Of a stretch of 64,000 nt of DNA, positions 1-64,000 are shown in pieces. The stretch is taken from the NCBI GenBank assembly GCA_013398955.1, contig VWPU01014174.1:26232-90231 (forward strand), read 5' to 3'. Position 1 is the stretch's first letter. The number at the start of each line of letters is the position of its first letter. Made by a program: the position numbers and the translations under genes. This stretch comes from Callaeas wilsoni (lineage: Eukaryota > Chordata > Aves > Passeriformes > Callaeidae). The notes below the pieces were generated by a model. That model searched no databases and was not told the origin of the DNA. It was given only the letters and a program-made list of their open reading frames with translations.

Positions 1-1616
1 TTGGGATTACTGAAGTGGGTTTTGCACAGCAGCAGGTGGATCCTTTGAGGTTGCCTTGTCTGTGGTGCTACAGATTCTGGAGATTTTGGAACTTTCTGGA
101 CGTGCTTTGCCAAGAACAATTCCTCCTGTCCCTTGAGGAGCTGAGTCCCACCAGATCCCTGGTGGAATGGTAGGAGTTGGTTGTGTACGTGTCTTCACAG
201 GTTGTTTTGTCCTGCTCCTCAGCACGAAATTATGTTTAAATTGATAAAATACAAATTCTTGGAGCTGTGACCTAACTGCCTCCAGGATGATGCATTTTCC
301 TGCCTCATAAAATTATCTGACAAATAGAATTCTTTGATCAATCAGTGAAAAAAAAACCCAAGAAGAAGGAAGGAGACAGGTATGGGTAGGGCAGAACTGA
401 AACCAGACAGCACTGCCCTGATGTGGGGCAGGTCCGGGAAGGGCATCACCAGCTCCTGGCCTAGGAAGGACTTCCTTATTTTTAGACTAAATCATGAATT
501 GGTGAAAGCTGCCACCAGAGAGTCCAGGCAAGAGGATGAGTTGGCTCTCTGTGCTGAGACAGAGATGGAAATCCAGATGTCTGGGAAGCTGAGCTGACCA
601 AATCCTGCTTTCCTGAGAAAGGAGGCACCTCAGAGACACTGGAGCCCTGGTGGGGCCTGAACGTGCTGCCACCCCCCAGGTGCTGGTCCCTTGGTCCCAG
701 AACAGGCCAGGCCGTGGAGGGCTGGATGGCCACTCCCCAGTATTCCCTTCACAGGCTCCAGCAAGCTCCTGGAGCACAGATGGAATGTCCTGCACCACCA
801 CTGACATTGGTGCAATTTAATTCCTTGACAACGTGAACACTCAGTTCTGTACCAGCATTTTCCACCACCGTTTCTTTTAAAAAAATGATTAATAAAATAA
901 TGTCCTATTACCTAAATCCTTCTCTCCCATCTCTGCCTCTGCACCTCCTTCCCTCTCCCTGCACACACAAGGGGCTGCTCCTCTCTTCCAGACCTGGTCC
1001 CCATCCCTGAAAACTATTTCATTGGAGCTCAGCTCACTTTGGAACAAACACCAGGATGAGAAGGGGGGTGGAAATTATTAAAACCATCCACAGGAGAGAT
1101 TTAGGGATAAATATGACAAGGTTTGCATCCTTTACCCCTAACTCTGGTTGACATTGCTGCTTCCCATTGGGAAATGAGCCTTCCCCATTGGGAATGAGCC
1201 TTCTCCAGGGCGTAGCAGAATGGAAAACACAACAAGAGGCGTTAAAAATTAGCAATAGCTCTGATGAAAGGCCCCTGTGTTTAGAGAGCCTGACTAAAGG
1301 AATTGAAGGCTCCTGTTGTTGATCTAAGGGAGGTGTGTTTGTTTCCCTCTAAACTTGCAGAAACACCGGCAGAGGCTGCAGAGACCTGGGGAATTTGCTT
1401 TGGAAGAATTGTGGGAATGTGACAATGGAGACATCGCTCCAGGTCCCACCTTTCTTGTGCTGGGTTTAGTGTCAGAGTCCCAGCATGGTGCTGCTCACTC
1501 CTGTGGGCCATGGGGTCTAAGCCATTTTCCAGCCTCATTTGTCCTGGGAACTGCTCAGAGCCCAGTAACGAATTCCATCATGTATTTGGCTAAAGTGCCA
1601 GAATCAACAACATAAT

Positions 1617-1770
1617 CAAAGAACCCCAGAATTATCTGGGTTGAAAGCGAATTTAAAATTCATCTCCTGCCATGGCAGGGACACCTTCCACTATCCCAGG
1701 TTGCTCCAAGCCCTGTCCTACCTGGCCTTGGACACTGCCAGGGATGGGCCATCTCCAGTATATCCCTACC
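1617..1770 (-). mobile_element. CR1 LINE 3' fragment
   Basis: Reverse-complement CR1 tail: CATGGCAGGGACACCTTCCAC, then CCTGGCCTTGGACACTGCCA. Confidence 0.8.
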
Positions 1771-1939
1771 ATGAAAAGCCTTTTTGTTAAGGTGCTGTGA
1801 ATTACATTTCACAATAACATCAATTCTTTGCCGTTTATCTGAGATTTATCATGGCCTCTCAACCAGCAAATCTTTGCTCCACAACCTCCAGTGATATTGG
1901 TCAGAAATCCCTGGCTGTGTGTGCTAGGCACAAATAACC

Positions 1940-2035
1940 TGGTCCAGTGGAAGGTGTCACGGCAGGCGATGGGAATTGGGTGATCTTTAAGATCCCTCCC
2001 AACCCAAACCATTCTGGGATTCCATGATTCCGCCA
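1940..2035 (+). mobile_element. CR1 LINE 3' fragment
   Basis: CR1 tail in plus orientation ending CCCAACCCAAACCATTCTGG and GATTCCATGATTC. Confidence 0.75.
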
Positions 2036-3111
2036 AATATGTTTTTTTAAAGTAAATGCTTCCCTTTATTTAGCAGTAACACTGAAAAATCAAATTTATT
2101 TCCTTCTTTGCAGCAAAGAGAGGCGGCAGCTTGTTCCTGGCATGAACTTATTGTGCAGTTTATTGTGATAAATAAAACCCCCCATTTTTTTTCCTTTTTA
2201 TCACCTGATGGTGGAAAACAGGTGCAGAGCAAACACCTCTGACCCATAATTACTCCTGAGTCACCAGAACACTCATGAGACGTGAGTGCCAAAGTGAGCA
2301 GCCCAGACTATGGTGACTGTTTGGGTTTTTTTTTCCTCTAACATAATTTGTTTGTTTCCTTATTCAGTAGATCATAAAATCTCAATTAGTGCATAAAATT
2401 TTGCAGCCCTGGCTCTCAGCTGCTCGTAAGCACAGCCAGTTCATTCATTTCATTGTGCTCTGCTGAGAGGGAACTCTTTACATAAATTGTATAAGGAAAT
2501 ACTAATCCTGGTTGTCCTCAAAACAGAGCCATAAGCTCCTGTAATTTTCTTATGTTTCCCCACTCATAACATAAATTTTGGATTTCTCACAGCTCTTGTT
2601 GGAATCTGTCTGTATTTTCACCCCTGGTTCCCAATCACAGTGCACTCTAGTGCTTTCCTCAAGGGCTGACAAGTCCCAGGCTCCCTTTACCTGCTACAGA
2701 GCTCCAGAGGTAACTTTTCCATCCTCTCCTGGATTTACCAAATCCTGGCTGTTTGGTGTGAGCAGTGAAGGCGCAGCTGGGGAGCTCCACATCCTTCCCT
2801 GGAGCTGACACATCTCATGGCACCAACATGGAGATGGTCTAACAACCCCACATCACAAGTCAAGAAGGGACCTTCTCCTCTTCTGTTTTCTTGGGGTTTC
2901 TTTGCTGTTCCAGCAGTTTATAGCCAACATTAACAAACCTCACTTGCTCAGGAAGTTCAAGTAATTTTTCAAGCTTTAAGGTATTTAAACATGAGAGGAG
3001 TTCCGTGTTGTGGGACTTCACCACATGCCTTAAAGTTAAGCCTCTGCTGGGTGGTGATGAACCTCAGCTGGCACTTAAATCCATTTATTGAATAAGTGTT
3101 TATCACACAAG

Positions 3112-3192
3112 CATGGAATGGTTTGGCTTGGAAGGGACCTGGAAGCTCATCCCGTTCCATGGGCAGGGACACCTCCACCAGCCCAGGTTGTT
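3112..3192 (-). mobile_element. CR1 LINE 3' fragment
   Basis: GGAATGGTTTGGCTTGGAAG followed by GGGCAGGGACACCTCCACCA. Confidence 0.75.
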
Positions 3193-3570
3193 TAGCTGTC
3201 CTAAGGTATGTGCAGGGAGGAGAGCCTGACTAAATTCCGCTTCCAGATGCTGGCACGGGCTGGGAAACCACAGGAGGCTGGGAATGCCCAGCTGTGCCCG
3301 AGTGGGTTTGCAGGGTCAGGAGGCTGCGGGGTGAAGGGGAGCCTGTGTTCCATCCCAGGAGCGGCTGCCAAGGATCTTTAACTGGGAGTTTGGGGAGCTG
3401 CTTGAATGAAACAACATCCGTGACCTGGAGAAAGAGTAAAAGCTGCTATTTATGGTGACTTCTGAGTGCAAACGGAATGGCAGCACCAGCTGGACAACAA
3501 CGGCAGCGCCAAAGCAAGCGGAGCACGCTCGGGGCTGGCGTTGGTGTTGACATGTCAGCAACGAGGCATG

Positions 3571-3850
3571 GGAGGAATCCAGCCCCAGGGCTCCCAGGTT
3601 TTCCTGCCCTGTCGGGAGGAATCCAGCCCCAGGGCTCCCAGGTTTTCCTGCCCAGGTCCCATGGCAGCGGGAGGAATGCAGCCCCAGGGCTCCCAGGTTT
3701 TCCTGCCCAGGTCCCACGGCAGNTCCCAGGTTTTCCTGCCCGGGTCGGGAGGAATCCAGCCCCAGGGCTCCCAGGGTTTCCTGCCCGGGTCGGGAGGAAT
3801 CCAGCCCCAGGGCTCCCAGGGTTTCCTGCCCAGGTCCCACGGCAGTGTCG
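3571..3850. repeat. GC-rich minisatellite with an assembly N
   Basis: Five to six imperfect copies (about 45-52 bp) of GGAGGAATCCAGCCCCAGGG and a TCCCAGGTTTTCCTGCC block. A single N at 3723 marks an assembly break inside the array. Lies 3' of the transporter-YrdC gene. Confidence 0.85.
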
Positions 3851-4369
3851 GGTGAGCAGGTGGGATGTGGCCTGAAGGAGAATTCCATGAACAAGGTGCT
3901 ACAAAACAATGATAAGGAGGAAGAGAAGGGAAAGGTTTTGTCCCCTGGGCTGTGGGAGGTGGGGCTGTGGCTGTGCCGGGAACGATCTCCCTGCCCAGAG
4001 CGGGAGGGAGGAGAGGGAACAACGGTAGGGAACTGGCTGAGATCTCCCACTTGGACACTGCCTCCAGGACGGGAAAAACATTACAGAAAACCTCCAATCT
4101 GTCATGCACCTCGCAGTGTTTTGAAGCCTTTGGGTCTAACTCATTGTTTCTTGTGTTGAGGTTTGTCTTTAGTGAGAAAATTCCCTCATCCCTGGCTCCT
4201 CCTGGGCCTTGTTTGCTTTGGGAGAGAGGGAGGTTCTGTTCCCTGCTCTTGGCAGAAACTTCTGCCCCTCCACGGGGCCTACCTAAGGCAAGTCCTGGGG
4301 ACAGGGCTGGGGACAGCCCTGGGGACCTGTGTGGGGACAGCCTTGGGGCAGCAGCACTCAGCCCAGGGG

Positions 4370-4435
4370 CAAGGTGGTGGAACAAGATGGTCTTGAAGAT
4401 CCCTTCCAACCGAAGCCAATCCATGACTCTGAACC
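4370..4435 (+). mobile_element. Short CR1 LINE tail
   Basis: CTTGAAGATCCCTTCCAACC then CCAATCCATGACTCT. Very short. Confidence 0.6.
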
Positions 4436-4732
4436 CTCGGCATCCCCCAGCCTGGCCATGGATGTTCACGGATGTTCCTTAGCATTTTCAAGGAGCTGAG
4501 TGCCCCAGGATGAGCTGGGGATTCAGCTGGGCCAAGCAGGGAGTGGCTGGGAAGATGGCAGGGAAGGAATGGGGTGAGTTACTTGCCGTAAAACCTCTGT
4601 CAGAATTACACCTCCCAGTATTTATTCCTTCCTCTGACGTTTAGTCATGGAGCTTTGCCATTTTGGGAGGATGAAGAGCTCGGTGGAGATCAAATGAAAA
4701 TCAAAGCCTTTTCTTATGTTCCAAAAGGAGGA

Positions 4733-4738
4733 TTTATT
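4733..4738 (-). terminator. Likely poly(A) signal of the transporter-YrdC gene
   Basis: AATAAA on the minus strand, 369 bases downstream of the TGA at 5107. It would give a 3' UTR of roughly 390 nt. I saw no closer canonical signal between the stop codon and this site. Confidence 0.5.
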
Positions 4739-5106
4739 TAGTGGGGTTTAGAACTTTAGAATACACAGATCTGAGTGTTGTGGAGGGGATGCACAAGCAA
4801 CCACGGCATTCACAGTTCAATGCACCTCAGAAACGCAGGAGCTCTGGGAATTCCTGCAGTAAAGCATCAGCTCCTGGGCAGCTCTCCTGGAGATTCCAGG
4901 CACTTACTGGGGATAAACAACAAATCACTGCAGAAAGCTCCCAGGAGAGGCCCCAGGTGGGGAAGTGCTGCTGTTCCCAAGGAGGTAAGAGCTGGATCAG
5001 AGAAGGAATGGCTCTCCCAAGGTCATGTGCTCCAGCAACACATGGGACACCTCATGTTTTAGGGAGAGCAGACGTCGTTCCTTTGCTCAGGGAAGGTTCC
5101 TTCGGT

Positions 5107-8100
5107 TCAGACCACTCTGTTCTTCACCCTTTCAAAGATCTGCATCACTTTTCCTGCTGGGATGCAGCCTTCCCGCACGATGGTGATGCCACCTTCCCAG
5201 AGGGAGAATGAACAAGTCAGGACAATTCCCAAAGGGGCACAGAAAGGAATGTAAAGGAACATCTCGCACCAGCAAAGCCACTCAAAATAAAGTTGTGTGG
5301 AAGGACCAGAAACTTGTCAGAAAGTGAAACCACCAATGAACACTGACCTCACACTTTGTTCAATGGTTTGGTTTTCCACTAATGAATCCCTCTCAAATGT
5401 CAGCCCGGAGCCACCCAGGACACCTCAGCGTGTGCTGCTGCGTCACTGTGGGCAAGCTCCTGTGCCACCCTCATTGTGGTGGTCCGAGGCAGCACCCACC
5501 CCTCCTCCCGGCAGCACCCACCTTCCCACTCAGATTTTCCTTGCACAACTGTGTTTGTCCTCCTGCCTTGCTCCCTGTCAACACAGAGGTCCTCCCAGGA
5601 CATCTTTTGTTTGCTTCTCTTCATCAACATGTTTGCAAATGTCCGGGCACTCAAGAGCTGTTACTCTTGGAGCACTCTGTGCTGCCAGATTGATACTGGG
5701 AAAGGCATGGAGACCTCCCAGGAAAACGCAATTGCTGACACAAAGGGCGGTTCTCACACTCACTTTCATCAATCTTTGTGCAGTTGACCACAGTGGATGC
5801 CACCACCTCGTCAGACTCTCCATCACAGAGAACACCCTCCAGCTTATGGCCAAGGCGCCTGTGGGGGTAAAAATAGCAACAACCCTTCACAGAACTTGCT
5901 GTGACCTCGTGCTGAGGCTCCCCTCGGTGCAGGACGTCAAACCGAGGTCTGCCACCACTTAAACAGGTGGGTGGCACTGCCAGTGACCAGGTACTCACGA
6001 GATGACCATGTCGTGGTGGGTGCTGTCCACCTCCCCACTGGGGTTGGCCGAGGTGATGGCCAAGGGCCCGGTCATGTCGATGAGGTGCACCAGGACTGTC
6101 AGGTCAGGGACTCGGATCATGATGCTGTCCTGGGTTCCCACCCTGCTGTACCCTGCTCCGACTCCTGGAAGGATAGGCAGAGGATGTTGGCAGAAGCACG
6201 GCTGGCACAGCCCCTGTCGTGGCACCAGGGGGAATCTCCTGCTTTCTTTTGGAAGTGACCCTGCTCCATGCACCCAACTACATGTGTCTTTGTGGACGTT
6301 TATTGCTGAGCAGAAATCTGTGAGAGCAGAGGTACAATTTGGGGTCTAACTGGGTAAAAAGGAAATGATTCATGGCTGGAGACATCACAGCTGTTTCCAT
6401 GGACACGGGATCTCCCTATATCCCAAAGCCTGACTTCCTGTGATGACTGCCCATCCTCCCATCCTCCACCACCTTCCTCTGCCTGTTAAACATGGGTAAC
6501 TCAGAATCACAGAATCAGCTGGGTTGGAAAAGACCTTTGAGATGATCGAGTCCAACTGATGACCCAACACCACCTTGTCACCCAGACCATGGCACCAAGT
6601 GCCACATTCAGGCTTTTCTTAACCACCTCCGGGGATGGGGACTCCAACACCTCCCTGGGCAGCCCATTCCAATGCCCAATCACCCTTTCAGTGAAGACTT
6701 TTTTCCTAATGCCCCACCTAAACCTCCCCTGGTGCAGATTAAGGCTGTTCCCTCTCCTCCTGTCCCTGTTCCCTGGGAGCAGAGCCCGACCCCCCCGGCT
6801 GCCCCCTCCTGTCAGGGAGTTGTGCCGAGCCACAAGGTCCCCCCTGAGCCTCCTTTGCTCCAGGCTGAGCCCCTTTCCCAGCTCGCTCTGCTGCTTCTCA
6901 CAGGACTTGTGTTCCAGCTCCTCCAGTTCCCTCATTCTGTGCTCTTTCCATGGATTCCCAGGAGCCAGGGTTGAGGTGAATCATCCCAGTGCTCACAGTG
7001 CCTGCCTGTGTCCAAATGGTGGGAAGGCAGAGGCGATGAGCAGGGATGACCATCGGAACCCTCTCATCTCCTGGATGCTCCACCCTGGTTTGCTCATTCC
7101 CAGTGAACAGCGAGGGGCTTGGGAGAGGGGACCCTCCCAGGCTGAGGAGCCTCCCTTGCTGCTGGTTAAAGAACTCATCCTGCTGACTCGCACTCTTGAT
7201 GAGTCATTCCAGCTGATTAACACCCTCTGCTAAACATCCACCAAAGCATCTGGGAGCTCCAGAGGGGATTTCTTGGGATAAAGTGACCAGAATCTCTCCC
7301 CATCACATCCCAAAGGGTGTTGGGATTGCAGACCCGCCGTGCCGAAAACATGAAAGGGGGGCGGAAGGGTTGTCCTGCTCATCTCACCCAACTTCTTCAG
7401 CCACTCTCCCTTCCGGATAATGCAGCCGATGCCACCGGGATAAACGTTTTCCATGAATTCCCAGAGCAGGGGGCTGATGGGCGGAGCAGCTGCTCGCAAC
7501 TGCTCCAGGTTGGAAATAAAGATGCAGATGGGCTTTTCTTGAGGCCTGTCCTGAAAAAACAGGGAGAAAATAGATGAAGAGGGAAAGTTTACCTGGAGAA
7601 CCTCGAAGCTTGCTGGGATCCTGGTTCGTGTGTTTCCCAGGGAGCAGGAACTCCAGGCAAGGAAGGTGTTGTGTCTGCACAAATGCTGAGCTGTGATTGA
7701 TGCCCCAGCTCAGATCTGCACGTGCAAATTGAAGAGGAGACAGAGCAGCAGCCTGCCCTTGGGAGCCTCTGGGATGCATCCAAATCCCCCTCTTTAGGCA
7801 CATCCATCACAGGGACAGCAACGCTCGACTCAGTATCAGCATTTTTTGGATCTTACACACCAGGGGCCTGATTTTTTCCAAACTTCTGCTGGTATAAACC
7901 AAGGTCAAATGCACCAATTCATGATGGGATAAGGGATGGAGAGCTCAACCCCCTGCAAACCAACATCTCCGTTATCACCCCTCCAGTGCTATGACAGAAG
8001 CTTGGTGAAATAATAAATTCGGTGTAAAACCAGCAGTGGAGATGGAGGGGAAATAAAACAAGCTCACAAAGCGGTGTCATTTCAGTCCTCAACTGACATC

Positions 8101-11100
8101 AGCTTCAGTGGGGCCAAATGACTCAGGAACTGGGCATGTATTTACATTCTGTTTGTATTCTCTCATCGGCAGGGAAGGTCAGCACTGGCACCAGGGCAGC
8201 ACAGAAGAGACGGCCTTTGTGCCGCTGCTCGCCTTCGGGGCCAGCTGAGATCGTCTGTTATGGTTATTTCTCCAGGCTAGCCAGGAAATTGCCTCATGGA
8301 CAACAGACAGGGCCAGGCTGCTAAGGCTGGATTGAAGGTGCAAACTCTGCGGCTGGTTCCAGCACTGAACGGCTCCAAAGGTCTGGGGAAATGCAGCCCT
8401 GGGATTCTGATTCAGCACTTCATAAGGCACAGAGGACAAACACTGGTTTGGACCCGCTTGTGAGTGGCTGTTCCTGTTTGGAGTTGTGCTTTGTCCATCC
8501 CAGGGATGTCGCTGCCTAATTCCCAGTGCTCCAGCCTGGAGCAGAGGGGCTGTACCCCGGCTTGCTCAGAAAATGGTCCCTGATATTCTGGTGTGGCTGC
8601 TCACGAGCTGCCCATGGTCACCTCCTGAGTCTTGGGACAGCCTGAAACCAGGGGCTCCCCTTTCTGCTTCTGCACGAACTCATGGGCAGCACACAGAGCC
8701 AGGTAAGCAGAGACATCCCTGAATTCCCACCTTGATCCTGTAGACCTTCTCGATGGCTTGAGGGTGTTTGCAAGAGGCTGCCAGGGCATACACGGTGTCT
8801 GTGGGGACCCCACACACGGCCCCTGTGTTCAGCAGCTCCGCGATGGTCCTCAGGCCACTCGTCAGGTGGGACTTGGGGCAGACACAGGGCAGGGGGTCTT
8901 CCTCGTCCTTCTTGGAGCTCTGGACCTGCCAGGAGCCAGGAGGCAACGAATAAGCAAATATATGGAACACAGGGCAGGATTCCATCCACCCAAATGCAGG
9001 GATCCACTGTGATCCCTTGGCAGTCCAAGGGCAGGGGCAGCACCTCTAGGGATGCTTCCCCCAAAGCTGGCGAGGTGAATTCCAATTATCAAAGTCAAAG
9101 AGAGCAGCTCAGGGTGGACATTTCAACTGCCAATGCCCAAAATTACGGGAGATGAATCCCACCCACCACAGCTTCCTGGAGAAATGGCTGCTCTCCAAAG
9201 TGACCTAAGGAAACTGTTCGGGAATCCAAAATCCAGAAGAGGATGGAGTTTGAAGTGCATTCCCATGAAATGCTGATTTAATGGAAATGTTTCTCTGCAG
9301 CAGGAATTGGAGCTGTCAGATCCATCACCCTGGATGGGGGAATTGCCCTGGTCAGACACACCAGATGGCAGAACGAGTCTGAAGTTAAGAAAAGATGGGG
9401 AATTCTTGCTGTCCAGTCTGGGAAACTTCTTAAACTCCCTGCTCCCAAGGTTATGGCTTTGACACTTCAGTCTACCAGGAATTCTTAGATTGGAGATGGC
9501 TGATTCCACAGGACCATGGAGACAGGCATTTTGGAGCAAGGTAGGAGTCTTGTGAACATCCCTGCCCTTTGTCCAATGTTATTCCTAAAGGAAGAGAGGT
9601 CATTTCCAGCTCACAACTCCCTACAAAACTGCCATGACCAGGACTTCGAACAGCACTAAAGCGTTCAGCAGAAGGGAAATTCCACGGGAATCTGCACTGA
9701 AGGCCCCAGAATATCCACTCTGAGCAAGGAAGGTACACCACCGTGCCAAGCATCTCTTACTGTGAGCAGAGGAGGTCCCATCACCAGGAGGTCCTTCCCG
9801 AACATGCAGTTGGTCAGCGAGGCTGTGGCTCCATAGAAACAGATGACGCTGAGGATGCTCAACATCACAACTGGAAAAAAATCCCAGAGTCAGAGGTAGG
9901 AAGGGTGATTGAATCCCCATCCCTGGAGGGATTTAACAGTGTGGACGTGGCACTTGGGCACAGGGCTTAGCAGTGCTGGGGGAATGGTTGGACTCAGTCT
10001 TGGAGAGCTTGGATTTCATGATGCTGTGATTCTGTTCTGTGGTGACAAAGTCCTGGTGGAACAGCTCCCACTAATCCCCTTGCTAAAGCACTCCATGGAA
10101 TTAAAACTAAAATTGTCGCTTGCAGCAAAGCCAAAGCTTCAGCAGAACTACAGCCATTGACAGTGGTGGCATGTTCAGCTCATCCCACGCCTCATGGAAC
10201 ATCCATGGTGAAGCAGAGCTGGCCAGAACCTCCAGAGGTGCTCTGATCCAGCAGTATTGGGTTTATTTGGAAGCTCAAGGCCCTGGGGATGATAGGAGGA
10301 AAGATTTCCTTCTCCAGCCATGCTTGCACACACACCAGACTTCCAGGGAAAGAGGAACGCTCTCTGTTTGATTTTCCCACACTGAGCTTTCCACACTGCT
10401 CCCCAACCCCGGACCCACTCCCTGCACTCTGTGGGTGAAGGTTTAATGTCCAAGTTCCCCTAAAACTCACTTTCAAATGGCAAAGGGAGATTCTCCAGTG
10501 TAAAGAGCAGAAAACAAATGGTCAAGACCTCCATGGCCAGGGTCAGGCAGAACAGCACCACATTAAAAGAGGAAGCTGTGGAAAGAAACACAAACAAGAG
10601 GGACCCACATCAAGCACGGCCCATAAAATGTCCATGAACCAGCAGAAGAGTTCCTAAATCAACTGAGGCTTGTTTGATTAAACTGAGCAGCCTCAGCTCT
10701 GATTTCCCTGTCCATGGAGGAACAAAGAGGCACTGCCAGGGTCTGTTCAGCCCTCAGGTTCCATGGACAGGCTGCCAAACCCTTGATCTGCCAGGACACT
10801 GTGCTCACATGGAAAACACTTCTCCGGCAGCCAAGCAAGTTCTGATTTACACCAGCTGGGTTGGAGTGTGGCTGTGGATTGCTGCCAGTGGCCCAGTGCA
10901 TTGAATACTTTCACCTGATTTGATCCTTTTATTTTCTTTGAAATGTTCTCGCATTCCCTCGGGGCTGTTTCTCCTAAGCCCAGCTCAGCTTCTGTTACTG
11001 GCTGTGGGCAAAACATCCCCGTTCTTGCTTAATCAGAGCGACAGGGAGAGCTGAGCCTCCCTCACTGGTGCATCTCCACCACAGAGCAACCACAGGAGGA

Positions 11101-14078
11101 TTCATGATCTGACCCCAAACGCCCCTCAATAAACATCCCACGTGGTTCTGAGACTCACCCAAAACGATTAAAAAAGCATTGAGCACCAAAAAGGCAACGG
11201 AGCCAGCAGTGAATCCCTCGGTGTTCCCCACCCCGATGTCCAGCAAGTGGCCTGAAACAGAAGCAGCACATCGGGTTATGAGCAAACCACGAAGAGCAGC
11301 GTGACAGGAGAGCGGCAGGAGAGCGGCAGAGCCTCAGCTGGGATTACTGCAGCTCCTGCTGATGGATGGTGGCCTCATAAAAACCCTCCCTCATCAACAC
11401 CCGCTGCTTCTGCCATGCGAAGTATTTGAGGTATTAACCGTGGGACTGGTGACGGTTATCCAAAAAAAGCTCTGGATTTTACCTCCAGCTTGGACTACTC
11501 AGGGCCTGGCTGGACACTTTAGCAGCTCCTGCCACATGTCTGAAGCCACAGCTTTAACTTTCCCCACAGGTACTTATTTTAAGAGTGCCTGGCATAGAGG
11601 CTGCATGAACACTCTGCCCATCTGGAGCAAAATGCAGCTTTTAAAAGCCAGGCTCAGCTTCTGAGAGCTTCTTTCATGGCTGTGACCAGCTGGGATAAAC
11701 TTCTCCAGGCTCCCGAAGGAGAAATCCAGAACCTGGAGTCTTCCACTGCATAAAAGCATCTCCTGAGTTGTTATTCTGAGATAACAGCCCAGAGCCAGCC
11801 CTATCTCACAATGTTTCTGCAGGGAAATCTTGGCTTTTATTGAAGACACAACTTGGAGTCCTGGAGCTGAGAGCACCAAGTGCCTGCAGAAATGACAACC
11901 AAGTGCAAACTGGGGTGATTTGCGGATTTTTTCCAAGGAGGAATATCAGTAAACCTGATGTCATTGACTCTCCTGAAAGAAGGAATTCCACTGAAGAAAG
12001 CAATCTGAACTTCCCTGAGAACATCCCTTAAAGCAGGAACCATCCCATGCTTTACCTGCCAGGCGCAGCCAGGTCCAGGCTGCCCAGAAGGCAGCGTAGC
12101 AGAACGGGAGCACAGATCCAAACCTCTTCCCGCCCTGCACCTGGATCCGGCACACGAACAGCTGCCCCAGGGCTCCCGGGATGAGCACGGAGGGGATGGA
12201 GAGCTGCTGTCTGCCCGTGTCACCCACGCTGCCCTGGGCGGCCGCAGCCGCAGCCAGGCCATTGCAGATGTAGAACAAAGCGTCTGGCACGGCAGCACTG
12301 GTGCCACTGGGAATGTCCTTGGACCTCGAGAGCCAGGTCTGGAGAGCCCCCAGCATGGCCTGGAGAGCCGAGCTGGACAGGGCCTGGGCACCCACGGGAA
12401 CCAGAACCTTCTCCCCGATGGAGTTGATGAGGCTGGCGAAGGTGGCGTACAGGGAGAGGGCGGTGCAGAGGCTGCAGGCGGCCCCCAGGAAGGGCCGGGC
12501 ACCAGGCAGTGGGATCTGGTGGACGAAGGCAGAGGTGAGGATGATGAAGGAGGCGTTCTGCAGCATCTCCAGGGTGTCTTTGTGGGTCGACATCAGAAAC
12601 AGCAGGCAGGCGGTGGCCAGGAAGAACCACGCTCCAAACATTCCCAGCCTGCTGTCCTGAGCCGCGGGCAGCCCAAGGGAGGTGGTGAGCACAAACTCTT
12701 CCCAGGACATCACCAGCCAGAGGAGGCTGTGGACACCAAACTTGGTGGTGTGGTAGCTGTCCCCTCTGAGGTAGCTGTAGAAGCTGGAGAGCAGCTGGCA
12801 GCTGGAGATGATGGATATCCACGCTGCTCCCACACAGAAGGTCTTCATGTACCCAAAGAAGTAAAAGGCAAATATAAAGGGTGACACAGCGTCACAGATG
12901 TTCCCCAGGGCCATCGGCTCCGCGTACTTTGTGTTCTTCTTCTTTTCCTCCCCGAGGGCCTTGGAGGAGCTTTTCTGTGCCGACCCCAGCAGGAGGACAT
13001 TGAAGAGGGGGTGCCCAAAGCCAGGCAGGACGTACCTTTGAGTGATGCCCTTGAGGAGCAGAGCCACAGCCCCGTACAGCCCGCACAGGACAATGCCCAG
13101 CTCCAGGACTCCGGACACCACCAGGGCCCAGTCCCCGAAGAGCGCGACCGCCTCGAAGCCCAGGGCCAGCGCGATGGCCCCGAAGATGAAGGGCATGATG
13201 TAGTTGACAGTGGCCGAGCAGAAGGAGAGGATTAAGGAGATGGCAATGTAGGCCACCAGCCCGGCCACGGCGCTCTGGCTGGCTGAGGGCACAGCTGTGC
13301 CGGAGGCTGGGAATTGGCTGGCATTCCCGGAGGGAAGCGTTGTGTTCTCCAGGGAGGGATACGCGGCAGACAGGACACGTGTGGCCCCGTAGCTGCTCCA
13401 CAGAGCAGAGAAGGTGAGGAAGGCCGCGCCTCCAAGGTGGTCATACTTGCGGAAGGCGAGAAATCCGGCCAGGAGCTGGACAAAGCCTCCAATCAGGATG
13501 AGGTGGACACCTGAGGGAGGCAGGAAGGGGTCAGGTGTGAAGCCAAGCACAAAAGGGCTGGAGCTGCAGGAAGCTCCAGGGCACACCCCGTGGCAGGTCC
13601 CACCCTTCCAGTGAGCAGCCCTGTGGCCTCTGCCTGCCCCTCTTCCCACCTTTATGGGAATTTCTGGGGCCCCTGAACCCCTTGGCTCAGTGCGGTGAGC
13701 AGGCCCAGGGACGGTTTGGATCTAGCAGGGAATGGCACATGGAATATTTGGCCCAGTGGCTGGGGAAGGAGGAACAGCCATCCCTGGGAGCACACAGTCC
13801 TGCACAATGGACACAGCCCACATTTCCCCACCATCCCACCAGTGGTGTCCATGGGGATGATCCTCAAAGAGTTCAGGGGATGTTCAGCCCCACCCACCCC
13901 GCCCTGAACAGCAGCACTCACCTGCCAGGACCTGCTCTGCTGCCTGAGGCCCGAGGCTGGTGGCGGCCACGGTGAAGTTCTGCAGGCACAGGAGGAAGGC
14001 GCTGACCACGTTGCCGAGCAGCCCCAGCACCCCCGGCTCGCTGTAGAAGACGGCGGCGAACCCCTCGGCGCTCGCCAT
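5107..14078 (-). CDS. Triple AceTr (GPR1/FUN34/YaaH) membrane protein fused to a YrdC/Sua5 domain, 10 exons
   Basis: Exons, in transcript order: 14078-13922, 13510-12056, 11251-11159, 10575-10471, 9870-9761, 8925-8731, 7550-7388, 6164-5999, 5858-5764, 5192-5107 (TGA at 5109-5107). All introns are GT-AG, and the phases join to one 2,625-nt frame of 874 residues. The ATG at 14078 has a GCC-ATG-G context. Residues about 14-217, 250-427 and 461-640 look like three copies of the six-helix AceTr fold: copy 1 has EPGVLGL, GGFVQLLAGF and a closing RYVLPG; copy 2 has EPMALGN and a closing KVLVPVG; copy 3 has PGALGQLF and a closing GKDLLVMG. Residues about 660-874 are a YrdC domain with VPTDTVYALA, K705/R707 (IKDRP) and S798-A-N800 (TSAN), the threonylcarbamoyl-AMP synthase signature. 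Function is unknown: the family suggests small-carboxylate transport, and the YrdC part suggests ATP/carbonate-type binding. The first AceTr motif has E where bacterial members have N. Confidence 0.85.
6504..6935 (-). mobile_element. CR1 LINE fragment, about 430 bp, in the transporter-YrdC gene
   Basis: Starts AATCACAGAATCAGCTGGGT (CR1 3' end) and runs through the conserved 3' UTR and the end of the reverse-transcriptase frame region. Lies in the intron between exons 7550-7388 and 6164-5999. Confidence 0.85.
9900..10035 (+). mobile_element. CR1 LINE 3' fragment
   Basis: CCCTGGAGGGATTTAACAGT ... GTGGCACTTGGGCACAGGG ... ending CATGATGCTGTGATTC; intron of the transporter-YrdC gene. Confidence 0.8.
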
Positions 14079-15169
14079 GGCCCTTCCAGACAAAACAGCA
14101 GAGTCGGCCCTCGCCCTCACAGCCTCCCCGGCAGCGGCGTCTGCAGCGGGCTCGGGCACCCGGCCAGCCTTCAGAGCCGTGCCCCTGCCCCGAGCAGGGA
14201 CAAACTGGTGACAGGCTCAGGTGTTTCCATGTTCCTCCCCGCGCCTCGCTGCAGACAAAGGCTCGATTCAAAGCACCACTTGAGGTGCCTACTTTCCGCA
14301 GCCCTATCCAGAAAAAACACACACAACCTATTTAGGCGACCAGGATTCCTGGCAAAAACATGTTTAGGTGCCCCAAAGCGCTGCAGGTGGTGGTGATGGT
14401 TGCTGTCCCCTCTTCTCCAGGCTGCTGGAGATGGAGAGGCATGAATAGCCCAACACAAACCAACAGACATCCAGACGAAACCCACAAGGTATTTTTGAGC
14501 CGTTCCAGGACGTTTCTTATCCACTGTTGCAGACAAACAGGGCAGGCACGGTGCACACACACACACAGTCTCCCTTCCAGATGGAATTTTCCAGCTCCAT
14601 CCCTTTCTTGAAACCCCAGTGACTAAATAGGCTATTTTCAAACCCTTCATATTTCTCCCATGAACTCGTCTGTTTGCAGGCAGCCCCCACGTTTCCACTC
14701 CTCAGCACTCCTGGGTACCAGGAGCTGAAGTTTTCTCTCTGGAGGGTTTTGTTGGGAAACAAAGATGAAAATAAAACAGCAATGTTCTTGTTATTTGGAT
14801 ATTTTTAGAATATTTGGTGAGCTAAAAAAGCTGGAAAAGGAGAAGGTGATGTATTCTGTTGTCAGCCATTCCAAAGAACCCTTTGGAAAGGGAGGAAAGC
14901 TCCGCTATTGTTAGGGGAAGCGAGGAGGAGGGAAGGAGCACCACCCAAAGAAAAATAATATGGGAATAATAATGAACCTAAATCCCATGATCACACAAAT
15001 CCTCAGCACAAATTTACATTTTGCAAACATCAGTACCCTCTGGACTCTCTCGTTCTGCTAAAACCCCTGTATTTTCCTCTCTCCATTTATTCTAAAGGAT
15101 GTCACTTCCCCAAAGGAAGAAGGATGAAGGATAAATCGGCTCCTGACAGCTCCAAACTGGTTTGGTAGC

Positions 15170-15246
15170 TTTTAGCCTTTCCAAATAAGGAAAGGCTAAA
15201 AACTTTAGCTTTTAGCCTTTCCAAATAAGGAAAGGCTAAAAACTTC
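15170..15246. repeat. Tandem pair of perfect 13-bp-arm hairpins
   Basis: A 40-bp unit occurs twice. Each copy holds TTTTAGCCTTTCC and its exact complement GGAAAGGCTAAAA around a short AAATAA-type loop. No coding context. Confidence 0.85.
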
Positions 15247-16394
15247 CCCCAAGCAAAGCTCGGGGAACAATCAATTATTCAATTATTTGGTTGTGCTAAA
15301 GACTGGAATTTGGGTTCAGAGACAGAGATGCACCAAATCCCAGTTCTGGGGCAGGAATATTCCCTTTTCCCATCAAGGCAGGCCCCAAGGAACTCTGTGC
15401 CCTTGAGCAGAGCTGAGCCTGTGGATTCCACGATTTTGCCTTTTTTTTATGATTTTAAATGACACTTCTGTATAAAGAAGCAGTTTGGTTTAAATGGTTA
15501 TGCTTGGAAATGAGCCACAAAATTAAGTTCCTGCAGATGTTTTGCCCTGAAACAGCGCAGGCAGTGGCTCAAAGGCACGCTCAGAGCCCCTGCTTGGAGT
15601 GGGTCCCTGGAGGAGGAGGGTGAGCTGGGATTTGGGAGGGACATGGGAGGGAGATTTGGGCTGGCCAGGTGACTCCTTGGCTCCCAGCAGCGGTTTTTAA
15701 TTTGCCAGAGCTCATATTGTTGTTGTTTTCTGCATAACAGGCCTGCAACAAAGAGCTGGGAGTGGGGAGGGATGGAGAGACTCAACTCACAGGGATGTTT
15801 TCCTCTTCTTCCAGTGCAGACATGGGAGAAGGGAGGAAGAGAAACATCAGGACATGCTGTGTCAGGCTAAGGAGGTGTAAAGGGGAAGGAGTGAGAGGAT
15901 TCAGCCCAAGATACGGAAAAGGAGGAGGAGGAGGAGGGTTTGGGGTTGGAAGCAGCTGCAGTCGTACCCTCTGCTCACACCTACCCCACACACACCAACC
16001 CAGACTCGCGGTCCCTGCTCTTGGACCAGTTTGCAGCTGGGCATTGTCCCTGCCTCTGTTTCCTGCAAGGTCAGGACACGTCAAACCATGAAAATCCTCC
16101 TGGGGTTGTCTCAGGAGCAGCAGCACCGGAATGCCAAGGGCTGCACTGAGCCTGGAAAAACGAGGCTCAGCAGGGGAACCCCCAGGCGGCTTTTCTGCTC
16201 TGGTTTGGCTCCGGGATAACCCCACCCATGGGTGCTGTCACTGTGAGGAGCCATTTCTCCATGTGCACCACAGAACACTGGTGGTGCATCAGGATACCGT
16301 GGGATTGTACAGGAGGCAGAGGAGCAGACGGAAAATCCCTCTCTCCCAGGTGGGATTAGCAGCTCTCTGCACACCCAGGGCACCCGCAGCACAG

Positions 16395-16970
16395 CCACTG
16401 TCCAGGAAAACCGGGATGGAGATGTCCCAGGGCACCAGCAGCACAGCCACTGTCCAGGAAAACCGGGACGGAGATGTCCCAGGGCACCAGCAGCACAGCC
16501 ACTGTCCAGGAAAACCGGGATGGAGATGTCCCAGGGCACCAGCAGCACCAGCAGCACACTGTCCAGGAAAACCGGGACGGAGATGTCCCAGGGGACCAGC
16601 AGCACAGACACTGTCCAGGAAAACCGGGACGGAGATGTCCCAGGGCACCAGCAGCACAGCCACTGTCCAGGAAAACCGGGACGGAGATGTCCCAGGGCAC
16701 CAGCAGCACAGCCACTGTCCAGGAAAACCGGGATGGAGATGTCCCAGGGCACCAGCAGCACAGCCACTGTCCAGGAAAACCGGGATGGAGATGTCCCAGG
16801 GCACCAGCGGCACCAGCAGCACACTGTCCAGGAAAACCGGGATGGAGGCGTCCCAGAGCACCAGCAGCACCAGCAGCACACTGTCCAGGAAAACCGGGCG
16901 GGAGATGTCACAGCGGACCAGCAGCACAGCCACTGTCCAGGAAAACCGGGATGGAGATGTCCCCGTGCTG
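16395..16970. repeat. 52-bp minisatellite between the two divergent genes
   Basis: About 11 copies of a unit starting CCACTGTCCAGGAAAACCGG, spaced 52 bp with some CAG-rich length variants. Long open frames on both strands are by-products of the repeat. It lies in the transporter-ACOD1 intergenic region. Confidence 0.9.
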
Positions 16971-18308
16971 AGGAGACACTTGGACACCTGGGGTACTGCC
17001 AGAGCGCTGCACCTCCCGGAGGGATGGGGCAGCTCGGGACCATCCTTCCCTTGCTCAAATCCCTCTGCAGTGAGGGTAGAGCCAAAGCCACACCCTCCCT
17101 CATCCTGCCCCCTCCACATTTTTTCCTTTCCCTGCTTGCCCCCGACATTCCTCACCCTGGAGGTTGCGGGAATGCTGTGAGAGGTCCTCTCTCCCTCCTG
17201 GCTCCTGTCCCGCGGTGACCTCTGAGCCACATGGGACAGGCTCTGGACACCACTTCCTTCACTCACTGCTGTCCTCACGACAACTTCCCTTCACCCCCTT
17301 CCAGGAAAGGTCATTCCCATCTCATCCCACTCCCATGGGGCTGTTAGGCTTTGCAGGATTCACTCTGTGCATCCGACAGTCGCTGCCGCTTCCCTGTGAT
17401 TGATATTAACGGGAATATTCCAGGGCACGGACATTCCGTCCCCAGGAGGCTGGAGCAAGGCTCCCCATGCCATGGAACACATCTACAAACACCAAACCAT
17501 TCCATTCTCACTCATCCCCAGGGGCATTTTGCCATTAGTTTTCCATCCCACCTTGTTAGCGATAACAAACATTTACAGAGCTCTGAGGAAACACTGCCTC
17601 TCTCCAGATAAACATGGAAAGAGAACAAGATTCATTTTGGATAAGCACACAGCAAGATGAACAGTGCACAGCCACAACACACAGCTGGATTTCACATCAC
17701 AGCCCTGCCTCTCCTCTGGTGCAAACCAGCACAGAATTGCCAGGGAGACATTGCTACGACAAACGTCTGCATGGGAGTTAGTAAAAAATTCAATTTTAAA
17801 TAAAGGTGTGTCCCACTAGGTTGTTATTCTGCCCAAAATAATAAATGTCCCCAGGTTCCACTGCTGGACAAAGCTAAGAGCCATGCATTCCCCCAAAATC
17901 CAAACATTGCTTTGGGAATGAAGGCTCCCGATGTTCCCTGGAAGCTCCAGGGTGCACTCCCAGTTCAGTGACCCAGCAGAGCTGGAGATGGAGAAGGAGA
18001 CCTGGGAAAGACTCAGCCAAACACCCAAACACTGAAGGTATTCGAGAAAAGCATCCAAGAAAACCACCACTGCCTGACTTCTGCCTCTGCAGCCGGGATT
18101 TACCTGCTTTGGTGACACTTCGGCTCAATGGGAGGATGCTCTTGTCCCTCTCATTTCCTGGTAAATCCCACTTTTATAGTCCTCCTCGGGAGGAGGAGCC
18201 TGGTGCCGGTTGCTTCACCCATTGGCACCTGCAGCATTTTGGAGACAGGAGTTTCCTTGAACCTTGTCAGTTATTGTCCGAAATATTTTTTTATTTCCTG
18301 AAACGGGG

Positions 18309-18318
18309 GGGGGTTCCC
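18309..18318 (+). promoter_or_regulatory. NF-kB-like site upstream of ACOD1
   Basis: GGGGGTTCCC fits the kB consensus GGGRNWYYCC and lies about 130 nt upstream of the TATA box. A weaker relative, GGATTCCCC, is at 18353-18361. ACOD1 is known to be induced by LPS and NF-kB, so the position makes sense. Binding is inference, and the site sits in a G-run. Confidence 0.35.
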
Positions 18319-18449
18319 TTCTGTCCAGTAGAGACAAACCACCCCTCCTCACGGATTCCCCCCACCCTCTGGCTCCCCAGGGGCTGATGTCATCCCCCTG
18401 GAAATTCAGTTGCACAAAAACAGAAAGCAAATTGCCTTTTGGACACAGA

Positions 18450-18455
18450 TATAAA
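18450..18455 (+). promoter_or_regulatory. TATA box of ACOD1
   Basis: TATAAA about 95-100 nt upstream of the proposed start codon at 18550. It places transcription initiation near 18480 and gives a 5' UTR of about 70 nt. A TATA promoter fits a strongly inducible gene. Confidence 0.55.
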
Positions 18456-18549
18456 CCCTGCCACCAGCACCTTCCAGCCACACACCTCTGCCATCCCTCG
18501 CGCCGAGCACACCGAGCTGGGAAAAGCACTGGGAAAAGCAGCCACCAGC

Positions 18550-21500
18550 ATGGTCTACTCCACCTTCCAGGTAAAACTCTTCCAAGCAAAACCCTCCCCA
18601 TCTCTGAGCTTGCCTTTTGCACTTTAAGGAGGAAATGTCGCTTTCCGGGTGGTTCCTCCACCGGTCCAGCTGAGCACGGCGTTAAATGGGAACCTGCCCG
18701 AAAAGTAACAAATTCCAATGGCTTTCACAGTCACTTAATTCAGCTACTGACCTTTTCCTGCCATCCTGCTCCTTTCATGTGTCCCAAACATCCTCTGGAC
18801 CCTGCCATGTGGGGTTTTTTGTTGCTGGGATGTGCTCCGTGGGTTTGGTTCCTCGTGCCCACTCCGAGCTGGTCCCGCTTGCTGCAGGATCTCGTGGCAG
18901 GGCTGCAAAGGCGCTGCTGCCCCTTCCGCTGTGTGGCTTTATTTCCCTGGGTGTTCTTGGCATCCCTGCTGGACGCAGATTTGGAAAATATTTTTTCCCT
19001 CCTTTAAATATGTTGTTACTTTTATGTGCTCGTTTGATCTGTGTCTCACGATGAGAGGCACAACCAAGAAAACTGCTCTGAGAAAGCTTCCAGCAGTTCC
19101 AGTGACAAATTCCCTCTCTGTGTCTCTCCTCTAGAAATCCCAGAAGTTCTTGGCAAGCTCTCGGCAAGTCCACAAAACTGCTGCCCACGGTTTGTATCTC
19201 TCAGCATTCCCCATCCTTTCCTAGCGGGCACCCCTAAATAATCACAGCATTGCTGGGAAAGAGGCGCTGGGCTGGGCACACCGAGAGAAATCCTCAAATT
19301 CTTGGAAGGAAAAGCTTCCGAATGTTTGGGGGTCTTGTGGTGCTTTGTGCCCTCGGGGATAAAGCACCAGGAGAAAAGCAGCAAAGAGTAAAAATGTGGA
19401 TTGTTAGTCCTGTGCTAAACCAGAATTTTGACTGGTTTAGAACCAGACTTACCAAATTCTTTGACCGCAAATGTAAGATGTCGAAAGGGTGGCTCAGATC
19501 CTTAACTCCTCCACTTGTCACTGCTTCCTAATCACACCTGATCCTGCTCTGGGCATTGCCTGGGGTGATTCATGGATCTCTTTCTGTGGCTCCAGCACTG
19601 CCCAGCTTTGGACAAATTAACCACAACTTGCCTGTGTAGACACTTGGTCTATTTTGTCTCTTAATTTGGTCTGTTTGTCTATTAACTGATCTTAAAATGT
19701 GTTCTTGGTCCATTGTGTTTATTAACGTCTTTTTAAAATTTTATTTTAAGTTTATTATAAGTTTATTAACTTCTTTTAAAAAGGGCTCTTGGTTTATTGT
19801 AAGTTTATGTTTATTGACTTATTTTAAAAGATATTCTTAGTCTATTACATCTATTAATTTATTTTTAAATTAGTTATTAATACAATAAATGCTAGGAATG
19901 TTGCTTAATGAACACTTGGGGACCACAGAAATAACAGTAATCCACAGGGGTTTATTAGGTCTTGGATCAAATTTAATTTTTTAGTGAAGTCCTGCCATAC
20001 CAGAAGGAAAACCCCAGAGTCACGGAATACTGTTAGCTGAAGGGTTAAAAAACCCCGCTGCCTGCTGAGGTGACAAAGAGCATTTGATGCCGGGAAGGAA
20101 ACAATCCAGCTTTTCTGGGTGCTGGGTGATTGGAGCAGATTTTCCTGCAGCCTCTCCAAGCCCTGACATCACCGCTCCGCTCCGGGAGGGCGGCGGGGGG
20201 AGCCGGGATGCTCCCGGGGCCCCGGGCTGGGGTCGCCAGCGGGTCCCGAAGTGCTGAGGGCCGGGATTCCCGCAGGAACGCGTTCCCCAGGAGCGGGAGG
20301 TTCTCCCGGTGCTCCAGGCCGTGATGACCTTCCCAGCTGTGTTTACAGGAGGCTCGGGCTGCGCTCGAGGTGAGCCCAGGCGTGAGCCAGCGCTCCGTGA
20401 GTCACTGATGTGACATTTCGGGATGAATCCAACCTAGGGAAATTAGGGAATGCTCACTTCATTAATTGCCGTGTCTGCTGTTCCAAAAACAAAGCCTCTT
20501 GTGTACCTGCCCACCTGGATGTGCTTTCCTCTCGGAGCAAAGTATTTTTCTTTCTTTCACGTGTGATTAATTTAATTTAGACATTAATTCAGCTTTTATC
20601 TGCATCTGTGTGTGCACCCCCACATCCATCCATAAGTAAATGTATGGATTTGCCATCCTGCAAGTGTTGGCTACATGGAATTTTATTTTTCCTGCTCTCC
20701 TGTGCGCTCTCAAAATAACCTTATAAATTATAACAGGCCATAACAATTTTATTCTAGGAATTAGAAATATAATTATATTAATTATATTCTGTATTCCAAT
20801 TCTAGAATTAGAAATAATGTCATAAATTATAAATTAATATACGAATTCTAAACATTATATATAAAAATTAATGTATATAATAATGAGCTATATATAATCT
20901 AAGCAAGGCAATTTGTCACTGAAATGAAAAAATACAATAGACACAAACTGGGGATTTTCCATAGAATTTTAACTTATTTTTAAGGATTAGCATCCTTTGG
21001 AGTACATAGGGCTTAAGAGCTTTGTTGCCTGAGTCAAGACATTTCTGTGCCTTGTAGGATGAAATATCCGGATAAATCAAGGCTTTGGGTCTAGTCCTGC
21101 TTTCCAAAAAATTATGGAAGTTTTGGATTTCTGTGGTCCATTCCTGCCTCTGCCTTTCCTCTGGATAAAGGGACATCATTTGTATTGACACCTCCCAAAA
21201 AATGGTTGTTGGACCCCCAAGGCGAGGGGATGGGTCCGAGCTCTGAAGCTGCTTCACCTGAACCTTCTGGAAGCCACCCCACGAGGTGCCCAGAGCATCC
21301 GTGGAATATGGAATTTTATATTTGGAACATATGGAATCTGAGAGTATCCAGGTTGGAAGGGAGCCATGGGGATGATGAATTCCAGCTCCCTGCCCTTGCA
21401 GGACTCCTAAAACTGACCCAGCTGGCTCAGGCAGGTGCAGCTCCCCGAGCCCGGGGACAGCGGGGTGAGGAGCCGCGGCTGCCAGCGCAGGGCTCACCTT

Positions 21501-24500
21501 GTCCTTGTCCCCTCCCTGTGTCCCGGCGCTGCAGTGGTGGCCCGGAGCGCTCCCGAGGAGACCGTGACCAGCAGCTTCGCCTCCTTCATCCACGCGGCCC
21601 GGCCCGAGCACTTGTCGCAGACCGTGCGGCAGCGGAGCAAGAGGATGATCCTGGACAGCATCGGCGTGGGGCTCGTGGGCAGCACCACGCGCGTCTTCGA
21701 CATCGCCCTGCGCTACTGCCGGGTAGGGACAGCCCCGCCACCGCCACCGCCACCGGCACCGCCACCGCCACCGGCACCGCCACCGGCACCGCCACCGGCA
21801 CCGCCACCGTCAGGGCTGATCCCGGCGGCTGCCGGGGCTGGGGGTGCCTGGCACCATCCCCGCTCCCTCCAGGGCTCGCCTGACATTCCCTCCTTTCCAC
21901 AGGAGCTCTATTCCTCGGTGGCCGTGAGCTCTGTCTATGGAAAGCCAGGAGTGAAGCTCTCCCCGACGCTGGCAGCCTTCACCAACGGCGTGGCGGTAAG
22001 GCTGGATCTTCCCGGGGATCTGTGCTCCCTGCTCTTCCAGGGGAATCTGTGCTCCCGGCTCCTCCAGGGGAACCTGTGCTCCCTGCTCTTCCAGGGGAAT
22101 CTGTGCTCCTGGCTCTTCCAGAGGGATCTGTGCTCCCTCCTCTTCCAGGGGGATCTGTGCTCCTGGCTCCTCCAGGAGGAGGGAGCACAGGGGAACCTGT
22201 GCTCACAGCCCTTCCCGGGGATCTGTGCTCCCGGCTCCTCCAGGGGAATCTGTGNAGGAACCCGTGCTCCCTCCTCTTCCAGGGGAATCTGTGCTCCCTC
22301 CTCTTCTAGGGGAATCTGTGCTTCCTGCTCTTCCAGAGGGATCTATGCTCCTGGCTCCTCCAGGGGAACCTGTGCTCCCTCCTCTCCCGGGGGGATCTGT
22401 GCTCCCGGCTCCTCCAGGGGAACGTGTGCTCACAGCCCTTCTAGGGGAATCTGTGCTCCCTCCTCTCCCGGGGGGATCTGTGCTCCCGGCTCTTCCAGGG
22501 GAACCCGTGCTCACAGCCCTTCCAGGGGAACCTGTGCTCACAGCCCTCTAGAGGGATCTGTGCTCCTTCCTCTTCCAGGGGGATCTGTGCTCACAGCCCT
22601 TCCAGGGGAATCTGTTCCAGTTTTTCCAGGGCAATCTGTGCTCCCGGCCCTTCCAGGGGAATCTGTTCCGGTTTTTCCAGGGGAATCTGTGTTCCTGGCT
22701 CTCTCAGGGGAATCTGTGCCCTGTGGTGCCAGGAATCAGCATTCCAGGAAACAGAGTGGTCACTGATGGGGGACAAAAGCCGGGAATCTCGTGGCCGAAG
22801 CGCCCATGGGGGCACTGAGTGGAGGCTTTGGCAGAATTTCCTCAGGAATATCAGCAAGGAGCCCTCATTTCCCCAGCGTCCAGCCACACCCACCAGCACG
22901 TCCTTGTCTCTGTCTCCCTGGCAGACTCATTCCATGGATTTTGACGACACCTGGCACCCTGCCACTCACCCCTCCGGGGCCGTCCTGCCCGCTCTCCTGG
23001 CAGCTTCCCAGATGCTCCCTCCGAGCACCAAACCCAACGGCCTGGATTTCCTGCTGGCATTCAACGTGGGCCTGGAAGTGCAAGGGAGGCTCATGCACTT
23101 CTCCACTGAGGCTCACGACATTCCCAAAAGGTAAGGCTCCTGTTCTTCGCCGAGGAGGAAGAGGCTTGGTGAGTCTGGATTTTAAAATGTTAGTTTAGGT
23201 TAAGCCCAGTTTCAGTCCAGTTTAATTTAGCTTTACCTGAGGGTGCAGCCTTACTGAGAGCCAAATGCCAGAGGCGATTGCACAACATACTTATTTGGTG
23301 ATTTCCAGGGATTTTGCCTCAAAAATAACCCTCAGGAGGACTCCCAGGGAGTCTGCAGTGCCATCGCCTGACCCAGCCAGGGCAGGATCCCAGAGCCAGG
23401 CAGAGCCTGGTGGTGGGCACAGCCCCTGGACCAACCGCTGCCACCAGCAGTGCCCTGGTGTGATCTGAGGGATGGAATCAAGCAGGAACGGTTCCCTTGG
23501 GTGTGTTTGAGGCTGAATTATTTGTCTGAGGGATAGAAAGTTGGCTGTGTGGACACAAGCCGTGGCACCTCCTGGAGAAAGTTCTTTCTGGAGATGCTGA
23601 GATCCCCCTGGTGTCTCTGAGGAGGTTTCAAGCAGAAACTCAGTTTTCAGTGTTAATTTATGTTAACTAACTCTAAATTTAGAGTTAAACTAAACTCTAG
23701 TAAAACTTTGACTTGAGTTAATTTATTAGTTAAAATTTATGGTTAGATTTGGAGTCAGGTGAATCCCACCTGCACCAGAGCCACGAGGGAGTTCCACTGG
23801 CTGATGGGCCCCTCATTTTCCATTAATTTTTCCATGGGAGGGGTGCTTTGGTGTTTCCTGTGCCAGGCAGCCAGAGCTGCTCATTCCTGCCATCCCCCTG
23901 CAGGTTCCACCCTCCCTCGGTGGTGGGCACCCTGGGCAGTGCCGCGGCCACGGCCAAGCTGCTGTCCCTCAGCTCGGCCCAGTGCTGCCACGCCCTGGGC
24001 ATCGCCGCGTCCCTGGCCGGGGCGCCCATGGCCAACGCTGCCACCCAGGCCAAGCCGCTGCACGTCGGGAACGCCACCCGCCTGGGCTTGGAAGCGGCTC
24101 TGCTGGCGGCCCGAGGGATGGAGGCCAACCCCTTGATCCTGGATGATATCCCCGGCTGCTCCGGCTTCAGCGCCTTCTACAGCGTCTACCAACCCAAACC
24201 GCTGTCCACACCCAGCGAGCACCACGAGTTCCTGCTGGAAAAGCAGGATATTGCCTTCAAGCGATTCCCAGCCCACCTGGGGATGCACTGGGTGGTGGAT
24301 GCTGCCTTGTCCGTCCGGAACCTCTTCATCAACTACGCGGGGTCCTTCTCTCCCTCTCTGATCCGCACCATTGTGCTGAAGATCCCGGTGTCCAAGTACA
24401 TCAACCGGCCTTTCCCCAGCTCGGAGCACCAGGCGAGGCATTCCTTCCAGTTCAATGCCTGTGCTGCCCTGCTGGATGGAGAGGTGGGCCTGGGCTCCTT

Positions 24501-24822
24501 CTCCGAGAGCAGCATCCACCGGCAGGAGCTCAGGGAGCTGCTGGACAAGGTGGTGGTGGAGCACCCTGAAGACAACGTGGCCAACTTTGACAAGATGTAC
24601 GGAGAGGTGGCCCTGCTGCTGCACAGCGGGGACGTCCTGACGGGCAAATGTGACACTTTCTATGGGCACTGGAGGAAGCCCCTGAGCAAAGAGTCGCTCC
24701 TGAAGAAGTTTCGGGCCAACGCCTCCCACGTGCTTCCAGAAGAAAAAATAGAAGCCATCATCACTCTGGTGGACAACCTGGAGAACCTGTCAGACAGCTC
24801 CCAGCTGGCCTGCAGCCTGTGA
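18550..24822 (+). CDS. ACOD1: cis-Aconitate decarboxylase (itaconate synthase), 6 exons
   Basis: Exons: 18550-18570, 19135-19189, 21535-21722, 21903-21995, 22925-23130, 23904-24822 (TGA 24820-24822), giving 493 residues against 481 in human. ACOD1 converts cis-aconitate to itaconate in mitochondria of activated macrophages. The last four exons match the MmgE/PrpD family closely. Known active-site positions are kept: D124 and H134 in the MDFDDTWHPATH motif, H190 in FHPPSVVG, K238 in AKPLH, H312 in FPAHLGMHW and the Tyr of KYINRPFP. Exons 1 and 2 are inferred from phase: MVYSTFQ (phase 0), then 55 nt after CTCTCCTCTAG ending in phase 1, which fits exon 3. They give a basic, serine- and alanine-rich leader that looks like a mitochondrial presequence. 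The exon-2 donor (GTTTGT) is weak, so these two exons are less certain than the other four. Confidence 0.9.
19720..19895. repeat. AT-rich degenerate repeat in ACOD1 intron 2
   Basis: Irregular reiterations of TTTATTAACTTATTTTAAAA-like sequence. No coding signal. Confidence 0.5.
21728..21810. repeat. CCACCG/CCGGCA simple repeat in ACOD1 intron 3
   Basis: Hexamer-like CCGCCACCGGCACC tract immediately after the exon-3 donor at 21722. Confidence 0.85.
22005..22740. repeat. About 30-bp minisatellite in ACOD1 intron 4, with an N
   Basis: More than 20 imperfect copies of GGGAATCTGTGCTCCCTGCTC-like units between the exons ending at 21995 and starting at 22925. An N at 22255 marks a collapsed or gapped point. 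Frames on both strands stay open through the array but have no gene-like composition. Confidence 0.9.
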
Positions 24823-26047
24823 GGGCACAGCACGGGGGCTTGGTGAGGGGCTTGTTCTGGTGAAACTCTGATTCCTTTCTTCATTGGTGCTTTCCTATTG
24901 ACTCCCAAGGACAGGGAAGTTCCCACTCCTTCCAGTAGATAATTCCAAAGGAACCCACGAGGCAGGATGTGTGTCTGGGTTGCACACAGAGTAAACTTCA
25001 GCTCCTCGTTGATGCTGGCTGAGGAACTGAAAGGCCACCACAAATTTAAAAAAAATCCCATGGAAGTCTCTGAGAATCCTGGGGTATCATCCAGTTCTCC
25101 AGAAGGAACAGTGCCTATGCGTTTTTTATAGCTGGATTCCAAGCTTTTTCTGGGCAGAACGCCTGACTGCCGAGTCTGGGAAGAGGAGGAAGTTCAGCTG
25201 CAGAGCCTGTGCTTTTCTTAGTGCTCCACTGGGCAATTTTGGGATTATGGTCAGGCAGTGCCGCTGGCCACAGGAAAAACCCGTCATTGCTGCAAACAGC
25301 CCTGCCTGCAGAACTCCCCAGCAGAGAGGGATTATTTTCCTTTCCAGTGAAAGCCTCCTGTTTCTCCAGCCCTTGGGAAGTGTTTGCCACTTCTCTGTGT
25401 ACAGAGGATGGTTTGAGGACCGTTGAGACCTGGATGTCTTTTCTGAAGGAAAGACAGTCACTACGTGAGGAATCCTACATCAGTACCATACCCCAAGAGG
25501 TGATCCCTGCCCATCCCAGGGCTGGCCACACCATCCCTCCTGGCTTTCCCAGGTTTCCCTGTTCAGAGCTGGCTCACCACGTGGCCCATGGGCACCTCTG
25601 GGAGGTGACTTGGGCACACACACTGTGACTCCCATTGGGAAATTCCTGTTTCCCTTCCCTGAGAGGAGAGGAAGTTCATGGAGACTCGGGACATAGCTCA
25701 TCTTTCCAGCTGGGATGAAATCTGTGCTCCTGAGCAGTCATTCCCTGAAAGGCTCCTTCTCCTGCATCTTTCCTCGGCAGTGAGACGGAGAACTCAACAT
25801 TTCTCCACGTGAAACACTGGGATTGTTGATACAAAGGGCTCCTTTCCAATACAATCATGATAAAAGTGTGGAATTTGCTGTGGAAATTAGGGCTCGAGAG
25901 GGATGAGACCCAAGCAGACAAGAAGGAAGTTCCTTTTCTCTTGGTGGTCATGGTTTGTGCAGGGAATGAACCATCTGGAAGAAAACTGTTTTCTCACCTG
26001 TTAATCCGCTCTCTCCCACTGTCCAATATTCACAATGCATCTTGCTG

Positions 26048-26053
26048 AATAAA
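26048..26053 (+). terminator. Likely poly(A) signal of ACOD1
   Basis: AATAAA about 1.2 kb downstream of the ACOD1 stop codon, the first canonical plus-strand signal I saw. The stretch 24823-26047 between them has no other coding homology and is best read as 3' UTR. Confidence 0.45.
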
Positions 26054-26059
26054 GAATGG

Positions 26060-28020
26060 AATTAAATTCATTTTCTCAGTAAAAATTTATGTTGCATTAT
26101 ATAAACCATCAGTTTTAATTGGAATACTCATAATATAGAGGCTTTTCCAATAGATGGGGAGCCCAGCAGAGGTTGGGACAGGAACAGCTGGAATGCTGGC
26201 CTGTGGCCAGTGGTTTCTCCAGGGAAAAACATTGAGCCCCACAGTTATTTTTCCTGGAGACAACAACAACCATCAGCCAGCAAAGCCTCCAGTGCTCCAA
26301 CACCATCACTCCAAGAGAAGTTCCTCCATCAGCAACAAATTCCAAATACTTGCTGAGTTTCCATGACAAGTTTTGAGTTTGCCATCGTTTGGGTCAGGTG
26401 TGAGATCCCCAAATGTGTCATTCCATGTTTCACACTCCGGTGGATGGGAAACCCACGGAGCCAGTGCCCTTCAGGCCAGCTCAGCACTTAAAGGGATCAA
26501 TGTGTGGGACAGGACCGAGATGGGCTCCAGTGGAGGGAACAAAACCCTCTCCCGTGGCCTTTGACCCCCTCCCATGAGCACCGACCCTCTCCCGAGGGGA
26601 TCAACCTTCTCCTGTAGGCTTTGACCCTCTCCCACGGGCGGCGACCCTGTCCTGTAGGGATTGACCCTCTCCCGTGGGTTTTGACCCTCTCCCGTGGGCA
26701 GGATCCCCGGTGGGGTCCCGCGTCAGCCGGACGCGGCCGGGGGCCATCAGCACCCTGGAGAGCAGCCGCCGGATGCTCCGCGGGCGCCGGGGCCGAGGGG
26801 ACTCGGCTCGCGGGGGTCCCTCCCTGACATCCCTTCCCAGATCTCCATTCACAAGATAAAGGTGAGGAGATGCCCGTGGTGGCTTTCTCCCATGACATTC
26901 CTGTCTTTAGTTGCCACAAATGACTCAATGGAAAGCAGCTCATCCCCGCTGATCATCTAAAGCACTGAATATTTTGCGACTTTGCCTTTTTTCGCACCAT
27001 GCAGAATTTTGGATTTCCCACGAAATTCCAGCAAGGAAAAAATGAGTACGAGTCAGAGCTTGTTTCAATTTTATAGAGGATTTGGACTGTAGAGGTCGGA
27101 AGAGTCCTCCCTCCTTTCCAGCGCTGTTCCCGTGAGGATAACAGTGCTACCTCGGTGTGGCCAGCCTCGGAACTGCTCTGCCTGAGAATCCCCAGTCCTT
27201 CCTTGCTTTATACTTTTAAAATAACTTTGAAATGGCTTTTTAAATAACTAAAGAAAGAAGAAAACGTAGGACAGTCCCACAAGTAACCAGATGCCATCAG
27301 AGTCAGGCTCCTCTGTGTCTGACCGTCCTCAATCCCTGCATAAATCCAGGTGAACTCCTGGACTTCTGGCACTCTGCCCTTGATGTAGGCACCCCATCCC
27401 TGCTTTTTCCAATCCTGGGTGACAGAAACCCCACAATTACGGATATAGAGCTGAGGATGAAACTTGGAGCTTCAGTGTCAGGAGTGTTTGAGTGTGAATG
27501 CGAGGCCAAATTCCCAAATCCCAGGCAAGAAGTGTGTTTGGACAGTCAGAACAGGATTTAAACCTCTGGCTGAGTTGGAGAGGCACCAGCACCAGGCAGC
27601 TTGAGACGAGAAACAGGAGGATGAGGAAGGGAGACAGAAATTTCCAACTGTGGAAATGTGACTCTGAAGAGGAAAGAAGTGACAGATGGACAGTGTAGGA
27701 ATGAGGAATTCAACTGCAGCAAAAGAGATAGCAGGAATTAGTGAAAATGTCCTGACATTTGCAGTGAAGCAGCTGCAGGACAGATCTTTCCAGGAGGCCA
27801 CGAAGTCTCCATGACAGAGATGTATAAAAGCAGGATTCACACCCAGAGCAGAGCAGGCTGCCTTGGGAAAACTTCCAATGGCCTTGCAGCCCTACTTTGT
27901 GGCTGGATTTGAGGCTTGTCCCAGGTTTACACAATTAAAGCTTGGATCTGTAAATGGGCCAGCCAAACCTGGCCTCTGCATCCCGTCTCCTGCTGGGACA
28001 CAGGCGGAGCATGGGCTGTG
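26060..28020. other. Convergent intergenic region between ACOD1 and GLOD5
   Basis: Contains the 26535-26700 minisatellite and a CpG-rich block at 26700-26860. No gene recognised and no clear minus-strand AATAAA for GLOD5. Confidence 0.55.
26535..26700. repeat. Minisatellite of TTGACCCTCTCCCGTGGG-like units
   Basis: About eight short imperfect copies (roughly 18-20 bp), followed directly by a CpG-rich block at 26700-26860. Confidence 0.8.
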
Positions 28021-28021
28021 C

Positions 28022-29868
<1,847 letters not shown>

Positions 29869-30229
29869 TCAGAGCCCCTGGCTGGGGCCAGGTGTGGGGG
29901 ACCAGCTGGGTGACCTCGCTGAGGCTGATGTCCCCGAGCTCCCAGCGCACAAACCCGTGCGCACCAAGGATGGGACCGCGCGTGTGATCCTTCCTCCAGC
30001 CCCCTCTGGGGTCCTCCCAGGTGCGGACACTCATCCAGGTGGAGCCAAGCCTGAGAGCGGAGACAAACTGGGGCCTGGCAGAGCAGCAGGGAACATCTGG
30101 GGACATTTCCTGTCATTTGTCTTTAAGCTGCCAGATGTCACCACCGGGCAGAGGGTGAGGCCAGGGGCTCAGGGTGATGCAGCACCAAGGTGGGGGGACT
30201 CACCAGCCTGGGGTCACAGAGCTCCTTGG

Positions 30230-30375
30230 TGGTTTAGGTGGGGTTCAGATCCTCTGGCACTGCCCCTGGCTTTTAGGGACATGGGTTAGGGAGGTGTTGG
30301 CAGAGCTGGGGGAATGGTTGGGCTCAATGATCTCAGAGGGCTTTTCCAGCCTAAATGATTCCATGATTCTGTGTG
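30230..30375 (+). mobile_element. CR1 LINE 3' fragment
   Basis: TTTTAGGGACATGGGTTAGG ... CTTTTCCAGCCTAAATGATT then CCATGATTCTG. Confidence 0.85.
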
Positions 30376-31527
30376 GGAAGTGGTTGGTGAGGAGAGATCC
30401 CACAGCCCTACTGACACAGGAGCAGGGTCAGCATAAAATCAGGTGCACTTTCACTCCTGCTCATTGCAGCCAGAGGAGCCTGTTTGGAGCAAGATCCCAT
30501 TATCCCGTTCCATGGCATGCCCTGGACGGTGCCCAGTGACCGCACCAGTTATGGAGGAGCCATCAACAGGCCCAGAGGAATTCCTGCCCCTCCTTGCTGG
30601 TGTTTGGTGTTCAACAACCCCGGAGCAACCCGGCTCAATCCCTCTGCAAATCCCTTCACCCCGGGCGTCCTCCAAGGTGCTCCCAAATTGCAGCACCTTC
30701 GTGTCCCAGCCTACAGCTCCCACCTCCTGCCCTCTCCTCCCAGGTGAGCCCCTGAGCCAAAACCTGGAAGGAAACGGGGCTGCAAAATTCCTGTTACCTC
30801 CAGAGGGATGAAGAGCTGGGAAGGCAGCACTGAATGTTCCTCTGTGACTGTCCTCTTCCTGCTGGGAGCAGCCACGTCACGGGACAAAGGGAGGGAATAA
30901 TGAGATAGGAAACACGAGCTCTAAACATTGCTCCCTGCAGAGGTGGACCTTGACCCAAAGGCCAACTGTTTGAAAAATCCCAGAAAAATAACCTGGATTT
31001 TTCCCTTGACAAGGGAAAGCTAGGTTTATGTGCTGGTTTAAAGCTTCCACTGAAGAAGCCAGGATATCCCTGGAGAAGAGGGGCTGTCCAAACAGCCATG
31101 GCAGCCTCCCACCTCCCTGGCAGTGGACAGGAAATCTTGCCTCCAGGATAATTTCCTAACACGCCAAGTAAATAAAATAATCTTTGCCCTGTGAGGCAAG
31201 TAGCAAGGAGTTCAAACTCTTCAGTTATTTAGGGAGAAGGTTGTGAAGGACGACAAGTGAGCCCCATGATCATCCCAAGAAACAGAGACATTTAAAGAAT
31301 GACAATATATTGGTGGATTAGTGTAGGAAGATTCCTAGGAAAACAGGATAAAAGCAGGCAATTCCCTGAGTGATCAGTTTGGATCTCTAGAACCACACAT
31401 TTTTCTACTCCAGTTGAAATGTGAGCAAATCTGAGCTAAAAGCAATAAATCCATTAATATTTACAGCTCTGGACTTTCATCTGCCAGAGGACTTTCAGTG
31501 GAGAGCTGTGGAGCGGTGGTGCCTGTC

Positions 31528-32100
31528 GGGATACCTGGATGTGGGAACACCTCTCACACGGAATATCTCCATGTGGTTTACCCCTGGTTTAATCCTGTTG
31601 GGATACCTGGCTGTGGGACCACCTCACACACGGAATATCTCCAGGAGGTTTAACCCTGGGTTAATCCTGTTGGGATACCTGGATGTGGGAACACCTCTCA
31701 CACGGAATATCTCCATGTGGTTTACCCCTGGTTTAATCCTGTTGGGATACCTGGATGTGGGAACACCTCACGCATGGAATGTCTCCATGTGGTTTAACCC
31801 TGGTTTAATCCTGTTGGGATACCTGGATGTGGGAACACCTCACACATGGAATGTCTCCATGTGGTTTAACCCTGGTTTAATCCTGTTGGGATACCTGGAT
31901 GTGGGAACACCTCACACATGGAATGTCTCCATGTGGTTTAACCCTGGTTTAATCCTGTTGGGATACCTGGATGTGGGAACACCTCACACATGGAATGTCT
32001 CCATGTGGTTTAACCCTGGTTTAATCCTGTTGGGATACCTGGATGTGGGAACACCTCACACATGGAATGTCTCCATGTGGTTTAACCCTCTGGTTTAGCA
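31528..32100. repeat. 72-bp minisatellite, 8 copies
   Basis: Unit begins GGGATACCTGGATGTGGGAA and recurs every 72 bp from 31528. Because 72 is a multiple of three, a plus-strand frame stays open for over 220 codons; this is a repeat artefact, not a gene. Each unit carries minus-strand ATTAAA and lies just downstream of the EXOC1-paralogue stop. Confidence 0.9.
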
Positions 32101-32472
32101 CAGGCTCACTGTGACATTCGAGCACAGAAAAGAAGGAGAAAGTCCATGGAGAGAAGATGCTTTTCCATTGGGAATGGTCTGCTGAGGGGATGTGGCACCG
32201 GTGCTCACTTTGGTGGAAATCTGAGGCTTGGAAGGTCATTTCCTAGTGGCAAAATGGTTTCTTGGAGCAGGGAAGTTGTGGTTCGGGTCCGACAACTCCA
32301 ATTCCCCAGGGGAGATTTAGTCCAGGACCAAAAAGTCGGGGGGACTTTGGGATTAAGTTCAGGGTAGGAACCCAAATATCCAACTTGGGAATGGTTTTGT
32401 GTTCAGCTCCTTGAAGGTGTGGCTCCAGACAAGGATTCCTGAGCTCCTCCCAACATCCAGGGAGGGATTTCC

Positions 32473-35400
32473 CTACATGTTGGACACGGTGATGGAGTTG
32501 AAGTAGCTCAGCAAGTCCTCCATGGTGAAGTCCAGGGCAATCCCCGCTCCTGCATAGCAGCGTTGGATGAGCTCCTCAAACTCCTGGTACTGCCGGATGA
32601 ACTCCTGCTCCATGGCCTGCCACACCACCTGGAAAACCAGAACCCCTGCTCCATGGCCTGCCACACCACCTGGAAAACCAGAACCCCTGCTCCATGGGCT
32701 GCCACACCACCTGGAAAACCAGAATTCCAGCTCCATAGCCTGCCACACCACCTGGAAAACCAGGATTGCAGCTCCATGGCCTGCCACATCACCTGGAAAA
32801 CCAGGATTCCTGTTCTGTGGCCTGCCACGCCACCTGGAAAAGCAGACCTCAGCTCTTGCCCCTGCCCCTGCAGCCATAAAGGCAGTACTGTCCTGAATCC
32901 CAAACCATCCCAGTGTCACACCCATCCCACTCCAGTTACCGGCAGAAGATTTTCCTCTGGGGACAGATATTTGCGGGTTTTCCTGTAAAGGGTCTCCAGG
33001 GCTCTTTTGACTTCCTTGCCAGGATATTTTTCGATGACTTTCCGGAGTTCCTGCTTGCTGTAGGCCAGCTGGAAGCTGACCTCCTCTTCCTTCACTCCCT
33101 GAGCCAGGCGGGCTTTCACTCCCTCAAAGAAATGCTGGAAAGGGAAGGAGACATTCCATGGTGAGCCATCCTAAGGTGGATTCCTGTGTCAGGGCTGACA
33201 CCTGATCGGTGTCCTCAGTTCCCTTGCCATGTCTAATTCTGTTGAAATGCACAAGTGGGGAGTGTTTAATGAAGTACTGGAGATTTTTGTCCTCCAGGAA
33301 AGCAGAGTTTAGGGAATTTTGTGGTTCTGTCCCCTCCCTGCTCAACAAGCAGCATCTCTAAGGGTTGCAGGCCCATGGAGCAATGGGGCTGCTGGAAAAA
33401 TCCCTCCTGTTCCTTGGTGCTCCTCCCAGTTTTCTCCCCACAGAGGGTTTGGAGCTGGGGGTGGGGATGGAGGATCCCAGAACCTGCAGAGGTGTAAAGC
33501 AAAACATAAATTTTTTCAGTTCTTGTGACATCTCTGCCACAGCTGGACAGGGCATTCCACATCTTCTGTAAAACAAGGGAATAATCCCTTCCTTCATCCT
33601 CCTGTGTTCAAACAGCCCAAGAATCTCTTTCGGTATTCTGGCTGCAACTTGGCAGTGGAGGAATACCCTAAATCCCAAGGATTTTAAGTTCCTAAATGTA
33701 TGGACTATTCCCAAGAACTAGGAGTGGGCTCCTGCACTACTTACACCTCTTTGCACCTTCTCTTGGTGAAGAGAAACTGAGGGAGATGGAGGAGGCCATG
33801 CCAGGATTTTGGGAAATCCAGGTGCCCTCATACCCCATTCACTTTGTTGTGAGCAATAAAATGATCCTTTCTGTGGAGAGTTGCCGGGATGAACCACACG
33901 TACTCACAGAGTTATTGGTGGAACTCCTTTTTTTGATTATTATAGGCCTGGTTATATACATTAGTCAGCTTGTTCACGAGCCACTTAGCAACTTAGGATT
34001 GGATAATAGCTATTATTATGCGTATAGTAATTAATGCGGATTGGCTATAGCTAAACAATCATGATTTTTCTTTATTCTTTTCTTGTGGTTACATGCTCCT
34101 GTTTTCTCATCCTGTCTTCCCATCTTGTTACTTTCTTACCAGTGACTTGGTTTCTTCTTTCTTGCTTATTCAGGATGATCAGGGTTGCTGAGGCCTGGGT
34201 TGTGCACATTCCAATGAGCAGCTCCCATGAGAAACTGCTCCCAGTATCCATTTTCTCTGAGAAACTGCTCAACAATTACTGAAACCTGGGTTGTGCATGT
34301 AGCTTAGCGCTGCATGTCCTTGCTCAGAGAGCCATTCTTCTACACCTTTCCATTGGAAAAGGGAGGGTTTGAAGCCATAGCAGAGCTCAGGTAGCACAAG
34401 ACATGGAGCTGATTCTCCAGCCAAGCCAACAAATGTTTGACAGCAACGACTGGAAACAAATTGGATGTAACAGGTCCCATAAATAATTCCAGCTGGGCTC
34501 CGTCTGCGAGACATTTTAGGAAGAGGGAAGGAGCGGAAGAGCCACGGTCTGGGGAAGGAGGGAATGTCTGATTGAGTTAGCAGAGCCAGATGCTCTTAGC
34601 TCAGTTAACAAAGCAGCCACTCGGGAAGTGGCTGGATGGATCAGCCCAGGCAGCCGTGAAAAAAGAACCGGGATCTGCCAGATGCCGGCACACAACCGGA
34701 GCGGGAATGGGAACAAACTGGGAACAAACTCCCCACCAGTGCTTTGGAATTCTGCCCCCCTTGTGTCTTGGTCCACCACCTGGGCAAGGGCACGAGGAGA
34801 AAGCAGCAGGAAAATGAAAAAATCCCGCACATGGTTTGGATTGTCAGTGAGAAGAGGGCGTGGGAAAGGCTTCCTTGTTGGCAGGCTGATCCCATTATCT
34901 GGATATAAGGAACTTTTTCCAGTGAGGACGAGCTGGGATAATCAATCAAACCTGCTCAGGGATGTGATAGAGTCCCACCACTGGAACTTTCAGGAAGTGA
35001 CAGGACAGGGAGCTGCAGAATCTCATCCAGGCAACCTCCCCAGTAAAGTTTGGACTGGATGATCCTTTGGGACCCCTTCCAGCCCGGGATTCTGTGATGC
35101 TGCTGAGGTGGGACTGCACAGCCAAACGCAGCAGCGGCCAGGGAAGGGAGCGCTGGACAGGACATTTCACATCTGCTGTAAAACAAGGGAATAGTCCATT
35201 CCTTTATACTCCTGTCTGTTCATACAGCCCAAGAATCTGTTTGGGTATTCCTGCTGCAATTTGGCTGTGGAGAAATACCCTAAATCCTAAAGATTTAGAG
35301 TTCCTAAATGTATGGACTGTTTCCAAGAACCAGGAATGGGCTCCTGCATTATTTACACCCCTTTGCACCTTCCCTTGGAGTCTGTGCTCAGACTGGGGGA

Positions 35401-38400
35401 GCTGGAGAAGGCCGTGCCAGGATTTTGGGAATCCCTGAGGAGAATGAAATCCAGGTGCTCTCATATCCTGTGACAACGAAGTAACATAATTCCAGACTGG
35501 ATTCAGGGCAGGGAGATTTGAACACCAGTTAATCCAGAGGTTTGGGAAGAGCCCTTGCCCTTGGAGGCCCAGGCCAGGGTGCTGTACTCACCTTGAGCCT
35601 CTCCAGGGGCTGGCCCAGGTATGTGGTGACATATTTCTCCATGTGCTCCCTGGACCTTTGCTCGGCTTCTCTCTTCTTTTCCTCCAGGCAGGGGATGTTC
35701 TTTTGGCACAGGAAGTTGTGGATGTGGTGGAAATTTTCCATCATCACCATATCTGTGTTCACCTTTAGGTTTGCTGAGGACAGGCTGTTGACTGGAAAGG
35801 AAGGAGGGAATCAGGTGTGGAGAGAAGCCCCTGCGGGCTGTCAGGAGGGACGTGCCTTTGGGATGGCTCATTTGAACCATCTGACTTCAGGAAGAGTAAT
35901 TATAACACAAATCCTGACCCCTGGCCGTGACTCCCTACCTCACCTGCTTCCCTGCAAACATTCCTGGGGCCTGGCTGGGCCGTGTCCATGGATTAATCAG
36001 TGGGTCACCCCAGGCTCCTCTGCAGCTGGGAGCTGCCTCTCTGCATCCCCTCATGATCTGTGGTCAGAGCTGTGACCTCTGCAGCTCCCCAGGTCATCTC
36101 AAGGCAGGAAAACAAGATATTTCCACTGACAGGAAGCTGTGGGCTCCAGGTGGGACAACACGGGGATCTATGGAACCTCCCCAGCCTGCTCTCCCAACCC
36201 CTCTCTCTTTACCAACACCCCTTGGTGTTCCTGGGGGAGTTTTTCTTGGCTCCCCAGACCTTGTAAGAGGAGTCTGATCTGTGAGGAGCTCTCCCTCCAT
36301 AGAGGGACAGGAGATGTTGGAATTGGATCCAAAGCTGAGCCCGTGTGTCTCAGTCCTGTCACCCCCGGGCCCATCCTGCTGTGACAGACACTGCTCACCC
36401 GGAATTTGTCTGGTGCTCCCAGGCTCTTGCTCAGGGAAAGGGGTTCCAGGAGCAGGCAGTGTCCAGGGGACAGGCAGCTCCCACCCTTCCACACCTGGAA
36501 TTTGCCTGGTGCTCCCAGGCTCTTGCTCAGGGAGAGGGATTTCAGTGCCCAAGGACAGGCAGCTTCTACCCCGCCCTGGTGGCCCAGCTGGTGACTCCTG
36601 CAGCTGCAGGTGAGCGTTTCCTGACCAGGACACCCAGCCTTGGCACTCACTGCTGCTGAAGATGCTGCTGGCCAGCCTGAGCTGGGCCTTGTCCAGCTCC
36701 CCCCGGCGCCGGGATGTCCGGAACGCCTCCTCAGAGAAGGCCACGAACTCCTCGAAGCGGCTGACGCAGGGCAGGATCCCCCCTCTCATCCTGCTGGGAG
36801 TCTTGGCCTCCTCGATCTCCTTGCACAAGGTCCCCTGAGAACGACACAAAGACGTGGCACCCTCAGATCCGACCTCGTTTGGTGGAGCAGAGGCCAGGAA
36901 AGAAGACAAGGAGCTGGGTTGGGGAATGCCGCTTCCATTTAGAACGCCTTCTATAATTCTGTTCAGAAGATTCCAGAAGAGGTCAAACATCACTCAGGTC
37001 TACTGGGTTTCCTCCTACTGACACTCACAATGCATTTGTTGAAGTTGCTCTTGGCCAGGAGCAGCACATTCCCCAAGAGGCTGTGGAGGAAGGACGAGGG
37101 GGGAGCTGAGGAAGAGCCCCGGCTCCTAAACACGGAGTCACTCAAGGTCACCAGGGCCTGCAGGCAGCCCAGTGGGTGGGCCTTGTTGCAGATATCCAGA
37201 AATGCCCTCAGCTCTGGCTCCAGGCAGCTGAAGAGCTCACTCAGCAGTTGGGTTGTGGCTTCTTCTGGCCTTAAAAACCAAACCAAACCATGGGAAAGGT
37301 CAGGAATGAACGGGAAGGGACCCTTCAGCCCACGTCCTGCCAGAACACCCGGGGTATCCCATCACCCACGTACCGGCTCCGGGGCTTGGTGCAAGGAGGA
37401 TCCCCTGGAGGTGCCGTGGGCTCTCTTCCCTTAGTGGCAGATGCCTGAAAAAAAGATTGGAGTGGTGTGGATGCTGAAATGCTGTTAGCAGGGAAATTTT
37501 CTCTTCTTGCATTCATTCTGTGAGAACTTTTCCTTTGCTGTGTAAGGGATGTAAACAATAGATAGGGTTTTTTAAATAGCATTCATATCTGGTATCTTCT
37601 GACTTTGTGTACATTATATTAGGAAAAAACATTTCTAAATGAGTGTCTGAGTCTTTGATCAATCACCCTAGGAGAAGTGTGAACACTGTTCAATTGCTTT
37701 ATGGGACTAGAATATATAAATGGTATTGTAAATTTAATAAATAATTCATTCCTCACTCTGGACTCCTGCCTCGCTGCATCTCTGAACCCCTGCTTGGAAG
37801 CCCACAGAGTGGAAATTATCAAAGGATCCCAGAATGGTTTGGGATGCAACCCAAACCCCCTGCCATGGGCCGGGACACCTTCCACTATCCCAGGGTGCTG
37901 CAAGCCCTGTCCAGCCTGGCCTTGGACACTTCCAGGGATCCAGGGGTAGCCACAGCTTCTCTGGGAATGCTATCCCAGCACCTCCCCACCCTCATAGGGA
38001 GGAATTCCTTCCCAATATCCCACCCAGAGCCACCAAATGATGATTTGTTTGCTCTCCCTCAGCCAGGAAAATGAGCTCTGGATTTATTTCTGCTGCCTCT
38101 TGTTTAATGCTTGGAGACCCCTGATTTTCCTGGAGCTGTGAATTAAATTCCATTTAATTCTCCTCTTACGCTTCCCCACTGCTGGTTCCTGGAGGATGAG
38201 AGGCCAGGAGAGCTCAGGTACCCCACGGATGTGCCAGGCTGGATAATGGGATTGGAGAGTGCTCACCTTCACCTCCAGCACCTGCAGCTCCACGGAGTCG
38301 TGGCCCAGCTGGAAGAATTCCTGCAGGAATTGCTGCTCCAAGGAGCAAAGGGGCTGCAGCTCTCTCAGCACCTGCTCCAACACCTGCTTAGAAAGCACCT

Positions 38401-41400
38401 TTGGTCAGAAAACCCTCTGGAATTCACCGGAGCAGGTCCGTGTCCGCCTGAGGGGACATCGGGCAGCACACGGAGCACCTCGGGCTCTGCTCCAGGGAAG
38501 GACCATGGGATGGGTGGGACATGGACACCTCAGGAACCCTCAGCTCCGTACCTTGCTGATGTTCCCCGTGTCCGGGGTGTCCTCCTGGCTTTCCCTGCTC
38601 CCGGGGAGGCTCCAGCGGGGCTGCTGCCTGCTCCCCACCGGCTTCTCCCAAGTTTCCTGCAGACCTGCACAGAGCGCGGGCTGTCAGAAATCCCATCCCT
38701 CTTGGATACTCCAGCTCCTGGAGTCCTGAATATTTAAGGTCTTAAATGCCTGGTATTTTGTCTGACCTTATGCATGAATTGACCTTTTCCTGTTGCATTC
38801 AGATAAATGGGGAATCCAGATGTAATTCCCATTTTTTCTCTGCCTGCTCACCTGTTTGTCCCTCTTTTTCGTTATTTTTATTTCATTAAACTGCCTTTTT
38901 ATTTCATTGATTGAGGTGTTTATCCCTCTGCTTGCCTTGTGCTTACTCCTGAGAGCTAGGATGTGGAAAATCCCAGGGGATAAGAGAATAAATCAGCACA
39001 AAACCCTGCAAAAGTCTCAGGAAAATTGTTCGGTGCTTAATTTTGATGGTAAATAGCCATAAAAAATATCCAGGAGAGGTGGGAGTGGCTTTTTCTCCAA
39101 AAATGCCCTTTTAAAATTAAACTCTTTCACCTGGAAATAAATATATTACTCCAACATTGTCAGTTTTACCACTGGGGGCTTGGCTCGAGTGGAAAAGTTG
39201 AAAAAATCCTTTGAAAGATGCATTTTAAAAATCCTTTTCTACTCCCTGAAAGGAGTCAGTGGGGAAACATCCGGATTATTTCCTAATTAATTCTTAAAAT
39301 GGGAATCATTGCTCTATTCCAAAGGTCCTGGGGCAGTCAGGTCACCTCTCCATCAGTCATAGTATCCCGAAAATCTTTATTTGAGCCACTCCCTGCAGGG
39401 TTTTCCCTTTGGGAAGGATTTGTGCGCTCCACACTGAGCAGGGATGAGGGATGAGCCAGCCCAGCTCACGGCCTCAGCCTTGCTAAAACCAGGACTAAAT
39501 TAAGGAGCTACTTCCTACTCTTTTTCCCACTATTACGTTATAATTTCACCAGCTAGGAAGTGGCAAAACCAGGAAAAAACGAATCTTCCAACAGCAAATG
39601 GGAAAGAATTTTACAAGCCTGTGGAAAAGGGAATGGGAAAATGAGAAAGGACTTAATTACTGGCTCCCTATTAATTATAAATAGCTTGAGGTTGCCTTCT
39701 AAACACTCTCATCATACAAGGCAAGAAATCAGCATAAAATCCTTTACGAATTCAGGGAATCCACCAAAATAATTTACTGGGATCATCAGGAGAAAGGAAG
39801 TGGCCTGGAGACCTGGACTGGGATATTTTCCAGCAGGGCTGAGGGGTATTTTCGGCAGGATTCCTCACAGCCTGGGCTCCATCCATGAGCAGGGCAAACA
39901 GCAGGAAAGACCTCGGGGGAGGTTCCTGCAGAGCTCCAGCAAAGCCGAGGGAGCAGCCAGGTCTGCAGGAATATTCCAGCAGCTGGGAGAGCCCTTCGGT
40001 GCCAGCCTCCTGCAGCGGGAGGAGTTTGGGGATTTTGGCTGTGCCCTGGAGCTGGGAACAGGTCACCTTCCCCGCAGAGGGAGGGGTGACGCTGTGCCCC
40101 CGCTTTGCCCCCGGGACCGCAGAGGTGGCAGAGGGAGCTCGGCGGTGACAGCGCCAGCCCCGGGGAAGGTGCCACAACCTCTGTGGGGACAACCAGCTCT
40201 AAAAATTCCCCCTCTTCTCACGAACCTCCCTCTGGGAAGTTGTTCCAACGTTCTGCTCGCATCGAGGATGGGCTGAACAGCCCCAGCCCAGCCCGGGGCT
40301 TCCTGCGTGTCCCAGACCTGTCCTCACCCTCTGCAGCGGAGCGGGGACATCCCAGGACAGCCAAACCCATCCTGTCCTGCCCAGGGAGCAACCCCAGCAC
40401 TGGGCAGGCACTTCGGGATGATTTATACCAGAGCAGGAACCTTGTAGCCATCAAGGTGTCCTTCCAATGGTTTTCTCCTGGGGTTTAATCCCTCCTGGTT
40501 CAGACTCGTGTAGAAATTAAAGATGGATAAAAGACTGGAAGGAAATCACAGGTTTAACATTGATGGGAGGGGATGGGGCAGACTGGCTGCCACACGTGCT
40601 CTACACCACATTTTGTTTAATTTAACAACTTTATTTCCATAAATGGTCCAGTGGTGGCCATTTAGGTGCCATTAGGACCATTTAGGTGAAATTTTCCTCC
40701 TTTTTTTCCAGGACTGCAGGTATTTATGTCATCACTCCCCATCCTGCTTTGATCCCAGGGTTTTGAGGTCCTCTGTTTTCCCAGTGGCTGAGTGTCTTTC
40801 CCAGGGGAGGTGGCGCTGGGCAGGACAGGCTGAAGGGGTGGTGGGGATGTTTTCGGTGTGAGGAACCCCAAAAGTGGGAGCCACCAACCCCATTCCCTTC
40901 CTTCAGCTCCATCCCCCGGCTCGGGATTTGGATGCTGGTGATGAAGGAGGTGCAGAGCTGGAAGTGCTGACTCTGATGGACAAAACACACCAGTCTGACC
41001 TTCAAACTGGGCCAAACTGGCCTGGAAATTTCCATTACAGCCCTTTGTTTTGCTGAGGGAAAATGTGACTTGTGGGCCATAAAACATTTCCAGAGGAGAC
41101 AGATCAGTTTCTCTTTTTATCTTCAGAAACACCTGACTGGAATATTTTGAGTCAGATCCAGCAGTTTTGGTGGAAATAAGCACCTTGGGACAACACAGCC
41201 CCACAGTCAGCTCAGTGTGAGATCATTCCATAAATATTGCTGTGAATTCCCTCTGTCTTCTGGGACAGGCTTTTCCCTGCAGGGATAAGTGTCTGAGGAA
41301 TCTCACGTGAAATATGGACCAGGCTTTATAGAATCATAAAATCATGATTCTTTATAGAATCATAGAATTACGGAATGCTTTGGGTTGAGAGTGACCAAAA

Positions 41401-44400
41401 AATCACCTCGTTCCACCCCTGCCGTGGGCAGGGACACCTTCCACTATCCCAGGCTGCTCCAAGCCCTGTCCAGCCTGGCCTTGGACACTGCCAGGGATGG
41501 GGAGAGTAGAAGGTCTTCCTGGAGCCTTCTGCAGGCTGAACAACCCCAGATCCCTCAGCCTGTCCTCACAGGAGAGGAGCTCCAGCCCTCGGAGAAGGCG
41601 AAGGCAAGGGAAGAGAAAACCTGGTGGGTTTTTGTCAGGAGATAATGGTGGAGTGGGAACTCTGGGAATCTCTGAGAGCCAGGGAGAGGGGAGCTAACAA
41701 CAGGTTTTGTTTTCCAGGCTTTTCCACACCCCCCTCTCTCTCATCCGGCTCCTTGAAACACGATCCCAGCCACCCCTGTGTTATTCCTGAGCCCTGCACG
41801 GGGAAGGGAACGAAAGCTCCGGCTCTGAGGAGTGGCTGAACAAAACTGGGGAATTCGTGGGGCCGAGGCTCCCACAAACACTGCCTGGTGTGGAGCAGAG
41901 TTGGCTTTTCCCATCCTGCCAACTGCAGATCAAGGCAATTAAGTCCTGAATCCAGCCTGGGGAAGCCACCTGTGCTGGAGGTGACTGTCACCTTCCCTGG
42001 GTGCCCACAAACCCTGCCCAGCAGCACAAGGGGCAGATTTTGGGTCACTCACTTCCTTTTCTTCTTCCCAACAGGGAGATTTTGGCCTGTTCAAAAAGGG
42101 CTTTGATTTCCTGCTCGTAGAGTCTGCCAAGGTGCTGGGAATAGACCTGGAATGGGGAGAAATGACCAGGTAAGGGCAAAAAGAGCAAAGTTGGGCGTTT
42201 CAAACCTTTTGCTTCGACACAACTCTGCCACCTCCCAGCGTTCTGTCAGGCACAGAGCTCCAGGTTGGCCAGACATTCCCAATAGGACAAACTCTGGAAG
42301 CTCGTGGGTTTTATGGCTTCGGTGAGACCCAGTTCCCATCAGCAATTCCCCAGGTGCACCAGTCTGTTCCCAGGGAATGGTTTGCAGCGTTTGCTGAGGG
42401 TTTCAGCCGTACCTTGGGGAGGTCCCAGAACAGAACGGGGTTGATGTTCCTCAGCCAGGCCATGAGGGGGGTGTAGGGCAGCAGCTGCTCGTGGTGGGGT
42501 CCATGGCTTGGGGCAGCCACGGTGCCGGTGGGATGACCAAGAGCAGGGGCCTGAGAGTTACCCTAAAGGAACAGAAATGACAGAAGGAAATCAAATAAAA
42601 CAGCCTTGAAAATCTTCAAAATCACTCATTAATTTCCAGTTCTGAAATATGCAAATTTCTGAAAATTCCAAATTTTTGAAATTCCTGAAATTCCCAGTTC
42701 CATGTTTGAGAAGCAAATTCCAAGCTGAAGGACTTGGAAGTCGAGTTTTAATCCCATTGTCTTGGAACAATTTGGAGCTGGCCCATCAGTAACACGTGGA
42801 TGCTCCAGTTAAACGCTGGAGCTCAGGAGGAAACACAGGAGAATTGTTCCCTGTGGAGGAACATGCTGGGAATTGTGCCTCTGTCCCACGGGAGGTGGAT
42901 CCACCTCAGGGGGTGGAATGCAATGAAAAAGAAGGATTTTCCAGGGTCTGGTGGTGCTGGGACACTGCACCCACAGAGTTGTGCAGGTGGGATGGGAGTG
43001 GGGCACTTTCGGAGCAGATCCAGGTGGAAAAGTTTGCTCAGGAATGTGTCCAGCCAAGGTCTGCAAATCTCCAAGGATGGAAATCCCACAGCTCCCTCCC
43101 GGTTCCCTTCCCAGAACCACTGCTTGAAACCAAACACTAAAGATTTAAGGAAATAAGGATTTGGGAATTGCTCCTTTTCACTGAAGGAAATTTGTGGGAT
43201 TTCTGCCCACAGGGATCTTGTCCATCAAATCTCTTAAACTGCAAAATCAGCACTTGAGGGTGTTCATCAAAGGATCACAGGATTGGAGTTTATCCTGGGA
43301 TTTTATGGTACAACAGATCAACAACCCCCAAAATAAAAAAAGAAAACTTGAAGGAAAAATCTTCAGGCCTAAGGACTTAAGGAATGTCACCAGAGGGATT
43401 TTGGAGCATGGATTTCTCCTACATCCCTGCAAAATTAACCTGGGGGCTGAGGGACGATGACGAGGGGAAGGTGTGTGGGAAGATCTCTTTGGAGAGACAC
43501 CTGGGGAAAATCCCGTCACGGTGGCATCCCCTGCACCACTGGCCTGACTTCCCCAGAATATTCCAGTTCCCCAGGATTTTGAGCTGCCGTGAAGAGTGGA
43601 GCCCACCTGCAGCTCGAAGATGTTGGTGATGTGCTTGATGAAGGAGTTCTCAAAGTTCTGCTTGAGGGTTTCAAACAGGATCAGCTGCTCAGCCACCGCC
43701 TGCAGCTTCCGGTAACCTCGAGGGAAAAAAAGGATATTTTGGGATTTGAGGGGATCTGGGGGGGCTGCAAACCCACATCCCTCAGAAAACTGGGAACTCA
43801 GACAGAAGTCCTGAGATAAATCCACCCAAAAGCCAACAAAGGAGGAAAAGCTTTGCTGTGGTACCAAGGAAATACAGACAAAGAGTTGAAAATAAAAATA
43901 AAAAATAAAAATAACCCATGCGTCCAACCTCAGCCAAGGTGACACGCCCAGTCTCACCACAAGGAAAACTTGGAACTTCCTGCCAGGATCACGTCCCTGT
44001 GCACTGCCAGGGATCCAAAAACTCCCACATGCTGCCACAATGAATTGTTTTTCCACACTGGAGCACAGACAGCAGAGACCATGATTTCCAACCACAGCTT
44101 TCCCCAGCTCCTTTCCAAGCTCCGAGAGGTGTTGTCCACCCCTGGCAGGACACATAGCCTCACATCCAGGGGTTTAGAGGGATTGTGGAGATGGCTGGCA
44201 GGAGTTTGCCCCAATTCCAATGAGAACTGGACCAGCCGGTGTCGGAATCCAGTGAGAGCTGCCGGCAGAGCTGCCACTGGAGTCTGGATTCGCAGCATGA
44301 ATCGGAATTCTCCGGGAATGGAGCCAATCCAGGCTGGAAGAGCTGGGGGTGTTCACCTGGGGAAGGCTCCAGGGAGACCTCAGAGCTCCTGCCAGGGCCT

Positions 44401-47400
44401 AAAGGGGCTCCAGGAGAGCTGGAGAGGGACTGGGGACAAGGGATGGAGGGACAGGACACAGGGAATGGCTTCCCAGTGCCAGAGGGCAGGGATGGATGGG
44501 ATATTGGGAAGGAATTCCTGGTTGTAAGGGTGGGGAGGCCCTGGCACAGGGTGCCCAGAGAAGCTGTGGCTGCCCCTGGATCCCTGGAAGTGTCCAAGGC
44601 CAGGTTGGACAGGGCTTGGAGCAGCCTGGGAGAGTGGGAGGTGTCCCCGCCTATGGCAGGGACTTAGACTGGATGAGCTTTAAGGTCCTTCCAACCCAAA
44701 CCATTCCCTGATTCCAAGATCTCCAGACCAAAGCCGACCCTCCAGGCCTGTTTCCTCTGTTCTCAGCTCCAGGGGAATATTGTTGGTAACTCTGCACCTG
44801 TCAGGTCCCCCCAGATCTGTGCTGCTGATCAGCTTCTTCAATCCACTCCTTGTATTCCTGCTTTTCCAAGGCAGCCTGAAGGGCTGCTCAGCCAGCATGG
44901 GAGCGAATTCCTGGGAATATCCCCTCCAGCAGCAGTTGCTCAGGGTACTGGGGGGCTGGGCAGCACGGGACAGTGCTGGGGGTGATCCCGTGGGAGAAAT
45001 CCCAGCTCTGCACTGTGGATGCTGAAATGCTGTTAGCAGGGAAATTTTCTCTTCTTGCATTCATTCTGTGAGAACTTTTCCTTTGCTGTGTAAGCGATGT
45101 AAACAATAGAGAGGGTTTTTGTAAATAGCATTCATATCTGGTACCTTCTGACCCTGTGTACATTATATTAGGAATAAACATTTCTAAGTGGGTGTCTGAG
45201 ACTTTGACCAATCACCCTAGGAGAAGTGTGAACACTGTTCAATTGCTTTATGGAACTAGAATATATAAATGCTATTGTAAATTTGATAAATAATTCATTC
45301 CTCGCTCTGGACTCCTGCCTCGCTGCATCTCTGAACCCCTTCTTGGAAGCCCACACTGCACTCACCTGGGTGGATGTGGATGTCCATGCAGGCGGACAGA
45401 GCCTCTGCTGCGGCCGCGCAGGCTCCGACCGCTCCGGGGCTGGACAGGTCCGCCCGGCCCAGGGCCTCGCAGTGCTCCTTGCTCAGGTGCAGCCGGCTCT
45501 GCAACAACGCCAGAGAGGACAGCTACAAACACAGCCATCCTTCGTCCCTTCTCATCCCGCAGGGAACGCGGCTGGCTGGGAGCGGCCCAGTGCTGCCCTC
45601 AGCAGCGGCTGCTGTGTCCGTCAGGAAATCCACGAAAATCCCCACGGAAACCTAAGTTCTGCACAGGAACAGCTGCAGTGGTGGCAAAGGAAGCCCTGGC
45701 AACCCTCAGCACGAGTTTCCAAAGGACTGGAACCTCTGGAATCACTGAAGGCAGCAAAGGAAAAGCTAAGGACTGAAGGAATAGCTCAGGATAAAAGGAA
45801 AAGCTAAGGCTGAGAAATGAAAAGGTCACTGGCACAGAGGTCACCACAAACCATGAAACTGAAGATAAGGTCTTGCATTTACAATATGTTTGTAAATAAT
45901 TTGCTTTGCCACGTTCCGAGGGCTCTTCCAGAGTCTGTCCCCTGGCTGTGCTGTCCCCTGTGCTGGTGTCCCACGGCTGTGGCTGCAGGGAAAAGCTCCT
46001 TGTGCCACCAGGGATGAGGCAGGTGCTGATGTGCACCCAGCCCACATCAAATGGTTACCTCATCTTCAAAAGGGAAAAAATGGAAAATCAGAGAAAAGAA
46101 GAGAAAAAAAATGGGGAAATTCCCATCAGTGGGAAGAAGGGCAATAGGGAACAGGGGAATCCCTGGAATGGAAGATGTTTGTTTTCACTCAGGACATCCA
46201 AAGTCCCCTCTGCACATGGTGGATCAGTGCTGGTGGGAGCAGGCTTTGACCTGCCGTGGGTGTTGCAAGCTCTGCCTCTAATTAATTAACCAATTCATTG
46301 CTGTGCTTGTGTGTTCCCAGGTAATAATTACTGGCTGTTAAATTACTAATTGGCTTTGTCATTCCTAATCCTGCCCTGGAAAAGGACTTCCAGAGACCCC
46401 TCTAGGCCATGGTGCGGGTCCTGCACCTCCCGGCTCTGTGTCCACCCTTATCTTATCAACACCACCCCTCATTTCCCAGCCGGAGGAGCTCCACAGCCCT
46501 TGCAGACAATCAGAGCTTTCAGGGTTTAAAATTCCCTGGAAGTTTTTCCTAACGGATTCACCAGCTGAAGATTGACGTCCCTGTAAATCCACACACCGTG
46601 AGGAACAGGATCTCATCCATCAGCCTCGTCCTGTTGGAAGCGATGCGGTGCAGCAGGGAGTTTTCCCGGTGGATGTGATCCATCTGCTGCTTCACACTCC
46701 CCAGCAGCTCGTCGTAGACCTGCAGGGTCTCCTCCACCCTGCCCACCTCTGCCAGGGCCTCGTCAATGGAGCGCATCAGCCGCGTCACCTGCTGCTCCGA
46801 GGAGATGACGGCTCGGAGGTTGGCCTGTGGGAAGCAGGAGCAGAGGGATTCGGAGCTTGGCAGGGACGATTGTCACCATCCTGGGGCCAAATGTCCTGTG
46901 CGTCACCCTCCTGACTCACAGCAGAGACCCTGCCACTGTAACGTGCAGGATACTGGTGGAATTGCCACTGTCCTACCTTTGCCAAATGCCACCTGCGTGT
47001 GCCCAGGGCCAGGGCAAACCCTCCCGTGGGCAAGGTGTCCCTTCAGAGCACTTCCATCTGCCACAGCAGATTCCTGTGGAGTCTCCAGGAAAATCTGGCC
47101 ATGACCACAAAAGTCTCCATCGGTCTGGAGAGGCCACGGAGCCCTGCTGGTTCTGTGCACTGGGAATGTCTCACTGCAGGAAGTCTCCAACCCTCATCTC
47201 CACAAGTGGTGGAGTCCCCCTGAGTGTCCATCCCACAAGATTTCATGGAATCCATCACCACTTTGGGCTGGGAAGGGTCTTAAAGGTCATCCCAACGTGG
47301 GCAGAGACACCTTCCACTGTCCCAGGTTGATCCAAGCCCCATCCAGCCTGGCCTTGGACACTGCCAGGGATCCAGGGACAGCCACAGCTTCTCTGGGAAA

Positions 47401-50400
47401 CCCATTCCAGAGCCTGCCCACCCTCACAGGGTACAATTTCTTCCCAATCTCCTATCAATCCCTGCCCTCTGGCAGTGGGAAGCCATTCCCTGTGTCCTGT
47501 CCCTCCATCCCTTGTCCCCAGTCCCTCTCCAGCTCTCCTGGAGCCCCTTTAGGCCCTGGAAGGGGCTCTGAGGTCCCCTCTCCAGATGGACATCCCCAGC
47601 TCTCCCAGCCTGTCTAACCATGAACACTAATCTCCAAAAGTGCCAGAGATGCTCCCAACCTGCACGGCTCCGCTCCTGGAATTCTGCTTCCCAGCCACAC
47701 CCAGGGACCCCATCCCATCCCACCAGCTCTGCCCAGAGCTTCCCATTTATTAATTGTTCTTTAATTAGAGCCAGACGCCTCCCCCAAGCCTGTCCCTGCC
47801 ACCCCTTCAGGCTGTCCCCACAGGGAGCATCCCTGGTGACACCGATGGGACGGTGCTGCTGGAAGGGGCTCTCCAGAGGCTCTTGCTCCAGGAGCAGGAA
47901 TATAATCCAGCTGCGGGCAGCACGGAGCTGCTGGGAGCTGCCTGTAGTTCCACATGTGTCGGGATCCTGGAATTCTGGAGGAATATCAATGTCCAAATCA
48001 GAGCCTTTGGCCTCCCAGTGTCCCGGCCGTGCCGTCCTTCCCTTTGGAGAAATCAACTTTTCCTTGCTGCCAGTGCAGGGATTTCTGTGATTCCCAGAAC
48101 AGCTGGGTTAGTGGAGGGTGATTAATATGGGAGAGGAAGCCAAGGTGTTATCACTGGGATGTGGGGAAAACATTCAAATGGATGCATGTGCTGGTCTAAC
48201 TTGCTGGGATTAATAACATTTAATATCGGAGATTAAGGCTCAGAAATGGAAATGCTCATTAATTAATTTGTATTAGTGGGAAGTCACATTTATTCATTAG
48301 AGGGCATTAAAATAATGTATTCAACGGCGCCTTTCATCTCAAAAAACTTAATAAAGATGTATTTGTCGCTCTCCCAGGGTGTTTTACAGCCGGGAACAAT
48401 CACAAAGTGCCTGAATTCCTTGCCAGGAGCTGGCAGGAGCAAACTTCAGGAGTTTGGGCTTCCAGATTAACTTCCAAGTGTAATAAATCATATATGGGAA
48501 TACAGCAAATACTGCAGCTAAAGGAGGTTGAATTTAAGGTTTGTGGTTTCTTGTATGGTTTAAGATATTTCCTTTGGCTTATTTTTACCCCTTTTTTCCT
48601 TGGTTACCTACCCATAAAATCCCAGCTATTTTAGCAGAAGATAAACGCTCAAAGCAGCTTTCCCAAGTTTTTTGTTCCAGCACTGAAAGGAGAAATTTCC
48701 TCTACTGAAATGCAATAAAACATCAACTCCAATGGAGTCAGTAAAGATCAGCAGTCAAAAATCATGGAATGGTTGAGGTTGGAAAGGACCTTAAAGCCCA
48801 TCCAGTTCCATCCACTCGGGGATGGGAGCCAGGGACGCTGAAGGATCCTCTTGCAGGGGATCCTTGAGCTCCTTTCTTTAATTTTCTCCCTTTCCCTTCC
48901 GAATCTATGGAAAACCACAGAATCCTGGAATGGTTTGGGATGGAAGGGACCTTAGAGACAATGCGGTTTCAACACCTCCCACTATCCCAGGGTGCTCCAG
49001 CCTGGCCTTGGACACTTCCAGGGATCCAGGGGCAGCCACAGCTTCTCTGGGCACCCTGTGCCAGGGCCTCCCCACTCTCACAGGGAATTCTGGACACATC
49101 CTGTTCCTTTTCCATTGGCCCTTCCTACTGGTTTATATTTTCTTTTTCAATCTCCTTCCAGCTCTGTTTTGTTTTCCTTCCCTTTTCCCTCTCCCTGGAT
49201 GCTGCTTTTCCTTCTGTAGGGATTCCTTTTTTCCCTTTCCCCCCCTCAGCCAGCCCACACCCCCGTGCCCCACAGTCAGACCCTTCCCTACATTTCTTCA
49301 TGGAATTTCTCCCAGATCAAGCTCCCAGAGCGAAGAGAAGAGCTGCTGATGCCCAGAGACTCAAACCTTCCTTCCAGGCACCTCCGTGGCTCCATACCTC
49401 GTCCAGCACCTGGAGCTCCCGGCTCAGCTGCTCTGCGAAGGCCACGGAGTTGTTCAGCAGGGGCTCGTGCTCCTCCATCAGCTCCAGCACGTCCGCGGCT
49501 TCCTCCGGAGTCACCTCCTGGTACGCGCTCAGCTCCTCCTGGAGCTCAGCCTCGGCCGGCTCCTTCCCGTCCTCCTGGGGCCTCTGCATCCCTGTGGGAT
49601 GTGGGGGTGGCCAGAGCCTTTTGCTGAGGTCATTTTAGCAGCCCTGCTCAAATTCAGCCCCACCGGGGCCGAGCCATGGGTCCAACAGTGGGAATAAGAT
49701 CACAGAGTGGGGCAAAGAAAGATGGATGTGGGATAAAGGGTCAGCTTTGTAAGAGGGACAAAACAGGCATCGGGGTTGGGTCGGGTTGGCTTTTCCTTGC
49801 TCACCTCTCCCAGACTGAGTGCTGGGACACTCTGATGTGTCACACAGAGCTGGGACAAATTCCAGAGGTGAAGAAACGCCTCGATTTAAATCAGAAACTC
49901 CTCTAATTTAAATTAGACATGAGGAAGAAGGGTTTGATAATGAGAGCGATGAGGCCCTGGCACAGGGTGCCCAGAGAGGCTGTGGCTGCGCACAAATCCC
50001 TGGAAATGTCCAAGGCTGGGTTGGACAGGGCTTGGAGCAGCCTGGGATAGTGGAAGGTGTCCCTGTCCGTGGTCCTTAAGATCTCCTCCAACCCAAACCC
50101 ACGTGTTTCTATGAAATGGACTGAAAGTCATCTATAGTAGAGTTAAATATAGATATAAACTATATATATATATATAAAATATATATATTTTATATCCACA
50201 AATATATTAATTTCTTGATAGGGGATGTCACCAGGCCCCTGCCCTGGTGTTACCAACACTGACCTCTCCTAACCAAGCCCAGAGATTCCTGGAAATAAGA
50301 TCAACTCTGTTTTTATTCCCAGCCTGGCCCCGTGTATCCATGGGCAGTGGATTAATCGGTGGCTGTGCCTCCAGACACCCAAGCCCAGCTCCTGCTGCTC

Positions 50401-50703
50401 CCCTCTCCCTGGTACCACCCCGCCCTCTCCCACCACCCTCATTCACTGCCCGAATTTATTCACCTTTCACTGACAGGGACGCTGCAAAAAGCCCAGAGCG
50501 CTCCGAGTGTGACAAGGCCATTAATTAATTCATTCATTAATTACCTTCCATGCACCCAAGGGGATGTTCACAAAGGGGACAGTGCTGCCAAGGAATCGCT
50601 GGTTCAGCTTCCACAAGCGCCTGAGGAAGGTTTTCTTCTCCTCCAAGCTGCTGGAGCTCCACTTGTAGAGCTTCTCCAAGTGCAGCTCAAAGTCCAGGCT
50701 GGC
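32473..50703 (-). CDS. EXOC1 (exocyst SEC3) paralogue, 15 exons, 5' end not found
   Basis: Exons: 50703-50545, 49583-49398, 46824-46597, 45498-45366, 43716-43607, 42562-42413, 42146-42053, 38664-38552, 38383-38267, 37444-37374, 37269-37029, 36834-36651, 35791-35592, 33134-32940, 32628-32473 (TAG 32475-32473). Phases are consistent and encode 778 residues. Similarity to human EXOC1 runs from the part after its PH region ([11 protein letters not shown]) through LSRELQVLD, the coiled coil (SVKQQMDHI), [45 protein letters not shown] and the end ([13 protein letters not shown]). Human EXOC1 is about 890 residues, so about 90-100 N-terminal residues (the phosphoinositide/Rho-binding PH part) should lie upstream. 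EXOC1 tethers secretory vesicles at the plasma membrane. Divergence from human suggests a paralogue rather than EXOC1 itself. The 50545/49583 junction has an alternative (phase-1) pairing using the acceptor before 49591. Confidence 0.85.
32615..32860. repeat. 41-bp tandem repeat over the last 3' splice site of the EXOC1 paralogue
   Basis: About six copies of a 41-bp unit. On the gene strand each carries CTGGTTTTCCAG followed by the GTGGTGTGGCAGGCCATG-like start of the last exon, so each copy duplicates the intron end and exon start. The copies diverge slightly. The copy nearest the exon body (acceptor before 32628) matches the expected protein. Confidence 0.85.
33495..33835. repeat. Dispersed repeat, copy 1
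   Basis: Shares about 330 bp of clear similarity with 35145-35470, from CTGGACAGG through ...CTCATA. It includes TGTAAAACAAGGGAAT and CTAAATGTATGGACT. The family is not recognised; it could be an LTR or a non-autonomous element. Both copies lie in the same EXOC1-paralogue intron. Confidence 0.6.
34960..35100 (+). mobile_element. CR1-like 3' fragment
   Basis: GGACTGGATGATCCTTTGGG, then CCTTCCAGCCCGGGATTCTG. Confidence 0.7.
35145..35470. repeat. Dispersed repeat, copy 2
   Basis: Second copy of the repeat at 33495-33835, in the same direction and about 85% identical by eye. No clear target duplication was seen around either copy. Confidence 0.6.
37466..37806 (+). mobile_element. Solo LTR A of an endogenous retrovirus, with 6-bp target duplication
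   Basis: A 341-bp element with TGTGG...CCACA inverted ends, flanked by GAGTGG on both sides (37460-37465 and 37807-37812). It has a TATA-like ATATATAAA and an AATAAA near its 3' end, both in plus orientation. It is nearly identical to the element at 45014. No internal viral genes are present. It sits in an EXOC1-paralogue intron, antisense to the gene. Confidence 0.85.
37818..38030 (-). mobile_element. CR1 LINE 3' fragment next to solo LTR A
   Basis: CCCAGAATGGTTTGGGATGC, CCTTCCACTATCCCAGGG, CAGGGATCCAGGGGTAGCC and CCTCATAGGGAGGAATTCC. Confidence 0.85.
38700..42050. other. Long intron of the EXOC1 paralogue
   Basis: Intron between the exons ending at 42053 and starting at 38664, about 3.4 kb. 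Apart from the CR1 at 41325-41605 nothing was recognised. A GC-rich stretch at 39.9-40.4 kb has long open frames but no family resemblance. Confidence 0.6.
41325..41605 (-). mobile_element. CR1 LINE 3' fragment with terminal octamer repeats
   Basis: Begins with repeated AGAATCATA/ATCATGATTC units, the CR1 3' tail, then GGGCAGGGACACCTTCCAC and onward. Confidence 0.9.
44330..44720 (+). mobile_element. CR1 LINE 3' fragment, about 390 bp
   Basis: GGGACTGGGGACAAGGGATG ... AGGCCCTGGCACAGGGTGC ... CAACCCAAACCATTCCCTGA. Confidence 0.9.
45014..45355 (+). mobile_element. Solo LTR B of the same family, with 6-bp target duplication
   Basis: A 342-bp copy of the element at 37466, with TGTGG/CCACA ends and flanking CTGCAC on both sides (45008-45013 and 45356-45361). 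Same orientation, TATA-like box and AATAAA. The right target duplication overlaps the splice donor of the exon ending at 45366. No internal region. Confidence 0.88.
47235..47625 (-). mobile_element. CR1 LINE 3' fragment, about 390 bp
   Basis: Reverse-complement relative of the 44330 element: GGCTGGGAAGGGTCTTAAAG ... CCCTCTCCAGCTCTCCTGG. Confidence 0.9.
48763..48830 (-). mobile_element. Short CR1 LINE tail
   Basis: AATCATGGAATGGTTGAGGT, then GGAAAGGACCTTAAAGCCC. Confidence 0.75.
48910..49090 (-). mobile_element. CR1 LINE 3' fragment
   Basis: CAGAATCCTGGAATGGTTTG ... CTGTGCCAGGGCCTCCCCAC. Confidence 0.85.
49910..50115 (+). mobile_element. CR1 LINE 3' fragment
   Basis: GAGGCCCTGGCACAGGGTGC ... 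CCTCCAACCCAAACCCACG. Confidence 0.85.
50140..50215. repeat. AT-rich (TA)n microsatellite
   Basis: ATATATATAT tracts of about 70 bp next to a CR1 tail, in the intron between the EXOC1-paralogue exons ending at 50545 and starting at 49583. Confidence 0.8.
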
Positions 50704-52037
50704 CTAGATGTCCACAGGTAATTAACACATTAATTAATGAGGTTTAACCAGTCCTGGTCCAGCACTGCTCATTTAATTCCACGTTATAAAACCCTTTCAT
50801 CTTTTCCTGCAGTTTTGGGGGATGAGTGATGAGTTTTGACAGTGGCCAGTGGCAGACGCTTGGGATCAAAAGCTTTCCAAGGGCAAGCCCAGAGTTCTGG
50901 TGCCTTCAGGATTCCCTGGCAGCTTCCAGCATCCCATGATCCAGCAGCTCCCTGGGCTGGAGGTTGGATGCGCAGCCCTGTGTTTAACAGCCCTTGAAGG
51001 AGCTGCTGTCCCTGCTCTCCTCTAATGGTTTTCGGGATAATTCAGAGCATTGGCACTCCCAGCATCCTGTGGGAATGAGCTCGGAAGTGCTGACTGGGAC
51101 AGGGTGAGCTACTGGAGGGAAGAATTTGGGACAAATCCAGCACCCACTCCACCCCCACTGCAGATATTCCCTCTGCAATCCCTATGCCCCTGAAATCTCA
51201 ACACTCTCTTCACTTCAGACTGGGAACACCTGGAGAAATCCCAGAAAGGCTTCCACAAGCTCAGCCCTGAAATCCCTCTGGAAGCGGCCTGGGATCACCT
51301 GGATCACCCAGCTGCCCCATTTCCTGGCAGGGGAAGGAAAATGGACAGGGAAAAAACAACTTTGGCGTTTCCCATGTTGTTTCCATCCCTATAAATGTTT
51401 CCATCTCCCTATTCCCAAGGGATGTTGTCTCCTGGAGGGGATCTCCAGCCACAGGAGGTGCGGTTTTGCCACTAAGCTTCGTGTAAGTAGAAAGAACAAT
51501 GGAGGCTGCTGAACTTGGAATATCCCACAGCTGGAAATTCCTTCCTGCACCATCCCAGCTCTGCAGCACAGCCTGATCCTTCTGGAGAATTTCTAATTAT
51601 GGGCACTAATCACCATCACAGCCTCGGGGAGCTGATTGGGATCTCTGCAGTCCTCAAACTGTTCACTCCTGGCAAGGTTGTTCCAAAACACCTTGAAGTG
51701 ACGCTTCCACCCAGGTCCCGGGCCCTGGGATGGCACAGAAAGGGGAGGAACCGACGGCACACGGGGTTATGGAGTGTCTCATGAGGAGCTATTAAAGCAG
51801 GGAGACGTTAATTAATCGCCTCATGCATACTCATGATGTTTTGGTCAAGGCAGCTGGAGCTTTAGCAAGGCTGGATTTGCTGTGTCAGCATCGGCTGGTG
51901 CCAGGGAAGCTCTGGTTTGAATTCCAGCTGGTGAGGAGGTCCCATTTTAGGTGTGACAGGGATAATTCCAGCTGTCTGCACGCAAGGAGCCAGGAAAGGG
52001 GCAAGGAAGAGGCTCCAGGCCTGGGGAAGGGAAGAGA

Positions 52038-52297
52038 GACTCAGAGAATCAAGGAATGGTTTGGGATGGAAGAGATCTTAAAACCCATTTTGTTCCAGCC
52101 GTTTCCACTGTCCCAGGCTGCTCCACGCCCCAGTGTCCAACCTAGCCTTGGATACTTCCAGGGATCCAGGGGCAGCCACAGCTTCTCTAGGCACCCTGTG
52201 CCAGGGCCTCCCCACCCTCACAGGGAACAATTCCTTCCCAATATCCCATCCATCCCTGCTCTCTGGCACTGGGAAGCCATTCCCTGTGTCCTGGCAC
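52038..52297 (-). mobile_element. CR1 LINE 3' fragment
   Basis: GAATCAAGGAATGGTTTGGG ... CAGGGCCTCCCCACCCTCAC ... AAGCCATTCCCTGTGTCC. Confidence 0.9.
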
Positions 52298-53235
52298 CAG
52301 CAGAGAAGGATGTGGAGAGGTCATGCCGCTCACCCTGCCAGGAGGAAGGTGAATGGAGAGGAGGCTGCAATCTAAAAATACATCTGGAAAGGCAAAGGGC
52401 TGCCTGAGCCAAAGGACATCACGGCATAACGGGAATGATGTGGGCAGGAATACAGGCTGGGAGTTATAGGAAGGAGAATCGGGTTCTCTCTTTGCCCCCC
52501 AGCAAAAGGGGGACAAAAATACAGCAATATTTGAGATCAGTATGATCAGTTTATCCCGTGGGATGGCAAATGTGGGGGGAAAGGCTGAAAATCCTGGAGG
52601 TATCTTCTACTCCAAATTCCCGAGGAGCCAAAGCAGTTGGAGGAGCCAGGCTCACCTGCTAAAGGAATTCTCAGGTGTGGTGGGAGCACGTTATCTCCTT
52701 GTGTGCAGGAGATGTAAGATAATGAGGGATCAGAGCAGATCTGGTATCTGCGATGGGATTTTTCCTGCCAGCCACGCTGTACTTCATTTGTTCGGGATGT
52801 AAAACTGGGAAGCTGCTCTTTTTCCCATTTATTTTCATGTTTGTGAAACCCCAGGCTTGTTGCCAAAGCCTCTGGAACATTCCCATTAATAAAAACCCTC
52901 ATTATCCTGACTTTAACGATTCTCTGCCAGCCTCAGAAGCAGAAAGGGAGGATCTTGTCCAAGCTGTGTTTCCCCAAAACCTTAATGTCACCCTAAAGGC
53001 ACAAATTCCCTCTGACTCCAGCCCTCCATAATCCCTCTTTCAGCAAATCCAATCTTTAAATCCCTCATGGAGATGTCTGTCAAGGAGCTTTGTCCCCACG
53101 GCCAGATGGGCCTGGCTGTGTCCTGCCAGCCGGGAGGCCAGACAGGAGCGGAGCTCTGCAGCCTCCCAGGGCTGCTGCCAACAGCTCCAGAGGTCCTGGG
53201 CTTTTCATGGAAGCCGTGACCATGCAGCACCAGGG

Positions 53236-53290
53236 AATCATGGAATAGGCTTGGAAAAGGACTCCAAAATCAAGTCCAGCCTTTGAGTGA
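53236..53290 (-). mobile_element. Short CR1 LINE tail
   Basis: AATCATGGAATAGGCTTGGA, then AAGTCCAGCCTTTGAG. Confidence 0.65.
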
Positions 53291-53454
53291 GGACCGCCGT
53301 GAGCACTAAGCTGTGATCGGGTCAGGTATTTGGCCAAACTGACTTTCCTAAATTAGAGATGGATGATCCAGGAGGGAAGGAAATCCCTCAGCCTCCCCTC
53401 AGCATCTTGGACACAGGGGGCATCTTCCTGCAGAGCACAGCCAGGATGGAGAGA

Positions 53455-53670
53455 TGATCCAGAAAACTGTGGCTGCCCCATCTCTGGAAGTGCTGGAGCA
53501 CCCTGGGCGATGGAAGGTGTCCCTGCCCACGGCAGAGGTGGAGTGGGATGGGCTTTAAGGTCCCTTCCAGCCCAAATCCCTCTGGAATTCTGTGATGCCC
53601 AGGTCTCAGGAAGCTGGGTTGGAAAGGACCTTAAAGCTCCTCTCCTTCCAACCCTCTGCCATGGGAGATG
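53455..53670. mobile_element. Two abutting CR1 tails in opposite orientation
   Basis: 53455-53600 is plus (AGGTCCCTTCCAGCCCAAAT, then ATTCTGTGATGC). 53605-53670 is minus (GGGTTGGAAAGGACCTTAAA). The two 3' ends face each other. Confidence 0.75.
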
Positions 53671-54742
53671 TTATTGGGATGCTTTTCTACTCTCAGCAGA
53701 CCCAGCGATATCAGCATTCCCAGAAATCCAAGGGCTGTGGGTCCTGGATAAACACTTGGAGACCACCAGCCATCCTTTCACAGCCTCTGAGCTGCACGGG
53801 GAGGGGAAAAATCCAAGTGGCCACAACTAAAACCTTGGGTTTTGCAACTATTTGAGTGAGAACAAGGGATAAATAAAAATACAGACTGCAGGTAAATAAA
53901 AATAGCAATATTTACAACAGGCACTGGGAATGTTTGGGAGGAGGAATTGGTTGGTGAATTTGTGGCTCTGCAGTGAACTGAAAGCAATGAACCCCTCGAC
54001 AACTCCCTCCCAGTTACTCCCTCGGCTCAGCCACACATTTAACGAGCTTGGAATCACATCTCCACTTATTAAAAATTCTTACCACGCCTCTGAGCCCCCA
54101 GAATAAAAGGAATTTTTGCTAAAATGCTTCTGTCACCACTACAGCCCTTCGAATGAAGGCCCTCTCTGGCTTACCCTGGCTCCTCCATCCCTGTCAGGTT
54201 CTCAGCCTCTCCAATGGCATTTCCCTCCCCACACCCATTTTCCAACACTAATTCGTTTACAGCAGCACTTGAACTCCAGGAAAATGATGGAAAGGCACAG
54301 TAATAGAGGGCTCCATGCTGCTGGATGAGTTAATTTGGGAAGCACGACACTTCCCGTGGCTGGAATTGAAAAGCTGTCAGCAGCAGAGCGGGATCAGCCC
54401 CCTGTCATCCAGAGACAACCTGCGAGACTTAAAGATGTCAGGGAAAGCTTCCTGAAATTCCCCCATCACCCATCCAGCTGGTGGCAGCCAGGGAAAGCGC
54501 GTTGGGAAAAGGAAAAGCGGGCAAAGATTTACCAGCGGAGCAGAAATGGAGGAGGTTCTGTCACAAGAAGCCTCAGAGCAGGAAATGATTTGTGGGTGAA
54601 ATGAAAGCCCTGAGAGCAAAACAGGAAGCCTGAGGGACCTGAGCGAAGCCCCGAGCGAGAGGCCGGGGCAGGAAATCCCCAGGTGCGGGAGGAGCATCCG
54701 AGGTGCAGAGGGGGAAAGGCAAAGCAAAGTGAGATCGCTCCC

Positions 54743-55020
54743 CATTTCCTCTTTTTTTGTTACAGAGTCAAAACCGGGGTTAAATCCCCTCCATTTCCTC
54801 TTTGTTTAATTAAAGAGTCAAAATCAGGGTTAAATCCTCTCCATTTCCTCTTTGTTTAATTAAAGAGTCAAAATCAGGGTTAAATCCCCTCCATTTCTTC
54901 TTTGTTTGGTTAAAGAGTCAAAATCGGGGTTAAATCCCCTTCATTTCCTCTTTGTTTAATTAAAGAGTCAAAATCAGGGTTAAATCCCCTCCATTTCCTA
55001 TTTCTTGGTTAAAACGAGTC
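54743..55020. repeat. 50-bp minisatellite, about 5.5 copies
   Basis: Units start CCATTTCCTCTTTGTTTAAT and continue with AAAGAGTCAAAATCAGGG and TTAAATCCCCT. Copies at 54743, 54791, 54841, 54891, 54941 and 54991. No gene nearby. Confidence 0.9.
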
Positions 55021-55834
55021 AAGTCTTTTTAGAGAGAAGTGGTTCCTCCATCTGAGCTCCCCTGTCTCCCACCAACCCCAGAACTGCATCTCCAGGGGAA
55101 TTTGGTTGGGATTTTTCTTTATCCGCCTTTTGAAATCCACCTCCCGGTGCCCAAGAGAGGAAAATCCCAGCTGTCCCAACCCTTCCAGCCCTGGCAGTGC
55201 CCCCTCCTGCAGGTGCTCCTGTGGATGTTCGGCACTAGGGCTCCACTGATTTAGATCATCCCAAAAAATCAGGGAAAAGGGAAAACTGAACGGCCCCGCT
55301 GCACTGGTGGGGACCCGCTGGCACAGCCAGGCCTGGCTGTCCCTCCTGTCCCCAGCAGGACGCCGCCATTCAAACGCGAACAGGGTGATTAATTAAACAT
55401 AAAGCCTCGCTTTTCCCCACTTTTTCACCTCCGCTGCTCTCCGCTCACATTTTTCTGGCCTGCTGGGTTTCTTCATGCCCCAGATAACTCCGGGAGCTTC
55501 ATCTCCGCCTGCTCCTCTTTCATTTTTCATGAAGACTTCTCTTGCAGTGCTCACGCGCTCTGAGTCTCGCCCGAAATCAAGGGGGCTCTTTGTCTTCAGC
55601 TCTCGATTTGCTTTCCTGCACACAGAGACAAATCCGGGCTCTGCGCTGGAGCTGAATCCCAGGAAAGCTGATTTCTCCCCTTTTCCCTGCTGGCAATGAG
55701 CTGAGTTTGGGATTGGAGATGCTCCTGCTTCATTTTCTGGGGAGAAATTGGTAAAACCAAAGGGAAGATGGATAAATGGCCCTTTCCAGGCACTTCGGGG
55801 TGGAATCACCCTGCCAACAGCTCTGAAAAGCTGT

Positions 55835-55905
55835 GAGAGTGGAAAGAGATTAAATAAATGATGTTTAAGGTCCTTTCCCAAACCCAAACCATTCCATGAC
55901 TCTGT
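55835..55905 (+). mobile_element. Short CR1 LINE tail
   Basis: TTAAGGTCCTTTCCCAAACC, then CATTCCATGACTCTG. Confidence 0.7.
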
Positions 55906-56699
55906 GAGATCCCAGAGCTCGAACTGGGGTGGTGCAAAGTCTCCCATTCACTTCTCCTGACATTCCCAGATCCGCAAACTCTGCAGCTTTCCTGCCCATC
56001 TCCTGGATGAGGAGCAGGACTGCGGAGAAGCCACTGGTGGGAGATTCCTTGCAGGCTGTGGAGCAACAGCCTGGAGCCAGCTGGAAATGGGAAATCAGGT
56101 CAGGAAGCAGCTCCCTGCCAGGGCAGAGCACAGGAGATGGATGAGGCATGACCGGGCCTTGCTCTTTTTCCATCCCTTCTCCCGGAGAGGATGGCTGGAG
56201 GCAGCAGCAGCCGACTGGGATCCGGATGGGCAGGCCCAGAAAAGCAGATTTTTGCCCTCTCATCTTTGCCACACAGGAATTACACCTGGGATTATAAAAA
56301 CCTCACCAATCAGCATTTTTATCTGGGTTCTTAGCTGTTCCATGTCAGGAAAGGATAGAGCAGCAGAATCCAGATTTATGGAAGGTAGAAAATATTTTAG
56401 GAGAAGCCGTTTGTTCTGTTCTGTATCCCATAAAATCCCCAGGAGTTATTTGTGGGTCCCACTCAGCGCCTGGGGACAAAAGCCACGCTGCAAATGAAGA
56501 CGCAAAGCTTTAAAACACGCAAAGCAGCAGCTTTTTAGGTCACATGGAATTGCCCTGGGAAAGCCACAGCATCAGGATCCCGGTCGGAAAAATGGCTCCA
56601 CAGTTTAGGAAAACTGCTTGGAGTGTTCCTAAGGATAACCCAGAAGGGCTGGAATTGCTGATCCCGGCATGGGCAGCCTCTGCTCTGGAAGATCAGGTC

Positions 56700-56885
56700 C
56701 AGCTTTAGTCAGGGAAACAGAGAGGCTGTGGCTGCCCCTGGATCCCTGGAAGTGTCCCAGGCCGGGTTGGACACTGGGGCTTGGAGCAGCCTGGGACAGC
56801 GGAAGGTGTCCCTGCCATGGCAGAGGTGGGATGGGATGAGCTCTAAAGTCCCTTCCCATCCCATCCAAACCATTCCATGATTCCA
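56700..56885 (+). mobile_element. CR1 LINE 3' fragment
   Basis: AGAGGCTGTGGCTGCCCCTG ... CCATCCAAACCATTCCATGA. Confidence 0.85.
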
Positions 56886-58419
56886 TTCTCCATTCTAAAA
56901 GCATAGGCCAAGAAGGCACTGCTTCATTACAGGGAAGAGTGGGAATGGTTTTTGCCTCATATCCTATAGTGGCAAATTCCCATAGGATGATTTTCCATTC
57001 TCCCAGGGTTCTTCCTTTGCAGCCAGAAAGGAAACACACCCAGGGATGCAGGGAAGCTGCAGCATTTGGGATCTCCTACCCTGGAACCCTGTGGATGATC
57101 CCTTGTACTGCCGGGAGGATTAGCCCTGGCTCCATCCCAGATTTTTGGGGAGCCCTTTCATCCCAGAGCATTCCCAGGGTGCTCTGATCTGATCCTTGGC
57201 TGCACTGACCATGTCAGGGAGCAGAGGCAGAGGGGACGGGAGGGACCCGGCTCCTGGGACACTGTAGGGACCTGATTTTTCCAGTGAGAGCATCTCCCTG
57301 TATCCCTTCCCTCTGGAAGAGCTCCTGATGCCCAAGGGCCCTTCCCCTTTTTGCGAGCAGCCCCTGCTGAGCCCTGGCGTGGATCCCGAGTCACGGGTGG
57401 GCGGAAGGGCTGCGCACCCTCATCCTCCCCTTCGTGCGGTTTTTGGGATGCTCGGCGGTTTTTTGGGATGCTCCGGAGGCGGCCACGGCGGAGATCCCAC
57501 TAGAGGGTGCTGGGAATCACCGAAAGGCTCTGCCGGCTCCCGGGCCGTCCCCGCCGGGTCCGGCTGCCTCCTGCCCTCCCCTCGGCTTCCCTCTCTCCTG
57601 AGGTACGCCCAGCACAGCCAGAGCTGTCACAGCTTTAAACTGGTTTTAGTTTACGGCCCCACTTCCTCTTTTTTCTTTTTTCCCCTCGAGTAAACCCAGC
57701 CAACAAACGGAGTGAGCCAAGCGAGGGATGGGGATCGCGGGCTGGGACATTCCCGAATCCTGAGCATCCGGCACGAGGCCTGGCACACAGAGAGGTCCCT
57801 TCCCCACCCCGCCACCTCCAGCAGAACTGAGGAACATTCACCCACCTCTGGACCACCTCCGTGTGACCCCACGCTCCCTGAGAGCCTCGCCCAAGCCATT
57901 CACGGCCTTTTTTTTGGAGGGGTGTGTCCCCACCTGGATGTCACAAGGGATGGAGCTTTGTGTGACACACGTCCTGATGAGATAAAGGTTTGATCCAACA
58001 TGAATTATAAACTAAAAATGAGAAATTTCCCTCTTTTCCTCCATGTTTTCCGAGTTCCAACCCAGTGAGATGGCGATAAATGTAATGAATTCTAATTAAT
58101 ATCTATTAATTCATCACACTGAGCAGGCTATTAAGATTTCTTTTTCTGATAGACTGTACAGATAATCAGATTAATTGAATTTATTTATATCTTGAGGGGG
58201 GAGGGGAGAGAGAATTGGACACGGGGAAAAGTGGGACTCGACTGAGTTTTCCTGTCAGCTAGGAATCCCACAGGAGCTGATCGGCTGGAATTTTGTGGAT
58301 TTTGTTCCCTGACTCTTTGGATAAATTGGAATGATGGCTCCAGCTCCACCCATTAACTCTGCCAAGGCCAGCCCTAAGCTGTGTTCCCCAGTGCCACATC
58401 CACGGGGCTGTGGAATCCC

Positions 58420-58525
58420 TGCAGGGATGGGAACACCAGGGCTGGATGAGCTTTTCTGTGGAGAAATCCTCCCTAACATCCAGCCTGAACCTCCCCTGGC
58501 ACAACCTGAGGCCATTTCCTCCATC
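58420..58525 (-). mobile_element. CR1-like internal fragment
   Basis: GAGAAATCCTCCCTAACATC, then CAGCCTGAACCTCCCCTGGC, the CR1 segment upstream of the tail. Confidence 0.65.
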
Positions 58526-59805
58526 TCTGGATGTCACTTGTCACTTGTGAGGATGAGGTGAGCAGCGCCTGCCTGGGGAGATGCTGCAGGTCCTCCGGAA
58601 GAACTCCTCCAGAGGCAAATCCAAGCCCTGCTGGGAATGAAAGACCAGGGAGGTTCTTCCCATCCACCAGGGCCACCAGCATCCCAAAGCCCTGCATTGC
58701 TCTTGTCCAAGGCTCCTCCTGAGCCAGAGCAAAACAGGAGGGAGGGAAGCTGGGAGACATTTCTCCGAAAATGATTCCTTCCCCACTTACAAAGGCTCCT
58801 GAGTGGAGATGGAGGAGCCAGGCAGGCTCAGAGAGCTGAAGGCCGGGAAGAACCGGCAGGGAATGAGCCAGACACGAATTTGCTGCTTCAAAGCAACTCC
58901 TTGAGAGCCTCTGATCAGTCCCTGTCCCTCCCCATCCATCAGCGGTGGATAAACACCCCTGGGAATGTCCAGCACCTGTGAAATGTCACTTTGTCACTCA
59001 GGGCAGGGCTGAAGTCCCTGACCCCTCCTGGCACTGGCTCGGAGCCCCTCGAGGACAGCAGCACATCCCAGTCACTGTCACCTGCACCCTTCCCAAGGGG
59101 GGTCCCTGCCCCCGGCAGGGCTTGGAATGAGGTGGGCTTTCAGGTCCCCTCCCATCCAGGATTTGGTGATTTTTGATCCTTCTCTCAACTTTGAAAGGAT
59201 GAATTGCCCATGTGGGAAGGTCCAGAGCTCTGTCCCTGTGCCAGGCTCAGGCCCTCCGGGGCTCTGCTCTTCCAAACCGCCCTCAGGGGAGGAGTTATCC
59301 CAAACTGGGCTGGGATCAGAGCAGTTGATCCAGGGAGGTGGGAGCTGTGCTCCAAACCCCCTTCCAAGCACAAGGAATGCTCTCTTCCCAGCCCTGTGTC
59401 CCTGGGAGCGCTGGCACTGCTGGATTGCTCCGAGCCATGAGGCACACGGGGCATGTGGCCAGGGAAATGGGCCAACAAATTTCCCTGGCACGGTGCAGGG
59501 ATGGGGATGTGCCTTCCAAAATCCATCCCTGGCTGGAAAAGTGACACTGATGCTCTTGTGCCTCTCCCTGTGCAGCTGCAGATGCAGGCAGTGAATCCTC
59601 CCTGCACGGCCAGCAGGGCTGGAATTGGTGTTCCCAACACAGCTCCAGCTCCCGGCTGTGCTGGCCCGCGGCTGGGCTTGGCTCTGGACTTGTCCTTGAC
59701 CCACTGGGACATCAGTTCCAGGGGACAAAGGGGCAGGCGCTCGTCCTAAAGGATGAGGGTGGCATGGGAAGGAGTGGAAAGGACAAGCCATGGACCCATT
59801 TGGAG

Positions 59806-59990
59806 ATCAGAGAATCCCCGGGCCTGGAAAAGCCCTCTGGGACCATCGAGTCCAACCATTCCCCCAGCACTGACTCATGTCCCCAAGTGCCACATCCACG
59901 GGGCTTTTAAGTCCCTCCGGGGATGTGACTCCACCACTACCCTGGAAAGACTTTTCCAGTGCTGGACAACCCTTCCTGGGAAGAAATGAG
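59806..59990 (-). mobile_element. CR1 LINE 3' fragment
   Basis: CAGAGAATCCCCGGGCCTGG ... CCAAGTGCCACATCCACGGG. Confidence 0.75.
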
Positions 59991-62900
59991 TGAAGATGAG
60001 AAGGATCTCAGCACAGTGCCTCTGGGAAGAGTGGTGGGGATAAAACTCCTGGCCGCTTTCTGGGTGGAATTTGTTCCCTCCAGGAGATTTTTCCTGGGAT
60101 GAGGTTGGTGCCATGGCACAGGCTGGGGCTGGGTGACCTTGGAGGACACTTCCAGCCTAAGATCCTGGCAGAGCCACAACCCTGCCCTGCTGCTGGCATG
60201 GGAGAGCCGGTGTTGCCATCGGAGACCCCCGAAGCTGTGGAGTTTGGAGCTCCGTCCCCATTTCCCTGGGGATGTGGCACATCAGGAGTTTTCCAGGGAT
60301 TCCCATGCAGATCCCGGGAGCAGCTTGGTCCTTCCTTCCTGAGGCAGGAGCGTGTGAGCCATTCCTGGGCACCTCAGGGACAAAGGAGCTTCCTGATCTC
60401 CTGCAAAGGCTCCTCTTGGGTGACCTGCAGAGTGTCCCCAGCCTGCAGAGTGTCCCCATGTCCCTGAGCATCCAGGATTTCTCACCTGCAGCACTATCAC
60501 AGCTCCTGGAACTGGTCTAAGCTGGGAAACAGGGAGATCTGTGAGGCTGAATCCCTCCCATTAGTAGGAATGTGGGGAGGGCACACCTGGGTTTGCTCTG
60601 GGGGATTTCTTGCTGCCCAGAGGGATCCCCCCGTTCCCTGTCCCTGCACCAGCGGCATTCCCAGGCTGGCTCTGGCAGCCAGGTGGCACCTTCATGCCCG
60701 GGCAGTGCCTTGGCACAGCCTGAGGAGCAGACTGGCTGCACCAGGCTCCCACAGGCCCCTCCTGTCACCCACCGGCCACCTCCTCCCTTCTCATCCCATC
60801 TCAGCTGGGTCCTGCCGAACAGCACCTCAATAAGTCCTCTGTGCGTGAACATCCAAGTGTTCGTGGGGAGTTTGGTAGCCCAGGTTGCTCCCAGCTCTCT
60901 GTGTGGATGATCCACATCCCAGAAATCCCATGGGGTTTTCACAAGGTTTTCTTAACCCATTAATTTTTGTTTGCTGGAGCTTTCCCTGAGTCCTGCAGAG
61001 GACACAAGTATCCATGGGGGAGTGACTCTGTGAGGAAGCAAAGGCCATGGGAGCTGCTTCAGGAAAAGGTTGGACTCACTGCTTTCTCTTGGGAGCAGAA
61101 TTCAGTCCGGAGAATTCCCTTTGAGGGGAAAAATCCTCCAGAGCAATGGCAGAGAGTGCAAGGCAGAGAAAATGGGAGGGCTTTGTGTCCCACATCCTTC
61201 TTGCTCCCTGGTGCTTTTCGGGAGAAGTTCCTGCTGTGGCCAGGCTATTCCTCCCCCATTTCCCTCTGAGGCTGAAATATTCCCAACCCAGCTCCAGCTG
61301 ACAGTTCTGGCCTGAAATCCAGCAGTGTCTGTGGTCCTAAATCAGGATTTTAATTCCCCAGCTTGGAAGAGGTCACAAGGAAAGGTCTGGGTGAGACATC
61401 CCAGCTTCAGGGATGAGCAGTTCCAAAGTGTCCATCCAGGAATGAGATGGGATGGATGGACACTCATTTGTTACTCTTGGCAAATCCTGCTCGGGACGGA
61501 AGCAGGTCCCTGATCCAGCATTTCCATCATCCCTGTGGTGACAGTTCCGGTCCCATCGGAGCATCCCAGAAAATCCTGCCGTGGTGATGCCACCAAACCC
61601 TGGCTCCTCAGCAGCTCCCCCCCTTCGGGAGGAGTTCCCAGCGCTGTCCTCACCGTCCTGCGCTCTCCTGGGCTGCGCAGCCGGCTGAGCTCCCCTAATG
61701 AAAAGCCAATTAAAGTGCACCGCTAAGCAGAGCCTCTTCCTGCCTTGTCCGACCCGATCTGTCACCGCGAGGCCGCGACAACCGCGGCGCGAGGCGGCAG
61801 CCGCTGCTAAAAACGGCCCCGATCAGATGCGCCAGTGAATTATTGAAGGAGCCTCCGACTCCGCCGGGTCAGACGGGTGTGGCCGCTGCGTCCCCAGGGC
61901 TGCAAAGCCACCTGAGCTGCGGGCAGAAGCAGATTAACCCCTTTTTATAGAAGCTGGCAGCGGCTGGAGCTTCCAGGATCTTCGTGGAGACGCAGGGAGA
62001 GCGCGGGGGTGGCTCAGGCACAGCCACACAGGGGACATCGCTTCTGTCGCTTCTCTTTAACTTCAGGTGCTCAGAGCTCCGTGCTCCCGGCTGACCGGGA
62101 GGAGGGAGGTGAAGGAAAAAAGGAAAAGATGGGGTTTAGGGATGTTGGGGGCAGTTTCCTGCTGATTTATGGGAATCTGGGAGCCTGCACGGGGTCAGAT
62201 TCAAGGCTGAGAGCCCCTTCATCCCTGAGCTCTTCTCGCTCCAAACCCCAGGTGGGATTTTAATTAAACCCAGAAAGGGAATGGCAGGAGGAAAACCCTG
62301 CACAGGGGGAGAATGAAGGAGGAATGAGGATGGGGAAGAGGGAGACAGAGCTGGGAGCACCAGGAGGAGCAGGGATGCTGCAAAAGGGCGATTTTCCCAC
62401 TGATGGAGACACAGCCACAAGATCCTGAAGGGATTAAAAATAACTCAGTGCCCCAAATGGCTTCAAAATAATGCAGTGCCCCAAACCTATGTCCTAAAAA
62501 TAATTCCGTGCCCCACAGGAGTCTGGCACTCAGGGATTCTGTTGCCTTTTTAGGACTTTTTAGCTCCACTTTGTTTAAGGATGAAAGATTCCTGCCTCCA
62601 GTCCTGGCTCGTGAATCACGGCCGTGGCACCGAGGAATCTGAACCTCTGCGTGGACCCTTCTGACATCCATGAATTAGGGGATTTTTCCTCTGGTAAATA
62701 TTCCTCCCTCCACAGGCAATTCCCTTTGTTATCTCTGGATAAGGAACTGATGGAGCAGCATCAGTGCTCTGGGACAACATCCTTCCAACGTGATGGATCA
62801 CAGGATCCTCATCCCGGCACAGCTCACAATCGATTTATTATTTTTTGGACTTTTTTAGCCGAGGAAAAATCGGGCAATGGAAACATTGTGTCTCATTTCC

Positions 62901-63634
62901 AGTTTATACTCCTCGATCCTTAATAACGCAAATTTAAGGACTTTTCAAGGAGTTCTGGGGCAGCACGAGGGGTTTTTAGCAGTGCTGGGGAGCAGGCAGG
63001 ACTCTCTGGAGGGGGATGAGGAGGATGAGGCACCACGGGGTGAAGGGATTTGTGTCCAAGCTTGGAAGACACAGGAACAGCAGCCAGGAGGTGATGCCAG
63101 GGCCTTCCTTGCAGCCACTCTGTGGAGTCCCAGAGTGGACACAAACAAACCCTCATTAAACCCTCCCCTGCCTTCTCTTGGGATGGAGATGAATCATCTT
63201 CCACTCTCGTGGTTGAGAAAAGCCTCCAGAAGCCAGAGAGGGACCCAAATTCCGCTCTTCTTGGAAGAACTTTTAAAAGCTGCTTTATAAAACCTCCTGG
63301 CAACTTCTCCTGAGTTCTCAGACCCCCTGGTTGCTTCCACGGTGCCAAACATCTTCCTTTCCCTAGAGATCCCGTTTCCAGTTGCCTCTGGACACATCAG
63401 CAGATGGTTTCTGTGATTTCTGCATCAGCTCATGGGAATATTGGCACCAATTTGGGTGCAATTTTTGTCCCCCGTGAGCCTCAGGGATGTGAGGACAAAG
63501 CACAGAGGCAGCTGAGAAAAGGGAAAGGGGGAGGGAAAGGGAAAGAGAAAGTGAGAAAAGAAGAAGTGCCATCATTGCTCCTGTCACTGGGCCTGTCCTG
63601 GGCTCCCATCCTGACTCTCCCAGCACAGCCTCCA

Positions 63635-63760
63635 GGATAAATCGGTTTAAACTGGATTTTAGGAACAATTTCTTCATGGAAAGGTCTGCCCAGCCCTGGC
63701 ACAGCTGCCCAGGGTGGAATCATGGGGCTGGACCATTAACTTGGATCATGGTCAGGGTTA
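63635..63760 (+). mobile_element. CR1 LINE fragment
   Basis: AACTGGATTTTAGGAACAAT, then TTCTTCATGGAAAGG and GCTGCCCAGGGTGGAATCA. Confidence 0.75.
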
Positions 63761-64000
63761 TGGTGTCTTCCAGAGACAGGGAGTTGTGACTCAACAGAGC
63801 TGAAAATTCCCTGGGAATTCTTTCATGAACCTGCAGTTACGTTGGATCAGGCCTCCAAAAAAGTGGGACAAAACCACACTGGATTTCATCCCAATCCCGA
63901 AAAGCAAACAGGCTCATGGTGGCTAAATTTTCCCCCAGGCCAGTTTCAAAGATGTTTCAGGTACCTATTGAGCAAATCTCCATCATCCATCATCCATCCA

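Follow-up and report, generated by a model that had tools for sequence, protein, structure and literature searches.

Introduction

The closest described relatives of the gene analyzed here are the vertebrate ATO proteins, which, according to the accessible text of Ghasemi et al. (iScience, June 2026, PMC13316224), measure about 900 amino acids and consist of three Gpr1/Fun34/YaaH units followed by a C-terminal Sua5/YciO/YrdC domain. The same text places them in all major vertebrate lineages except mammals, states that protostomes lack the Sua5 domain, and proposes that two chains form a six-domain ring resembling that of SatP, whose own chains assemble as hexamers. The architecture is therefore already known, and the gene described below is a bird member of this family. 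SatP and yeast Ato1 are single six-helix chains with a Phe at the pore constriction and without an enzyme domain, while the enzymatic part of the fusion resembles TsaC/Sua5 proteins (PDB 9d3h, 9dg5, 6f87, and 1hru). The initial annotation of this locus held that no function had been described for such a fusion, which is still the case in the literature that we found, but the fusion itself has been in print since June 2026; for the trimer that it imagined within one chain, the accessible text of PMC13316224 substitutes the two-chain ring. No transport or enzyme assay of any vertebrate member was found in the literature.

Results

A single gene joins three AceTr repeats to a YrdC domain

The window, i.e. 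the whole stretch of 64,000 nucleotides of Callaeas wilsoni DNA analyzed here, contains ten exons on the minus strand (14078-5107) that join without a stop into a frame of 874 amino acids. All nine introns are of the GT-AG type, and the exons of the initial annotation proved exact. They are as follows (window coordinates).

Exon 1, 13922..14078, minus strand: start codon at 14078 and first helix of repeat 1; residues 1-54 match Corvus protein P0001 at 91%
Exon 2, 12056..13510, minus strand: remainder of repeat 1, whole repeat 2 (residues 250-427), and beginning of repeat 3
Exon 3, 11159..11251, minus strand: repeat 3
Exon 4, 10471..10575, minus strand: repeat 3
Exon 5, 9761..9870, minus strand: final helix of repeat 3, ending in phase 0
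Exon 6, 8731..8925, minus strand: linker and start of YrdC (PTDTVY ... IK)
Exon 7, 7388..7550, minus strand: YrdC (DRPQEKP, YPGG)
Exon 8, 5999..6164, minus strand: YrdC (SIMIRVPD, TSANPSG)
Exon 9, 5764..5858, minus strand: YrdC (CDG, ST)
Exon 10, 5107..5192, minus strand: C-terminus of YrdC (REG) and stop

Among the best 120 of 326 database proteins, the closest relative was that of Corvus cornix (94% identity over the full length), and 111 of the 120 covered at least 94% of the query. They included orthologues from birds, turtles, lizards, platypus, amphibians, lungfish, coelacanth, and ray-finned and cartilaginous fishes; their length is constant between sharks at one end and birds and platypus at the other. 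Five of them, with 867-887 amino acids, came from contigs of only 2,869-3,490 bases whose source is labeled 'lgn', which we take to be assembled sequencing reads. Since only spliced mRNA or a retrocopy gives an open reading frame of this size on a contig of about 3 kb, these sequences point to one mRNA running across the fusion. The earlier proposal of a single gene that combines three AceTr repeats with a YrdC domain is supported. In a separate observation, intron 7 contains at about 6500-6760, on the minus strand, what we take to be the 3' end of an avian CR1 element.

A second fusion gene, a platypus orthologue, and an octopus relative

When the Corvus protein was compared with the own genome of the bird (E ≤0.001), it matched the exons of the fusion and, more weakly, three YrdC-type places beyond the window, all on contig C7910. 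On this contig we found a second, divergent AceTr-YrdC fusion (13313-19736, plus strand), whose seven exons join without a stop into 791 amino acids, a length that excludes the first and last exons (not found in the DNA examined). It is located outside the window, about 12.9 to 6.5 kb before position 1, and at most 11.6 kb from the first fusion. The gene order on C7910 is second fusion (plus), fusion (minus), IRG1L (plus; see below), and an EXOC1-like gene (minus). Compared with the orthologues tested, the second fusion is 22-26% identical across its membrane portion and 34-57% across YrdC. PTDTVY and SANPTG are retained, and KRQ is present at the KxR position; its enzyme may therefore be altered.

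Contrary to the accessible text of PMC13316224, which excludes mammals, the platypus has an orthologue of 872 amino acids with 67% identity (P0026). Likewise at variance with that text, as regards protostomes, is an octopus model (P0286) whose YrdC domain is preceded by the linker and the closing part of repeat 3. The last helix of repeat 3 is joined to YrdC, more weakly, in a protein from a read assembly (P0280). In view of these two sequences, the fusion may predate vertebrates.

The neighboring gene is an IRG1-like paralogue of ACOD1

Head-to-head with the fusion, 7.5 kb from its start codon to the first coding exon found, lies a gene that belongs to the ACOD1/IRG1 family by sequence homology to solved cis-aconitate decarboxylases (human 6r6u, mouse 6r6t). 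The exon with its start codon was not found; the exons found are listed below.

IRG1L first coding exon found, 21535..21722, plus strand
IRG1L exon, 21903..21995, plus strand
IRG1L exon, 22925..23130, plus strand: E 4e-30 to ACOD1 structures
IRG1L last exon, 23904..24822, plus strand: E 1e-103 to human ACOD1 structures

The last exon showed 54-55% identity to human ACOD1 versus 71% to the elephant-shark protein 'immunoresponsive gene 1, like'. ACOD1 proper is present in the own genome on contig C1018, and its last exon scored 451 bits with human ACOD1, against 350 for the copy in the window; the two bird copies share 55% identity. Each of the 120 IRG1L proteins considered (best of 971) gave a better score against the window copy than against the bird's own ACOD1, a result that is partly built in because they had been found with the window copy. 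The neighbor is of the same family but falls outside the ACOD1 orthologue group, and since it is nearer to the elephant-shark protein than to ACOD1, which the bird keeps elsewhere, the IRG1L paralogue predates the split between sharks and bony vertebrates. Near the own ACOD1, no match to the fusion was present in the 20 kb examined on C1018. NF-kB-type sites in the window numbered 62 against 74 expected, a count that is uninformative.

Two other features of this part of the window were observed. Minisatellites occupy 16374-16963 and 22007-22719 (units of 52 and 27/54 bases, respectively), the second within an IRG1L intron. An EXOC1-like (Sec3) gene extends over 32919-50703 on the minus strand, where four of the ten open reading frames scanned gave Pfam matches to the Sec3 PIP2-binding, coiled-coil, or C-terminal regions.

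The fusion and IRG1L share contigs in most genera compared, with co-regulation in zebrafish

As a proxy for linkage, we used contigs of equal size and locus tags, bearing in mind that genes on the same contig need not be adjacent. The comparison drew on the best 120 of 326 proteins for the fusion and the best 120 of 971 for IRG1L; after entries without a contig size and 'lgn' entries had been left out (11 and 13, respectively), 109 and 107 were used. In 32 of the 39 genera common to both lists, the two genes were on contigs of equal size, and no size matched between different species. These genera span elephant shark, stingray, gar, teleosts, frogs, newts, caecilian, and lizards. Neighboring locus tags, which differ by one step in Phrynocephalus and Prochilodus and by ten in Albula and Aldrovandia, suggest adjacency in these four species, while in the window it is seen directly. 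Furthermore, in the antbird Sakesphorus, fragments of IRG1 and of YrdC share a single contig of 90,857 bases. In the remaining seven genera, the contigs were different; one of the two was below 1 Mb in four cases, and Engystomops and Eleutherodactylus had both genes on large ones.

Absences were read by eye from the two lists. No therian was among the 120 proteins listed for the fusion (best of 326) or the 120 for IRG1L (best of 971), and since the fusion list includes platypus and the IRG1L list echidna (P0145), this pattern suggests a joint loss in therians. Crocodilians are in the IRG1L list (P0136, P0183) and not among the 120 listed fusions; snakes were seen among the 120 listed of neither gene. 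No paper linking itaconate or irg1 with YrdC was among the literature found, most subscription papers being outside its coverage, and terms beginning with itacon- or synten-, IRG1, and ACOD1 are missing from the main text of PMC13316224. As far as we searched, the setting of the fusion beside IRG1L is therefore not in print, unlike its architecture.

Expression data came from zebrafish. Across 18 exposure conditions in Table 2 of PMC8877790, which contains only altered genes picked by its authors, irg1l correlated with si:ch211-153b23.4,.3, and.5 at r 0.90, 0.88, and 0.86. After exclusion of three genes that lacked values, these ranked among the five strongest of 62; the sixth gene had an r of 0.62, and the final eight rows did not exceed 0.10. 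In the same table, sult5a1 and si:ch211-207n23.2 tracked irg1l equally well and are possibly further members of the same response. According to the accessible parts of other studies, irg1l,.4, and.5 are in the top 50 changed genes of Shigella-infected larvae (PMC6980646) and among the top up-regulated genes at very low PFOS (PMC9228135), these two sources containing only.4 and.5 of the si:ch211-153b23 genes; irg1l,.3, and.5 are hub genes in one module (PMC11140123). A study of stim2-knockout zebrafish lists.3 with an adjusted p of 0.18 and does not contain irg1l. PMC7083608, which names a si:ch211-153b23 gene, turned out to hold a stickleback methylation table and was set aside as uninformative. 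Of the three candidate zebrafish orthologues (.3,.4, and.5),.3 is the name given to fusions of about 880 amino acids and.4 is labeled YrdC domain-containing. The neighboring gene, the linkage, and the zebrafish co-regulation give substance to the earlier hint at macrophages and itaconate.

The membrane repeats resemble SatP in predicted fold and differ at the constriction

The whole fusion protein scored 30.4 bits with PF01184 (AceTr, Gpr1/Fun34/YaaH; gathering cut-off 25), with two stretches matched, and five of eight full-length orthologues were also above the cut-off, the other three being below it (19.6, 21.4, and 24.4 bits). In the predicted structure, the six-helix SatP fold was recovered, repeats 2 and 3 matching SatP (PDB 5ys3, 5ys8, and 5zug); a second structure model was modest (mean pLDDT 67). 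Structural hits on XPR1, complex I, and designed cages scored well below those on SatP and were regarded as widespread ways of packing helices. With hhalign, repeat 1 matched repeat 2 weakly (E 7.7e-4 over 70 columns) and did not match repeat 3 (E 0.04).

Of the SatP motifs, the exact string NPAPLGL is not kept; repeats 1 and 2 have EP..LG in its place and repeat 3 a looser version. The Trp of SYGFW is retained in every repeat (W90, W317, and W528, each in 90 of 90 sequences). The Phe of the FLY constriction (F17 of SatP), by contrast, aligns with N23 (90 of 90), D259 (81 of 90, the other nine having Ser, Asn, or Glu), and N469 (90 of 90), and its Tyr (Y72) with F86 (Phe or Tyr), H313, and Y524. 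Itaconate is methylene-succinate, and an opened, polar pore as deduced from this alignment would fit such a dicarboxylate. In yeast Ato1, the substitution F98A or L219A, at the Phe or Leu of FLY, lets succinate through, and fungal AceTr members likewise vary in their motifs (PMC13316224, accessible text).

Although conservation is low in the loop that joins helices 3 and 4 of repeat 1, N-glycan sequons are present there in 87 of 90 sequences versus 50.7 expected after shuffling, which argues for passage through the secretory pathway and, with 18 helices, for a cytosolic YrdC domain; loop 12-13, predicted to be cytosolic, was sequon-enriched as well (24 versus 12.3 shuffled). The protein may be a glycosylated carrier at the cell surface or the phagosome.

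The YrdC domain keeps the ATP- and threonine-binding residues

With PF01300, the family of the TsaC/Sua5 fold, the fusion scored 120.9 bits (cut-off 25.1). K705, R707, S798, N800, S836, and R853 were present in 90 of 90 sequences and T682 in 87, with Ser in the other three, so that K-x-R and S-x-N are retained throughout, as had been noted at the outset. All seven, which make up the KxR/SxN tetrad and the T/S/R threonine site, are ATP- and threonine-binding residues of TsaC/Sua5 as named in the accessible text of PMC10321239, and T797, which precedes SxN, is the TsaC-type Thr. Furthermore, YrdC is the most conserved part of the protein: among 53 sequences, 78 of 226 positions were invariant, compared with 44 of 217, 25 of 178, and 26 of 188 in the three repeats.

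The domain differs from TsaC/Sua5 proteins in being fused to a membrane part and in lacking the SUA5 domain and His67. At the position of St-Sua5 H67 (Pa numbering), which holds the threonine hydroxyl (PMC10321239, accessible text), 70 of the 90 sequences carry Cys and 15 carry Phe. TIGR00057, the equivalog of L-threonylcarbamoyladenylate synthase, gave 115.5 bits, under its cut-off of 123.2, and the fusion is therefore not filed as that enzyme. In addition, contig C7272 of the own genome bears a separate YRDC gene, recognized by eye as the ordinary one. In light of the replaced His, the missed cut-off, and the separate YRDC, the domain need not make t6A precursors; judged by its residues, it is probably catalytically active.

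Discussion

The IRG1L neighbor, the linkage, the co-regulation, the polar pore, the kept sequons, and the conserved YrdC domain were all counted in favor of a membrane protein that carries small carboxylic acids for the itaconate pathway of jawed vertebrates, a reading to which we give about an even chance. Itaconate or a close relative would be the most likely cargo, a proposal with roughly the same chance; both substrate and direction are inferred. The protein would enter the ER and from there reach the plasma membrane or the phagosome, as the kept N-glycan sites suggest, with its YrdC domain presumably facing the cytosol. Its pore, opened by Asn and Asp at the FLY constriction, might let itaconate or a close relative through together with protons, and the YrdC domain might spend ATP either on controlling transport or on modifying what is carried. 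A ring resembling the SatP hexamer might be built from two chains with six repeats in total, after the proposal in the accessible text of PMC13316224.

Neither linkage nor co-regulation identifies a substrate, as sult5a1 and si:ch211-207n23.2 follow irg1l as closely. Also weighing against the itaconate reading are the seven genera with the two genes on different contigs, the crocodilians listed with IRG1L and not among the 120 fusions, the altered NPAPLGL string, and the sequons of loop 12-13. The fusion could serve activated cells as a general carrier of acetate, lactate, or succinate, tied to IRG1L by shared inflammatory control, which we regard as possible though unlikely. SatP is named a succinate-acetate permease, CaAto1 is assigned mainly acetate (PMC13316224, accessible text), and at least those two other genes share the co-regulation; however, linkage in most genera checked exceeds what shared induction needs, and the Phe of the constriction is replaced in all three repeats. 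Nor is a dedicated itaconate carrier strictly needed, since mammals move itaconate by MCT1/4 (PMC12658120) and by ABCG2 and SLC13A3 (cited in PMC12658120 and PMC13307414; accessible text of both).

Somewhat less likely still is that the two genes are unrelated neighbors kept together for want of rearrangement. The EXOC1-like gene next door belongs to the same block, so some of the synteny may simply be old, and crocodilians list IRG1L and not the fusion among the 120 of each; the absence of therians from both lists, with the fusion in platypus and IRG1L in echidna, and the matched zebrafish expression speak against it.

We consider it improbable that the enzyme leads, i.e. that the protein is a membrane-tethered threonylcarbamoyl-AMP synthase for tRNA modification in infection whose repeats are an anchor or a substrate sensor. 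Its conservation and its kept residues, including the TsaC-like T797, would agree with this, but the separate YRDC, the Cys or Phe in place of H67, and the missed NCBIfam cut-off do not, and 18 helices would be a costly anchor. The TsaC site adenylates N-carboxy-threonine, a dicarboxylate of similar spacing to itaconate. A bolder version of the itaconate carrier, similarly improbable, is a vectorial transporter-activator, in which the repeats would move itaconate and YrdC would adenylate it to itaconyl-AMP, trapping or activating it, so that IRG1L, the fusion, and its tandem partner would form an old itaconate module of jawed vertebrates lost in therians.

Two separate genes or an assembly artefact can be dismissed as extremely unlikely: the YrdC half stands alone in some database models, but most of the 14 whose starts were checked begin in repeat 3 or the linker, the vertebrate ones nest with full fusions in the tree, and the five proteins on contigs of 2.9-3.5 kb and the near-complete coverage in 111 of 120 argue against it. 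A distinct YrdC-only gene linked to IRG1L was rejected on the same starts and tree, the short proteins being partial models; one of the 14 (P0264) retains the true N-terminus and skips the middle.

The antimicrobial acid itaconate does not pass readily through membranes, and which carriers move it is being actively studied. Those named so far in mammals (MCT1/4, ABCG2, and SLC13A3) are general, whereas the fusion, if the carrier reading is true, would be a dedicated one, tied genetically to an enzyme that makes itaconate in fish, frogs, reptiles, and birds, with zebrafish and chicken as ready test organisms. It might likewise provide a TsaC-type enzyme with a role beyond tRNA modification in vertebrates, and would offer a reason why therians may differ in this arm of immunity.
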